DNA from: Tomocerus qinae
Taxonomy: Eukaryota; Arthropoda; Collembola; Entomobryomorpha; Tomoceridae
NCBI GenBank assembly: GCA_020055645.1
Contig: JAECZT010000007.1
Coordinates: forward strand, 1,275,900-1,339,899
Reading direction: 5' to 3'
Length of the DNA: 64,000 bases
Shown here: positions 1-64,000 of the stretch, piece by piece
Layout: the number at the start of each line of letters is the position of its first letter
How positions within the stretch are numbered: the stretch's first letter is position 1
Program-made: the position numbers and the translations under genes
The notes under the pieces: model-generated
Told to the model about the DNA's origin: nothing
Databases searched by the model: none
The model's input: the letters and a program-made list of their open reading frames with translations, nothing else

Positions 1-1689
1 ATAACTGATTCTGATAAACCACTGATTGGGAGATTTTTGATATAAATTTTAGACATTTTGATAGTTCCGATCAAAAAATATTTAATTTTTTGTTCAATTG
101 ATACTAATACTATATATACCTATAAGAAGATGAAAATCGTTTTAAGGACCTACAACCTTGCCATTCAATTGTAATGATAACTGATACCGACAAACCACTG
201 ATTGGGAGATTTTTAATAAAAGTTTCAGACATTTTGATGGTTCCGATCGAAAAATATTTAATTTTTTGTTTAATTGTTACGAATATTCTGCATACCTTTA
301 AGATGATTAAAAAGGTTTAGAGGACAGATAACCTTGCCATTGAATTGTAATGACAATAGATTCTGATAAACCACTGATTTGGAGATTTTTAATCAAACTT
401 TCAGACAAGTTTGATAGTTCCGATCGAAATTTTTTTAATTTTTTGTTCAAGTGTTCCGACAATTCTATATAACTTCAAGACGAAAATTATTTAAAGGACC
501 GATAGCCTTGGCATTCAATTGTAAAGATAACTGATTCTGATAAACCACTGATTGGGAGATTTTTAATATAAATTTCAGACATTTTGATAGTTCCGATCAA
601 AAAATATTTAATTTTTTGTTCAATTGATACTAATACTCTATATACCTATAAGATGATAAAAATGGTTTTAAGGCCCGATAACCTTGCCATTCAATTGTAA
701 TGATAACTGATACCGATAAACCACTGATTGGGAGATTTTTAATAAAAATTTCAGACATTTTGATGGTTCCGATCGAAAAATATTTAATTTTTTGTTCAAT
801 TGTTACGAATATTCTGCATACCTTTAAGATGATTAAAAAGGTTTAGAGGACAGATAACCTTGCCATTGAATTGTAATTACAATAGATTCTGATAAACCAC
901 TGATTGGGAGATTTTTAGTATAAATTTCAGACATTTTGATAGTTCCGATCGAAAATTTTTTACTTTTTTGTTCAAGTGTTCCGCATATTCTATATAACTT
1001 TAAGATGAAAAATATTTAAAGGACCGATAGCCTTGCGATTCAATTGTAATGATAATTAATTCTCATTAATCACTGATTGGGAGATTTTTAATAAAAGTTT
1101 CAGACATTTTTAAATTTCCGATCAAAAAATATTTAATGTTTTGTTCAATTGTTACTAATACACTATATACCTTTAAGAAGATGAAAAAGGTTTAGTGGAC
1201 CGATAACCATACCATTCAATTATAATGATAAATGATTCTGATAAACCACTGATTGGGAGATTTTTAATAAAAATTTCAGACATTTTGATAGTTCCGATGA
1301 GAAATATTAAATTTTTTGTTGAAGGGTTCCGAATGTTCTATATACATTTAAGATGATTTAAAAGGTTTAAAGGACCGATAACCATGCCATTCAATTGTAA
1401 TGACAATAGATTCTGATAAACCTTTGATTGAGAAATTTTTAATAAAAATTTCAGACATTTTGATAGTTCCGATCGAAAATGTTTTAATTTTTTGATCAAG
1501 TGTTCCGACAATTCTATATAACTTCAAGACGAAAATTATTTAAAGGACCGATAGCCTTGGCATTCAATTGTAATGATAACTGATTCTGATAAACCAATGA
1601 TTGGGAGATTTTTAATATAAATTTCAGACATTTTGATAGTTCCGATCAAAAAATATTTAATTTTTTATTCAACTGATGCTAATACTCTA
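1..1689 (+). repeat. Satellite array, forward orientation (about 175 bp monomer)
   Basis: AT-rich tandem monomers, recognisable by the recurring blocks CCTTGCCATTCAATTGTAAT, AAACCACTGATTGGGAG and TTTCAGACATTTTGATAGTT. The CCTTG block recurs at 156, 332, 506, 682 and 858, giving periods of 174-176 bp. Monomers differ from each other by several percent. The pattern from about 640 onward repeats beyond the BEL insertion with a period near 1,050 bp (6 monomers). No gene is visible. Confidence 0.95.
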
Positions 1690-1992
1690 TGTAGAAGTAT
1701 GCAAATGATAATAAATGTACTAGTTTTTACATTTTCAGAGTGTGTTTTTATTCATAATCTTGCTTGCTATTTATACAGATTTGCGAGTGTGAATTAAATT
1801 AGAACACCTAAAATAACTGGAACACTTAACCAAATAAATAAGTAAATACATGTAATTCTTATGGGATAATAAATAGAACGATTAACCAAAGCTTACAAAT
1901 GCTATTTAATTACTATATAAATAAAAGAAACGTAATCTTTACTAAGTGAAGTGGAATTGTAAATTGTCCTACATATAAATTATAAGTTAACA
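1690..1992 (-). repeat. BEL 3' LTR
   Basis: 303 bp, TGTAGAAGTATG...AAGTTAACA on the plus strand, base-for-base the same as 15230-15532. For the minus-strand element this is the downstream (3') LTR. The flanking CTCTA at 1685-1689 is one half of the target duplication. Confidence 0.95.
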
Positions 1993-2008
1993 TATTTTTC
2001 CCGGCCTT
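1993..2008 (-). promoter_or_regulatory. Probable polypurine tract of the BEL element
   Basis: Read on the minus strand, the bases directly before the 3' LTR are a purine-rich GGCCGGGAAAAATA run, the expected place and composition for the plus-strand primer of reverse transcription. The call rests on position and composition only. The stretch from here to 2141 has no ORF and is 3' untranslated. Confidence 0.6.
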
Positions 2009-2141
2009 GATATATTATATCAATTAAAAGGATGTCTTATACTTATATTAATATATTTGTATTAAGTATATGGTACAATCTTACTTAAGCACGAAATGAA
2101 CAGGATGTGTGGTGCAGACAGATGATAAGTGTTAATGAATT

Positions 2142-3200
2142 TTATAGAGAGCATCGTTGAGTGAAGGCCGAGGAGAGTTGGGTTTGTTGTTTGTTTACTC
2201 GGTATTTCTTCCAAAATGCTTGTTGCACTGCGTGAAGTTTTGCCATTTTAGTCTTTTTATGAATAAAAAGTCTTAATGCTGCATACCTGTTAGCGTTAAC
2301 AATTGCTGATCCAGGCAGCTTTATTTCCTTTAGAAGCGTACGTCGGACTGACCAAAGTTTTTTCTTGGTAGAACGTAACTCTTCCTTCAATTGAGACTCA
2401 TTATTCTTGGTGGAACGTAGCTCTTCCTCCAGTTGTGACTCTTTATCGCTGGCTTCCTTCATTGTTTTTTCAAAGCGATTATGTTCTTGAAAGAAAGCCT
2501 GGCATCGTCTGTTGTGATCCAGAGCTTGGTCTTGAAGTTGTCCTCTCATTTCTTCTAATTGTTCTCTCAGGGCCATTGATTCATCACGTAAATAATTCCC
2601 GATTTGTTCTTTCTGCCAGTATTCCTTTTCATCATTATCTAGTGAACGTTGCAAATGGCAGTTCACGTCATTAAGTTGTTGAATTTCTTTATCCTTGAGC
2701 TCGTATTGGGCTTTCAGTTGCAAATTTTCCCTCTGATAGTTGAGAAATTTGGTAGCATACTCAATACCAATTTTTTCAGTATCCTTGTGGTGAATTCTTT
2801 CTTCAATCAGCTCTTTCTTGACAGCTTCCAATTCGGCAGTTAATCTGTTGTTTTTAATTTTTGCATTTCCATACTTTTTTATATGGAATTTGGATAAACG
2901 ATCGGCTTCTTTCTTTTCCTCCCTGACAGACCAAAATCGCTGTCGATAAGTTCTATTTTCACTTAGCAACTTCTCAGTTTCACTTTTGTGTTTATATGTG
3001 TTGTAAGCTAGTTGAAACTCAAGTTCTTCCATGCAAGTTGTTTTTACTCTTAATCTATGTTTTAGTTTTTTGTTTTTTTCTATCAACTCTTGACATACTT
3101 GGCCGTATGCCAGTAGGGATCCTCGACGATTTGAACGTGACATTATGCTTGGATAGTGATTATCGAACTGAATGAGGTAAACGTAACTAAATGATTTCAC
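2142..3200 (-). CDS. Coiled-coil accessory protein (BEL ORF3)
   Basis: A 352-codon frame between env and the 3' LTR. Most of the product (about residues 50-300) is charged, Glu/Lys/Gln-rich and low in proline and glycine, so a long alpha-helical coiled coil is likely; a near-duplicated 12-residue unit ending in LRSTKN/LRSTKK lies near residues 255-285. An internal Met at about residue 20 (MSRSNRRGS) is an alternative start. There is no signal peptide or membrane segment. I recognise no family. Standard BEL elements end with env, so this is an extra gene. Being open for more than 1 kb in an otherwise intact, recent element argues that it is expressed, probably from a spliced or subgenomic RNA. 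Possible roles (structural, RNA-binding, regulatory) are guesses. Confidence 0.7.
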   Translation of the reverse strand: MKSFSYVYLIQFDNHYPSIMSRSNRRGSLLAYGQVCQELIEKNKKLKHRLRVKTTCMEELEFQLAYNTYKHKSETEKLLSENRTYRQRFWSVREEKKEADRLSKFHIKKYGNAKIKNNRLTAELEAVKKELIEERIHHKDTEKIGIEYATKFLNYQRENLQLKAQYELKDKEIQQLNDVNCHLQRSLDNDEKEYWQKEQIGNYLRDESMALREQLEEMRGQLQDQALDHNRRCQAFFQEHNRFEKTMKEASDKESQLEEELRSTKNNESQLKEELRSTKKKLWSVRRTLLKEIKLPGSAIVNANRYAALRLFIHKKTKMAKLHAVQQAFWKKYRVNKQQTQLSSAFTQRCSL

Positions 3201-3305
3201 TAAATATCACTTATTCACTAAATTAGATTAAAGTTCACTAAATATCGATTTATTTCCTTGATTATTTCCAAAAGCAGAGTCGTAGGGGAATGACATCTTT
3301 GTAGA

Positions 3306-4124
3306 TTATGCTGTGGTTTCCTTTTTCTTCTTGGTAGGGATGCCAGTTTTTTTCTTCAAGGGTTGTTTTTTGGTTGGCCTCTTCTTGATGGTTTTTTTTA
3401 ATGAAGCTGGCGCAATCCGAAGTCGTTGATTTTTTACTTGTTCGTTTAGCCTTTTAATACATTGCCTGGCGTCGAGATGATTTTGCTTTTCTGTCATCCA
3501 GTCCCAGGTCACCCGATCACGATCCTGAGCGATTGTAATTTTTTCTTGCTGGATCTTATGATGCAAGTCACGCCAATACTCAACGTCACTTTGAAGCAGT
3601 TTTTCTCGGGCAGTTAATGTGACACCTGGCTCTAGCAATGGATGTCTGACTGGGATTATTGGAGAGTAAATTGTCTTCAACTGCTTCTCCGCTTCTTCTG
3701 CTCTTTTATGAACATCGTTGGCAAAGCGGTCCAATGAATCCAAATTTTGGGAACGTTGTTCTGCCGTATTTTTCCAATAATTGACTGCGTGCTCTGATTG
3801 TAGAATTTGTTGTCGCAATTCCAAATTTTCTTGAACTTGGAGATTGTACAATTCTTGATACCCGTTAGTTTTATCGGTTGCTTCAACAGTGGTCAAAGGT
3901 TGTAATGGTTCTGTCGAATTTGGTTCGTTTAATGATGGTTCAAGTATGGTGTCAATAAGAGAGGAAAAATCAGGAAAAAGATCTGGAAAGTCTAATTCTG
4001 GTTGTGGTAGTAGTTTATCCAGATCTGTCAAGGGGTAATCAAATTGTACCAAGGGGGGTGTGTTTAAGAACTTAGAAAGTTCTTCGGTTGCTCCAGTAAA
4101 GAAAGGAGTTAAAGGATCCATCAC
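3306..4124 (-). CDS. Acidic/coiled-coil/basic accessory protein (BEL ORF2)
   Basis: A 272-codon frame starting at ATG 4124 and ending 105 bp before the next accessory ORF. It has three visible parts: an acidic, Asp/Leu/Pro/Phe-rich N-terminus (about residues 1-85); a helical Gln/Glu-rich middle with coiled-coil character (about 90-150 and 180-230); and a strongly basic C-terminus (about 240-272, runs of KK and a KKRPTKK patch) that looks like a nuclear localisation or nucleic-acid-binding tail. Acidic region plus coiled coil plus basic tail is the layout of many transcriptional regulators and, by position after env, recalls retroviral regulatory genes. That function is inference; no family is recognised. 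The 230 bp between this gene and the end of env hold no ORF. Confidence 0.7.
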   Translation of the reverse strand: MMDPLTPFFTGATEELSKFLNTPPLVQFDYPLTDLDKLLPQPELDFPDLFPDFSSLIDTILEPSLNEPNSTEPLQPLTTVEATDKTNGYQELYNLQVQENLELRQQILQSEHAVNYWKNTAEQRSQNLDSLDRFANDVHKRAEEAEKQLKTIYSPIIPVRHPLLEPGVTLTAREKLLQSDVEYWRDLHHKIQQEKITIAQDRDRVTWDWMTEKQNHLDARQCIKRLNEQVKNQRLRIAPASLKKTIKKRPTKKQPLKKKTGIPTKKKKETTA

Positions 4125-4354
4125 TACTGCTTTGTGATGATAACTAAACTATTGACATTTATTTGTCTTATATATATGTACATCATAGCTGCCTTTTCGG
4201 GCTATTGTGATAGATTCACAAAATTAGAACGGATGCTTAAATACTTAATATTTAAAAAATAAACCTATTCCTATGTTTTAACATACATGTATTGTGCAAA
4301 TGTGGTAAGAATATCCGGGGCTTAACCTATAATCCGGGAGTTAATACCCGTCAT

Positions 4355-7345
4355 TTAGATTACTTTCTTAACAAGCCTTTTAGCACACAAATAAATAGTG
4401 CCAATAATGCAAATTATTATTATTGCTATTCCTACAAGTTTTATAATCCAGGATGAAAAATACGACGCAAGTAAAGCAGGAATATGAAGTATGGCTCTTA
4501 AGTTGGCCCAGTTAAATCCTAAGTTGTTCCAATTAAAACCAAAGGACAATGGTCTTCCAGTTGCATTCGTATTTGTGGTTGTTGGTGGATTATATGAGGT
4601 GACTGACACTTCATCACGAACATCTACGTCGTCTAAGTAGTGTAAATGTCCAGTAATTGACAACGGAATGGTTGTCTTTGCACATTTAAAAGTACAATTA
4701 AGATGCGCTTCTGGTTCAGATAATTTCATGACTAACTGGTGTTTTGTAAATTGGTCTGTTAAAGGGACTGGGCTGAAGAATCCTACTTCGGGACATTCCA
4801 AAATTCCTATTTCATTTCCGGAGTCTACGCGACCCTCAAGGGAGAGAACGGCCCCAGTCAAACATCCTCCATAGCATCCTTCTAGCTTGATTAATGCAAT
4901 TGAGCAAGATGTATCTTGAACATCTTTGGTAATCTGAAGATTCTCAGTAGTAATTTGGAGCTCTAGTGCTGTAGATGATGACGACAGAAAGTTTATATTT
5001 TCTTTTTCCGAAATGAGCATTCCGTTTGCAATTTGTAGAGGCAGCCTATTTTGATTCATGACCTTCTCAGGGTCTACGAGGTCTGATATACAATGGATAC
5101 TGTTCGTTGATGAGATTACACGAACAAGATTTAGATTAGCAAAACAATTATGATTAATTATTTTAGCGTCTTGCTCTGATCCACATCTAATTTCACCAAT
5201 TGAACCAATATTTGTTTGTTCGTGGTCACCACAGACAACAACAGAAAACTGGTTGTTTCTGGAGATTAAACATTCCTCTAATAATGGAGTGTAGGGCGAG
5301 GAGACAGATATTAATGTGAAATCAATGCTTCCAATTTTAACAGGTATTCCAGCATGAAGAATGGTAGTGTTAGTTGTTGTTTGTTGGCCAAAGTGATGTG
5401 TGATTTTTACTTTTACACTATTTTTCCATTCATGACATTTCCAAACCTTGTACACCTGGTTTGTGGGGTTCTGAAGGGAAATACGAATAAACTTGCAATC
5501 CGATACAAGTGGCCATAGACAACCTCCACTTCTTATTGATTCGCAATAACTCCATCCGAGGTTTTTCTCTGTGGATTTAAATTCCTTAATTGTATCATTA
5601 AGACCAAATTTCTCACAGTGATCAGAATGACATAATGCTGAACTGTACAAGTTATAGCATTTTAATGAGGCTGAACATTGGGGTCTTGCTCTTGGTACAT
5701 AATACAATAGTTCCTTTTTGCATGTTAATGCTACTGTTTTCGTTTCAATTGTAATTGAACCAAGATCGTTGTTTTTTGAATCCAATATATGAAAACAAAC
5801 TTTCTGATCTAAAGCAGCGAGTGACAATCTTGTGTTAATTCGAATGGCACAGGTAGTCTTTCCGTCTGAAGAAAAATGACATTCTCTGGATTGTGCTGAG
5901 ATACTGGCGAAGTCGGAACAGTTTTCCCCTACAGTGAAGATGCTGAGTAGCAAAAGGAGCGTCAGAAACCTTGAGTTAGATATATATTCTCGTCTTCTAA
6001 TTCTCGATCTTCTGCTTTCTTGGTTTGTGGCTAGTGTCGTAGGACGATGAGGAGCCACTTCAAGTAAGGGAGTCCCACCATCTTCTTGGGACGCTCGTGG
6101 GATAGGTTTGGGTATGGTTCTCTTGCGTTTTGAGTTGATATATTGTATACATATACGTAGTGGCCAGGATACGCACTTCATTATTGTATATACAACTCTT
6201 GTTACTTGGATAATTAGAATAATTAGGGAACATGTTGCTATCCCAACTGCAAATATGATTACGTATTGGACATACGTGTAGCAAGATAAATTTCTCCATC
6301 TTTCCATACAGACGTGACAATTTACAAGTTGACATACTGATAATTTTGGACAAATTATCTGTCTTTCTGTTGCAAAGTCAAAATCGAGAAAATAAAGCTC
6401 TACGTTTATTTTCCCACTAGCAATTAGCATATGTTTAGAGAATTGTAGATTTGTTTCTGATGTCGTTGGTACGATGGATACAAAATTCGGGTTCTTCTGG
6501 GCTTTAATGTATTTAGCTACAATTCCAGGTGTGCTAATTTGGAGTCCAGTCATGGTGCATTCAATTGAGCATTTTGCGCACGGGTATGTAGTCTTTGCTC
6601 GGCTTAAATCTTCCTTTCTGGTAGGGAGCAACATATGTCCCCAGCACATAGGTGTTATGTTACCTTGATCCGTTACTAATTGATGAATGGCTGAAGAGGA
6701 ATTGTATTGACATGAACAATCAGGCTTGATTTCATTGGAGCATCCAATGTTGGCACAGAAGTGATGATCTCCTGCACACTGCTTGTTTTTGCATTTTTTC
6801 GGGTTACAATTTCCAACACAAGTGTATGATTCGAAAAATTCCTTTTTTGAATTTTGTTCTAGGTTCAGTTTAGATACTGGATAAAGGTTTCCATGATGAA
6901 TAATAACTGGGACGTTGTCATATTGTTCTGTAAAATGACTACAATGTTTAAGTATATAGTCCCCAACAGCACATAATGGTGATCTTAATTCATCTTGGTA
7001 CAGAGTAGCTGTATCTATTTCTGAATCCGATGATTGACATTCTAGTTCATCCAGATTGGTATGATTGAGGTTGGCACATTTTGATTTATTATTGGTAGAT
7101 ATACATGAACCTCCATCCGATGATACTAGTTTCCCTTCTCCACATGTAACATTTCGATGGCATATAGATCCATTGGATGTTACGTGAAGCCAAGAGATTG
7201 ATTGTGTACATCCTTCGATTTCATGATGAGTTGACCAGCTGATTTCGCAAGGTGGGGCCTTGGTGAATAGATTGGGATGTGGTTGGTAATCAGCCATTGC
7301 GGAACCACTTAATAATAGTATTATTGTTGTGGTGATACATAATTG
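4355..7345 (-). other. Envelope portion with two glycoprotein-like halves
   Basis: About residues 2430-3424. First half: signal-like segment ending GSAMA (about 2430-2447), a cysteine-rich ectodomain with several N-glycosylation sequons, a transmembrane helix (about 2785-2815) and a basic cytoplasmic stretch. Second half: a new signal-like helix (about 2880-2897), a second cysteine-rich ectodomain, a C-terminal transmembrane helix (about 3393-3416) and a short basic tail ending KRLVKKVI. The arrangement, and a GCYGGCLTGA motif near 3250, resemble bunyaviral/phleboviral Gn-Gc precursors, a source already proposed for envelopes of nematode BEL elements. That homology is my inference from layout and motif, not a search result. 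It would be made at the ER and cleaved by signal peptidase. Confidence 0.65.
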
Positions 7346-10300
7346 TGTAATTGTGGTGGAAGATCGTCTTTGTCCAAGTATTAATGCTTTATAAGCACTT
7401 CGGTATTGCTTATTTGCTACGGCATAAATAAGTACATTGGTCCATGATGAGGCCCATGCCAATAGTGCACTGGCTATATGTATAGCTCTTGCCACCTTTT
7501 CTTTTTCTGGGTCATACAGATTAAGGATGATCACTGGTTGGAAGTTTAGCAGGAATCCAAGAAATACAATGCATATCATTCTAAAAAGTTGGTTTTCTTC
7601 CTTATTTTTATCCTCATAACCAGTGATTGAACGGTTGAAGTGTGTGCCAACTTGACTACGTATTTTTCGTGTATACATATAAATTCGAGTGTAGCAGTAT
7701 ATTATTACGGCTGTAGGCAGACAAATGCCGCAAATCCAGATTGCCTTTTTTGGTGATCTTCCATTTTGGTCGGGTATGATGGAACAAGAAGCAGGATTAT
7801 TTGCCTTTGGACCTAATTTTCCCCAAATCCCGAGCGCAGGAGGTGTCACCATTAGAAAGCTTGAAATCCAGGTTGCTATGATCATGAGCCAAATACGACG
7901 TTTTGAAAACAGGTTCGGATACTTCCAATGATGAACAATGCAGACGTACCGATTAATAGATATCATGAGGATATTTGCCAAACCACATATTAAATTCCCA
8001 TATAAGAGCAGAGCATAGGTTTGACAGAGAAACTTGCCAAATATCCACGCGTCGTAATAATATCTAATGGCCGTAAACGGTAGTGTGATAGTGCTAAACA
8101 GCAAATCCGAGCAACATAAGCTCATGATAAGCCAATTGAATCTGTTGTGTTTTAAATGAGGAGTTTTGTTGATGGCAATTATCGTGATCGTGTTCCCCAG
8201 AAACCCAAGGATTGCAAACATGATGACACAATAAGCTACTGTTTTCGTCAATAAATTGGATCCTGATGACTTATTTCCAACTTCTTGGGCTGAGCTTGTT
8301 GGCAAGGAGGTCATCATGAGTACAGCCGAATATATCCATGGCCATACTGTTGTCCTTGTATATTCATTTTTATGACACCTTGGAGTTTCATCATTGATCA
8401 GTGGATTCTTTTTAGTCATTGTTGTTACAACATTTTGTAACGAATCCTTGGTTAGAGATGGTAGTTGTGGAGCGTCGAAATCATCTTCGTCTGGATTCGG
8501 CAACTTTGCCAACTTTGATATTGGACGGATGAACTCTTTTACAGTTTTTTGTAATTTACCCTTTTTTTCAAGATAGGTACTCTGGGTTTCAATGGTAGTG
8601 ACTCTTGTTAATCCATCTTTGGCGGGATGGACGTTTTTAATCCTTCCTAATCGCCATTCTAAAGGAGGTTGATTATCATCCATCACAAGGACCAGATCTC
8701 CCACTGCCAAATTTGGTTTTCTTTGTGTCCATTTGGTCCGTTTTTGCAAGGAGAGAATATACTCCTTCTCCCAACGTTTCCATATTTCTTGATGTCGACT
8801 CAGGATGCGCTGGTATTTATTTAAACGGTTGTCGTTTAGATGACTGACATCGTGTTCCGGGTTTGTATGAAGTGATGTTCCAATTAGAAAATGACCAGGA
8901 GTCAGTGCCTCAAGATCATTAGGATCGTTTGAAATGGGAGTGAGAGGTCTTGAATTCACAACACTTTCTATGAAGGTGGTTATGCTTTCAAATTCTTCCC
9001 ACGTGAATACATCAGTTGCAACAATCTTTTTTAAGTGGGTTTTGAACAATCGCACCATAATTTCCCAGACTCCTCCTTTATGGGGTGCAACCGGTGGATT
9101 AAATTGCCACTGTATCTTTTCAAATTCAATGTCTGGAAGTACTTTATTCCGCATGCGAATAGCAGTTGTCATTTGAGAATGAAATTCTTTCATCCGATTA
9201 TTCGCACCGACAAAGTTGGTCCCATTATCGGAATACATATGCGAGGGTCGTCCTCGCCGGGAGACAAAGCGACGAAATGCCAGTAAAAATCCATCGATGG
9301 TCATAGAAGAGACAATTTCCAAGTGTATGGCTCTGGTGCTCATACAAACAAATAAGGTTAGCCAAACCTTAAAATTTCCCTTCCTTCCAGAAAAGTTCTT
9401 CAGTTCAAAAGGTCCGGCCAAATCAACTCCTGTATGCAAAAACGGCCGAACGTCACTAAACCGAGCCGGGGGTAATTGACCCATTAACTGTGTTTCTGGT
9501 CTTGCCTTGTATCGAAAACACACGAGACATTTGTTAATTACGCTCTTAATTGTCTTGGCCGCATTAGGGATCCAATACATCTGGCGAATATGACTGTTGA
9601 TGGTTTGTTTTCCGCAGTGGGCTAGTTTTTTGTGAACGTCCAGGATCATTGCTTTTACTAATGGATGAACGGCTGGTAGTAAAATGGGATGTTTTGTATC
9701 ATATGGTAGATTGGAATTTTTTAAACGCCCTCCGACCCTAAAGATTCCGTCAGAATCTTTAAATAAATCCAGATTTCTGAATTGTTTACTTGACAATGCG
9801 GAATGTAGCTCGGAAAATCCTTGTGTTTGAATAAGTTTTGCTAGTGTGCGTTCGGCTTGGAGTAGTTCCAATGGGGTTAAGATAGCATTTCGTGATTTTG
9901 AAGAATGTGCAAATGCTCGTAGAATATATCCCAATACGTGAAGTGCACGAGTCCATGAAGAAATACAAGTCAGTCGATCTAATACATAGTTAGAGTCAGA
10001 CGTAGTGACCGCATGGATTTGGGATTTCTGCTCAGTGGCATTGACTTCATTATTACATGTAGAGGGTTGAAAAATGGGTACTGGATATTGAGGTTGTGAT
10101 AACCATCTGGGTCCATGCCACCACAATGGATGGTTTTTAAGTTCTTCAGGATCCAAACCTCTAGAAGCACAATCGCTGGGATTGTCTTCAGAGACAATAT
10201 GGTGCCATTGAGCCTTGTCAGTTAATTCGTGAATTTGAGTTATACGATTTGCCACGTATATTTTCCAGCGATGGGGCTCTGACCAAATCCAATTGAGAAC

Positions 10301-13300
10301 TATTGTCGAGTCGGTCCATAACCGGATTGCAGAATAATGGATGTCCCAAAGAGTCTTGACATGGTGCACTAAATTGGCCAGCAAAACTGCTCCTTGTAAC
10401 TCCAACCGGGGAATCGTAATGGTTTTAATGGGTGCAACTCTAGTTTTTGCTGCAATTAGGTTGGTCACAACCTTGTCCTTATGGATACCTCTCAGATACA
10501 GTGCTGCACCGTAAGCCATGCTACTGGCATCACAGAACCCGTGTAATTCCCACGTATAATTGTCATCATATTGGAGAGATCGAGGAATACGAATTTCCTC
10601 AATCCGTTTGAGGTTGGCAGCATAATGTAACCATTTGTCTAAAATAGGTTGCGGAATCTGATCGTCCCAATCTACTTTGACCATCCATATAGATTGCATT
10701 AATATCTTTGCTTTGGTAATGACTGGAGCGAGTAAACCCAAAGGATCAAAAACTTTGGAAATGTCTGAAAGAAGAGATCTTTTCGTATGATTCTTGTAGG
10801 GGTCCAGATTTACTGAGAAAGTAAAATGGTCCTGGAAGGAGTGCCAGTGCAGTCCAAGAGTTTTCACCGTGGCAGAATCATCAATTGTCATTGGAGTCTG
10901 CGCAATTTCTTTTAAATGGGAAGGTAAGGATTGCAAAAGTTGCGGGGAATTGCTGCTCCATTTTCGCAGCTCAAAATTAGCTGTTGACAACATTTGTATA
11001 AGTTCATCCTTTACTTTCATTGCTGTGGCCAGGTTGGAATAACTGGCCATAAAATCGTCAACATAAAAGTGCACTTTCACTGCTTGTGCAGCTAATGGAA
11101 AATTGATACCTTCGTCAATAGCCAGTTGACGCAATGTTCGACATGCGAGAAACGGCGAAGAAGCTAAACCGAATGGTATAGTTTTCAATTTAAAATGTTG
11201 GAGAACATCGGATGTTGATTTTCTCCATACGATTCTGACAAAATCTTGCTCCTGTGGATTTACCAGGATTTGTCGGTACATTTTTGCTATATCTGCAACT
11301 ACCGCTATTGGTTTCAAACGAAAAAAGAGCAGTTGGTCGAACAAGTCCGGTTGAATGGTCGGACCGGGTGCCAAAATTGAGTTAAGGGACACGCCAGAGG
11401 ATGTCTTGGCAGATGCATCGAACACAATGCGTACTTTAGTGGTGGTCGAGTCGGGCTTAAATACAGCGTGGTGGGGAATATAATAGTGTGGAGGACGTCC
11501 ATGCGGATCTTCACGAGGTATTATTTCCATCTGTCCGCTTGACAAATATTCCTCCAATTGCTTGTTATATTCCTTTTTCAACTCTGGAAATTGTTTGAGT
11601 CTTGCTTCTGTAGAATACCACCTTCGACTGGCCATAGCGAGAGAGAAACCAAGTTTTTCTGTGCTTTCAATGAATGGTAAGCGTACCTGATATTGACCAC
11701 TGGGCAAACGTTGAGTGTTTCGGACATAGTGATCTTCACAGAATTTATCTAGTTTTGTTAAAGGCTGTTTCGAAGGGAGTTCCTCAATTTGCCAGAACTT
11801 TTCCATATTAAATGATTCAAAAGGAATAGGAACTATATCCTTTCGTTTAATGGCCGTGCAACAAAGTTTGGTGGTCTCTTCTTTTGTTTCGCCTAAAATA
11901 ACATATCCCAATGTTGTGAGATAGGCACTAGGAGTTCCTGAAGGTCCTCTGATTTTTCTGGCTTGCATAATCTTATCGTAAATTGGAGAACCCAACAGAA
12001 CTTCTATTGGCTGACTTTTATTGAACGTCGGATCAGCCAATGGAAGATCGATGAGATGAGTCATTTCCTTGGCATCAAATGATTGATTAGGTAAAGGAGA
12101 AGTAATTTCTGGTAATATGTAGGCAATGACACGGTATATGTTGTCAGGGTGGGTGGTGGACTGGATATAGAACATTGTTTTGCCTAAAGACGGTATAGTT
12201 TTTCCACCAGCCACAGTGAATTTCTTATTTTTTCCAAAGGTTTCCAAATGAAGTTGTTTGGCAGCTTTTTCTGTTATAAATGAATTTTGTGCACCGCAAT
12301 CCAAAAGACAGCGGACTTGGTGAATTTTTCCTTTAGAGCTTTGTAAATTGACAATGGCTGTAGGCAGGAGGCCTATTTCATCTTCTTCATCTTGCGGTAT
12401 GATTTTTGAATGGTTGATTGCTGGAGGTGGTTGTGTAGGAGATTTACTTTGACGAGGACTCGGCGACCTGGGGGGGTCAGCACTCATATGTAGTGACGTA
12501 TGGTGGCGTCGGCCGCACACCATGCACGAGAATTTACTGGTACAGTTAGTAACGCGATGCGCAGATAGGCAATTAAAGCAGCGCCGCGCAGTTTTGACCC
12601 AGTCGAATTTTTTCTTGGAGGGCCAATCTTTATACATAGGACAGCCATGAATTCGGTGATTGTGGTGGTGACAAACAGGGCATGGTTTTGCGTCCGAAAA
12701 AGGTGAAGGCTGACGCTTCTTGCCAGATACGGGTGTTGGAGACTTATTTCTGGGCACGGTTAGATCATCGCGTGAGCGAGCCCCTCTTTGTGGAGAACCA
12801 GTAAAATGGACCCTTTTTTTATTATTGGCCGCTTTCTTCTGACGTTTTGACCGCCTACCCTTTTTGGAGCCGTCAGTACTGGAGACGCTGAGAAGACTGG
12901 CGTTGCTGCAATGGCTGTTACCAGAGTCTGAATAATTATCTGTCGTTTCTCCGTCTGTGTCACACGTAGCTAACAACACACGTGGTTCACGGCGCGACTG
13001 ACGGAATCTGGTGCGTCGGGGCTGATCAGAATTTTGTTTGACGGCACTCCGAATTTGGTCGTTCAGACCTATCGCTTTAGCTTCTTTATCCAAAAAAGCC
13101 ATGCAAGTTTCGAAAGTTGGCATTTCATTCTTCTTAAGGGACCTATCAAATTCCCTTAGAGTTTTATTATCCAATCGACCCAAAATGAAATGCACCAGGA
13201 AGATGTGATGTAAAGGTACGGTGGTCTCAATCATTGACAACTGTGCCTCAGTTGTACGAGCAGTGTCCATGATCTTATTCAAACCATCTTCAGTTTTTAT

Positions 13301-14629
13301 CATGAGAGCCGGTAAATCAAGTAATGGGCGTAGGGCAGCGTGGGCCCTTTCGCGAGGGGAGTCGTATCTGGCAGTCAACCTTTCCCACGCGATGACCCAG
13401 TTGTCATCTGTCACTTGCAAATCCTTATTTGAGTTTTTCCGAGTTCCATCTTTAAGAGCATCGTTCAAAAGTCGTAGTTTTTCGGCTGGAGAGAAACCAG
13501 TTTGATTGATAACGACGGATTCGAAATTATTTTTGAACGTTACCCAGTCATTATGATATCCAGAAAATCTTGGGAGACTGAATTTTGGGATTTTCAATTT
13601 GTTGACTGTTCCAGTAGACGTAGGAGTGAGTTCCTTGGCTATGGTCATTATGTCCCGTTGGACTTCACCAAAGCAAGTAGCGAGAACTTGGTAATAAGCT
13701 ACTGCTCTAGCTTGAGGAGTGATACCTTGTGCATCAGGCAGTAAATCTTCATAATATCGGTAACAGTTGGTTTGTTGTCTATCCAGAGAAGTTTTTAAGC
13801 GCTTCACGTCATCAAGGTAAATTTCGGCGTCAATAGCCGTCATTAAGTTAGTTTTGTCTTTATGCGCCTGAATGGCCTCATCAAGGCTATCAATTTTGGC
13901 CGCTATGGCGGCATGATTACCCTGATGGTCCTGACGTAGGTCTTCGGCTTCCATCATGGCATATCCTAATACCTGTGGCGGTTGTCCAAGAGGGGGAGGA
14001 GGCGGTCCTCGATACGGCGAGCCGGGGGGGGATGGAGAATCCGGAGGAGACGGTGGTGGAGGTGGATCGCCAGATGCACCGGTGTTCCCGGAGCGAGAAG
14101 CAGTGGATCGACGTTGGTGGTCACTGCTACCGTTGCTATTTCTTTGTCCAGAAGAATCCCCAGGCTGAGAAGGGTTAGCTGAGTGAGAAGAAGACCCTGA
14201 GGTCCCGGCCACCTGTTGTGCGTGAGGATCAATGGTAAAAAAACGGTCGGTGAAACGGCTTATGAAAGAGGTGGGCGGAGGATCTTGTGAAGCGATCGGT
14301 GTTTCTTGATCAGACAAAATGGGCACGGTCCGTGTAGATGAGGTGGACGTGGAGGGTTTGGAATCGGTAGGGGGGAGGTCACTGGTGGTTGACGCTGGGG
14401 GTTGACCGGAGGAGGACGATGGTTTTGGTGGGGGAACTGGGGGTATCTTCGCGAATTGACGTTGAATGGCAGTAAGGGTGTCGTCAAAGGATAACTTGGC
14501 GGCTCGTCTGCGGGCTGTAACGTATGGGTCGTGGGGAGGGACCCAAGGCTCAGGGGTTCCTGCTTTTCCTTGTTGTCTAGTGAAGGGTCTACTATCTGGT
14601 GATTTCTCTTCATTTTGAGAGTCACTCAT
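4355..14629 (-). CDS. BEL Gag-Pol-GPCR-Env polyprotein
   Basis: One uninterrupted frame of 3,424 residues from ATG 14629. In order: Pro/Ser-rich N-terminus (1-230); DUF1759-like Gag region (about 340-520); zinc knuckles (about 650-715, CPVC and CFNC motifs); aspartic protease with LLDCGAQ near 775; BEL reverse transcriptase (about 1040-1260, YVDD at 1189-1192); RNase H-like region (GFCDAS near 1364); integrase with an HHCC zinc site (about 1665-1705) and D, D, E near 1736, 1800 and 1856; a DUF5641-like tail (about 1930-2010); a signal-like segment (about 2098-2115); a seven-transmembrane receptor (about 2117-2430); and a two-part cysteine-rich envelope (about 2430-3424). A single gag-pol-env frame is known for some BEL elements such as roo. 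The receptor between integrase and envelope is, as far as I know, not standard. The protease reads D-C-G rather than D-S/T-G; BEL proteases vary at this position. Confidence 0.93.
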   Translation of the reverse strand: MSDSQNEEKSPDSRPFTRQQGKAGTPEPWVPPHDPYVTARRRAAKLSFDDTLTAIQRQFAKIPPVPPPKPSSSSGQPPASTTSDLPPTDSKPSTSTSSTRTVPILSDQETPIASQDPPPTSFISRFTDRFFTIDPHAQQVAGTSGSSSHSANPSQPGDSSGQRNSNGSSDHQRRSTASRSGNTGASGDPPPPPSPPDSPSPPGSPYRGPPPPPLGQPPQVLGYAMMEAEDLRQDHQGNHAAIAAKIDSLDEAIQAHKDKTNLMTAIDAEIYLDDVKRLKTSLDRQQTNCYRYYEDLLPDAQGITPQARAVAYYQVLATCFGEVQRDIMTIAKELTPTSTGTVNKLKIPKFSLPRFSGYHNDWVTFKNNFESVVINQTGFSPAEKLRLLNDALKDGTRKNSNKDLQVTDDNWVIAWERLTARYDSPRERAHAALRPLLDLPALMIKTEDGLNKIMDTARTTEAQLSMIETTVPLHHIFLVHFILGRLDNKTLREFDRSLKKNEMPTFETCMAFLDKEAKAIGLNDQIRSAVKQNSDQPRRTRFRQSRREPRVLLATCDTDGETTDNYSDSGNSHCSNASLLSVSSTDGSKKGRRSKRQKKAANNKKRVHFTGSPQRGARSRDDLTVPRNKSPTPVSGKKRQPSPFSDAKPCPVCHHHNHRIHGCPMYKDWPSKKKFDWVKTARRCFNCLSAHRVTNCTSKFSCMVCGRRHHTSLHMSADPPRSPSPRQSKSPTQPPPAINHSKIIPQDEEDEIGLLPTAIVNLQSSKGKIHQVRCLLDCGAQNSFITEKAAKQLHLETFGKNKKFTVAGGKTIPSLGKTMFYIQSTTHPDNIYRVIAYILPEITSPLPNQSFDAKEMTHLIDLPLADPTFNKSQPIEVLLGSPIYDKIMQARKIRGPSGTPSAYLTTLGYVILGETKEETTKLCCTAIKRKDIVPIPFESFNMEKFWQIEELPSKQPLTKLDKFCEDHYVRNTQRLPSGQYQVRLPFIESTEKLGFSLAMASRRWYSTEARLKQFPELKKEYNKQLEEYLSSGQMEIIPREDPHGRPPHYYIPHHAVFKPDSTTTKVRIVFDASAKTSSGVSLNSILAPGPTIQPDLFDQLLFFRLKPIAVVADIAKMYRQILVNPQEQDFVRIVWRKSTSDVLQHFKLKTIPFGLASSPFLACRTLRQLAIDEGINFPLAAQAVKVHFYVDDFMASYSNLATAMKVKDELIQMLSTANFELRKWSSNSPQLLQSLPSHLKEIAQTPMTIDDSATVKTLGLHWHSFQDHFTFSVNLDPYKNHTKRSLLSDISKVFDPLGLLAPVITKAKILMQSIWMVKVDWDDQIPQPILDKWLHYAANLKRIEEIRIPRSLQYDDNYTWELHGFCDASSMAYGAALYLRGIHKDKVVTNLIAAKTRVAPIKTITIPRLELQGAVLLANLVHHVKTLWDIHYSAIRLWTDSTIVLNWIWSEPHRWKIYVANRITQIHELTDKAQWHHIVSEDNPSDCASRGLDPEELKNHPLWWHGPRWLSQPQYPVPIFQPSTCNNEVNATEQKSQIHAVTTSDSNYVLDRLTCISSWTRALHVLGYILRAFAHSSKSRNAILTPLELLQAERTLAKLIQTQGFSELHSALSSKQFRNLDLFKDSDGIFRVGGRLKNSNLPYDTKHPILLPAVHPLVKAMILDVHKKLAHCGKQTINSHIRQMYWIPNAAKTIKSVINKCLVCFRYKARPETQLMGQLPPARFSDVRPFLHTGVDLAGPFELKNFSGRKGNFKVWLTLFVCMSTRAIHLEIVSSMTIDGFLLAFRRFVSRRGRPSHMYSDNGTNFVGANNRMKEFHSQMTTAIRMRNKVLPDIEFEKIQWQFNPPVAPHKGGVWEIMVRLFKTHLKKIVATDVFTWEEFESITTFIESVVNSRPLTPISNDPNDLEALTPGHFLIGTSLHTNPEHDVSHLNDNRLNKYQRILSRHQEIWKRWEKEYILSLQKRTKWTQRKPNLAVGDLVLVMDDNQPPLEWRLGRIKNVHPAKDGLTRVTTIETQSTYLEKKGKLQKTVKEFIRPISKLAKLPNPDEDDFDAPQLPSLTKDSLQNVVTTMTKKNPLINDETPRCHKNEYTRTTVWPWIYSAVLMMTSLPTSSAQEVGNKSSGSNLLTKTVAYCVIMFAILGFLGNTITIIAINKTPHLKHNRFNWLIMSLCCSDLLFSTITLPFTAIRYYYDAWIFGKFLCQTYALLLYGNLICGLANILMISINRYVCIVHHWKYPNLFSKRRIWLMIIATWISSFLMVTPPALGIWGKLGPKANNPASCSIIPDQNGRSPKKAIWICGICLPTAVIIYCYTRIYMYTRKIRSQVGTHFNRSITGYEDKNKEENQLFRMICIVFLGFLLNFQPVIILNLYDPEKEKVARAIHIASALLAWASSWTNVLIYAVANKQYRSAYKALILGQRRSSTTITQLCITTTIILLLSGSAMADYQPHPNLFTKAPPCEISWSTHHEIEGCTQSISWLHVTSNGSICHRNVTCGEGKLVSSDGGSCISTNNKSKCANLNHTNLDELECQSSDSEIDTATLYQDELRSPLCAVGDYILKHCSHFTEQYDNVPVIIHHGNLYPVSKLNLEQNSKKEFFESYTCVGNCNPKKCKNKQCAGDHHFCANIGCSNEIKPDCSCQYNSSSAIHQLVTDQGNITPMCWGHMLLPTRKEDLSRAKTTYPCAKCSIECTMTGLQISTPGIVAKYIKAQKNPNFVSIVPTTSETNLQFSKHMLIASGKINVELYFLDFDFATERQIICPKLSVCQLVNCHVCMERWRNLSCYTYVQYVIIFAVGIATCSLIILIIQVTRVVYTIMKCVSWPLRICIQYINSKRKRTIPKPIPRASQEDGGTPLLEVAPHRPTTLATNQESRRSRIRRREYISNSRFLTLLLLLSIFTVGENCSDFASISAQSRECHFSSDGKTTCAIRINTRLSLAALDQKVCFHILDSKNNDLGSITIETKTVALTCKKELLYYVPRARPQCSASLKCYNLYSSALCHSDHCEKFGLNDTIKEFKSTEKNLGWSYCESIRSGGCLWPLVSDCKFIRISLQNPTNQVYKVWKCHEWKNSVKVKITHHFGQQTTTNTTILHAGIPVKIGSIDFTLISVSSPYTPLLEECLISRNNQFSVVVCGDHEQTNIGSIGEIRCGSEQDAKIINHNCFANLNLVRVISSTNSIHCISDLVDPEKVMNQNRLPLQIANGMLISEKENINFLSSSSTALELQITTENLQITKDVQDTSCSIALIKLEGCYGGCLTGAVLSLEGRVDSGNEIGILECPEVGFFSPVPLTDQFTKHQLVMKLSEPEAHLNCTFKCAKTTIPLSITGHLHYLDDVDVRDEVSVTSYNPPTTTNTNATGRPLSFGFNWNNLGFNWANLRAILHIPALLASYFSSWIIKLVGIAIIIICIIGTIYLCAKRLVKKVI
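7345..8330 (-). other. Captured rhodopsin-class GPCR domain, Tre1/Moody-like, within the BEL frame
   Basis: About residues 2100-2430. A signal-like segment (WIYSAVLMMTSLPTSSA) is followed by a short ectodomain with an NKSS glycosylation site and seven hydrophobic helices. Class A landmarks are present: GN in TM1 (near 2144), SD in TM2, a Trp-x-Phe-Gly loop then Cys before TM3, NRY at 2226-2228 at the end of TM3, Trp in TM4, a Cys in extracellular loop 2, Pro in TM5, FQP in TM6 and NVLIY at 2398-2402 in TM7, then NKQYRSAY. NRY in place of DRY and the TM7 tail are features I associate with the insect Tre1/Moody receptors. The domain is complete and free of stops. It is followed directly by another hydrophobic segment that serves as the envelope's signal. 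The ligand is unknown. Confidence 0.85.
8440..11560 (-). other. Reverse transcriptase, RNase H and integrase portion of the BEL polyprotein
   Basis: Contains RT motifs RIVFDASAKT, VVADIAKMYRQI, IPFGLASSPF and HFYVDDFMASY, an RNase H-like stretch (ELHGFCDASSMAYGA), the integrase zinc finger (HKKLAHCGKQT...CLVC) and core motifs TGVDLAGPF, MYSDNGTNF and KGGVWE. The DUF5641-like C-terminal region (LVLVMDDNQPPLEWRLGRI) lies near 8670-8690. All catalytic residues I looked for are present, so this copy may be able to copy and integrate itself. Confidence 0.9.
12290..14629 (-). other. Gag and protease portion of the BEL polyprotein
   Basis: The first 780 or so residues. The N-terminal 230 are low-complexity Pro/Ser/Gly/Thr (for example an RGPPPPPLGQPP run near 205). 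Next comes a helical region containing IPKFSLPRFSGYHNDW, the hallmark of the DUF1759 Gag family of BEL/Pao. A basic Arg/Lys-rich segment (about 540-640) precedes two cysteine/histidine clusters that should bind zinc and viral RNA. The protease domain (DUF1758-like) starts at about residue 760. The product should form the particle and cut the polyprotein in the cytoplasm. Confidence 0.85.
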
Positions 14630-15212
14630 TTAAGACAACCATGTTGGCTCAAGGGCCTGAAAAACGTTCCGTCGAGACTACGGGGTCTCGTAAATGCAAT
14701 GCAAATAAAGAAAACTTTACTGCACGGAGCAGGAACAAGAAAGTCGCCAAACAGAATGAAACAATAATAAAAGTGAAACGAGCGAGTAGAGGAGGGACCG
14801 TCGCTAAAAAATGAATAGGTCCGTCGAATGAATAACCCAACTGAAGACAGGCAACAGAATCGTGGAGACGAGAGTAGAGTTGGGTCCGACGAAGGAGCAC
14901 TGTAGTATAAGGGCGAGCGAAACAATTCTAAAACAGTAAGAACTCAAACGATGATAAGGAGGGAGTTGAACAGAGAACGAACGGAGAGGATGCGACGATA
15001 ACACAAATGGAATTGTAGGCAGGAATGTGTATTGTGAACACACGGAATGAGACGTAGTATCGGTCTGGATAGGCACCAATATTGCACTCGTAGAAAGTAC
15101 CCAAGGAGTAGCCGGCTAAGAAGGGGTACTGGGTCGTAGTCTCAGTAGAAAATGTTCAATCACAGCAATACAACGGTTATTGCTGGAATAATGAAGGGTC
15201 CGGAATTCAATT
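14630..15212 (-). other. BEL 5' leader
   Basis: Some 580 bp between the primer-binding site and the gag ATG. Only short frames occur, up to about 100 codons, with no recognisable domain. It probably contains the packaging signal and any splice donor used for env and accessory mRNAs, but I could not pick out either with confidence. Confidence 0.5.
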
Positions 15213-15229
15213 CCAGGGGAGCCAAAATA
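15199..15229 (-). promoter_or_regulatory. BEL primer-binding site
   Basis: On the minus strand, 5 nt (TATTT) after the 5' LTR comes TGGCTCCCCTGG, complementary to a tRNA 3' end (…CCA). The following bases, GAATTGAATTCC, look like the complement of a T-arm, so pairing may extend well beyond the acceptor stem. The first nine bases match what I recall of the 3' end of animal tRNA-Asp; the rest does not, so the primer tRNA is undetermined. Confidence 0.6.
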
Positions 15230-15532
15230 TGTAGAAGTATGCAAATGATAATAAATGTACTAGTTTTTACATTTTCAGAGTGTGTTTTTATTCATAATCT
15301 TGCTTGCTATTTATACAGATTTGCGAGTGTGAATTAAATTAGAACACCTAAAATAACTGGAACACTTAACCAAATAAATAAGTAAATACATGTAATTCTT
15401 ATGGGATAATAAATAGAACGATTAACCAAAGCTTACAAATGCTATTTAATTACTATATAAATAAAAGAAACGTAATCTTTACTAAGTGAAGTGGAATTGT
15501 AAATTGTCCTACATATAAATTATAAGTTAACA
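15230..15532 (-). repeat. BEL 5' LTR
   Basis: 303 bp identical to 1690-1992. It should hold the promoter for the minus-strand genome. CTCTA (15533-15537) is the other half of the target duplication. Confidence 0.95.
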
Positions 15533-18514
15533 CTCTATGTACCTATAAAATGATCAAAATGGTTTTAAGGACCGATAACCTTGCTATTCAATTGTAATGA
15601 TAACTGATACCGATAAACCACTGATTGGGAGATTTTTAATAAAAATTTCAGACATTTTGATGGTTCCGATCGAAAAATATTTAATTTTTTGTTCAATTGT
15701 TACGAATATTCTGCATACCTTTAAGATGATTAAAAAGGTTTAGAGGACAGATAACCTTGCCATTGAATTGTAATTACAATAGATTCTGATAAACCACTGA
15801 TTGGGAGATTTTTAGTAAAAATTTCAGACATTTTGATAGTTCCGATCGAAAATTTTTTACTTTTTTGTTCAAGTGTTCCGCATATTCTATATAACTTTAA
15901 GATGAAAAATATTTAAAGGACCGATAGCCTTGCGATTCAATTGTAATGATAATTAATTCTCATTAATCACTGATTGGGAGATTTTTAATAAAAGTTTCAG
16001 ACATTTTTAAATTTCCGATCAAAAAATATTTAATGTTTTGTTCAATTGTTACTAATACACTATATACCTTTAAGAAGATGAAAAAGGTTTAGTGGACCGA
16101 TAACCATACCATTCAATTATAATGATAAATGATTCTGATAAACCACTGATTGGGAGATTTTTAATAAAAATTTCAGACATTTTGATAGTTCCGATGAGAA
16201 ATATTAAATTTTTTGTTGAAGGGTTCCGAATGTTCTATATACATTTAAGATGATTTAAAAGGTTTAAAGGACCGATAACCATGCCATTCAATTGTAATGA
16301 CAATAGATTCTGATAAACCTTTGATTGAGAAATTTTTAATAAAAATTTCAGACATTTTGATAGTTCCGATCGAAAATGTTTTAATTTTTTGATCAAGTGT
16401 TCCGACAATTCTATATAACTTCAAGACGAAAATTATTTAAAGGACCGATAGCCTTGGCATTCAATTGTAATGATAACTGATTCTGATAAACCAATGATTG
16501 GGAGATTTTTAATATAAATTTCAGACATTTTGATAGTTCCGATCAAAAAATATTTAATTTTTTATTCAACTGATGCTAATACTCTATATACCTATAAAAT
16601 GATCAAAATGGTTTAGAGGACAGATAACCTTGCCATTGAATTGTAATTACAATAGATTCTGATAAACCACTGATTGGGAGATTTTTAGTGAAAATTTCAG
16701 ACATTTTGATAGTTTCGATCGAAAATTTTTTACTTTTTTGTTCAAGTGTTCCGCATATTCTATATAACTTTAAGATGAAAAATATTTAAAGGACCGATAG
16801 CCTTGCGATTCAATTGTAATGATAATTAATTCTCATTAATCACTGATCGGGAGATTTTTAATAAAAGTTTCAGACATTTTTAAATTTCCGATCAAAAAAT
16901 ATTTAATGTTTTGTTCAATTGTTACTAATAAACTATATACCTTTAAGAAGATGAAAAAGGTTTAGTGGACCGATAACCATGCCATTCAATTGTAATGATA
17001 ATTGATTCTGATAAACCACTGATTGGGAGATTTTTAATAAAAATTTCAGACATTTTTAAACTTCTGATTAAAAAATATTTAATTTTTTGTTCAATTGTTA
17101 CTAATACTCTATATACCTTTAAGATGATTAAAAAGGTTTAAAGGACCGATAACTTTGCCATTTAATTGTAATGACAATAGATTCATATAAACCACTGATT
17201 GGGAGATTTTTAATAAAGATTTCAGACATTTTGATAGTTCCGATCGAAAATTTTTTACTTTTTTGTTCAAGTGTTCCGCATATTCTATATAACTTTAAGA
17301 TGAAAAATGTTTAAAGGACCGATAGCCTTGCGGTTCAATTGTAATGATATATAATTCTCATAAATCACTGATTGGGAGATTTTTAATAAAATTTTCAGAC
17401 ATTTTTAAATTTCCGATCAAAAAATATTTAATGTTTTGTTCAATTGTTACTAATACCTTATATACCTTTAAGAAGATGAAAAAGGTTTAGTGGACCGATA
17501 ACCATGCCATTCAATTGTAATGATAAATGATTCTGATAAACCACTGATTGGGAGATTTTTAATAAAAATTTCAGACATTTTGATAGTTCCGATCGAGAAA
17601 TATTAAATTTTTTGTTGAAGGGTTCCGAATGTTCTATATACCTTTAAGATGATTTAAAAGGTTTAAAGGACCGATAACCATGCCATTCAATTGTAACGAC
17701 AATAGATTCTGATAAACCACTGATTGGTAGATTTTTAATAAAAATTTCAGATATTTTGATAGTTCCGATCGAAAATTTTTTAATTTTTTGTTCAAGTGTT
17801 TCGAATATTTAATATAACTTTAAGATGAAAAATATTTAAAGGACCGATAGCCTTGGCATTCAATTGTAATGATAACTGATTCTGATAAACCAATGATTGG
17901 GAGATTTTTAATAAAAGTTTCAGACATTTTGATGGTTCCGATCGAAAAATATTTTATTTTTTGTTCAATTGTTACAAATATTCTGCATACCTTTAAGATG
18001 ATAAAAAAGGTTTAGAGGACAGATAACCTTGCCATTGAATTGTAATGACAATAGATTCTGATAAACCACTGATTGAGAAATTTTTAATAAAAATTTCAGA
18101 CATTTTGATAGTTCCGATCGAAAATGTTTTAATTTTTTGATCAAGTGTTCCGAATATTCTATATAACTTTAGGATGAAAAATATTTAAAGGACCGATACC
18201 CTTGCCATTCAATTGTAATGATAATTGATTCTGATAAACCACTGATTGGGAGATTTTTAATAAAAATTTCAGACATTTTTAAACTTCTGATTAAAAAATA
18301 TTTAATTTTTTGTTCAATTGTTACTAATACTCTATATACCTTTAAGATGATTAAAAAGGTTTAAAGGACCGATAATTTTGCCATTCAATTGTAATGACAA
18401 TAGATTCTGATAAACCACTGATTTGGAGATTTTTAATAAAACTTTCAGACAAGTTTGATAGTTCCGATCGAAATTTTTTTAATTTTTTGTTCAAGTGTTC
18501 CGACAACTTTATAT
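15533..18514 (+). repeat. Satellite array, forward orientation
   Basis: Continues the monomers of 1-1689 (about 175 bp). The stretch beginning at 15533 repeats the pattern seen from about 640. Markers such as the variant ATTCTCATTAATCACTGAT (1057, 15956, 16832) show a 6-monomer and then a 5-monomer spacing once the BEL insertion is subtracted. It ends at the insertion site of a non-LTR element, with target sequence CGACAACTTTATAT at 18501-18514. Confidence 0.93.
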
Positions 18515-19024
18515 TTGATTTGATTTGATTTATTATAATGTTCTCTTCGAGCACTTGGCCCACAGAACATGACATCATTTTAAATTTCTTACAATATCAA
18601 GTCTTACAGTTATAATTATAATTCTATGATTCAAACATGTTTAATCTAGCTAAGGCAATTTTTGTGTAATCTGCTATTTGTTTTAAGCTATGCACATCAT
18701 TAGAGTCCATAATATCATACAATCTAAGTTCATCACAGTTCTCTAGTACAGTATTCTTCCTGTTGTGGATGGGACATTGACATAGAAGGTGGTATATAGT
18801 GTTTGGCATTTTTTGGTTACAGTAGCTACATGTTTCATTGAGATCAAAGTTATAATAATTGTTATTTAAATATAGTACATTACAGTTCAGTCGTATTTGA
18901 TTTAACAGCCTAATATCCTTAGGTGGTAATTTACAATTAATTAACGGTGACTGTAGTCCATTTTGGATATTTTTAAATTTGGCGACATAGGCATAGTTGG
19001 GGTAAGTGTTCAATTTTAGAATAT
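18515..19024 (-). pseudogene. 3' part of a truncated non-LTR retrotransposon (ORF2 C-terminus)
   Basis: Minus-strand fragment ending in a short ATTTG/CAAAT tandem tail (18515-18533), typical of I/R1-like 3' ends. The open frame at about 18624-19024 encodes the C-terminal domain of an ORF2 protein with a CSYC...HLLCQCP cysteine/histidine cluster (CCHC-like). It is the downstream half of the fragment at 30312-30917; the frame continues correctly across the nested gypsy insertion once one copy of the target duplication is removed. It is flanked by a 14 bp target duplication (18501-18514 and 30918-30931). It is 5'-truncated and dead. Confidence 0.8.
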
Positions 19025-19030
19025 TGTGAT

Positions 19031-19400
19031 TGTGACGTTCGGTGATGAACGTCCAATATTCGTTAGAATTAGGGAAAAACAACAGATAAAATTAACCAAG
19101 GACAACCTTGGTGATAAAGGAAAACAGATAGAGCGATGTAAATGATACGAGGAGACAACATAAATGAAAAACATGTTGTTTCCTTAAGTCAGAGTCAAGG
19201 AAAACATAGAACTTGTATAAATAAGAATGACAAATAATAAAACGGGATCATTATTCCTTATCCGTTGCTGAACGAAACTCTGTCGGTTGATTTATTCATT
19301 TTAGCTTTGTACTTAGTACTTATTATTAGCCATTTAAACTTTCATCATAATTATTATACAATTACTAACCCTAGACGTAAAACCCGCCTGTTATATCACA
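19031..19400 (+). repeat. Gypsy 5' LTR
   Basis: 370 bp TGTGACGTTCGG...TTATATCACA, identical to the copy at 29942-30311. It contains TATAAATAA at 19216-19224 and AATAAA at 19236-19241. Confidence 0.94.
19216..19224 (+). promoter_or_regulatory. Candidate TATA box in the 5' LTR
   Basis: TATAAATAA in the middle of the LTR, repeated at 30127-30135 in the 3' LTR. It is a plausible core promoter for the genomic transcript. A polyadenylation-like AATAAA follows 12 nt later, which is too close to make the U3/R/U5 limits clear. Confidence 0.45.
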
Positions 19401-19418
19401 TGGTGGCCTGACCGAATC
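19401..19418 (+). promoter_or_regulatory. Candidate primer-binding site of the gypsy element
   Basis: TGGTGGCCTGACCGAATC begins directly after the LTR with the TGG expected to pair with a tRNA CCA end. I could not match it to a specific tRNA. It is followed (19419-19480) by a pyrimidine-rich leader with repeated CGGTTTT units. Confidence 0.45.
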
Positions 19419-19595
19419 GGTTTTCTGTTACCCGGTTTTGGATTTTTTCGGTTTTTTTCGGTTTTTTTTTCGGTTTTTGTCCCAAATTTTTCAAAATTTA
19501 CGATTTTAGTCAATTTTCCATTTTTATAGTCGATTTTGCGCATTTCACCTAGTATAATTTTATACGTCTCTACGTTACTGTGCGTTCACTCGTGT

Positions 19596-19742
19596 ATGTC
19601 GGAGGCTGTTTTCCTGTGGATTGCTGCTGTGTGTGCGCTTATTGGACCTGTTGTCTGGATCACATTCGTCGCGTGGAAGGCCTGGACCATTGGATCTAAG
19701 GACTTGAGGCCAAGACCGATTTCGCCGCGTGAGCAACAGTAG
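19596..19742 (+). CDS. Small leader ORF with one membrane helix
   Basis: A 48-residue frame from ATG 19596, upstream of gag in the leader. Residues about 5-28 (FLWIAAVCALIGPVVWITFV) form a clear hydrophobic helix followed by a basic tail. It could be an upstream ORF that tunes gag translation or the N-terminal part of a spliced membrane protein. It could also be chance. No homology is recognised. The rest of 19743-19950 shows no further gene. Confidence 0.3.
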   Translation: MSEAVFLWIAAVCALIGPVVWITFVAWKAWTIGSKDLRPRPISPREQQ

Positions 19743-19950
19743 GCGGGTACTTCCGGTTACCGAGAGGGGGGTGAGGAGCTGCGCCACCTATCTCAACCTA
19801 ACATCGCAAAGATAAGTATAATCTTAAAAGTGTCTAAGGCAATAGAGCAGAAAGTCATTTGGTGGTTTGTAGAGCAGGGACTTCAAGTTATTAAATACAT
19901 ATTCGATTACTATTTATTGGTCGCTGTCATAGAGGTAGGAAATCTCAGTA

Positions 19951-20108
19951 ATGGCTTCGGATTCGAATGTTTGGCCAGTTGGGGACAATAATGTCGCTCC
20001 AGTAGGTGACGACGATAGATTGCATGTCGATTTACAAACAGGAGGCCTTCCAAGGTCAGTAGATGGGCGTACTAGGGCATCAGGGCTCAACTTGCAGCAG
20101 CAACAGTG

Positions 20109-20150
<42 letters not shown>

Positions 20151-22192
20151 CAATAGTATTAATACAGAGGGGTCAGGAACCTCTGAGGCTGATCGACAAC
20201 TAACGGCAAGTTTGAGGGAACTTCGTAGGTTGGTGGATCTACAGGTCCAGGAATTGGCATTTGAGCCGGCACACCATTATTTCGAAGGTGGTAGGGGACA
20301 GGCTGCGGGGCCGTCACGTAATACAGGAGTGAATAATGAAGTCGCTAGAGTAGAAATTCAGGACCAAGAGGCTCTAGCTAGCCTCAGGCGGGAGTTATTG
20401 GAAAATATAGTGAATGGCGGAATGACAGGGAATGAGACTGAACCGCCGTCACGTAGGGAAACATTGCAACCAGAGCAAGTGCGAGCATTAGTAGAACGGT
20501 TTCGCAGGGGATTCCAAGGGGTGAATAACGTAGGACAAGGTGTTCAGGGTACTGAACAAGGAACGGAGCAACAAGATAGAGCATCAGATTTTAGGCCAAG
20601 GAGGCTGAATTTGAATCAGGTGAATGATTCATCTAACCCAGCGCAGGCTGCAGCGAATAGCTCGACAGTAGGAAACCCTCAGACTAACGAAGTCAGGACA
20701 GGAGCCAATGATGGGGTGAATGGAGTCGAAACAGGTACCCGTAACGAAGGGATACCAGCCAGTGTACTCCGTCGTAGCATTGCAAGGGAGATGATGCAGA
20801 ATTGGTTAGAAGTACTTCAGGAAGCGAGAGCAGGGGGGACTGAAGATGATGATGATCAGCGAGAGGAAGTTGAACGACTTACAAGAGGGATCTTAAGAAG
20901 AACTGCTATGGAGAATGCAGAGACGCCAACGTCGTCCCGAACTAAACCATCAAATGAACCAGATAAAGAACGACCAAGGGGCGTTAGGAGATCATTTGGG
21001 GCCAGAAGGTTTAGCCCGGAAAGAGATGCTTTTCCTAGATCATCCACACCGAAAGTTCGATATACAGCATTGAGCACTCCAGGTGGAGATAAAACGGGTT
21101 TAGCTACCGTTATAGTAGGTAATAACACACCGGCCATTCCACAATTCTCGGGCACTTTGGCTGAGGATGCTAGAAATTTTCTGAATAAGTATGAGAGTTG
21201 TACAGGTGCATGGTTAGACAGGCAAAGGCTAGATTCGATTGGGCAATACCTGAACCAGAAGGCATTCGACTGGTACTTAGTTGTCAGAGGCTACCCCAGA
21301 TGTAGATGAGGACGGGGAAACAGTAAATTCATGGATGACTCTTACATGGCCAGAGTTTAAAACTAAGTTTCTTGGAAAGTTTGATGTAAAAGGAAAAGGG
21401 GAACTAATGGCTGCGGCTCAAAGGGACACTGAATCCGCAAGTAGCTTCTTTATGCGAATGGTCAGGACTCATAGTCAATCTAAGTTTAATCTGTCGCATG
21501 ATGACCTCATTTGCTTGATAACCAGTAAACTGAATGACGTTTACAAACCACACTTCCATTATAAGAAATGGAAAGACTTGGAAAGTCTAGGGCAGGCCAT
21601 CGATAAGTTCGAGGAGAAAAGGGCAGATATACTGGCATCACAAAACAGGACTAAGAAAAGAACTACGGCGGTCGCAGCATTAGAGAGCTCAGGACCAGCA
21701 TACATGACCGATGTTGAGGAGTGTGACGAAATAAAGAATGAAATTTTTGCATTAAAACAGCAAATTAATAAGTTAACTGGAAAAGACGTAAGTACTGGTA
21801 AGAAAGAGGGTCAGAACATCCAGGACGTTACCATTTTGGCATTAAACGCTAAGCTAGAGGAAAAACAAAAGGCAGAAGAAATAGTTAGGCTACAAAAGCA
21901 GTTATTTAAAAGCGACCGAGGGTTTCAGGGAAGCCAGGGGTCTGGACAAGTTGGGACAAGACCAGGATGGCAAAGACGTCCAAGGGATCAGAGGTCATTA
22001 CCACGATGCTTTCTTTGTGAGAAGCTCGGACATGTTGCTAGGAATTGCGGTGTTAAGCGACCAAGGTCAAACAATTGGGGCAATTATACGAATCCAGCGG
22101 TACAGGGAGTGGAAGAGCGGCGAATGTTACCACCGCTTGAGGAGAGGGAGACAAGTCACAATGGTCAGTCGGGAAACGCCAAGTCGCAGTGA
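19951..22192 (+). pseudogene. gag: gag (capsid and nucleocapsid), interrupted
   Basis: The best start is ATG 19951, in frame with the main gag body. The frame hits TGA at 20107-20109 inside a glutamine tract (CAG TGA CAA) and is then open to 21309. Near 21285-21303 the coding sense moves by +1 to the frame that runs to TGA 22190-22192. The first part is an Arg/Gln/Glu-rich region and the start of a capsid-like fold (IPQFSGTLAEDARNFLNKYE). The second continues the capsid (WMTLTWPEFKTKFLGKFD), then a coiled region and a single CCHC zinc knuckle (CFLCEKLGHVARNC, 22008-22049). The product would form the virus-like particle. The stop and frame change make this copy defective unless bypassed or due to consensus errors. 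Confidence 0.8.
22171..22177 (+). promoter_or_regulatory. Programmed -1 frameshift site G GGA AAC
   Basis: GGGAAAC lies in the X XXY YYZ register of the gag frame, 13 nt before the gag stop. A -1 slip here enters exactly the protease frame. The same heptamer is a known retroviral slippery site (simian type D gag-pro). I did not identify a firm downstream stem or pseudoknot. Confidence 0.65.
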
Positions 22193-22911
22193 TTACGACA
22201 AGTGATCACTGCCAAAAACCGATAAAAAGCATAGTACTGAGTTATACTTACCTGCGTGGGTCGGTAATGTTTAACGAAATCTTGACAAAATTGAATCAGT
22301 TTGATAATGGTAGGTGCATTTATAAAATTACAGATAGTGAGGGTGACGGATATCAAATTTTTTGTTTCTTAAAAATTAAAATGGGAGTCACACCAGTAAT
22401 GATTGACAGTGGAGCAGGTGTTAGCGTAGCAGGGAAAGGATTTTATGATAGCAATACAGATCAGGGCAAGCCTAGTTTTGACGTAGTCTCAGCAGGAGGC
22501 GAGTCGTTAGATATAATCGGCACGAACTCAGTACTTATAGACTTTCCAAAAGGAAGCAAACAATTTTCATTCTCAATACTGGACAGGATTCCAGAAGGAC
22601 TAATAATAATTGGTAACGATATTCTAAGTAGGCTAAAATCCAAGATAGATTATGATCTAAAAATTTGGGAATTTGATAAAATGGAAATTCCATTTGAATA
22701 TTATAGAGGCTTTTTAGAAGCTAAAACTTATATTAATGTTATTGGCCAGAGTAGAGAGATTTATGATGTGGCACAAGAAACATTGGCACAACACAAAGAA
22801 ACATTCAGACTTTCTGGCAGACAACCGGAGCAGGTCTGGGATGCCAAAGAAGTTCTTTTAAAATCATTTCCGGAGTTAAGCTTTAGAGAACGGACAAGTA
22901 CATTCCGGTAA
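22177..22911 (+). pseudogene. pro: Protease and start of pol, -1 frame, interrupted before RT
   Basis: Aspartic protease in the -1 frame relative to gag. The catalytic D-S-G-A is at 22405-22416 (MIDSGAGVSV), and a flap-distal ILSRL/IIGND segment lies near 22605-22640. The frame is closed at 22909-22911 just where pol sense continues in the next -1 frame (open from 22887). No slippery heptamer is visible there, so this looks like a one-base lesion in this copy, not a second programmed shift. The protease releases Gag and Pol proteins during particle maturation. Confidence 0.75.
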
Positions 22912-25900
22912 GCATAGAGTTTAGGGGGGAAGAGGACAGTCTGGTAGACTACTCTGAGACAAAGGTAGAATGCGGAAAAGGGAATGAGGAGATTCTTATT
23001 GGTGTGTGTGGGAAAAATGAGCCCATCAAACCGAAATCCTCGTCAGGAGTGGTATCCGAGATAAAAGAGAGTAGATCGGTGAAAAAGACGATCGAGGAAC
23101 GAAGGTCAGATTTGGTTGACGAACCAGAACTGAAGGGTGTTCAGAGTGCCGAGTGCGAATCTGATATCAGCGGTAGCTGGCCCCTGTCACCAGACCGCCC
23201 CTTTTTCTGCGCTGGGGACCTGGTAGACCTGCTTCGGAATGAGAATGCCGGATTTATGGAGTCCGATGAGATTAAAGTGGATGCCGGATCTTTGGAGTCC
23301 GATGAAAGTAAGATACCAAAACTGATAAGGAAAGTAAGGTTTTGTTTGCCTCCAGGTCGTGAGTGGAGTGATTCAGATGATACGGTGAAGTCGGAATGGG
23401 AAGAGGCTATATTAGAGCTTCCGAAAGTAGTTGAGAAAAGCCGTGTGAAATTACCATTCTTTGTTGTCTCAGAGTCTGTTTGCTTACTACCTAACGTAGC
23501 CCAATTAGTAAAAATTGAACTAGGTAATTATTGGAAAACCATTTATGGAGATTATTTATTCGAACCGTTCGAAATGATGGAATTAAGAAAGGAAATTCAT
23601 ATCCCATTTATTTTTGTGTCAGATAAAACCGTGGCCTTGTTTGTCCATAATCTGTCTGATGAAATCGTTACGCTAGATAAAGGATTGAAATTAGGTAGTT
23701 TGAGTAGATTGCATCACTCTTCGGGAGAAGAGGTGGAAGAGACGGTGGCCATTAATGCAATCAACTCAGAGGAATTAGACCTGTCATTGTTTAAAATTAA
23801 TAAGAACGCTCCCTCTGATAGTAGAAAGAGACTTGAGAAAATTTTAAAAAAACATGCGAGAACATTTGCAAAGGATACGGCTGGGTTGGGATCAACCGAT
23901 ACTGTAGAACATAGTATAGATACAGGGGACCATCGTCCTATCAAACAAAGGCTTTGGACCAGATATAGTAAGGCAGAGAACGAAATAATCAAACAGCAGG
24001 TCGCAGAAATGTTAGAGAGTAAAACCATAGCACGAGCATACAGTGAATGGGCATGTAACGTCGTGTTAGTTAAAAAACCTAAATGCGGAAGTTGGAGGTT
24101 TTGTTGTGACTTCAGAAAGTTAAACACATGTTCAAAAATCATTGCGTATCCACTACCCAGGATACCTGACGTGATTGACTCGCTCTCTGGTAGTGGTTGG
24201 TTTATAACTTTAGATTTACTAGCTGGATACTGGCAAATTAGGATGTGCCAGGCTGATGGATCGCATTTAAAAACAGCGTTCCAAACGCAGGATGGAGTTT
24301 TTGTATTTCTTAAAATGCCCTTTGGAGTAGTTAATGCACCAGCAGGAGAGTTTCAAAGACTTATGGATAAAATATTCTCGGATATGAGACAGCTAGTGGC
24401 ATACTACATGGATGATATTTGTGTGAATGGGAGCTCACCTGACATGGCATTAGATAGACTGGAGTTGGTATTGGCGAAATTAGACGAACATAACCTAAAG
24501 GTAAAAATTGGCAAATGTACATTTCTATATGAAGAAGTTGAATTATTAGGGTATGTAGTAGATGGAAAAGGAATTAGACCCAATCCAAAAAAAGTAGCTG
24601 ATATAGCTAAAATCCCAAGACCAGTCACGTCTACCCAATTAAAGAGTTTTCTTGGCATGATAAATTTCTATAGAAAGTTCATCCCAGATATAGCATCAAT
24701 AGCGAAACCATTATACGAATTGGGAAAGAAGGAAAAATTATCAGGAGAATGGACAGAGCTACAGGAAAAATCATTTGAGGAGCTCAGGAAAGTACTAAAA
24801 AACAAGGCGTTAGCGCATTTCGATGATGATCTGCCTGTTGAGATTCACACAGATGCTTGCGAATATGCCATTGCAGCAGTACTGTTGCAAATTAAGGAGA
24901 TAGAGATAGAGGGAAAAATGAAGAAAATAGAAATCCCTATTCATTATAATTCTCGCATTTTAAGGAAGCACGAAGCGAAATATCATATCGCTGAGAAAGA
25001 AATGCTAGCCATCATCTTCGCACTAGAATCATTTAGGCCTTATTTAGTTATGAGGAAGTTCACAATTAGGACGGACAGCTTGCCGGCTACTTATCTTAAA
25101 GACATAAAAGATCCTATCAAAACCAAGGTTGGGAGATGGGCCATGAAACTTAGCGAATTCACTTGCGATGTAGTTTATCGACCCGGGAGACATAATCAAC
25201 TAGCAGATTTCCATTCGCGGTGCCCGGTAAGGGAATATTTAGATGTCGATACGACTGTAGACGTGCCAACATTCGTACTGTCAATTAAGAGCCCGACTAA
25301 TGGTGAAATAGTGGATACTATTGACTACAAACTGGGGACTATGAGAAAATATTATAGAATACATCACATAAAGCTTAAACGGAAGCAATGCCAGGAAGAA
25401 CCTGAAGTTAGAGCAGAAGGGATCAATTTTCCATTTTATCAGTCACGAGATGACTGGTGTTTAGGAATCATTAATAAACTAGATTCGCATAAGCAATTTT
25501 CATTCAAGGAAGCTACCTTATGGTACAGGGGGAAAAATGGGGACCAGATCTGTGTACCAATGGCGTTAAGGGGTATTTTACTAGACTTGTACCACGCCAC
25601 TCCTTATAGTGGACATTTGGGAATTACGAAAACAACGCAAAGATTTAAAGAAAGGTTTTATTGGCCTGGAATGGCAAAGGACATCACAGCGTTTGTTAAT
25701 GGGTGTGTGCCATGCAGACGGCATAAGGCGCCTAAGAAAAAGTCTTCAGGTTATTTAAAGCCAATAAAATGGCCTGAAGGGACAGCAATTCCACAACCCG
25801 GAACATTCCTAAGTTGTGACATCCTCAGGCCATTCCCTCCGTCAGAAGAAAATAAAAAATATGTAATAGTAGTTACTTGCATGATCACCAGGTACGTATT

Positions 25901-26882
25901 TACGGGGGCATTAGAAGCAGCCACGGCTGAAGAAGTGGCCAAATACTTAATAAAGAGAGTATTCTGTCTTCATGGCATAGCAGATGCATTACTTACAGAT
26001 AATGGGACATGTTTTAGGGCTAAGTTGGTAGGACAATTAGCAGAGCAGTTAGGATTTAAACAAAAATTCACCACACCCTATACACCGTCTATCAACGGAT
26101 TGACAGAAAGATTTAATGGCACTTTAATGCTGGCTCCTTTAGTGCAGGAAGAAGGTCTGCTGTCATGGTCAAAATATTTACCAGAATTAACATGGGCATA
26201 TAATAATTCTAGACAAGAAAGTCTAAAAGAAAAACCAAGTTATTTATGGTTCGGAAGGGATGTTAGGAGCCCAGTAGATTTGGCTATAAATTTGCCAACC
26301 CCTTCACTAGCTGCAGACGCTATGTTGACAAGAATAATAACAGCATTTGGTCATGCACGTGAGTCACTTAGTAAAGCTCAGATAAAGCAAAAGGCTGAAT
26401 TTGACAAAAACAGGGAGGAAAAACCTCTCAGAATTAATGATTTAGTGATGTATGAAGTAGAAACACGGTCAAAAGGGATGCCAGATAAATTCCAACCATC
26501 ACTTAAGGGGCCATATTTGGTAACAGCATTTTTGGGGGATTTAACACTTTTAATAACTCCGGTCTCCGGAGGAAAGCCAGAATTAGCATCACGTAGAAGG
26601 CTACATTCATATAGACCTGGAAACATTTTTATTGAAAGGAATCTTATAGAAGAACCAGAAACTGACGTAGACTCACATGCAGGAAACAATAATGACTCAA
26701 GCGAACAGAATAATGTAGATGACGTAGAAATAGGGCGAATCAGGCCTGCGGACGTAATTACACAAACAACTAACGTCAATAGCGAAGAAAATGTACGTAG
26801 ATCTGATAGGCTTAAAGGAAAGCCAACTAAGAGATATACGTACGTTCTTGGTTGTGGCGAGGAAGTAATGAGTATAGAATGA
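22887..26882 (+). CDS. pol: Pol: reverse transcriptase, RNase H, integrase
   Basis: An open frame of about 1,331 codons. After an acidic linker come RT motifs (FCCDFRKLN, LDLLAGYWQIRM, MPFGVVNAP), the catalytic YMDD at 24405-24416, and LLGYVVDGKGIRP. Ty3-type RNase H starts near 24840 (EIHTDACEYAIAAVL). Integrase has an HHCC finger at about 25590-25725 (HATPYSGHLG...CVPC) and core motifs near 25815 (CDILRPF), 25995 (LLTDNGTCF) and 26105 (TERFNGTL). A basic tail ends at 26882 with no chromodomain. All catalytic residues checked are present. The order RT-RNase H-integrase and the sequence style are Ty3/gypsy. The region 26883-27081 is non-coding and may carry a splice acceptor for the downstream genes. 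Confidence 0.88.
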   Translation, partial: RTDKYIPVSIEFRGEEDSLVDYSETKVECGKGNEEILIGVCGKNEPIKPKSSSGVVSEIKESRSVKKTIEERRSDLVDEPELKGVQSAECESDISGSWPLSPDRPFFCAGDLVDLLRNENAGFMESDEIKVDAGSLESDESKIPKLIRKVRFCLPPGREWSDSDDTVKSEWEEAILELPKVVEKSRVKLPFFVVSESVCLLPNVAQLVKIELGNYWKTIYGDYLFEPFEMMELRKEIHIPFIFVSDKTVALFVHNLSDEIVTLDKGLKLGSLSRLHHSSGEEVEETVAINAINSEELDLSLFKINKNAPSDSRKRLEKILKKHARTFAKDTAGLGSTDTVEHSIDTGDHRPIKQRLWTRYSKAENEIIKQQVAEMLESKTIARAYSEWACNVVLVKKPKCGSWRFCCDFRKLNTCSKIIAYPLPRIPDVIDSLSGSGWFITLDLLAGYWQIRMCQADGSHLKTAFQTQDGVFVFLKMPFGVVNAPAGEFQRLMDKIFSDMRQLVAYYMDDICVNGSSPDMALDRLELVLAKLDEHNLKVKIGKCTFLYEEVELLGYVVDGKGIRPNPKKVADIAKIPRPVTSTQLKSFLGMINFYRKFIPDIASIAKPLYELGKKEKLSGEWTELQEKSFEELRKVLKNKALAHFDDDLPVEIHTDACEYAIAAVLLQIKEIEIEGKMKKIEIPIHYNSRILRKHEAKYHIAEKEMLAIIFALESFRPYLVMRKFTIRTDSLPATYLKDIKDPIKTKVGRWAMKLSEFTCDVVYRPGRHNQLADFHSRCPVREYLDVDTTVDVPTFVLSIKSPTNGEIVDTIDYKLGTMRKYYRIHHIKLKRKQCQEEPEVRAEGINFPFYQSRDDWCLGIINKLDSHKQFSFKEATLWYRGKNGDQICVPMALRGILLDLYHATPYSGHLGITKTTQRFKERFYWPGMAKDITAFVNGCVPCRRHKAPKKKSSGYLKPIKWPEGTAIPQPGTFLSCDILRPFPPSEENKKYVIVVTCMITRYVFTGALEAATAEEVAKYLIKRVFCLHGIADALLTDNGTCFRAKLVGQLAEQLGFKQKFTTPYTPSINGLTERFNGTLMLAPLVQEEGLLSWSKYLPELTWAYNNSRQESLKEKPSYLWFGRDVRSPVDLAINLPTPSLAADAMLTRIITAFGHARESLSKAQIKQKAEFDKNREEKPLRINDLVMYEVETRSKGMPDKFQPSLKGPYLVTAFLGDLTLLITPVSGGKPELASRRRLHSYRPGNIFIERNLIEEPETDVDSHAGNNNDSSEQNNVDDVEIGRIRPADVITQTTNVNSEENVRRSDRLKGKPTKRYTYVLGCGEEVMSIE

Positions 26883-27081
26883 ATAATCAAATGACATCTG
26901 CTTTGTGACGCAAAATATAGCAATTCATAAAGTCTAAAGTATAGTATAAAATAGAGTTAAGCTACCATTATTCATTAGAAAGGATAGAAAAACAGTAAAA
27001 GAGACAATAACACATTCTCTGGGCAGAATAAACAAAGTATCACTGCACAAAAGTAAAAACAAATTATTAGGAACCGTTATA

Positions 27082-27731
27082 ATGCAATTCCAAGGCGTGT
27101 TGAGGGTTACAGTTATCCTCGGAGTTGTGGTTTTCCTCGCTGAGAGTAAGTTTAGCGGAAAACACAATAAAATATCAAGAACGGGACGAGAAGACGAGGC
27201 CGAGGCTAATACTTCGTCAACCATAACAAGTTTGGAGGTCGTCAAAATCGTGGACGATGAAAAGTCAGCAAAATCACTGATCTAGCAATAACAACCAGCC
27301 GGATCAGGACAACCGATCTCAAGTCGACAACTTTATGGGAACTTTCGGAGGACTTGCCAACCGTGAGTGAAGGACCATCAACCCAGCAGGAGGGTCAATC
27401 AACAACTACTCATAGAACGTACAATGAAGCCTTCATCGTGACTGGCCTTATCATTACCACGTTAACCTTCTGTGGATTCATAGTAGGATGGCGTATTAAG
27501 AAGCGTATCACCGGATTACAGCAAACCATATCTTCGCTCGCATTAATAAGCTTACCAACAGTAACCCAAGCATTTGCTGATATCAAGCCACAGATAGGAC
27601 CATCTTCTCTGTTTCCGGAGGAATATAGCATGACTGACGGGGGAAAAGTGATAATAGCCATCACATTGTTATTCTTTGTCTTGTGTGCTGTGATAATTAT
27701 TTGTTGCATTGTCCAGAGGTTGTGTCGATAA
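27082..27731 (+). pseudogene. Small membrane glycoprotein-like gene, broken by one frame change
   Basis: ATG 27082 opens a 67-codon frame with a clear signal peptide (about residues 5-20) and a short, Thr/Ser-rich, acidic ectodomain that stops at TAG 27283. A second frame, open from 27261 to 27731, continues with Thr/Ser-rich sequence, a membrane helix (FIVTGLIITTLTFCGFIVG), a basic turn, and a second helix (VIIAITLLFFVLCAVIIICC) ending in RLCR. The two parts overlap at 27261-27285 and read naturally as one gene with a one-base lesion. It stands where env normally is, but it is much shorter than gypsy env and I see no fusion or furin motif. Function unknown. Confidence 0.5.
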
Positions 27732-27775
27732 AGAAATATTGTCGTGGAATTTAGATAGGTATATTACAAATAATA

Positions 27776-28000
27776 ATGTCAAGTTGGAAAAGTCTAGTTA
27801 CGTTAGGTATTTGCTTTTTGGTAGGGAATATAATGTTAATGATAGACTGTGTAAATAGAGCAAGCGTAAGTGTATGTATTGGATCAATTATCTTTATGGA
27901 CATAGTAGCCTTTTTGATTTCGTGTATTATTGCCTCATCGTTACTTGTGATTATCATAACGACATCCCTATTTGTGGAACTGTGGGAAACCTTCATGTAA
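27776..28000 (+). CDS. Small two-helix membrane protein
   Basis: 74 residues from ATG 27776. Two hydrophobic helices (about residues 5-25 and 38-66) are separated by a short loop with cysteines, and the product is very Ile/Leu/Ser-rich. I recognise no family. It resembles small viral membrane proteins (viroporin-like) only in size and topology. It sits between the signal-peptide gene and the receptor gene. Confidence 0.45.
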   Translation: MSSWKSLVTLGICFLVGNIMLMIDCVNRASVSVCIGSIIFMDIVAFLISCIIASSLLVIIITTSLFVELWETFM

Positions 28001-28064
28001 GTTCAGTAAAATTAAAATTAAAATTCGAGAAGCCAATTTGTGTTACGATTAAAACTGAGACAGA

Positions 28065-29415
28065 ATGAGGGGGCTTAGTCAGCTAGTTCTAGTTTATTTA
28101 ATAATTCTCTTAGTAGGAACCACTAATACGATAAGGAAATGCTGTGGAATCTGGCAAAATGTTTAAGTGAACATGGAGTTAGATATGGCTGCACCATTTC
28201 CGGTCCATAGTTTTAAGTGTGTAGGAAATCACCAAAAATTAGAGGAAGTTGTGCGGATGCTGCGAGAACATAAAATTCAACGCGAGAGCCTCAGAATTAA
28301 GGACGAGCAGATGCGGTGGCGAGACGAAAATTGGACTGCGTTAGTAAACAACAGGGATAAATGGTTCATGACCGACTCGGACGGAGTTCTTGTCGGAATA
28401 AGCTTTTGGATATGGCCAGTTTGGTTAGCTGTGGACAAAGAAAAGTACTGCGTGGGTCATCTTGTTGTGACAGGAGAGAGAGTTACAGCGGAGTACAAAG
28501 AGATTTTACTTTTTACCGGAGAGCTCGACAATTTCGAAACCTACTTATGGCAAAGAATATTGTACGGGACTTTATACGTACTTTCGGCTGTCTTTCTTGT
28601 CATTACTATGGGACTATACTGGATTTCGTGGGAAGAACAGAGTACACAGGCCTGTATTCAACTGTCGTTCTTCATAGCAGTCTTTGCATTCTACTTACTG
28701 GAAGGCGCACGAGTGTTAAGCAATCGTAATGGGCTTTTTATTAGGGCATCGGTCGATTGTTTCCTTCAAGGCATGGTTGCACAGTACCTCTTCATGTCCA
28801 TGTCAACAACTAGTACGATTCTGGGACTAGATCTACTCACCACATTAAGGAACATGGACCACAGAGCGCATCGAATGCGAGACTGGAGTCGGGTGAATCG
28901 TTACAATTGCGTTTCTTGGGGTACACCCTTGGGACTTCGGATTAGGACTTGGAGTTCACCACACCTACTGGACCGAAGACGCCAAAAGAAACCAGGAAGG
29001 ACTACATGAGTGGGCTCATAATCGTTGTGCACCACCGTTGTGGCACGTATCCGTCTACGTACAAACAATGCTCTGTGCAGTAAACTTAGTTGTATTCGGG
29101 ATTGCTAGTATGATAATTTGGAGACACGGTCGAAATTCTATTTATAGGGCAAGTCAATTAGGTCCTTCGGAGGCCCACTTGAGCGAAACATTAATTACAT
29201 TGACTAAGCTATTTTTAGTACTAGGTTTAACCTGGATTGCTGTATTTTGTGAATACTTATGGGGAGTTGAAAAGCCTTTGTCAATTGTTTGAGTAGTCCT
29301 TAGAATTCTAAATTTGTTAATGGGTGTAATCTATTTTATCGTATTAAGTAGCAGTAGGAAAAATAGGAAAATTTGGATTACTACGTGGGAAAAGTATAAG
29401 ATTAGTTGTAAATAA
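28065..29415 (+). pseudogene. Methuselah-like class B GPCR, damaged
   Basis: ATG 28065 starts a signal peptide (MRGLSQLVLVYLIILLVG) followed by IRKCCGIW, the Cys-Cys start typical of Methuselah-like ectodomains. TAA at 28164-28166 interrupts the same frame, which then stays open to 29009: an ectodomain ending in a WLAVDKEKYCV-type segment and TM1-TM3 (about 28560-28860). Near 28890-28905 the sense moves +1, to the frame containing TM4, the RCAPPLW loop, TM5 and the strongly Methuselah-like TM6 (TKLFLVLGLTWIAV). TGA at 29290-29292 interrupts, after which TM7 (LNLLMGVIYFIVL) and a basic tail follow to TAA 29413. The seven helices are thus all present but split by two stops and one frame change. 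Family assignment is from motif and order, not a search. Confidence 0.75.
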
Positions 29416-29473
29416 TACAACCATCGTACGTATTGACCTAATAAGACTAATTTCTGATTTATTTTAGTGAGCC

Positions 29474-29671
29474 ATGGGCGCATCTCGGAGTCGGCAATAT
29501 AAGAGACTATCTGAGGAGGGCGAGAGGATAACTACACCCAGCATAACTAATGGGACAACTAAACAACCGGATAGGATAATTTTAAAGGCAAAAAGGCGAC
29601 AGGCCAACCCTCGTTCCGTCCTAAGTCAAAATACTGCCGGGTCCGGATCGCTAAGTTCAAATAATGTATAA
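29474..29671 (+). CDS. Small basic protein with a myristoylation-type start
   Basis: 65 residues from ATG 29474 in a favourable context (GCCATGG). It begins MGASRSRQ, matching the Gly2/Ser-rich N-myristoylation pattern followed by basic residues, as in membrane-targeted viral matrix or accessory proteins. The rest is Arg/Lys/Ser/Asn-rich and probably disordered. No family is recognised. Last gene before the 3' LTR. The 29672-29932 stretch is non-coding. Confidence 0.45.
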   Translation: MGASRSRQYKRLSEEGERITTPSITNGTTKQPDRIILKAKRRQANPRSVLSQNTAGSGSLSSNNV

Positions 29672-29932
29672 ATTTAAGAATAGAATGTAGTTCTCGTAGT
29701 TAATGGCGGTTTTTCTGCGCATTAGCAGTTGTTCCCACCACTCCCCAATTGTTAAGGGCCAAATGGGACTAAGAAGATTGAAAAAAACATTTTTTTGCAA
29801 TAAGATTGGCGATAATTGTCCTTTGACGTAATGAAATAGTCGATTGTATAAGGCATTTTTGTAACTTTATGATTAATAATAGTTATGGTAGTTTAAGAAA
29901 AATTCATTGGTGGTAAATGAATTTCCGGCAAC

Positions 29933-29941
29933 CCCGGGAAG
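29933..29941 (+). promoter_or_regulatory. Probable polypurine tract position (gypsy)
   Basis: The 9 nt before the 3' LTR read CCCGGGAAG. Only the last six are purines, so this is a weak tract, called by position alone. Confidence 0.3.
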
Positions 29942-30311
29942 TGTGACGTTCGGTGATGAACGTCCAATATTCGTTAGAATTAGGGAAAAACAACAGATAA
30001 AATTAACCAAGGACAACCTTGGTGATAAAGGAAAACAGATAGAGCGATGTAAATGATACGAGGAGACAACATAAATGAAAAACATGTTGTTTCCTTAAGT
30101 CAGAGTCAAGGAAAACATAGAACTTGTATAAATAAGAATGACAAATAATAAAACGGGATCATTATTCCTTATCCGTTGCTGAACGAAACTCTGTCGGTTG
30201 ATTTATTCATTTTAGCTTTGTACTTAGTACTTATTATTAGCCATTTAAACTTTCATCATAATTATTATACAATTACTAACCCTAGACGTAAAACCCGCCT
30301 GTTATATCACA
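29942..30311 (+). repeat. Gypsy 3' LTR
   Basis: 370 bp, identical to 19031-19400; followed by the ATAT target duplication at 30312-30315. Confidence 0.94.
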
Positions 30312-30917
30312 ATATCATCATTCCTACATTTGTCTTCCATGGCTCTACACGTACTTACATATAATTTCGCTACTGCATCAGCACTTTCCCAATGAATCGG
30401 TAATCCTATTTCCACCCATAGGTGCTTACATTGCGTTGCCCAGTTATAATCAGGATTATTATAATTTTTCTTATCTAGTTCAATCAGGGCGAGGAAGCAT
30501 ATCCTTGGATATCTTTCGTCACCCATGTTGAGCAACTTAAAAATATAACTAATTACCTTCTTAAATATCGTATACTTTACTTTACTCCGATTTGAGTCGA
30601 GTCTGACTAAACAACCCGGGACTGTCGGTTTTACCCCCAGTACCCTTCTTAGGAATTTAGTCTGGCTCGACTCAACATCTATGAGATATCTTAAACTCCA
30701 TACCTGACTGCAGTATAGCAGGGACGAGAGAGCAATTGAGTCGAAGAGTCTGATGTTAGCTTTAAAATCTCCAACTCCCCCTTTATACATAATTTCATTC
30801 ACCCCATGGATAGCCTGCGTAGTTTTACTGCGAAAGTGTTTCACTGTCCCTGAGAATTTGCCAGATGATGAAAAAGGGACTCCTAGGTACACATATTCAT
30901 TTCAATTAACTTGCCGT
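30312..30917 (-). pseudogene. 5' remaining part of the truncated non-LTR retrotransposon (RT thumb region)
   Basis: A minus-strand frame (about 30312-30892) encodes the stretch after the RT active site of an I/R1-like ORF2: a YLGVPF start, then a SSLLYCSQVWSL thumb-type motif and a TKFLRRVLGV segment. There is no RT catalytic box and no endonuclease, so the element was 5'-truncated on insertion. It joins the fragment at 18515-19024 in frame. CGACAACTTTATAT follows at 30918-30931 as the target duplication. It is unrelated in detail to the longer non-LTR element at 36866-42996. Confidence 0.8.
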
Positions 30918-33900
30918 CGACAACTTTATATAACTTCAAGACGAAAATTATTTAAAGGACCGATAGCCTTGGCATTCAATTGTAATGATAACTGATTCTG
31001 ATAAACCACTGATTGGGAGATTTTTAATAAAGATTTCAGACATTTTTAAATCTCCGATCAAAAAATATTTAATGTTTTGTTCAATTGTTACTAATACACT
31101 ATATAGCTTTAAGAAGATGAAAAAGGTTTAGTGGACCGATAACCATGCCATTTAATTGTAATGATAAATGATTCTGATAAACCACTGATTGGGAGATTTT
31201 TAATAAAAATTTCAGACATTTTGATGGTTCCGATCGAAAAATATTTAATTTTTTGTTCAATTGTTACGAATATTCTATATACCTTTAAGATGATTTAAAA
31301 GATTTAAAGGACCGATAACCATGCCATTCAATTGTAACGACAATAGATTCTGATAAACCACTGATTGGGAGATCCTTAGTAAAAATTTCAGACATTTTGA
31401 TAGTTCCGATCAAAAAATATTAAATTTTTTTGATCAAGTGTTACGAATATTCTACATACCTTTAAGAAGATTAAAAGAGTTTAAAGGACCGATAACATTG
31501 CCATTGAATTGTAATGACAATTGATTCTGATAAACCACTGATTGAGAAATTTTTAATACAAATTTCAGACATTTTGATAGTTCCGATCGAAAATGTTTTA
31601 ATTTTTTGATCAAGTGTTCCGAATATTCTATATAACTTTAAGATGAAAAATATTTAAAGGACCGATAGCCTTGCCATTCAATTGTAATGATAATTGATTC
31701 TGATAAACCACTGATTGGGAGATTTTTAATAAAAATTTCAGACATTTTTAAAGTTCCGATCAAAAAATATTTAATTTTTTGTTCAATTGTTACTAATACT
31801 CTATATACCTTTAAGATGATTAAAAAGGTTTAAAGGACCGATAACCTTGCCATTCAATTGTAATGACAATAAATTCTGATAAACCACTGATTTGGAGATT
31901 TTTAATAAAACTTTCAGACAAGTTTGATAGTTCCGATCGAAATTTTTTTAATTTTTTGTTCAAGTGTTCCGACAATTCTATATAACTTCAAGACGAAAAT
32001 TATTTAAAGGACCGATAGCCTTGGCATTCAATTGTAATGATAACTGACTCTGATAACCCACTGATTGGGAGATTTATAATATAAATTTCAGACATTTTAA
32101 AATTTCCGATCAAAAGATATTTAATTTTTTGTTCAATTGATACTAATACTCTATGTACCTATAAGATGATGAAAATGGGTTTAAGGACCGATAACCTTGC
32201 CATTCAATTGTAATGATAATTGATTCTGATAAACCACTGATTGGGAGATTTTTTATAAAAATTTCAGACATTTTTAAACTTCTGATTAAAATATATTTAA
32301 TTTTTTGTTCAATTGTTACTAATACTCTATATACCTTTAAGATGATTAAAAAGGTTTAAAGGACCGATAACCTTGCCATTTAATTGTAATGACAATAGAT
32401 TCTGATAAACCACTGATTTGGAGATTTTTAATAAAACTTTCAGACATTTTGATAGTTCCGATCGAAAATTTTTTACTTTTTTGTTCAAGTGTTCCGCATA
32501 TTCTATATAACTTTAAGATGAAAAATATTTAAAAGACCGATAGCCTTGCGCTTCAATTGTAATGATATATAATTCTCATAAATCACTGATTGGGAGATTT
32601 TTAATAAAAGTTTCAGACATTTTTAAATTTCCGATCAAAAAATATTTAATGTTTTGTTCAATTGTTACTAATACACTATATACCTTTAAGAAGATGAAAA
32701 AGGTTTAGTGGACCGATAATTATGCCATTCAATTGTAATGATAAATGATTCTGATAAACCACTGATTGGGAGATTTTTAATAAAAATTTCAGACATTTTG
32801 ATAGTTCCGATCGAGAAATATTAAAATTTTTTGTTGAAGGGTTCCGAATGTTCTATATACCTGTAAGATGATTTTAAAGGTTTAAAGGATCGATAACCAT
32901 GCCATTCAATTGTAACGACAATAGATTCTGATAAACCACTGATTGGTAGATTTTGATTAAAAATTTCAGACATTTCGATAGTTCCGATGAAAAGATATTT
33001 AATTTTTTGTTTAAGTGTTCAAAATATTCTATAAACCTTTAAGATAAAAAAAGTTTAAAGGACCGATAACCTTGCCATTCAATTGTAATGATAATTGATT
33101 CTGTTAGACCACTGATTGGAAGATTTCTAATTAAAATTTTAGACATTTTGATAGTTCCGATCGCAAAATATTTTTTCTTTTGTTCACGTTTTCCGAATAT
33201 TCTATAAACCTTTAAGATGAAAAAAGTTTAAAAGACCGATAACCTTGCCATTCAATTGTAGTGATAATTGATTCTGATAAACCACTGATTAAAAGATTTT
33301 GATTAAAAATTTCAGACATTTCGATAGTTCCGATAAAATGATATTTAATTTTTTGTTCAAGTGTTCAAAATATTCTATAAACCTTTAAGATGAAAAAAGT
33401 TTAGAAGACCGATAACCTTGCCATTCAATTGTAATGATAATTGATTCTGATAAACCACTAATTAAAAGATTTTGATTAAAAATTTCAGAAATTTCGATAG
33501 TTCCGATGAAAAGATATTTAATTTTTTGTTTAAGTGTTCAAAATATTCTATAAACCTTTAAGATAAAAAAAGTTTAAAGGACCGATAACCTTGCCATTCA
33601 ATTGTAATGATAATTGATTCTGTTAGACCACTGATTGGAAGATTTCTAATTAAAATTTTAGACATTTTGATAGTTCCGATCGCAAAATATTTTTTCTTTT
33701 GTTCACGTTTTCCGAATATTCTATAAACCTTTAAGATGAAAAAAGTTTAAAAGACCGATAACCTTGCCATTCAATTGTAGTGATAATTGATTCTGATAAA
33801 CCACTGATTAAAAGATTTTGATTAAAAATTTCAGACATTTCGATAGTTCCGATCAAAAGATATTTAATTTTTTGTTCAAGTGTTCAAAATATTCTATAAA

Positions 33901-34780
33901 CCTTTAAGATGAAAAAAGTTTAAAGGACCGATAGCCTTGCCATTCAATTGTAATGATAATTGATTCCGTTAAGCCACGGATTGTAAGATTACTAATTAAA
34001 ATTTTAGACATTTTGATAGTTCCGATGGAAAAATATTTAATTTTTTGTTCATATCATTTGAATATTCTATAAACTTTAAAGATGAAAAAACTTTAAAGGA
34101 CCAAAAACCTTGCCAATCAATTGTAATGATAATTGATGCTTATAAAACACTGAATGTAAGATTACTAATCAAAATTTTAGACGTTTTGATCGTTCCGATC
34201 GCAAAATATTTAATTTTTTGTTCAAGTTTTCCGAATATTCTATAAACCTTTAAGATGAAAAAAGTTTAAAAGACCGATAACCTTGCCATTCATTTCTAAT
34301 GATAATTGATTCTGATAAACCACTGATTAAAAGATTTTGATTAAAAATTTCAGACATTTCGATAGTTCCGATAAAAAGATATTTAATTTTTTGTTCAAGT
34401 GTTCAAAATATTCTATAAACCTTTAAGATGAAAAAAGTTGGACAGACAAACTTGCCAATCAATTGTAATGATAATTGATTCTGATAGACCACCGATTGGA
34501 AGATTTCTTTTTAAAATTTCAGACATTTTAATAGTTCCGATCGCAAAATATTTAATTTTTTGTTCAAGTGTTCCAAATATTCTATATACCTTTAAGATGA
34601 AAAAAGTTTAATGGACCGTAAACCTTGCCATTCAATTGTAATGATAATTGATTGTAATAAACCACTGATTAAAAGATTTTGATTAAAAATTTCAGACATT
34701 TCGATAGTACCGATAAAAAGATATTTAATTTTTTGTTCAAGTGTTCAAAATATTCTATAAGCCTTTAAGATGAAAAAAGT
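30918..34780 (+). repeat. Satellite array, forward orientation, more diverged
   Basis: The same 172-175 bp monomer. From about 32950 the monomers are more diverged and of new subtypes (TTAAAAGATTTTGATT and CTGTTAGACCACTGATTGG variants). A block near 33060 recurs almost exactly near 33580, a 3-monomer (about 520 bp) duplication. It ends at the Foldback-like insertion; GAAAAAAGT (34772-34780) is its target duplication. Confidence 0.92.
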
Positions 34781-35772
34781 GGGTAAATCCAGCTAGCCGA
34801 AGCCGAAGGTCCAGCTAGCAGAAGCCGAAGGATGACACCCGAAGCCGAAGGTCCAGGTAGCCGAAGCCGAAGGTCCAGCTAGCCGAATCCGAAGGTCCAG
34901 GTAGCCGAAGCCGAAGGTACCAGCTAGCCGAAGCCGAAGAATGTACCAGGTAGCCGAAGTTCCGAAGGTCCAGTTACACGAAATCAGAAGGTCCAGCTAG
35001 CCGAAGCCGAAGTACCAGCTAGCCGACTCGAAGGTCCCGTTACCCGAAGCCGAAGGTCCCGCTACCCGAAGCCGAAGGGATAAGTGAATCTACCCGAAGC
35101 CGAAGTACAAGCTAGCCGACTCGAAGGTCCCGTTACCCGAAGCCGATAGGGATAATTTAATCTACCCGAAGCCGAAGGTCCCGCTACCCGAAGCCGAAGG
35201 TCCAGCTACCCGAAGCCGAAGGTCCAGCTACCCGAAGCCGAAGTACCAGCTACCCGAAGCCGAAGGTCCCTCTTCCCGAAGCCGAAGTACCAGCTACCCG
35301 AAGCCGAAGGTCCCGCTACCCGAAGCCGAAGGTCCCGCTACCCGAAGCCGAAGTACCAGCTACCCGAAGCCGACAGGATAGGTCTATCTTCCAGAAGCCG
35401 GAAGCCCAGCTACCCGAAGACTACGGATTAAGTCATTCTACCATTTCTACCCGAAGCCGAAGGTCCAACTAGCTGAAGCGGAAGTACCAGCTACCCGAAC
35501 CCGAAGGTCCAGGTAGCCGAAGCCCAAGATCCAGCTACCCGAACCCTAAGATCCAGCTACCCGAAGCCGAAGGTCCAGATAGCCGAAGCCGAATGTACCA
35601 GCTAGCCGAAATCAGAAGGTCAAGCTAGCCGAAATCAGAAGGTCAAGCTAGCCGAAATCGGAAGGTCAAGCTAGCCAAAATCAGAAGGTCAAGCTAGCCA
35701 AAATCAGAAGGTCAAGCTAGACGAAATCAGAAGGTCAACCTAGCTGAAATAAAAAAGTCAAGCTAGTCAATC
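34781..35772 (+). repeat. Left Foldback arm, 22 bp tandem repeat
   Basis: About 990 bp of CGAAGCCGAAGGTCC-type units alternating AGCTAGC, AGCTACC and CGCTACC linkers. Units become GAAATCAGAAGGTCAAGCTAG towards the inner end (35600-35770), so the array degenerates away from the terminus. The GC content is far above that of the satellite around it. Confidence 0.85.
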
Positions 35773-36334
35773 TGTGAGCATGTTGAATCTTGGTAAAAAT
35801 CCAACCCTGGGTAATAATAGATTTAAAAAGAAGTTTTTTTGGAAATGTTTAAATCACTATTGTTACTCAACGCAGAGTATCCCACAAAAACTTTAAACTA
35901 TAAAGTTGTAGGCAATAATCTCAGATAACTGAAACTTGTGGCCCAATCTGTATTGATTTTAAGAAAACTGATTTTTAAAATTTCCACCTTTTAAAAATTT
36001 GAAATTCAACAAGTGTTATTCAAAAATCTGGAACAGTCAATAATTGCGTTGTACAATTTCCAATCTAGTTTTAGGGATTTAATGACTGCAAAAATGGTAA
36101 CTTTAAACCCCAATTAAAGAGTGTTATCTAATTTTCAAATATAAATAATGTAAAGATTTTCGGTATGAAGGTTGAAATTATGTTACTGCAGTTTATTTTA
36201 TGACTATTGAAAGGGCGAATCAAATAAAGCCTAGTCGCCTTACTCAGCCGAGCTAAAAATGAATTCATAGTAGTTTGGTACGTAATGGATTAAGTACTTG
36301 ATGCAGTTTAGTTTTATGTATCCTTTGGGTATTT
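35773..36334. other. Unique centre of the Foldback element
   Basis: About 560 bp of AT-rich sequence between the arms, with no ORF of note and no similarity that I recognise to the satellite or to the other elements. Confidence 0.6.
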
Positions 36335-36848
36335 GGTACTTAGGCTACCTGGACCTTCGGCTTCGGGCAGCTGGTACTTCGGCTTCGGGTAGCGGGACCT
36401 TCGGCTTCGGGTAGCTGGACCTTCGGCTTCGGGTAGCTGGACCTTCGGCTTCGGGTAGCTGGACCTTCGGCTTCGGGTAGCGGGACCTTCGGCTTCGGGT
36501 AGCTGGACCTTCGGCTTCGGGTGTCATCCTTCGGCTTCGGGTAGCGGGACCTTCGGCTTCGGCTAGCTGGACCTTCTGATTTCGGGTATCTGGACCTTCG
36601 AGTCGGCTAGCTGGTACTTCGGCTTCGGCTAGCTGGACCTTCTGATTTCGGCTAGCTGGACCTTCGGAACTTCGGCTACCTGGTACATTCTTCGGCTTCG
36701 GCTAGCTGGTACCTTCGGCTTCGGCTACCTGGACCTTCGGATTCGGCCAGCTGGACCTTCGGCTTCGGCTACCTGGACCTTCGGCTTCGGGTGTCATCCT
36801 TCGGCTTCGGCTAGCTGGACCTTCGGATTCGGCTAGCTGGATTTACCC
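36335..36848 (-). repeat. Right Foldback arm, 22 bp tandem repeat, inverted
   Basis: About 510 bp of the complement of the left-arm unit (CTTCGGCTTCGGGTAGCTGG), roughly half the length of the left arm. The repetitive frame across it is a by-product of the repeat and not a gene. Confidence 0.85.
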
Positions 36849-36865
36849 GAAAAAAGTTTAGGGAC

Positions 36866-36984
36866 TGTTCTGTTCTGTTCTGTTATAAGAGGTGGACGAC
36901 ATACTATAGATAAGATATGCCGTCCAGGGCGCAGGCCGCAAAAACGGGCCTATTGCCAACTCCTCGGTACAGGTTACTGTAGGG
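36866..36984 (-). other. 3' untranslated region and tandem tail of the I-group element
   Basis: 119 bp after the ORF2 stop, ending in three to four copies of a 5 bp unit read as CTGTT on the plus strand. Short tandem tails in place of poly(A) are usual for this group and serve target-primed reverse transcription. Confidence 0.7.
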
Positions 36985-39900
36985 TTAACCATCTTTTCGA
37001 CTAGCCATGATATAGAACCTTAGCATCGAAGAAAAGGGTATCTCAGACAGAGTGTTAGTCGGTATCACGCAGTAACCCATGTTCAGGTTTCTTACCATCG
37101 CGTATCGCGGGCAAAATGCCACCAGATGGACAGGTGTCTCATCCTCTAAGCCACAATGTGGACAAAGAGCAGACCCCCGCCCGTTGATGTTTTTTACATG
37201 CTTTGCTAGGTAACAATGACCTGTAACCATATGTACGAGAGCCCGCAAAGACTCTCTTTTCAGACTTCGACAGTATTTACTGATCCCTCTCCTCGGAGCG
37301 GGCAGAAAAATTTTTGTCTGCCGACAGTCATTCCTATTTTCCCATATCTTGGTGTGCTGGGCCGAGGCCCAACTCCCAATCATTGATTTAATTGTTTTTT
37401 CGGAGAGCGCCAGAAACGGTTCAGGCCCACAGGGTGTGGTCCCTGCCGCTTCTTTCGCCAATTCATCGACTTTGTCGTTTCCTGGTATGCCTGAATGGCT
37501 TGGTACCCAGTGCAGAGTAATGTTTTCATTGGCTCTTGCTATTGTTTGAGAACATTCAAGGACCAGGGCAGACACTGTGGTATCCGCTCCTAGCGCTTGA
37601 ATGGCACTCCTTGAATCGCTATAAATTATTGCCTCACTGTCCCAATCTTTTTCGATTAGTCCATTGACGGCCATCATTATAGCATACACTTCAGATTGGA
37701 AGACGGTACTGTAGCTACCCAGTGGTTGTGCAATTTCCTGCACCCCCTCTGGTAGAAACAGAACAGCTGCTGCTCCTGTGTGTTCGTTGATTCTAGACCC
37801 ATCTGTGTAGCATATTGCAAGCTCTTCTGATGGTTCTAGAATCATTTCCTTTTCAAAAGGTTCGACTATTCCCGTCCATGTCTTGAGGTGATCTCTAGTT
37901 AGCCCCTCCTTAGGAATTGCTTCCCAAGGAAGTCCTAATCCAGGGATCTCCCACCAGAGTTTCGTTAGCAAATCTACATGGTTAGTGCGATTGCTGCTAC
38001 CTCGGCCCTGCCAATACAGCCACTGCCCCGTGTTGCGCAGTCGGGCCGATATCGACACTGCCATTTCTTTTAGATATATTTCCAGCGGTGGAATACCTAC
38101 GATGCATTCCATTGCCGCTGTGGGAGTACTACGCATAGCTCCTGTAGTCATTAACAGTGCTGTGCGCTGTACTGTCCCTAGAATTTTCATCCGTTGTCCA
38201 TTTTCTACTGCAGTGATCCATACTCCAATGCCATAGGCTAGGGCTGGTCTCACCACAGCAGTGTATAGCCAACTTGTAGTTTTTGGAGAAAGTCCCCAAG
38301 TTTTCCCCAGGGCCCTCCTACATTGGAATAGCTTTGCATTCGCTTGCTTGGCTTTTAGTTCGCAGCGAGGCTTCCATGATAGTTTGCTGTCAAGAACAAC
38401 TCCTAGGTACCTCACTTCGGTTTTAAATGGAATCGATTTATCCCCTAGTGTAAGAGGCTTCATCTTTATATTTCTATTTGTGGTGAAAAGGATGACTTCA
38501 ATCTTATCTGGGTGGATAGATAATGATCTCCTTTTACACCAGTTGTCCGTCACTGTTAGAGCCCTTTGAGAGAGGTCTCTAACAGTACTTTGGTCAAAGC
38601 CGATTTGAAGAGTCGTTAAGTCATCTGCATATGCCTGTTTGTGTACAGAATGCAGTCTGTGCAGCTCCTCAAGTAATTCAAGAATGACGAGGTTCCACAA
38701 CAGCGGTGAGAGGACTCCCCCCTGTGGGCACCCTCGTTCTACTACCCTGAACTGTTTAGATCCATCAACATTAGCCTCCACGGTGCGGTCTGTCAACATG
38801 CGCTCAATCCATCGGACTAAGCACATATCAATTCCCTCTCTGTGTAAGGCCTCTGTTATTGCTTTAAATGTTGCATGACTAAAGGCCCCTTCAATGTCTA
38901 GGAAGGTTCCTAGAGCCATTTGCCTGCTTTTAAGTGCGTACTCTATCCGAGCAACAAGCTGATGCAGTGCTGCATCAGTAGAGACGCCCTTAATGTAAGC
39001 ATATTGATTGTAATTAATCATTTTCTGCATTAGAGGGCCCGTTCGCAGTTCCCCATCGACCAGCCTTTCTTGACACTTAAGAAGAAAAGATGTTAGGGAA
39101 ACTGGCCTCCATGCATTAGTCTTCTGGTAACTTGATTTCCCAGGTTTTGGCAGAAAGACAACTTTAGTAGTACGCCAACTGGATGGAATGTAACCCAAAG
39201 CAAGACTTGCTTTGAATATACGTTGTAGATGCGCGCTTAGTTCGTTGGTCACATACTGCATCATGGCAGGAGTTACTTTATCCCCACCAGCTGACTTGTA
39301 CGGCCCAAACATCCTAATTGCTTTTGAGATATTTTCCTTTGTTACAATTTTGTCAATGGTAGAGCTGCAGCTGTATTGATGCCCCCGATCCACCCACTCC
39401 GAATTTGGGTCTGGTGGAAAGTGGGCCCTCAGAAGCAACTGGAGTGATTCATCCATTGACTCTGTTAGAGTCCCATCCTCCAACTCTAGCGGTCCTAGTG
39501 GCCTGCTGTTGTCTTTGAGGAGAATTTTGCTGACTCTTGAAGCTGTTCTGGTTTCAGTTACTGATTCGCAAAACGTCCTCCAAGAGTCTCGTTTTGCAGA
39601 TCTCAGTGCTTTTTGAAATTCAGTACGTGCCTGGATGACCTCCTCCTTCGAGTCTGAAAAGCCCTGGTCAAACTTTCTTTGTAAGCCCCGGTACTTTTTC
39701 CTCAGACTCGTTAGATCAGAAGACCACCATGCGACATAATGTAAACATAAACATGATATAAATAATAATGACATAAATTTTTTCTCTGGGCATGACTTAT
39801 AGAAGGCTGTTAGTAACGCATTTGTTACGTCCTCTACACAGTCATCCAATTCTGTAATGGTTTTGATTTCGTTTGTTCCCAGGAGTTTCAGTCTTTTCTG

Positions 39901-40668
39901 AGCCTCTCTAGTATACAAGTCCCAATCTGTTTTTCTCGGATTTCTATAGCAGATGGGTGCCCTTTTGCCAAGGTTCATCCTCCATCTGATATATCTGTGG
40001 TCAGAGAGAGAGTCTTTTAACTCCACTTTCCATCCCACAATGTTATCCACAAGTTCATCCGATGCCAGTGTGACATCTATGACTTCCTTGCGTCTAGTCG
40101 TTACAAACGTGGGAGTGTGTCCCCTATTTGCAATGTTTAGATTTGATATTGTAATGAACTCTAGGAAAGCTCTTCCCCTGTCATTTGTGTCAGAACTTCC
40201 CCAGATTTCGTTATGAGCATTGGCATCACTACCAATTACTATAGGCCATCCCCTTTGAGTGCAGTGGTCAACAAGGTCGCCCAACCGATTTGGGGGGATA
40301 ACCTCTTCATATGGTAGGTAGGCAGATGTAACCACTACCTCCCGCCCACCTACTTTTATCTTAATGGCTATTAGATCCCTGTTCCAAAAGTCCACCAATG
40401 GCCAGGTAACCAAATTTGGGGAAGTGACAATGCATGCCCGTGGGTTTTGTGTTCCCTCGAAGGCATGCAGTTTTCCCTTCCGACTTAGTCCCCTTACCCC
40501 ACCCCTATAGACATATGGTTCCTGGATCAAAATAGCATATGATTGTCCCAGCTCTTCCTTCAGTAAAAGTGAATTGGCTGCTTGACAATGCTGAAGATTA
40601 ATTTGAAGAAAATTCACATCATCGGAGTCGGTGGTGTGTCCCCTATTAGTCTGTCCCCTATCTATCAT
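36985..40668 (-). CDS. Non-LTR ORF2: endonuclease-RT-RNase H
   Basis: 1,227 residues from ATG 40668. APE-type endonuclease: about residues 18-235 (LQINLQHCQAAN, ILIQEPY, IVIGSDANAHNEIWGS, SLSDHRYI). Reverse transcriptase: about 440-720 (FLPKPGK, WRPVSLTSF, FLDIEGAFSHATF, GCPQGGVLSPLLWNL, and YADD near 680-684). RNase H: about 953-1085 (CYTDGSR, SEVYAIMMAV, YSDSRSAI, HWVPSHSGIPGNDKVDELAKEA). CCHC-like cluster: about 1165-1185 (CPHCGLEDETPVHLVAFC). All active-site residues seen are intact. Odd: a hydrophobic AT-rich stretch (about 39735-39780, FMSLLFISCLCLHY) sits between the endonuclease and RT, where relatives run straight into a VAWWSSDL motif. The start overlaps the preceding frame's stop as TGATG. 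Confidence 0.9.
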   Translation of the reverse strand: MIDRGQTNRGHTTDSDDVNFLQINLQHCQAANSLLLKEELGQSYAILIQEPYVYRGGVRGLSRKGKLHAFEGTQNPRACIVTSPNLVTWPLVDFWNRDLIAIKIKVGGREVVVTSAYLPYEEVIPPNRLGDLVDHCTQRGWPIVIGSDANAHNEIWGSSDTNDRGRAFLEFITISNLNIANRGHTPTFVTTRRKEVIDVTLASDELVDNIVGWKVELKDSLSDHRYIRWRMNLGKRAPICYRNPRKTDWDLYTREAQKRLKLLGTNEIKTITELDDCVEDVTNALLTAFYKSCPEKKFMSLLFISCLCLHYVAWWSSDLTSLRKKYRGLQRKFDQGFSDSKEEVIQARTEFQKALRSAKRDSWRTFCESVTETRTASRVSKILLKDNSRPLGPLELEDGTLTESMDESLQLLLRAHFPPDPNSEWVDRGHQYSCSSTIDKIVTKENISKAIRMFGPYKSAGGDKVTPAMMQYVTNELSAHLQRIFKASLALGYIPSSWRTTKVVFLPKPGKSSYQKTNAWRPVSLTSFLLKCQERLVDGELRTGPLMQKMINYNQYAYIKGVSTDAALHQLVARIEYALKSRQMALGTFLDIEGAFSHATFKAITEALHREGIDMCLVRWIERMLTDRTVEANVDGSKQFRVVERGCPQGGVLSPLLWNLVILELLEELHRLHSVHKQAYADDLTTLQIGFDQSTVRDLSQRALTVTDNWCKRRSLSIHPDKIEVILFTTNRNIKMKPLTLGDKSIPFKTEVRYLGVVLDSKLSWKPRCELKAKQANAKLFQCRRALGKTWGLSPKTTSWLYTAVVRPALAYGIGVWITAVENGQRMKILGTVQRTALLMTTGAMRSTPTAAMECIVGIPPLEIYLKEMAVSISARLRNTGQWLYWQGRGSSNRTNHVDLLTKLWWEIPGLGLPWEAIPKEGLTRDHLKTWTGIVEPFEKEMILEPSEELAICYTDGSRINEHTGAAAVLFLPEGVQEIAQPLGSYSTVFQSEVYAIMMAVNGLIEKDWDSEAIIYSDSRSAIQALGADTTVSALVLECSQTIARANENITLHWVPSHSGIPGNDKVDELAKEAAGTTPCGPEPFLALSEKTIKSMIGSWASAQHTKIWENRNDCRQTKIFLPAPRRGISKYCRSLKRESLRALVHMVTGHCYLAKHVKNINGRGSALCPHCGLEDETPVHLVAFCPRYAMVRNLNMGYCVIPTNTLSEIPFSSMLRFYIMASRKDG

Positions 40669-41408
40669 CAAAAGACATCACAAACCTTCAGTACTACCAC
40701 CAGCCTCCGATGTCTGCTATTTACTTTATGTGTCATGTTATGTGTTTGCCGCCCCAGAAGTTGAACTTCCGTCGGTAGCTTTTGTTTGTATTTGATTGTT
40801 CGGAAACAATATTCGTATGTGCACACGCAGTCCTGAACCATACTCGTGGTTCTTAAACCAGCAAGAAGACGAATTCCTCCAGGTAGTGGCATGCATAGTT
40901 TCATAGTGTAGGGCTTATTTAGTCGCCGCATTAAGTTAAGAACACGGTCTAATAGCCCCACACGTATGTAATTTTTAATATTTAAAGAATTCGGATACAG
41001 CCGCCGCCAATCCCAGTCTTTCGGCCTCCACCCCACACCGTCAGCAGTAGGTAGTCGACCGCCACAATCAGTGGTGAGCCGCCGCCCCCTGTCGCTAGTG
41101 GTCGGCAGATACCTACCGACTGCGACCGACAGCCGCCGCCCCGAAATCCCCAGAAGTCGGTGTATACCTACCAGCCGTCTCCGGGTCTCCGCATTCAGCT
41201 TAAGATTCACCAGTTTCCTGTAAACAAAAACATTATAAAGCTTACAGTGTATTTGTTTTTTTGGCTTTTCGCCTGTCTGCGTTAGGTTGACGTGAGGTGG
41301 ACATTGAATGGTCCTCCTCAATTTGTCAGCCCCAAGCAATTTTCTTTTGAAATCCATCATAACAACATGAACTGGATTGCCTGTTGCCATTCGGAAAAAA
41401 TTGTTCAT
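40668..41408 (-). CDS. Unassigned ORF between ORF1 and ORF2
   Basis: 246 codons directly ahead of ORF2, ending in a TGA that overlaps the ORF2 ATG (TGATG), an arrangement that could allow translation by termination-reinitiation. The product is Arg/Leu-rich with a repetitive stretch (about 95-135, GRYLPTT/GRRLTTD/GGRLPTA) that reflects a GC-rich imperfect tandem repeat at 41000-41150. No domain is recognised. It may be real, or a chance frame in the ORF1-ORF2 spacer. Confidence 0.3.
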   Translation of the reverse strand: MNNFFRMATGNPVHVVMMDFKRKLLGADKLRRTIQCPPHVNLTQTGEKPKKQIHCKLYNVFVYRKLVNLKLNAETRRRLVGIHRLLGISGRRLSVAVGRYLPTTSDRGRRLTTDCGGRLPTADGVGWRPKDWDWRRLYPNSLNIKNYIRVGLLDRVLNLMRRLNKPYTMKLCMPLPGGIRLLAGLRTTSMVQDCVCTYEYCFRTIKYKQKLPTEVQLLGRQTHNMTHKVNSRHRRLVVVLKVCDVF

Positions 41409-41432
41409 ATTAATATTAGTGTAATGTTAGTG

Positions 41433-42493
41433 TTAGTTTCTCTTCACAGCCCCAAGGAGACCCCCAACGTTGAAGTTGAGTTTCATCCAGAGACTCTGAA
41501 GAGTCACCCTTTGTTGTCCTGCATTCGATGTTTTGAGCAAATCGAAAAACTCTTGCTCAATCCACATTTTGTAAATATAGCCCCCCGCTGAGGGGGCCCT
41601 GTTTACCCAACGTGGTTTTCCCACCAGGGCGTAGTCAAAAGGTGCGGCCCTGGCGCAGATCCCCGCGTTCATTTTGTTGATATTTCCGAATATCAAAGTC
41701 AGGTTCGGTGCGTTAGCTGGCTTAGGGGCCCAAGTTGTGTAAAAATCACAATTTGATCTTGGTTCCCCCGCCCCGCCCTTCAGCAAGCCGCCCCTGAAAT
41801 TACCAATTTGGTCTATGACCCAATTCTGCCCCTCTGCTGTTCCACACGGGATCTGTCCCCACCCGAGGTAAATCCAGGGTTTCCCCAGAATCGCCCCCAC
41901 TAGATCCAGTCCCTGGTACTCGATCATTTTTTGTTGGAGAAAATCTTTCAATTCCTCCAACAAAACGGTGGAAATATCTGAGTTCTCTCTATCTGTGACC
42001 ACTACCATGTGTTCACAGATAGGAGTGCCTCTCGAATTTCCACCGTCTGTTGATTTCTTTAGTTTATTCGGAGGAGTTACCCCGCTAGGCCCTCCGTCCT
42101 TTTCCCTCTCCCGTTTCTTCCCGGCGACAGTCACTCCTGGTGATCCCGCCCCTGACGGCCCTGCCACAATTTTTTGTTGTTGTTGTATGGGGGAAGGATT
42201 AGCCCCCACAGGTAAGCGGCGAGGTATGGCCGGCAAGCCAGCCGCCCTGCGCCGCTCATTCTTTCTCCTCCCAGCGGTGTTACTGTTAAAATGGGAGTTG
42301 CCGCTACTGTGGCCTCCCCAGTGTCCACCGTTGCCATCTGCAACTCAGGATTGTCGGTGGAGGAAGGAGGATTTGATTTTTCCTCCTCCTCTTCACTTTC
42401 TTCTGTTAAGAGGGTCTTTTCCAGCTCCTCTGTGACCACCTCCATCTGGTCACCGGGTTGCTGAGGCCCTCTTGCAACATCTCCTCCTCCCAT
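41433..42493 (-). pseudogene. Non-LTR ORF1 (DUF4780-like), one frame change
   Basis: Two overlapping minus-strand frames: 42493-42131 (an acidic Glu/Ser-rich N-terminus) and 42236-41433 (a Lys/Arg-rich KKREREKDGG patch followed by a folded region with GKPWIYLGWGQIPCG and FDYALVGKPRW). The second resembles the DUF4780-type ORF1 domain found with insect non-LTR elements. The frames switch between about 42240 and 42330, suggesting a one-base lesion or consensus error. ORF1 proteins coat the RNA. The family call is from memory of motif style only. Confidence 0.5.
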
Positions 42494-42996
42494 TCGCTCC
42501 TTGTACAGAATGGTGTAAATAAAAGAGAAAAGGTAAGTTTATATTTTATTTTCCACTCATTTCTGTATTTTTTTCTCTTAAAACTACTACTGCTATCACT
42601 ACCACTACTACTACTACCACTACCATTGCTACCGCTACAATTAATAAAAATAATAATAATATTGTCGGCATATTTTTTCATAATAGCAATATTGATTGAA
42701 TGTGTGCAAGCAAAATCACAAGTAATATCGCTTGCGCACATTCCTGTTGCTATAATATATACAGGGAAGAGAAGTACCATGAGGTCCTCTCTTCCTAACC
42801 TCGTTTTTTTAACTTTTTTAAGAGGAGTCCGAAAAATCGGTGTGTCACATACCTTCGGGGAGTCCCCAAGTTGGCCACACCGACATCCGCCTCCTTTTCC
42901 ATTTGACCTAATTGTCACTTTTTTAATTATTTAATCGAAGTTTGTGGAGCAAAAAACTATCTTACTGCTTCCTTCAAAACTCGTGCCGAATCATTG
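42494..42996 (-). other. 5' untranslated region of the I-group element
   Basis: About 500 bp with a trinucleotide-like run (ACTACTACTACC on the plus strand near 42600-42630) and no supported gene. An internal promoter would be expected near 42996 but I see no clear motif. Confidence 0.4.
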
Positions 42997-43008
42997 AAGT
43001 TTAGGGAC

Positions 43009-43408
43009 AGACAAACTTGCCAACCAATTGTAATGATAATTGATTCTGATAGACCACCGATTGGAAGATTTCTATTTAAAATTTCAGACATTTTGATAGT
43101 TCGGGTCAAAAAATATTTAATTTTTTGTTCAAGTGTTCCAAATATTCTATATACCTTTAAGATGAAAAAAGTTTAATCGACCGTAAACCTTGCCATTCAA
43201 TTGTAATGATAATTGATTGTAATAAACCACTGATTAAAAGATTTTTATTAAAAATTTCAGACATTTCGATAGTTCCGATCAAAAGATATTTAATTTTTTG
43301 TTCAAGCGTTCAAAATATTTTATAAACCTTTAAGATGAAAAATGTTTAAAGGGCCGATAACCTTGCCATTCATTTGTAATGATAATTTTTTGTTTAAGTG
43401 TTCCGAAT
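43009..43408 (+). repeat. Last forward-orientation satellite monomers
   Basis: Just over two monomers, clearly of the forward type (TTGCCATTCAATTGTAATGAT). They are cut off mid-monomer at about 43408, where non-satellite sequence begins. Confidence 0.88.
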
Positions 43409-44380
43409 AGGGAATCCAAAGCAGGTTGTACGCCGGTTTTAAAACCGGTGAAAAACCGGATTTTTTAAAACCAGAAACCCGTTTTGAATAACTGAAAACT
43501 GATGTTGATATTTAAATATATGTGAATAAAATAGCAGTTAAAATAGCAATAAAAGCTGAAAATTCGAAAAACCGAAATTGAGATACAATTATAAAGTCGC
43601 ATAAATTATATAAAATAGTAAATGGTTTATTAATATTACATGAAAATCCTAAATGTTTGGATACGTGCAATTCTATTGATTCCAGTAAAGTAAAACATAA
43701 TAAACTGGTATTTACAATAATAGTTCAAGTAATGGAAGGACAATCACCAGTTCCATTTAAAGTCTTTTTACTTTATATTGTAACGCAATACAAAAATGTC
43801 AGTAAAAATTTTCTATTCTCGATATATTTTTTGAAATAAAATAAAATTTGTTACTTAGATGGAATCATTTTAAATCATTCTCTAATTTTCAAAAATTTAG
43901 AAAGCATAAAAATATGAGAAAAATTTATTCGTTTAACGAAGCTGTATTCAATGATTGGTTTACCTTTAAGAATTATCGAAAACTGTATATGAGTTGGAAA
44001 AAACTTACTACACAGATTTAAGTTAAAACTCTCAGAGCGTTTTTGGAGTGCCCAATAATTTTAGTACATAAATTTACAACATTTTGATTATTTTTCATGA
44101 GAATGACTCGATAGAATCGGTTCTGTAGCAGGGTCTTTCTTGAATAACTCTTGGCTTTCAATCTAATTGCATTTATTTTATTTTCGAAAATTTTCCAATC
44201 TGTTCTAACCTAGTCCAATATTAGGTATTAATCACATTTGATTTGCAAAAATCTTAACATAAATCAGCAATTTGTAAATTTTAAAAATTCTTAATCTTTA
44301 GTTCTAATATCATGATTTTGTTTTCTATAAACATAATAACTTAAAAAATAAACTAAATAAATTCGAAAAAATTCGAAAAA

Positions 44381-44695
44381 ATTCGGGTTGGGTTGCTGCA
44401 AACGGGACGTAGTAAGCAAAAAGCAAAGTAAGCAAACTTTTTTCCCAATGTAAGAATGACGAATTTAGTCTTCAGTGCATAACCACTTTTAAAGCCACCC
44501 GTCACTAGTTTTGCCTTTTTTCTAACCTAACCTAATAAAAATGAATATAATAAATGTTTGGTTGTTTCAATTTTATTAGGTTAGGTAAAAAGAGAATCAA
44601 ATAGTGACTAGTTTTGAAAATACTTTTGTTGCCTGATTTTTGCATTGGGAAAAAATTTCCGCTTCCCGATTGCAGCAACCAAATCCAAATTCGAA
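44381..44695. repeat. MITE-like imperfect hairpin
   Basis: Two arms of about 150 bp in inverted orientation. Outer matches are TTGCTGCA (44393-44400) with TGCAGCAA (44671-44678). Mid-arm matches include TTTTTTCCCAATG with its complement near 44642-44654, and GTCACTAGTTTTG with its complement near 44605-44620. The inner stem is TAACCTAACCTAATAAAA (44523-44540) with TTTTATTAGGTTAGG (44571-44585). No clear target duplication was found. It could be a small non-autonomous transposon or a chance-preserved inverted duplication. Confidence 0.6.
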
Positions 44696-45297
44696 TGATT
44701 TCGAAATAATTCGAATGATTTCGAAATAATTCGAATTTGTTCGAAATAATTCGAATAAATTCAAAGTAATTGGAATAGATTCAAAATACTTCGAATAAAT
44801 TCTCAATTTCTAATTGTATTAAGTTTTGTGAACTAAAATTCGTAGGCACACTTATCTTGAAGGCTTATCATAAATTGAATCAAATAATAAATTAGCATTA
44901 AGAGATTTGTTTATATTTTGTTTTTCTAAATTCTTTCTTAACATCCTTTAGATCCGTCCGAGATTTCTAGATACGTCCTAGTATGTCACGTCTTTTAGTT
45001 CAACAAATAAATTTAGAACCAAAGGTCTTCCATTATTACACTTGGAATTGCATGCGAGTAACCATAGATTGAGAATATTTCGAAATTATATGACTATTTT
45101 TGATAGTTCCAATCCAATATTTTGTTTCGAATGCACTTTCATTCTGAGCTTCTAACACCGTCGCGTCTTCAGTTCAAAAAATAAATTAGGAATTAAAAAC
45201 CTGTCATTCAACACTTAGGACCTAAATTATCACTTTCTAAAATCAATTCAGCATCTATTATATCTGCAATAATATTATTTATTTTGGAATTTGAATT

Positions 45298-45375
45298 CCC
45301 TTAAGCGTTAAAGCTTAAGGAACAACCCTTAAAGCGTTAAGGCTTAAGGAACATCCTTTTAAGCGTTAAGGCTTC
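45298..45375 (+). repeat. Three-copy 28 bp tandem repeat
   Basis: Units beginning CCCTTAAGCGTTAAAGCTTA at about 45298, 45326 and 45355, the last partial. Each contains the near-palindrome CTTAAGCGTTAAGGCTTAAG. It lies immediately before the inverted satellite. Confidence 0.75.
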
Positions 45376-45379
45376 TAAT

Positions 45380-48300
45380 AAATCAGTACTTTATTAGAAT
45401 CAATACCCATTACAATTGAATGGCAGGGTTTACGGTCCATTAAACTTTTTTCATCTTAAAGGTTTATAGAATATTTGAAACACTTGAACAAAAGATTAAA
45501 TATCTTTTGATCGGAACTATTAAAATGTCTAAAATTTTAATTAGATATCTTCCATTCAGTGGTCTAACAGAATCAATTATCATTACAATTGAATGGCAAG
45601 TTTGTCGGTAATTTAAACTTTTTCAGCTTAAAGTTTTATAGAATATTTTGAACACTTGAACAAAAAGTTAAATATCTTTTGATCGGAACTATCGAAATGT
45701 CTGAAGTTTTAATTAGAAATCTTCTTATCAGTGGTTTATCAGAATTAATTATCATTACAATTGAATGGCAAGATTGTCGGTCCATTAAACTTTTTTCATC
45801 TTAAAGGTATATAGAATAATTGGAAAATTTGTACAAAAAGTAAATATTTTTCGATCGGAACTTTCAAAATGTCTGAAACTTTTAATAAAAATCTTCCAAT
45901 CAGTGAATTATTAGAATCAATTATCGTTACAATTGAATGGCAAGATTGTCGGTTCTTTAAACTTTTTTCATCTTAAAGGTATATAGAATATTTGGAAAAC
46001 TTGAACAAAAAAGTAAATATTTTTCGATTGGAACTATCAAAATATCTGAAATTTTAATTGGAAATCTTCCAATCAGTGGTTTATCAGAATCAATTATCAT
46101 TACAATTGAATGGCAAGGTTGTCGGTCCATTAAACTTTTTTCATCTTAAAGGTATATAGAATATTTGGAAAATTTGTACAAAAAGTAAATATTTTTCGAT
46201 CGGAACTTTCAAATTGTCTGAAATTATTATTAAAAAGCTTTAAGTCAGTGGTTTTTTAGAATAAATTATCATTACAGTTGAATGGCAAGGTTGTCGGTCC
46301 AATATACTTTTTATATCTTAAAGGTATATTGAATATTTGGAAAACTTGCCGAAAAATTAAATATCTTTTGATCGGAACTTTCAAAATGTCTGAAATTTTT
46401 CATAAAAATCTTTTAGTCAGTGGTTAATCAGAATCAATTAGCATTACAATTGAATGGCAAGGTTATCCGCCCTTTAAACTTTTTCATCTTAAAGGTTTAT
46501 AGAATATTTGGAACATTTGAACAAAAAATTAAATATTTTTCGATTGGAACTATCAAAATCTCTGAAATTTTAATTGGAAATCTTCAAATCAGTGGTTTAT
46601 CAGAATCAATTAGCATTACAATTGAATGGCAAGGTTATCGGTCCTTTAAACTTTTTTCATCTTAAAGGTTTATAGAATATTCGGAAAATTTGTACAAAAA
46701 ATTAAATATTTTGCGATCGGAACTATCAAAATGTCTAAAATTTCAATTAGAAATCTTCCATTCAGTGGTCTAACAGAATCAATTATCATTACAATTGAAT
46801 GGCAAGTTTGTTGGTCCTTTAAAATTTTTCATCTTAAAGGTTTATAGAATATTTTGATCACTTGAACAAAAAATTAAATATCTTTTGATCGGAACTATCG
46901 AAATGTCTGAAATTTTTAATAAAAATCTTTTAATCAGTAGTTTATTAGAATCAATTATCATTACAATTGAATGGCAAGGTTTACGGTCCATTAAACTTTT
47001 TTTCATCTTAAAGGTATATAGAATATTCGGAAAACTTGAACAAAAGATTAAATATTTTGCGATCGGAACTATCAAAATGTCTAAAATTTTAATTAGAAAT
47101 CTTCCATTCCGTGGTCTAACAGAATCAATTATCATTACGATTGAATGGCAAGTTTGTCGGTCCTTTAAACTTTTTTCATCTTAAAGGTTTATAGAATATT
47201 TTGACCACTTGAACAAAAAATTAAATATCTTTTGATCGGAACTATCGAAATGTCTGAAATTTTTAATAAAAATATTTTAATCAGTAGTTTATCAGAATCA
47301 ATTACCATTACAATTGAATGGCAAGGTTATCGGTCCTTTAAATATTTTTCATCTTACAGTTTTATAGAATATTCGAATGATATAAACAAAAAATTAAATA
47401 TCTTTCAATCGGAACTATCAAAATGTCTGAAATTTTAGTTAGAAATCTTCCAATCAGTGGTTTATCAGAATCAATTATCATTACAATTGAATGGCAAGGT
47501 TGTCGGTCCTTTAAACTTTTTCATCTTAAAGTTTTATAGAATATTTTGAACACTTGAACAAAAAGTTAAATATCTTTTTATCGGAACTATCGAAATGTAT
47601 GAAAATTTTAATTAGAAATCTTCCCATCAGTGGTTTATCAGAATCAATTATCATTACAATTGAATGGCAAGTTTGTCGGTAATTTAAACTTTTTCAGCTT
47701 AAAGTTTTATAGAATATTTTGAACACTTGAACAAAAGTTAAATATCTTTTGATCGGAACTATCGAAATGTCTGAAGTTTTAATTAGAAATCTTCTTATCA
47801 GTGGTTTATCAGAATTAATTATCATTACAATTGAATGGCAAGATTGTCGGTCCATTAAACTTTTTTCATCTTAAAGGTATATAGAATAATTGGAAAATTT
47901 GTACAAAAAGTAAATATTTTTCGATCGGAACTTTCAAAATGTCTGAAACTTTTAATAAAAATCTTCCAATCAGTGAATTATTAGAATCAATTATCGTTAC
48001 AATTGAATGGCAAGATTGTCGGTTCTTTAAACTTTTTTCATCTTAAAGGTATATAGAATATTTGGAAAACTTGAACAAAAAAGTAAATATTTTTCGATTG
48101 GAACTATCAAAATATCTGAAATTTTAATTGGAAATCTTCCAATCAGTGGTTTATCAGAATCAATTATCATTACAATTGAATGGCAAGGTTGTCGGTCCAT
48201 TAAACTTTTTTCATCTTAAAGGTATATAGAATATTTGGAAAATTTGTACAAAAAGTAAATATTTTTCGATCGGAACTTTCAAATTGTCTGAAATTATTAT

Positions 48301-51300
48301 TAAAAAGCTTTAAGTCAGTGGTTTTTTAGAATAAATTATCATTACAGTTGAATGGCAAGGTTGTCGGTCCAATATACTTTTTATATCTTAAAGGTATATT
48401 GAATATTTGGAAAACTTGCCGAAAAATTAAATATCTTTTGATCGGAACTTTCAAAATGTCTGAAATTTTTCATAAAAATCTTTTAGTCAGTGGTTAATCA
48501 GAATCAATTAGCATTACAATTGAATGGCAAGGTTATCCGCCCTTTAAACTTTTTCATCTTAAAGGTTTATAGAATATTTGGAACATTTGAACAAAAAATT
48601 AAATATTTTTCGATTGGAACTATCAAAATCTCTGAAATTTTAATTGGAAATCTTCAAATCAGTGGTTTATCAGAATCAATTAGCATTACAATTGAATGGC
48701 AAGGTTATCGGTCCTTTAAACTTTTTTCATCTTAAAGGTTTATAGAATATTCGGAAAATTTGTACAAAAAATTAAATATTTTGCGATCGGAACTATCAAA
48801 ATGTCTAAAATTTCAATTAGAAATCTTCCATTCAGTGGTCTAACAGAATCAATTATCATTACAATTGAATGGCAAGTTTGTTGGTCCTTTAAAATTTTTC
48901 ATCTTAAAGGTTTATAGAATATTTTGATCACTTGAACAAAAAATTAAATATCTTTTGATCGGAACTATCGAAATGTCTGAAATTTTTAATAAAAATCTTT
49001 TAATCAGTAGTTTATTAGAATCAATTATCATTACAATTGAATGGCAAGGTTTACGGTCCATTAAACTTTTTCATCTTAAAGGTATATAGAATATTCGGAA
49101 AACTTGAACAAAAGATTAAATATTTTGCGATCGGAACTATCAAAATGTCTAAAATTTTAATTAGAAATCTTCCATTCCGTGGTCTAACAGAATCAATTAT
49201 CATTACGATTGAATGGCAAGTTTGTCGGTCCTTTAAACTTTTTTCATCTTAAAGGTTTATAGAATATTTTGACCACTTGAACAAAAAATTAAATATCTTT
49301 TGATCGGAACTATCGAAATGTCTGAAATTTTTAATAAAAATATTTTAATCAGTAGTTTATCAGAATCAATTACCATTACAATTGAATGGCAAGGTTATCG
49401 GTCCTTTAAATATTTTTCATCTTACAGTTTTATAGAATATTCGAATGATATAAACAAAAAATTAAATATCTTTCAATCGGAACTATCAAAATGTCTGAAA
49501 TTTTAGTTAGAAATCTTCCAATCAGTGGTTTATCAGAATCAATTATCATTACAATTGAATGGCAAGGTTGTCGGTCCTTTAAACTTTTTCATCTTAAAGT
49601 TTTATAGAATATTTTGAACACTTGAACAAAAAGTTAAATATCTTTTTATCGGAACTATCGAAATGTATGAAAATTTTAATTAGAAATCTTCCCATCAGTG
49701 GTTTATCAGAATCAATTATCATTACAATTGAATGGCAAGTTTGTCGGTAATTTAAACTTTTTCAGCTTAAAGTTTTATAGAATATTTTGAACACTTGAAC
49801 AAAAAGTTAAATATCTTTTGATCGGAACTATCGAAATGTCTGAAGTTTTAATTAGAAATCTTCTTATCAGTGGTTTATCAGAATTAATTATCATTACAAT
49901 TGAATGGCAAGATTGTCGGTCCATTAAACTTTTTTCATCTTAAAGGTATATAGAATAATTGGAAAATTTGTACAAAAAGTAAATATTTTTCGATCGGAAC
50001 TTTCAAAATGTCTGAAACTTTTAATAAAAATCTTCCAATCAGTGAATTATTAGAATCAATTATCGTTACAATTGAATGGCAAGATTGTCGGTTCTTTAAA
50101 CTTTTTTCATCTTAAAGGTATATAGAATATTTGGAAAACTTGAACAAAAAAGTAAATATTTTTCGATTGGAACTATCAAAATATCTGAAATTTTAATTGG
50201 AAATCTTCCAATCAGTGGTTTATCAGAATCAATTATCATTACAATTGAATGGCAAGGTTGTCGGTCCATTAAACTTTTTTCATCTTAAAGGTATATAGAA
50301 TATTTGGAAAATTTGTACAAAAAGTAAATATTTTTCGATCGGAACTTTCAAATTGTCTGAAATTATTATTAAAAAGCTTTAAGTCAGTGGTTTTTTAGAA
50401 TAAATTATCATTACAGTTGAATGGCAAGGTTGTCGGTCCAATATACTTTTTATATCTTAAAGGTATATTGAATATTTGGAAAACTTGCCGAAAAATTAAA
50501 TATCTTTTGATCGGAACTTTCAAAATGTCTGAAATTTTTCATAAAAATCTTTTAGTCAGTGGTTAATCAGAATCAATTAGCATTACAATTGAATGGCAAG
50601 GTTATCCGCCCTTTAAACTTTTTCATCTTAAAGGTTTATAGAATATTTGGAACATTTGAACAAAAAATTAAATATTTTTCGATTGGAACTATCAAAATCT
50701 CTGAAATTTTAATTGGAAATCTTCAAATCAGTGGTTTATCAGAATCAATTAGCATTACAATTGAATGGCAAGGTTATCGGTCCTTTAAACTTTTTTCATC
50801 TTAAAGGTTTATAGAATATTCGGAAAATTTGTACAAAAAATTAAATATTTTGCGATCGGAACTATCAAAATGTCTAAAATTTCAATTAGAAATCTTCCAT
50901 TCAGTGGTCTAACAGAATCAATTATCATTACAATTGAATGGCAAGTTTGTTGGTCCTTTAAAATTTTTCATCTTAAAGGTTTATAGAATATTTTGATCAC
51001 TTGAACAAAAAATTAAATATCTTTTGATCGGAACTATCGAAATGTCTGAAATTTTTAATAAAAATCTTTTAATCAGTAGTTTATTAGAATCAATTATCAT
51101 TACAATTGAATGGCAAGGTTTACGGTCCATTAAACTTTTTTCATCTTAAAGGTATATAGAATATTCGGAAAACTTGAACAAAAGATTAAATATTTTGCGA
51201 TCGGAACTATCAAAATGTCTAAAATTTTAATTAGAAATCTTCCATTCCGTGGTCTAACAGAATCAATTATCATTACGATTGAATGGCAAGTTTGTCGGTC

Positions 51301-54300
51301 CTTTAAACTTTTTTCATCTTAAAGGTTTATAGAATATTTTGACCACTTGAACAAAAAATTAAATATCTTTTGATCGGAACTATCGAAATGTCTGAAATTT
51401 TTAATAAAAATATTTTAATCAGTAGTTTATCAGAATCAATTACCATTACAATTGAATGGCAAGGTTATCGGTCCTTTAAATATTTTTCATCTTACAGTTT
51501 TATAGAATATTCGAATGATATAAACAAAAAATTAAATATCTTTCAATCGGAACTATCAAAATGTCTGAAATTTTAGTTAGAAATCTTCCAATCAGTGGTT
51601 TATCAGAATCAATTATCATTACAATTGAATGGCAAGGTTGTCGGTCCTTTAAACTTTTTCATCTTAAAGTTTTATAGAATATTTTGAACACTTGAACAAA
51701 AAGTTAAATATCTTTTTATCGGAACTATCGAAATGTATGAAAATTTTAATTAGAAATCTTCCCATCAGTGGTTTATCAGAATCAATTATCATTACAATTG
51801 AATGGCAAGTTTGTCGGTAATTTAAACTTTTTCAGCTTAAAGTTTTATAGAATATTTTGAACACTTGAACAAAAAGTTAAATATCTTTTGATCGGAACTA
51901 TCGAAATGTCTGAAGTTTTAATTAGAAATCTTCTTATCAGTGGTTTATCAGAATTAATTATCATTACAATTGAATGGCAAGATTGTCGGTCCATTAAACT
52001 TTTTTCATCTTAAAGGTATATAGAATAATTGGAAAATTTGTACAAAAAGTAAATATTTTTCGATCGGAACTTTCAAAATGTCTGAAACTTTTAATAAAAA
52101 TCTTCCAATCAGTGAATTATTAGAATCAATTATCGTTACAATTGAATGGCAAGATTGTCGGTTCTTTAAACTTTTTTCATCTTAAAGGTATATAGAATAT
52201 TTGGAAAACTTGAACAAAAAAGTAAATATTTTTCGATTGGAACTATCAAAATATCTGAAATTTTAATTGGAAATCTTCCAATCAGTGGTTTATCAGAATC
52301 AATTATCATTACAATTGAATGGCAAGGTTGTCGGTCCATTAAACTTTTTTCATCTTAAAGGTATATAGAATATTTGGAAAATTTGTACAAAAAGTAAATA
52401 TTTTTCGATCGGAACTTTCAAATTGTCTGAAATTATTATTAAAAAGCTTTAAGTCAGTGGTTTTTTAGAATAAATTATCATTACAGTTGAATGGCAAGGT
52501 TGTCGGTCCAATATACTTTTTATATCTTAAAGGTATATTGAATATTTGGAAAACTTGCCGAAAAATTAAATATCTTTTGATCGGAACTTTCAAAATGTCT
52601 GAAATTTTTCATAAAAATCTTTTAGTCAGTGGTTAATCAGAATCAATTAGCATTACAATTGAATGGCAAGGTTATCCGCCCTTTAAACTTTTTTCATCTT
52701 AAAGGTTTATAGAATATTTGGAACATTTGAACAAAAAATTAAATATTTTTCGATTGGAACTATCAAAATCTCTGAAATTTTAATTGGAAATCTTCAAATC
52801 AGTGGTTTATCAGAATCAATTAGCATTACAATTGAATGGCAAGGTTATCGGTCCTTTAAACTTTTTTCATCTTAAAGGTTTATAGAATATTCGGAAAATT
52901 TGTACAAAAAATTAAATATTTTGCGATCGGAACTATCAAAATGTCTAAAATTTCAATTAGAAATCTTCCATTCAGTGGTCTAACAGAATCAATTATCATT
53001 ACAATTGAATGGCAAGTTTGTTGGTCCTTTAAAATTTTTCATCTTAAAGGTTTATAGAATATTTTGATCACTTGAACAAAAAATTAAATATCTTTTGATC
53101 GGAACTATCGAAATGTCTGAAATTTTTAATAAAAATCTTTTAATCAGTAGTTTATTAGAATCAATTATCATTACAATTGAATGGCAAGGTTTACGGTCCA
53201 TTAAACTTTTTTCATCTTAAAGGTATATAGAATATTCGGAAAACTTGAACAAAAGATTAAATATTTTGCGATCGGAACTATCAAAATGTCTAAAATTTTA
53301 ATTAGAAATCTTCCATTCCGTGGTCTAACAGAATCAATTATCATTACGATTGAATGGCAAGTTTGTCGGTCCTTTAAACTTTTTCATCTTAAAGGTTTAT
53401 AGAATATTTTGACCACTTGAACAAAAAATTAAATATCTTTTGATCGGAACTATCGAAATGTCTGAAATTTTTAATAAAAATATTTTAATCAGTAGTTTAT
53501 CAGAATCAATTACCATTACAATTGAATGGCAAGGTTATCGGTCCTTTAAATATTTTTCATCTTACAGTTTTATAGAATATTCGAATGATATAAACAAAAA
53601 ATTAAATATCTTTCAATCGGAACTATCAAAATGTCTGAAATTTTAGTTAGAAATCTTCCAATCAGTGGTTTATCAGAATCAATTATCATTACAATTGAAT
53701 GGCAAGGTTGTCGGTCCTTTAAACTTTTTCATCTTAAAGTTTTATAGAATATTTTGAACACTTGAACAAAAAGTTAAATATCTTTTTATCGGAACTATCG
53801 AAATGTATGAAAATTTTAATTAGAAATCTTCCCATCAGTGGTTTATCAGAATCAATTATCATTACAATTGAATGGCAAGTTTGTCGGTAATTTAAACTTT
53901 TTCAGCTTAAAGTTTTATAGAATATTTTGAACACTTGAACAAAAAGTTAAATATCTTTTGATCGGAACTATCGAAATGTCTGAAGTTTTAATTAGAAATC
54001 TTCTTATCAGTGGTTTATCAGAATTAATTATCATTACAATTGAATGGCAAGATTGTCGGTCCATTAAACTTTTTCATCTTAAAGGTATATAGAATAATTG
54101 GAAAATTTGTACAAAAAGTAAATATTTTTCGATCGGAACTTTCAAAATGTCTGAAACTTTTAATAAAAATCTTCCAATCAGTGAATTATTAGAATCAATT
54201 ATCGTTACAATTGAATGGCAAGATTGTCGGTTCTTTAAACTTTTTTCATCTTAAAGGTATATAGAATATTTGGAAAACTTGAACAAAAAAGTAAATATTT

Positions 54301-57300
54301 TTCGATTGGAACTATCAAAATATCTGAAATTTTAATTGGAAATCTTCCAATCAGTGGTTTATCAGAATCAATTATCATTACAATTGAATGGCAAGGTTGT
54401 CGGTCCATTAAACTTTTTCATCTTAAAGGTATATAGAATATTTGGAAAATTTGTACAAAAAGTAAATATTTTTCGATCGGAACTTTCAAATTGTCTGAAA
54501 TTATTATTAAAAAGCTTTAAGTCAGTGGTTTTTTAGAATAAATTATCATTACAGTTGAATGGCAAGGTTGTCGGTCCAATATACTTTTTATATCTTAAAG
54601 GTATATTGAATATTTGGAAAACTTGCCGAAAAATTAAATATCTTTTGATCGGAACTTTCAAAATGTCTGAAATTTTTCATAAAAATCTTTTAGTCAGTGG
54701 TTAATCAGAATCAATTAGCATTACAATTGAATGGCAAGGTTATCCGCCCTTTAAACTTTTTCATCTTAAAGGTTTATAGAATATTTGGAACATTTGAACA
54801 AAAAATTAAATATTTTTCGATTGGAACTATCAAAATCTCTGAAATTTTAATTGGAAATCTTCAAATCAGTGGTTTATCAGAATCAATTAGCATTACAATT
54901 GAATGGCAAGGTTATCGGTCCTTTAAACTTTTTTTCATCTTAAAGGTTTATAGAATATTCGGAAAATTTGTACAAAAAATTAAATATTTTGCGATCGGAA
55001 CTATCAAAATGTCTAAAATTTCAATTAGAAATCTTCCATTCAGTGGTCTAACAGAATCAATTATCATTACAATTGAATGGCAAGTTTGTTGGTCCTTTAA
55101 AATTTTTCATCTTAAAGGTTTATAGAATATTTTGATCACTTGAACAAAAAATTAAATATCTTTTGATCGGAACTATCGAAATGTCTGAAATTTTTAATAA
55201 AAATCTTTTAATCAGTAGTTTATTAGAATCAATTATCATTACAATTGAATGGCAAGGTTTACGGTCCATTAAACTTTTTTCATCTTAAAGGTATATAGAA
55301 TATTCGGAAAACTTGAACAAAAGATTAAATATTTTGCGATCGGAACTATCAAAATGTCTAAAATTTTAATTAGAAATCTTCCATTCCGTGGTCTAACAGA
55401 ATCAATTATCATTACGATTGAATGGCAAGTTTGTCGGTCCTTTAAACTTTTTCATCTTAAAGGTTTATAGAATATTTTGACCACTTGAACAAAAAATTAA
55501 ATATCTTTTGATCGGAACTATCGAAATGTCTGAAATTTTTAATAAAAATATTTTAATCAGTAGTTTATCAGAATCAATTACCATTACAATTGAATGGCAA
55601 GGTTATCGGTCCTTTAAATATTTTTCATCTTACAGTTTTATAGAATATTCGAATGATATAAACAAAAAATTAAATATCTTTCAATCGGAACTATCAAAAT
55701 GTCTGAAATTTTAGTTAGAAATCTTCCAATCAGTGGTTTATCAGAATCAATTATCATTACAATTGAATGGCAAGGTTGTCGGTCCTTTAAACTTTTTCAT
55801 CTTAAAGTTTTATAGAATATTTTGAACACTTGAACAAAAAGTTAAATATCTTTTTATCGGAACTATCGAAATGTATGAAAATTTTAATTAGAAATCTTCC
55901 CATCAGTGGTTTATCAGAATCAATTATCATTACAATTGAATGGCAAGTTTGTCGGTAATTTAAACTTTTTCAGCTTAAAGTTTTATAGAATATTTTGAAC
56001 ACTTGAACAAAAAGTTAAATATCTTTTGATCGGAACTATCGAAATGTCTGAAGTTTTAATTAGAAATCTTCTTATCAGTGGTTTATCAGAATTAATTATC
56101 ATTACAATTGAATGGCAAGATTGTCGGTCCATTAAACTTTTTCATCTTAAAGGTATATAGAATAATTGGAAAATTTGTACAAAAAGTAAATATTTTTCGA
56201 TCGGAACTTTCAAAATGTCTGAAACTTTTAATAAAAATCTTCCAATCAGTGAATTATTAGAATCAATTATCGTTACAATTGAATGGCAAGATTGTCGGTT
56301 CTTTAAACTTTTTTCATCTTAAAGGTATATAGAATATTTGGAAAACTTGAACAAAAAAGTAAATATTTTTCGATTGGAACTATCAAAATATCTGAAATTT
56401 TAATTGGAAATCTTCCAATCAGTGGTTTATCAGAATCAATTATCATTACAATTGAATGGCAAGGTTGTCGGTCCATTAAACTTTTTTCATCTTAAAGGTA
56501 TATAGAATATTTGGAAAATTTGTACAAAAAGTAAATATTTTTCGATCGGAACTTTCAAATTGTCTGAAATTATTATTAAAAAGCTTTAAGTCAGTGGTTT
56601 TTTAGAATAAATTATCATTACAGTTGAATGGCAAGGTTGTCGGTCCAATATACTTTTTATATCTTAAAGGTATATTGAATATTTGGAAAACTTGCCGAAA
56701 AATTAAATATCTTTTGATCGGAACTTTCAAAATGTCTGAAATTTTTCATAAAAATCTTTTAGTCAGTGGTTAATCAGAATCAATTAGCATTACAATTGAA
56801 TGGCAAGGTTATCCGCCCTTTAAACTTTTTTCATCTTAAAGGTTTATAGAATATTTGGAACATTTGAACAAAAAATTAAATATTTTTCGATTGGAACTAT
56901 CAAAATCTCTGAAATTTTAATTGGAAATCTTCAAATCAGTGGTTTATCAGAATCAATTAGCATTACAATTGAATGGCAAGGTTATCGGTCCTTTAAACTT
57001 TTTTCATCTTAAAGGTTTATAGAATATTCGGAAAATTTGTACAAAAAATTAAATATTTTGCGATCGGAACTATCAAAATGTCTAAAATTTCAATTAGAAA
57101 TCTTCCATTCAGTGGTCTAACAGAATCAATTATCATTACAATTGAATGGCAAGTTTGTTGGTCCTTTAAAATTTTTCATCTTAAAGGTTTATAGAATATT
57201 TTGATCACTTGAACAAAAAATTAAATATCTTTTGATCGGAACTATCGAAATGTCTGAAATTTTTAATAAAAATCTTTTAATCAGTAGTTTATTAGAATCA

Positions 57301-60300
57301 ATTATCATTACAATTGAATGGCAAGGTTTACGGTCCATTAAACTTTTTCATCTTAAAGGTATATAGAATATTCGGAAAACTTGAACAAAAGATTAAATAT
57401 TTTGCGATCGGAACTATCAAAATGTCTAAAATTTTAATTAGAAATCTTCCATTCCGTGGTCTAACAGAATCAATTATCATTACGATTGAATGGCAAGTTT
57501 GTCGGTCCTTTAAACTTTTTCATCTTAAAGGTTTATAGAATATTTTGACCACTTGAACAAAAAATTAAATATCTTTTGATCGGAACTATCGAAATGTCTG
57601 AAATTTTTAATAAAAATATTTTAATCAGTAGTTTATCAGAATCAATTACCATTACAATTGAATGGCAAGGTTATCGGTCCTTTAAATATTTTTCATCTTA
57701 CAGTTTTATAGAATATTCGAATGATATAAACAAAAAATTAAATATCTTTCAATCGGAACTATCAAAATGTCTGAAATTTTAGTTAGAAATCTTCCAATCA
57801 GTGGTTTATCAGAATCAATTATCATTACAATTGAATGGCAAGGTTGTCGGTCCTTTAAACTTTTTCATCTTAAAGTTTTATAGAATATTTTGAACACTTG
57901 AACAAAAAGTTAAATATCTTTTTATCGGAACTATCGAAATGTATGAAAATTTTAATTAGAAATCTTCCCATCAGTGGTTTATCAGAATCAATTATCATTA
58001 CAATTGAATGGCAAGTTTGTCGGTAATTTAAACTTTTTCAGCTTAAAGTTTTATAGAATATTTTGAACACTTGAACAAAAAGTTAAATATCTTTTGATCG
58101 GAACTATCGAAATGTCTGAAGTTTTAATTAGAAATCTTCTTATCAGTGGTTTATCAGAATTAATTATCATTACAATTGAATGGCAAGATTGTCGGTCCAT
58201 TAAACTTTTTTCATCTTAAAGGTATATAGAATAATTGGAAAATTTGTACAAAAAGTAAATATTTTTCGATCGGAACTTTCAAAATGTCTGAAACTTTTAA
58301 TAAAAATCTTCCAATCAGTGAATTATTAGAATCAATTATCGTTACAATTGAATGGCAAGATTGTCGGTTCTTTAAACTTTTTTCATCTTAAAGGTATATA
58401 GAATATTTGGAAAATTTGTACAAAAAGTAAATATTTTTCGATCGGAACTATCAAAATATCTGAAATTTTAATTGGAAATCTTCCAATCAGTGGTTTATCA
58501 GAATCAATTATCATTACAATTGAATGGCAAGGTTGTCGGTCCATTAAACTTTTTTCATCTTAAAGGTATATAGAATATTTGGAAAATTTGTACAAAAAGT
58601 AAATATTTTTCGATCGGAACTTTCAAATTGTCTGAAATTATTATTAAAAAGCTTTAAGTCAGTGGTTTTTTAGAATAAATTATCATTACAGTTGAATGGC
58701 AAGGTTGTCGGTCCAATATACTTTTTATATCTTAAAGGTATATTGAATATTTGGAAAACTTGCCGAAAAATTAAATATCTTTTGATCGGAACTTTCAAAA
58801 TGTCTGAAATTTTTCATAAAAATCTTTTAGTCAGTGGTTAATCAGAATCAATTAGCATTACAATTGAATGGCAAGGTTATCCGCCCTTTAAACTTTTTTC
58901 ATCTTAAAGGTTTATAGAATATTTGGAACATTTGAACAAAAAATTAAATATTTTTCGATTGGAACTATCAAAATCTCTGAAATTTTAATTGGAAATCTTC
59001 AAATCAGTGGTTTATCAGAATCAATTAGCATTACAATTGAATGGCAAGGTTATCGGTCCTTTAAACTTTTTTCATCTTAAAGGTTTATAGAATATTCGGA
59101 AAATTTGTACAAAAAATTAAATATTTTGCGATCGGAACTATCAAAATGTCTAAAATTTCAATTAGAAATCTTCCATTCAGTGGTCTAACAGAATCAATTA
59201 TCATTACAATTGAATGGCAAGTTTGTTGGTCCTTTAAAATTTTTCATCTTAAAGGTTTATAGAATATTTTGATCACTTGAACAAAAAATTAAATATCTTT
59301 TGATCGGAACTATCGAAATGTCTGAAATTTTTAATAAAAATCTTTTAATCAGTAGTTTATTAGAATCAATTATCATTACAATTGAATGGCAAGGTTTACG
59401 GTCCATTAAACTTTTTCATCTTAAAGGTATATAGAATATTCGGAAAACTTGAACAAAAGATTAAATATTTTGCGATCGGAACTATCAAAATGTCTAAAAT
59501 TTTAATTAGAAATCTTCCATTCCGTGGTCTAACAGAATCAATTATCATTACGATTGAATGGCAAGTTTGTCGGTCCTTTAAACTTTTTTCATCTTAAAGG
59601 TTTATAGAATATTTTGACCACTTGAACAAAAAATTAAATATCTTTTGATCGGAACTATCGAAATGTCTGAAATTTTTAATAAAAATATTTTAATCAGTAG
59701 TTTATCAGAATCAATTACCATTACAATTGAATGGCAAGGTTATCGGTCCTTTAAATATTTTTCATCTTACAGTTTTATAGAATATTCGAATGATATAAAC
59801 AAAAAATTAAATATCTTTCAATCGGAACTATCAAAATGTCTGAAATTTTAGTTAGAAATCTTCCAATCAGTGGTTTATCAGAATCAATTATCATTACAAT
59901 TGAATGGCAAGGTTGTCGGTCCTTTAAACTTTTTCATCTTAAAGTTTTATAGAATATTTTGAACACTTGAACAAAAAGTTAAATATCTTTTTATCGGAAC
60001 TATCGAAATGTCTGAAAATTTTAATTAGAAATCTTCCCATCAGTGGTTTATCAGAATCAATTATCATTACAATTGAATGGCAAGTTTGTCGGTAATTTAA
60101 ACTTTTTCAGCTTAAAGTTTTATAGAATATTTTGAACACTTGAACAAAAAGTTAAATATCTTTTGATCGGAACTATCGAAATGTCTGAAGTTTTAATTAG
60201 AAATCTTCTTATCAGTGGTTTATCAGAATTAATTATCATTACAATTGAATGGCAAGATTGTCGGTCCATTAAACTTTTTTCATCTTAAAGGTATATAGAA

Positions 60301-63300
60301 TAATTGGAAAATTTGTACAAAAAGTAAATATTTTTCGATCGGAACTTTCAAAATGTCTGAAACTTTTAATAAAAATCTTCCAATCAGTGAATTATTAGAA
60401 TCAATTATCGTTACAATTGAATGGCAAGATTGTCGGTTCTTTAAACTTTTTTCATCTTAAAGGTATATAGAATATTTGGAAAACTTGAACAAAAAAGTAA
60501 ATATTTTTCGATTGGAACTATCAAAATATCTGAAATTTTAATTGGAAATCTTCCAATCAGTGGTTTATCAGAATCAATTATCATTACAATTGAATGGCAA
60601 GGTTGTCGGTCCATTAAACTTTTTTCATCTTAAAGGTATATAGAATATTTGGAAAATTTGTACAAAAAGTAAATATTTTTCGATCGGAACTTTCAAATTG
60701 TCTGAAATTATTATTAAAAAGCTTTAAGTCAGTGGTTTTTTAGAATAAATTATCATTACAGTTGAATGGCAAGGTTGTCGGTCCAATATACTTTTTATAT
60801 CTTAAAGGTATATTGAATATTTGGAAAACTTGCCGAAAAATTAAATATCTTTTGATCGGAACTTTCAAAATGTCTGAAATTTTTCATAAAAATCTTTTAG
60901 TCAGTGGTTATTTAGAATCAATTAGCATTACAATTGAATGGCAAGGTTATCCGCCCTTTAAACTTTTTTCATCTTAAAGGTTTATAGAATATTTGGAACA
61001 CTTGAACAAAAAATTAAATATTTTTCGATTGGAACTATCAAAATCTCTGAAATTTTAATTGGAAATCTTCAAATCAGTGGTTTATCAGAATCAATTAGCA
61101 TTACAATTGAATGGCAAGGTTATCGGTCCTTTAAACTTTTTTCATCTTAAAGGTTTATAGAATATTCGGAAAATTTGTACAAAAAATTAAATATTTTGCG
61201 ATCGGAACTATCAAAATGTCTAAAATTTCAATTAGAAATCTTCCATTCAGTGGTCTAACAGAATCAATTATCATTACAATTGAATGGCAAGTTTGTTGGT
61301 CCTTTAAAATTTTTCATCTTAAAGGTTTATAGAATATTTTGATCACTTGAACAAAAAATTAAATATCTTTTGATCGGAACTATCGAAATGTCTGAAATTT
61401 TTAATAAAAATCTTTTAATCAGTAGTTAATTAGAATCAATTATCATTACAATTGAATGGCAAGGTTTACGGTCCATTAAACTTTTTCATCTTAAAGGTAT
61501 ATAGAATATTCGGAAAACTTGAACAAAAGATTAAATATTTTGCGATCGGAACTATCAAAATGTCTAAAATTTTAATTAGAAATCTTCCATTCCGTGGTCT
61601 AACAGAATCAATTATCATTACGATTGAATGGCAAGTTTGTCGGTCCTTTAAACTTTTTCATCTTAAAGGTTTATAGAATATTTTGACCACTTGAACAAAA
61701 AATTAAATATCTTTTGATCGGAACTATCGAAATGTCTGAAATTTTTAATAAAAATATTTTAATCAGTAGTTTATCAGAATCAATTACCATTACAATTGAA
61801 TGGCAAGGTTATCGGTCCTTTAAATATTTTTCATCTTACAGTTTTATAGAATATTCGAATGATATAAACAAAAAATTAAATATCTTTCAATCGGAACTAT
61901 CAAAATGTCTGAAATTTTAGTTAGAAATCTTCCAATCAGTGGTTTATCAGAATCAATTATCATTACAATTGAATGGCAAGGTTGTCGGTCCTTTAAACTT
62001 TTTCATCTTAAAGTTTTATAGAATATTTTGAACACTTGAACAAAAAGTTAAATATCTTTTTATCGGAACTATCGAAATGTCTGAAAATTTTAATTAGAAA
62101 TCTTCCCATCAGTGGTTTATCAGAATCAATTATCATTACAATTGAATGGCAAGTTTGTCGGTAATTTAAACTTTTTCAGCTTAAAGTTTTATAGAATATT
62201 TTGAACACTTGAACAAAAAGTTAAATATCTTTTGATCGGAACTATCGAAATGTCTGAAGTTTTAATTAGAAATCTTCTTATCAGTGGTTTATCAGAATTA
62301 ATTATCATTACAATTGAATGGCAAGATTGTCGGTCCATTAAACTTTTTTCATCTTAAAGGTATATAGAATAATTGGAAAATTTGTACAAAAAGTAAATAT
62401 TTTTCGATCGGAACTTTCAAAATGTCTGAAACTTTTAATAAAAATCTTCCAATCAGTGAATTATTAGAATCAATTATCGTTACAATTGAATGGCAAGATT
62501 GTCGGTTCTTTAAACTTTTTCATCTTAAAGGTATATAGAATATTTGGAAAACTTGAACAAAAAAGTAAATATTTTTCGATTGGAACTATCAAAATATCTG
62601 AAATTTTAATTGGAAATCTTCCAATCAGTGGTTTATCAGAATCAATTATCATTACAATTGAATGGCAAGGTTGTCGGTCCATTAAACTTTTTTCATCTTA
62701 AAGGTATATAGAATATTTGGAAAATTTGTACAAAAAGTAAATATTTTTCGATCGGAACTTTCAAATTGTCTGAAATTATTATTAAAAAGCTTTAAGTCAG
62801 TGGTTTTTTAGAATAAATTATCATTACAGTTGAATGGCAAGGTTGTCGGTCCAATATACTTTTTATATCTTAAAGGTATATTGAATATTTGGAAAACTTG
62901 CCGAAAAATTAAATATCTTTTGATCGGAACTTTCAAAATGTCTGAAATTTTTCATAAAAATCTTTTAGTCAGTGGTTAATCAGAATCAATTAGCATTACA
63001 ATTGAATGGCAAGGTTATCCGCCCTTTAAACTATTTTCATCTTAAAGGTTTATAGAATATTTGGAACACTTGAACAAAAAATTAAATATTTTTCGATTGG
63101 AACTATCAAAATCTCTGAAATTTTAATTGGAAATCTTCAAATCAGTGGTTTATCAGAATCAATTAGCATTACAATTGAATGGCAAGGTTATCGGTCCTTT
63201 AAACTTTTTTCATCTTAAAGGTTTATAGAATATTCGGAAAATTTGTACAAAAAATTAAATATTTTGCGATCGGAACTATCAAAATGTCTAAAATTTCAAT

Positions 63301-64000
63301 TAGAAATCTTCCATTCAGTGGTCTAACAGAATCAATTATCATTACAATTGAATGGCAAGTTTGTTGGTCCTTTAAAATTTTTCATCTTAAAGGTTTATAG
63401 AATATTTTGATCACTTGAACAAAAAATTAAATATCTTTTGATCGGAACTATCGAAATGTCTGAAATTTTTAATAAAAATCTTTTAATCAGTAGTTTATTA
63501 GAATCAATTATCATTACAATTGAATGGCAAGGTTTACGGTCCATTAAACTTTTTTCATCTTAAAGGTTTATAGAATATTTGGAAACACTTGAACAAAAGA
63601 TTAAATATTTTTTGATCGGAACTATCAAAATGTCTAAAATTTTAATTAGAAATCTTCCATTCCGTGGTCTAACAGAATCAATTATCATTACGATTGAATG
63701 GCAAGTTTGTCGGTCCTTTAAACTTTTTTCATCTTAAAGGTTTATAGAATATTTTGACCACTTGAACAAAAAATTAAATATCTTTTGATCGGAACTATCG
63801 AAATGTCTGAAATTTTTAATAAAAATATTTTAATCAGTAGTTTATCAGAATCAATTACCATTACAATTGAATGGCAAGGTTATCGGTCCTTTAAATATTT
63901 TTCATCTTACAGTTTTATAGAATATTCGAATGATATAAACAAAAAATTAAATATCTTTCAATCGGAACTATCAAAATGTCTGAAATTTTAGTTAGAAATC
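45380..64000 (-). repeat. Satellite array, inverted orientation, 12-monomer higher-order repeat
   Basis: The same satellite family as the left arrays, read as its complement (CATTACAATTGAATGGCAAG, GATCGGAACTATCAAAATGTC). From about 45590 the array is built of a 2,068-2,071 bp unit of 12 monomers of about 172 bp. The variant TTTGTCGGTAATTTAAAC, unique to one monomer position, recurs at 45601, 47672 and every 2.07 kb or so up to about 62157. Nine units, the last cut by the window edge. Copies are almost identical. The short frames recurring at this period are by-products. Confidence 0.95.

What the first reader, a model, noticed from the sequence alone, without database searches (positions are those of the whole stretch)
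7345..8330. Intact Tre1/Moody-like GPCR fused in frame between integrase and envelope of a BEL retrotransposon
Seen: a full seven-helix class A receptor with GN, SD, Cys-TM3, NRY (2226-2228), Trp-TM4, TM5 Pro, FQP and NVLIY motifs lies inside one 3,424-residue retroelement frame with no stop. Known: NRY is characteristic of the Tre1/Moody receptors of insects, and Tre1 guides germ-cell migration in Drosophila; large DNA viruses capture GPCRs, but I know of no described BEL element with one. Inference: the element captured a host receptor and kept it, possibly to alter the behaviour of infected cells or steer them toward the germ line.
Basis: partly seen in the sequence, partly recalled or inferred. 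Interest (0 to 1): 0.96.

Follow-up and report, generated by a model that had tools for sequence, protein, structure and literature searches.

The report
Captured Tre1-type receptor in retrovirus-like element
In an insect genome, a family of retrovirus-like jumping genes carries a complete cell-surface receptor, taken long ago from a host gene of the Tre1 type (which guides germ cells in flies) and kept intact by selection between its integrase and its virus-type envelope.

Summary
One 3,424-codon frame holds Gag-side domains, protease, RT, integrase and DUF5641, then a full class A GPCR, then phlebovirus-type Gn/Gc. Identical LTRs and a 5-bp target duplication within satellite DNA mark a young insertion. 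It is no chimera: 20 places in the same genome match at least 275 of the receptor's 329 residues, and integrase-DUF5641-receptor-Gn order recurs in 15 of 20 fetched loci. Element receptors form one clade (100/100), inside Tre1 and apart from Moody, while the genome keeps its own intron-bearing Tre1. Between subfamilies synonymous sites are saturated but 17-20% of nonsynonymous sites differ, so selection kept it. Fourteen of 16 tabulated class A positions are unchanged in 7 of 7 copies; the NPxxY proline is valine in 7 of 7. Of 28 near-full Gc places, 9 have no receptor match upstream; for the one read, loss is somewhat favoured over primitive absence. I found no paper on a GPCR in an LTR element. 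Steering infected cells or reaching the germ line is plausible but untested.

The parts
1690..1992 (-). 3' LTR, 303 nt
   Evidence: identical to the other LTR; the exact repeat is 305 nt, and TG...CA ends are read inside it; 100% pair again
15230..15532 (-). 5' LTR, 303 nt
1685..1689 (.). target-site duplication CTCTA, left copy
   Evidence: the right copy is 15533-15537
15533..15537 (.). target-site duplication CTCTA, right copy
4355..14629 (-). single open frame, 3,424 codons
13127..13567 (-). DUF1759 (Gag side; that it belongs to Gag is recalled)
   Evidence: Pfam E 2.8e-20
12182..12322 (-). aspartyl protease
   Evidence: Pfam Asp_protease_2 E 9.4e-7, over its cut-off
10964..11308 (-). reverse transcriptase (weak)
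   Evidence: RVT_1 E 1.7e-5, 25.1 bits, under the cut-off of 29.6
10307..10786 (-). Peptidase_A17 (Pao retrotransposon)
   Evidence: Pfam E 1.6e-54
9500..9661 (-). integrase zinc-binding H2C2
   Evidence: Pfam E 9.8e-10; the rve core was not listed for this piece
8507..8818 (-). DUF5641
   Evidence: Pfam in two adjoining pieces, E 4.2e-14 and 5.9e-6
8288..8353 (-). signal-peptide-like stretch before the receptor (read by eye)
   Evidence: it did not pass the hydropathy threshold of 1.3, while the corresponding stretch of L051 just did (1.32)
7345..8332 (-). class A GPCR, Tre1-derived
7946..7954 (-). NRY motif
   Evidence: residues 127-129 of the receptor piece
7295..7351 (-). second hydrophobic, signal-like stretch before Gn
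   Evidence: hydropathy 1.64
6074..7105 (-). Phlebovirus_G1 (Gn)-like glycoprotein
   Evidence: Pfam E 3.5e-18
4952..5920 (-). Phlebovirus_G2 (Gc) fusion domain
   Evidence: Pfam E 1.4e-63, full profile
3306..4124 (-). 3' ORF, 272 aa, no Pfam match, conserved weakly in other copies
   Evidence: tblastn match in 15 of 20 other loci
2142..3200 (-). 3' ORF, 352 aa, no Pfam match over cut-off
   Evidence: matched only in L046, but most fetched loci end before it

Best explanation
A BEL/Pao endogenous virus with a phlebovirus-type Gn/Gc envelope captured an intronless host Tre1-type coding sequence once, long ago, between DUF5641 and Gn, and its descendants have kept the receptor under purifying selection (shown). 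The receptor would be made in the same membrane polyprotein as the envelope: a signal-like stretch puts its N-terminus outside, seven helices bring the chain back to the cytosol, and a second signal-like stretch starts Gn; signal peptidase would free both (inferred from order and topology). The freed receptor most likely reaches the surface of the cell that expresses the element and signals through the kept NRY face much as Tre1 does, changing polarity, adhesion or movement of that cell and so helping cell-to-cell or soma-to-germline spread (inferred). The NPxxY proline, lost in 7 of 7 copies, suggests altered or biased signalling (inferred).
For: One open frame with 7tm_1 over the full profile; LTR pair and TSD; 20 places with at least 275 of 329 residues; same order in 15 of 20 loci; one clade inside Tre1; host Tre1 with introns still present; pN 0.17-0.20 against saturated pS 0.80-0.87, and omega 0.11 in the young pair L035-L031 against 0.38 for the adjoining linker; 33 of 51 variable sites among 7 near copies at codon position 3; 14 of 16 tabulated class A positions kept in 7 of 7; a pol-less derivative at 4 of 20 loci kept receptor and Gn/Gc. 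In flies NRY and NPIIY serve separable roles of Tre1 (PMC6122984, passage).
Against: No expression, cleavage, surface or signalling evidence. An env-bearing lineage in the same genome has no receptor, and 9 of 28 near-full Gc places show none upstream, so it is dispensable there. ICL2 and ICL3 have little identity to Venturia Tre1 (20% and 13%), so coupling may differ. The first signal-like stretch is read by eye and failed the hydropathy threshold. The NPxxY proline is lost. The SP-to-receptor linker and the receptor's N-terminus diverge fast. Six of 20 loci have a receptor broken by stops.
Confidence: 0.45

Rival explanations
1. The receptor is a particle or entry part: it rides in the virion membrane beside Gn/Gc and helps to find, attach to or sense target cells, instead of signalling in the producer cell.
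For: It sits directly before Gn in the same frame; ECL2 is among the better-kept segments (74-85% within the 65-72% group and the window copy); the pol-less derivative keeps receptor and Gn/Gc together.
Against: Residues of the G-protein side (NRY, Y5.58, Y7.53, acid at 6.30) are kept in 7 of 7 copies, which a passive tether would not need; an env-bearing group does without it.
Confidence: 0.2
2. The receptor fills a structural place: a membrane segment with an odd number of helices ahead of Gn, comparable in position to the membrane protein that precedes Gn in bunyavirus precursors (recalled), with no signalling of its own.
For: In the receptor-less L051 the same place holds two signal-like stretches with a short stub and one helix between them.
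Against: A place-holder would not keep 14 of 16 class A positions or show omega 0.11.
Confidence: 0.15
3. Decoy or interference: the receptor soaks up a host ligand or G proteins, or blocks competing elements, to change host signalling or superinfection.
For: Loss of the NPxxY proline in 7 of 7 copies could hamper normal activation.
Against: The NRY motif and the TM6 acid are kept; no direct evidence either way.
Confidence: 0.12
4. Artefact or passenger: an assembly chimera, or a chance capture that drifts without function.
For: Nine of 28 near-full Gc places have no receptor upstream; several copies are broken.
Against: LTR pair, TSD and open frame; 20 places; the same edges in 15 of 20 loci; saturated pS with low pN.
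Confidence: 0.02

Closest known systems
Atlas virus of a hookworm and Cer13-type belpaoviruses (PMC9094657; passages read)
   Same: BEL/Pao element with one Gag-Pol-Env frame (2,828 residues in Atlas) and a phlebovirus-like GN-GC envelope, identical LTRs
   Different: Nematode hosts; the term GPCR does not occur in that paper's main text; here a 7TM receptor lies between integrase/DUF5641 and Gn, and two more ORFs follow the envelope
Tre1 (trapped in endoderm-1) of insects; relative Moody; GPR84 in vertebrates
   Same: Nearest public sequences, about 40% identity; same clade as Tre1; NRY kept; GPR84 is the best PDB match by sequence
   Different: Valine for the NPxxY proline and E for D at 6.30 in 7 of 7 copies against 21 of 21 homologs; no introns; part of a polyprotein; ICL2 and ICL3 diverged
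Captured GPCRs of poxviruses, herpesviruses and giant viruses (BFVD matches)
   Same: Class A GPCR carried by a virus or virus-like element; fold match
   Different: DNA viruses; 10-21% identity; none of the named matches is from a retroelement
Crocodilian ERVs that captured KIT-ligand and nectin3 (PMC4299795; passages)
   Same: LTR element with a captured host membrane-related coding sequence under purifying selection
   Different: Vertebrate ERVs; a ligand and an Ig-domain adhesion protein, not a GPCR; nectin3 replaced env
LTR elements with extra ORFs: bdelloid rotifers (PMC5408684; abstract) and Drosophila sORF2 elements (PMC11952523; abstract)
   Same: LTR elements gain extra ORFs with enzymatic or membrane roles; sORF2 serves soma-to-germline transfer
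   Different: No GPCR in either abstract

Membership tests
Belpaoviridae (BEL/Pao) | Pao-type Peptidase_A17 and integrase in one pol frame | tested here: met
   Peptidase_A17 E 1.6e-54, Integrase_H2C2 E 9.8e-10, DUF5641
Belpaoviridae (BEL/Pao) | LTRs with a short (5-bp) target duplication | tested here: met
   303-nt identical LTRs, CTCTA on both sides
Belpaoviridae (BEL/Pao) | place in an RT tree | not tested
   no RT tree with named BEL elements was built; RVT_1 match is under its cut-off
BEL element with phlebovirus-type Env (Atlas kind) | Gn/Gc-like glycoproteins at the end of the Gag-Pol-Env frame | tested here: met
   Phlebovirus_G1 E 3.5e-18 and G2 E 1.4e-63 in the same frame
BEL element with phlebovirus-type Env (Atlas kind) | Env acts as a fusion protein | not testable with these tools
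   needs experiments
Class A (rhodopsin) GPCR | 7tm_1 profile over its curated cut-off, full length | tested here: met
   142.5 bits against 30.5, positions 1-260 of 260
Class A (rhodopsin) GPCR | seven helices and the usual conserved positions | tested here: met
   model with seven helices and helix 8; 14 of 16 tabulated positions invariant in 7 of 7 element copies and shared with the homologs, 6.48 as in Tre1, 7.50 changed
Tre1 receptor | groups with Tre1 apart from Moody | tested here: met
   99/94 for Tre1 plus element copies, Moody and a third host paralog outside
Tre1 receptor | NRY motif | tested here: met
   7 of 7 copies
Tre1 receptor | NPIIY-type motif in TM7 | tested here: not met
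   NV[L/M]IY: valine at 7.50 in 7 of 7 copies; hence called Tre1-derived, not Tre1
Tre1 receptor | role in migration of germ cells or hemocytes | not testable with these tools
   needs experiments

The most novel reading that the evidence does not exclude
The first retroelement with a signalling GPCR of its own: a belpaovirus that took over the germ-cell guidance receptor Tre1 and uses it, in a form altered at NPxxY, to move or repolarise infected cells or to reach the germ line. The neighbouring Gypsy-type element in the same window has a receptor-like 3' ORF too, so LTR elements of this insect may have recruited host receptors more than once.
Probability: 0.33. Interest if true: 0.97.

Novelty: new variant of a known kind. 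Interest (0 to 1): 0.92.

Why it matters
Captured GPCRs are known from large DNA viruses (named matches). A retroelement that has kept one under selection through several subfamilies would be a new way for such an element to act on its host cell. It makes a long-standing question testable: do infectious insect retroelements use host guidance receptors to get into the germ line? The lost NPxxY proline beside a kept NRY is also a natural experiment on the two arms of Tre1 signalling.

Tried and rejected
Assembly chimera: rejected.

Pol-less copies L032, L033, L034 and L036 as reverse-transcribed spliced RNA: rejected. The four share one junction; one side follows an AG, but the other side has no GT donor. 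Their 5' parts form one clade (100/99) while L037 falls among their 3' parts, so a single deletion spread and then recombined.

Separate captures by the 44% group and the 65-72% group: rejected by the clade and by the shared V7.50 and E6.30.

Donor: sister to the host's own Tre1 (AU p 0.106) or to the Ceutorhynchus protein (p 0.364): neither shown nor rejected.

L051 as primitively receptor-less: disfavoured by integrase-identity quartets, largest sum with 4 of 4 outgroups (identities). This rests on rounded identities from queries of different length, without resampling; no outgroup letters could be fetched, and midpoint-rooted Gc, Gn and DUF5641 trees do not agree on L051. A search with the Gc of L051 did not complete.

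Polyproteins with this receptor elsewhere: none scored among 1,185 candidates (lengths about 972-3094 aa, so 3,400-aa predictions would be missed). IMG/VR: none confirmed with integrase or receptor.

Species: a nuclear COX1 copy matches nothing above 88%, and the named hits in the 120 listed are a hydrophilid beetle and bot flies, so 'insect' is as far as I go.

Papers: ten searches ran; none listed a paper on a GPCR in an LTR element. One search was about Tre1 motifs only, and one search returned no paper. The library holds open-access papers only.

Full report
What is there. The frame 4355..14629 (-) is open for 3,424 codons. Scanned in four pieces, Pfam gives DUF1759 and aspartyl protease; RVT_1 (under its cut-off), Peptidase_A17, integrase H2C2 and DUF5641; then 7tm_1 at E 2.2e-41 over the whole profile; then Phlebovirus_G1 and G2. 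Identical 303-nt LTRs at 1690-1992 and 15230-15532 are bounded by CTCTA on both sides. Arrays of a 173-176-bp satellite lie on both sides of the insertion. An LTR query finds 8 places in the genome: the two here at 100%, the other six at 77-97%. This copy is therefore young.

The receptor. The model has seven helices, helix 8 and an ECL2 hairpin (mean pLDDT 77.4). By fold the first PDB matches are SSTR1, GPR84 and the mu-opioid receptor; by sequence GPR84 (E 3.4e-29). Nearest public proteins are an unnamed Ceutorhynchus protein and Tre1 of Venturia canescens, both 40% identical; Tre1 of Phymastichus, unnamed metagenome proteins, Timema proteins and Moody follow (30 proteins). In alignment A1 (7 element copies, 21 homologs) 16 class A positions were tabulated. 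Fourteen are the same in 7 of 7 copies and in the homologs, apart from one gap at 1.50. Residue 6.48 is F in 7 of 7 copies and in the 9 Tre1-type homologs, and Y in the 12 others. At 7.50 the copies have V (7 of 7) where the homologs have P (21 of 21). At the acid of TM6, which I number 6.30, the copies have E (7 of 7) and the homologs D (21 of 21). Position numbers are my assignment. In fly Tre1 a bridge between R3.50 and a TM6 aspartate was modelled (PMC3848830, passages). Against close likeness: ICL2 and ICL3 of the window copy are only 20% and 13% identical to Venturia Tre1.

Copies. The receptor query gives 77 places at E <= 1e-3 in the 334-Mb genome of the window, host receptors included; 20 of them, the window copy among these, cover at least 275 of 329 residues. 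Twenty loci of 8.7-9.0 kb were fetched around other copies. The receptor is in 20 of 20. Integrase and DUF5641 upstream with Gn downstream are in 15 of 20; one of these (L039) has only 23 residues of Gc and L040 has broken Gc. L032, L033, L034 and L036 share a deletion from before RT into DUF5641 and keep receptor, Gn and Gc; L047 is a receptor fragment alone. Over 329 codons the receptor has no stop in 14 of 20 loci, though L043 among them has a frame-shifted stretch; L041, L042, L044, L045, L046 and L047 have stops. Receptor and Gc report one open frame of equal length at seven places (3,424, 3,472, 2,933, 1,838, 1,521, 1,326 and 1,299 aa); in the last (L041) the receptor is interrupted by an insert.

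Origin. Element receptors form one clade (100/100) in both trees. With three host genes added and Moody as outgroup they lie inside the Tre1 group (99/94), on a stem of 2.2 changes per column, so the capture is old and the donor unresolved (AU tests). Long branches are flagged by the program. The genome keeps a Tre1 gene at C4:13.265 Mb in four matched blocks, 51-56% identical to Venturia Tre1. The captured form is continuous, as expected if a spliced host mRNA was copied (inferred). Host Moody and a third paralog rest on two exons each.

Selection. Nei-Gojobori counts: between the window copy and L031, L035, L037, L038 and L040 the receptor has pN 0.17-0.20 and pS 0.80-0.87 (saturated, so no omega). 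Against the same kind of copies integrase has pN 0.14-0.16, Gc 0.23 and Gn 0.28-0.30; the 58-residue linker before the receptor has pN 0.41-0.45 and omega 0.24-0.51. In the young pair L035-L031 omega is 0.11 for the receptor, 0.07 for Gc, 0.03 for the RT/A17 piece and 0.38 for the linker. Against the 44% group the receptor has pN 0.38-0.41, like Gc (0.40) and above integrase (0.30). Among 7 near copies 51 variable sites fall 11, 7 and 33 on codon positions 1, 2 and 3. Within the window copy, L035 and L038, TM6 (91%), ICL2 (80-90%) and ECL2 (74-85%) are well kept; the N-terminus (7-53%) and the signal-like stretch (38-56%) are not.

Relatives without it. Of 59 Gc places 28 are near full length; 19 have a receptor within 5 kb upstream and 9 do not (receptor places used: 27 of 77). 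Only one of the nine was read: L051, open frame 3,108, has no receptor match between DUF5641 and Gn. In its place are a signal-like stretch, a short stub, one helix and a second signal-like stretch. Integrase identities make 'L051 first' the worst of three arrangements with 4 of 4 outgroups. With a single origin of the receptor, that favours loss in L051. Support is modest, and the trees do not settle it.

How it may work. Shown: one frame, receptor before Gn, conserved coupling residues, selection. Read by eye or inferred: a signal-like stretch before the receptor (it failed the hydropathy threshold) and a second before Gn (it passed). Seven helices between them suit N-out receptor and Gn-out topology, and signal peptidase would part them. 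In flies the NRY arm of Tre1 works with Wunen in germ-cell migration and the NPIIY arm in Rho1-dependent repolarisation, as told in PMC6122984 (passage; the primary paper is not held). The element keeps the first and changes the second. Transfer of LTR elements from soma to germ line in the Drosophila ovary is reported (abstract of PMC11952523). That makes germ-line steering plausible; nothing here tests it.

What is known. Atlas virus is a BEL element with one Gag-Pol-Env frame and a phlebovirus-like Env; 'GPCR' does not occur in its paper's main text (passages). Crocodilian ERVs captured KIT-ligand and nectin3 (passages). Ten paper searches listed no GPCR in an LTR element (see Tried and rejected). 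I file it as a BEL element with phlebovirus-type Env and a Tre1-derived receptor; it is not a Tre1 by the NPIIY test.

Noticed in passing
window 19031-30311 (+): A Gypsy-type LTR element (pol 23004-26882; LTRs of 370 nt, 100% identical) has a 3' ORF at 28167-29009 (280 aa) with hydrophobic helices and a helix-bearing frame after it (28897-29292). A part of it matches Pfam 7tm_2 (E 0.014) and 7tm_4 (E 0.0024), both under their cut-offs; no PDB match. Two more copies lie at C1:53.23 Mb (98%, open frame 452 aa) and C1:53.57 Mb (94%); weaker matches of 30-45% elsewhere look like host exons. By eye it resembles a Methuselah-like receptor (recalled). Whether those copies sit in the same element did not complete..
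   Followed up: partly
L032, L033, L034, L036: A pol-less derivative of the element: RT, integrase and most of DUF5641 deleted, the protease-side frame joined to receptor and Gn/Gc (open frame 1,838 aa in L034), at four places; presumably moved in trans (inferred)..
   Followed up: yes
window 2142-4124 (-): Two further ORFs follow the envelope (272 and 352 aa), rich in charged, coiled-coil-like sequence (by eye), with no Pfam family over cut-off; the first has weak relatives in 15 of 20 other loci.
   Followed up: partly
L051 (C1:78029600-78033099): Receptor-less relative with a short single-helix stub between two signal-like stretches, where the receptor lies in the others; near-identical integrase copies nearby suggest a young lineage.
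   Followed up: partly
window 36985-42918 (-): A non-LTR retroelement with endonuclease, RT and RNase H in one ORF of 1,228 aa, beside 22-bp tandem arrays at 34788-35719 and 36339-36841.
   Followed up: no
window 1-1690, 15534-18503, 30927-34780, 43016-43387, 45381-64000: Arrays of a 172-176-bp satellite with a 345-349-bp higher period take up much of the window, which suggests a centromeric or pericentromeric region (inferred).
   Followed up: no
G000:C1:36670928-36672268: A COX1 copy, open under the invertebrate mitochondrial code, lies inside a 140-Mb contig: a nuclear mitochondrial insertion or an assembly join.
   Followed up: no
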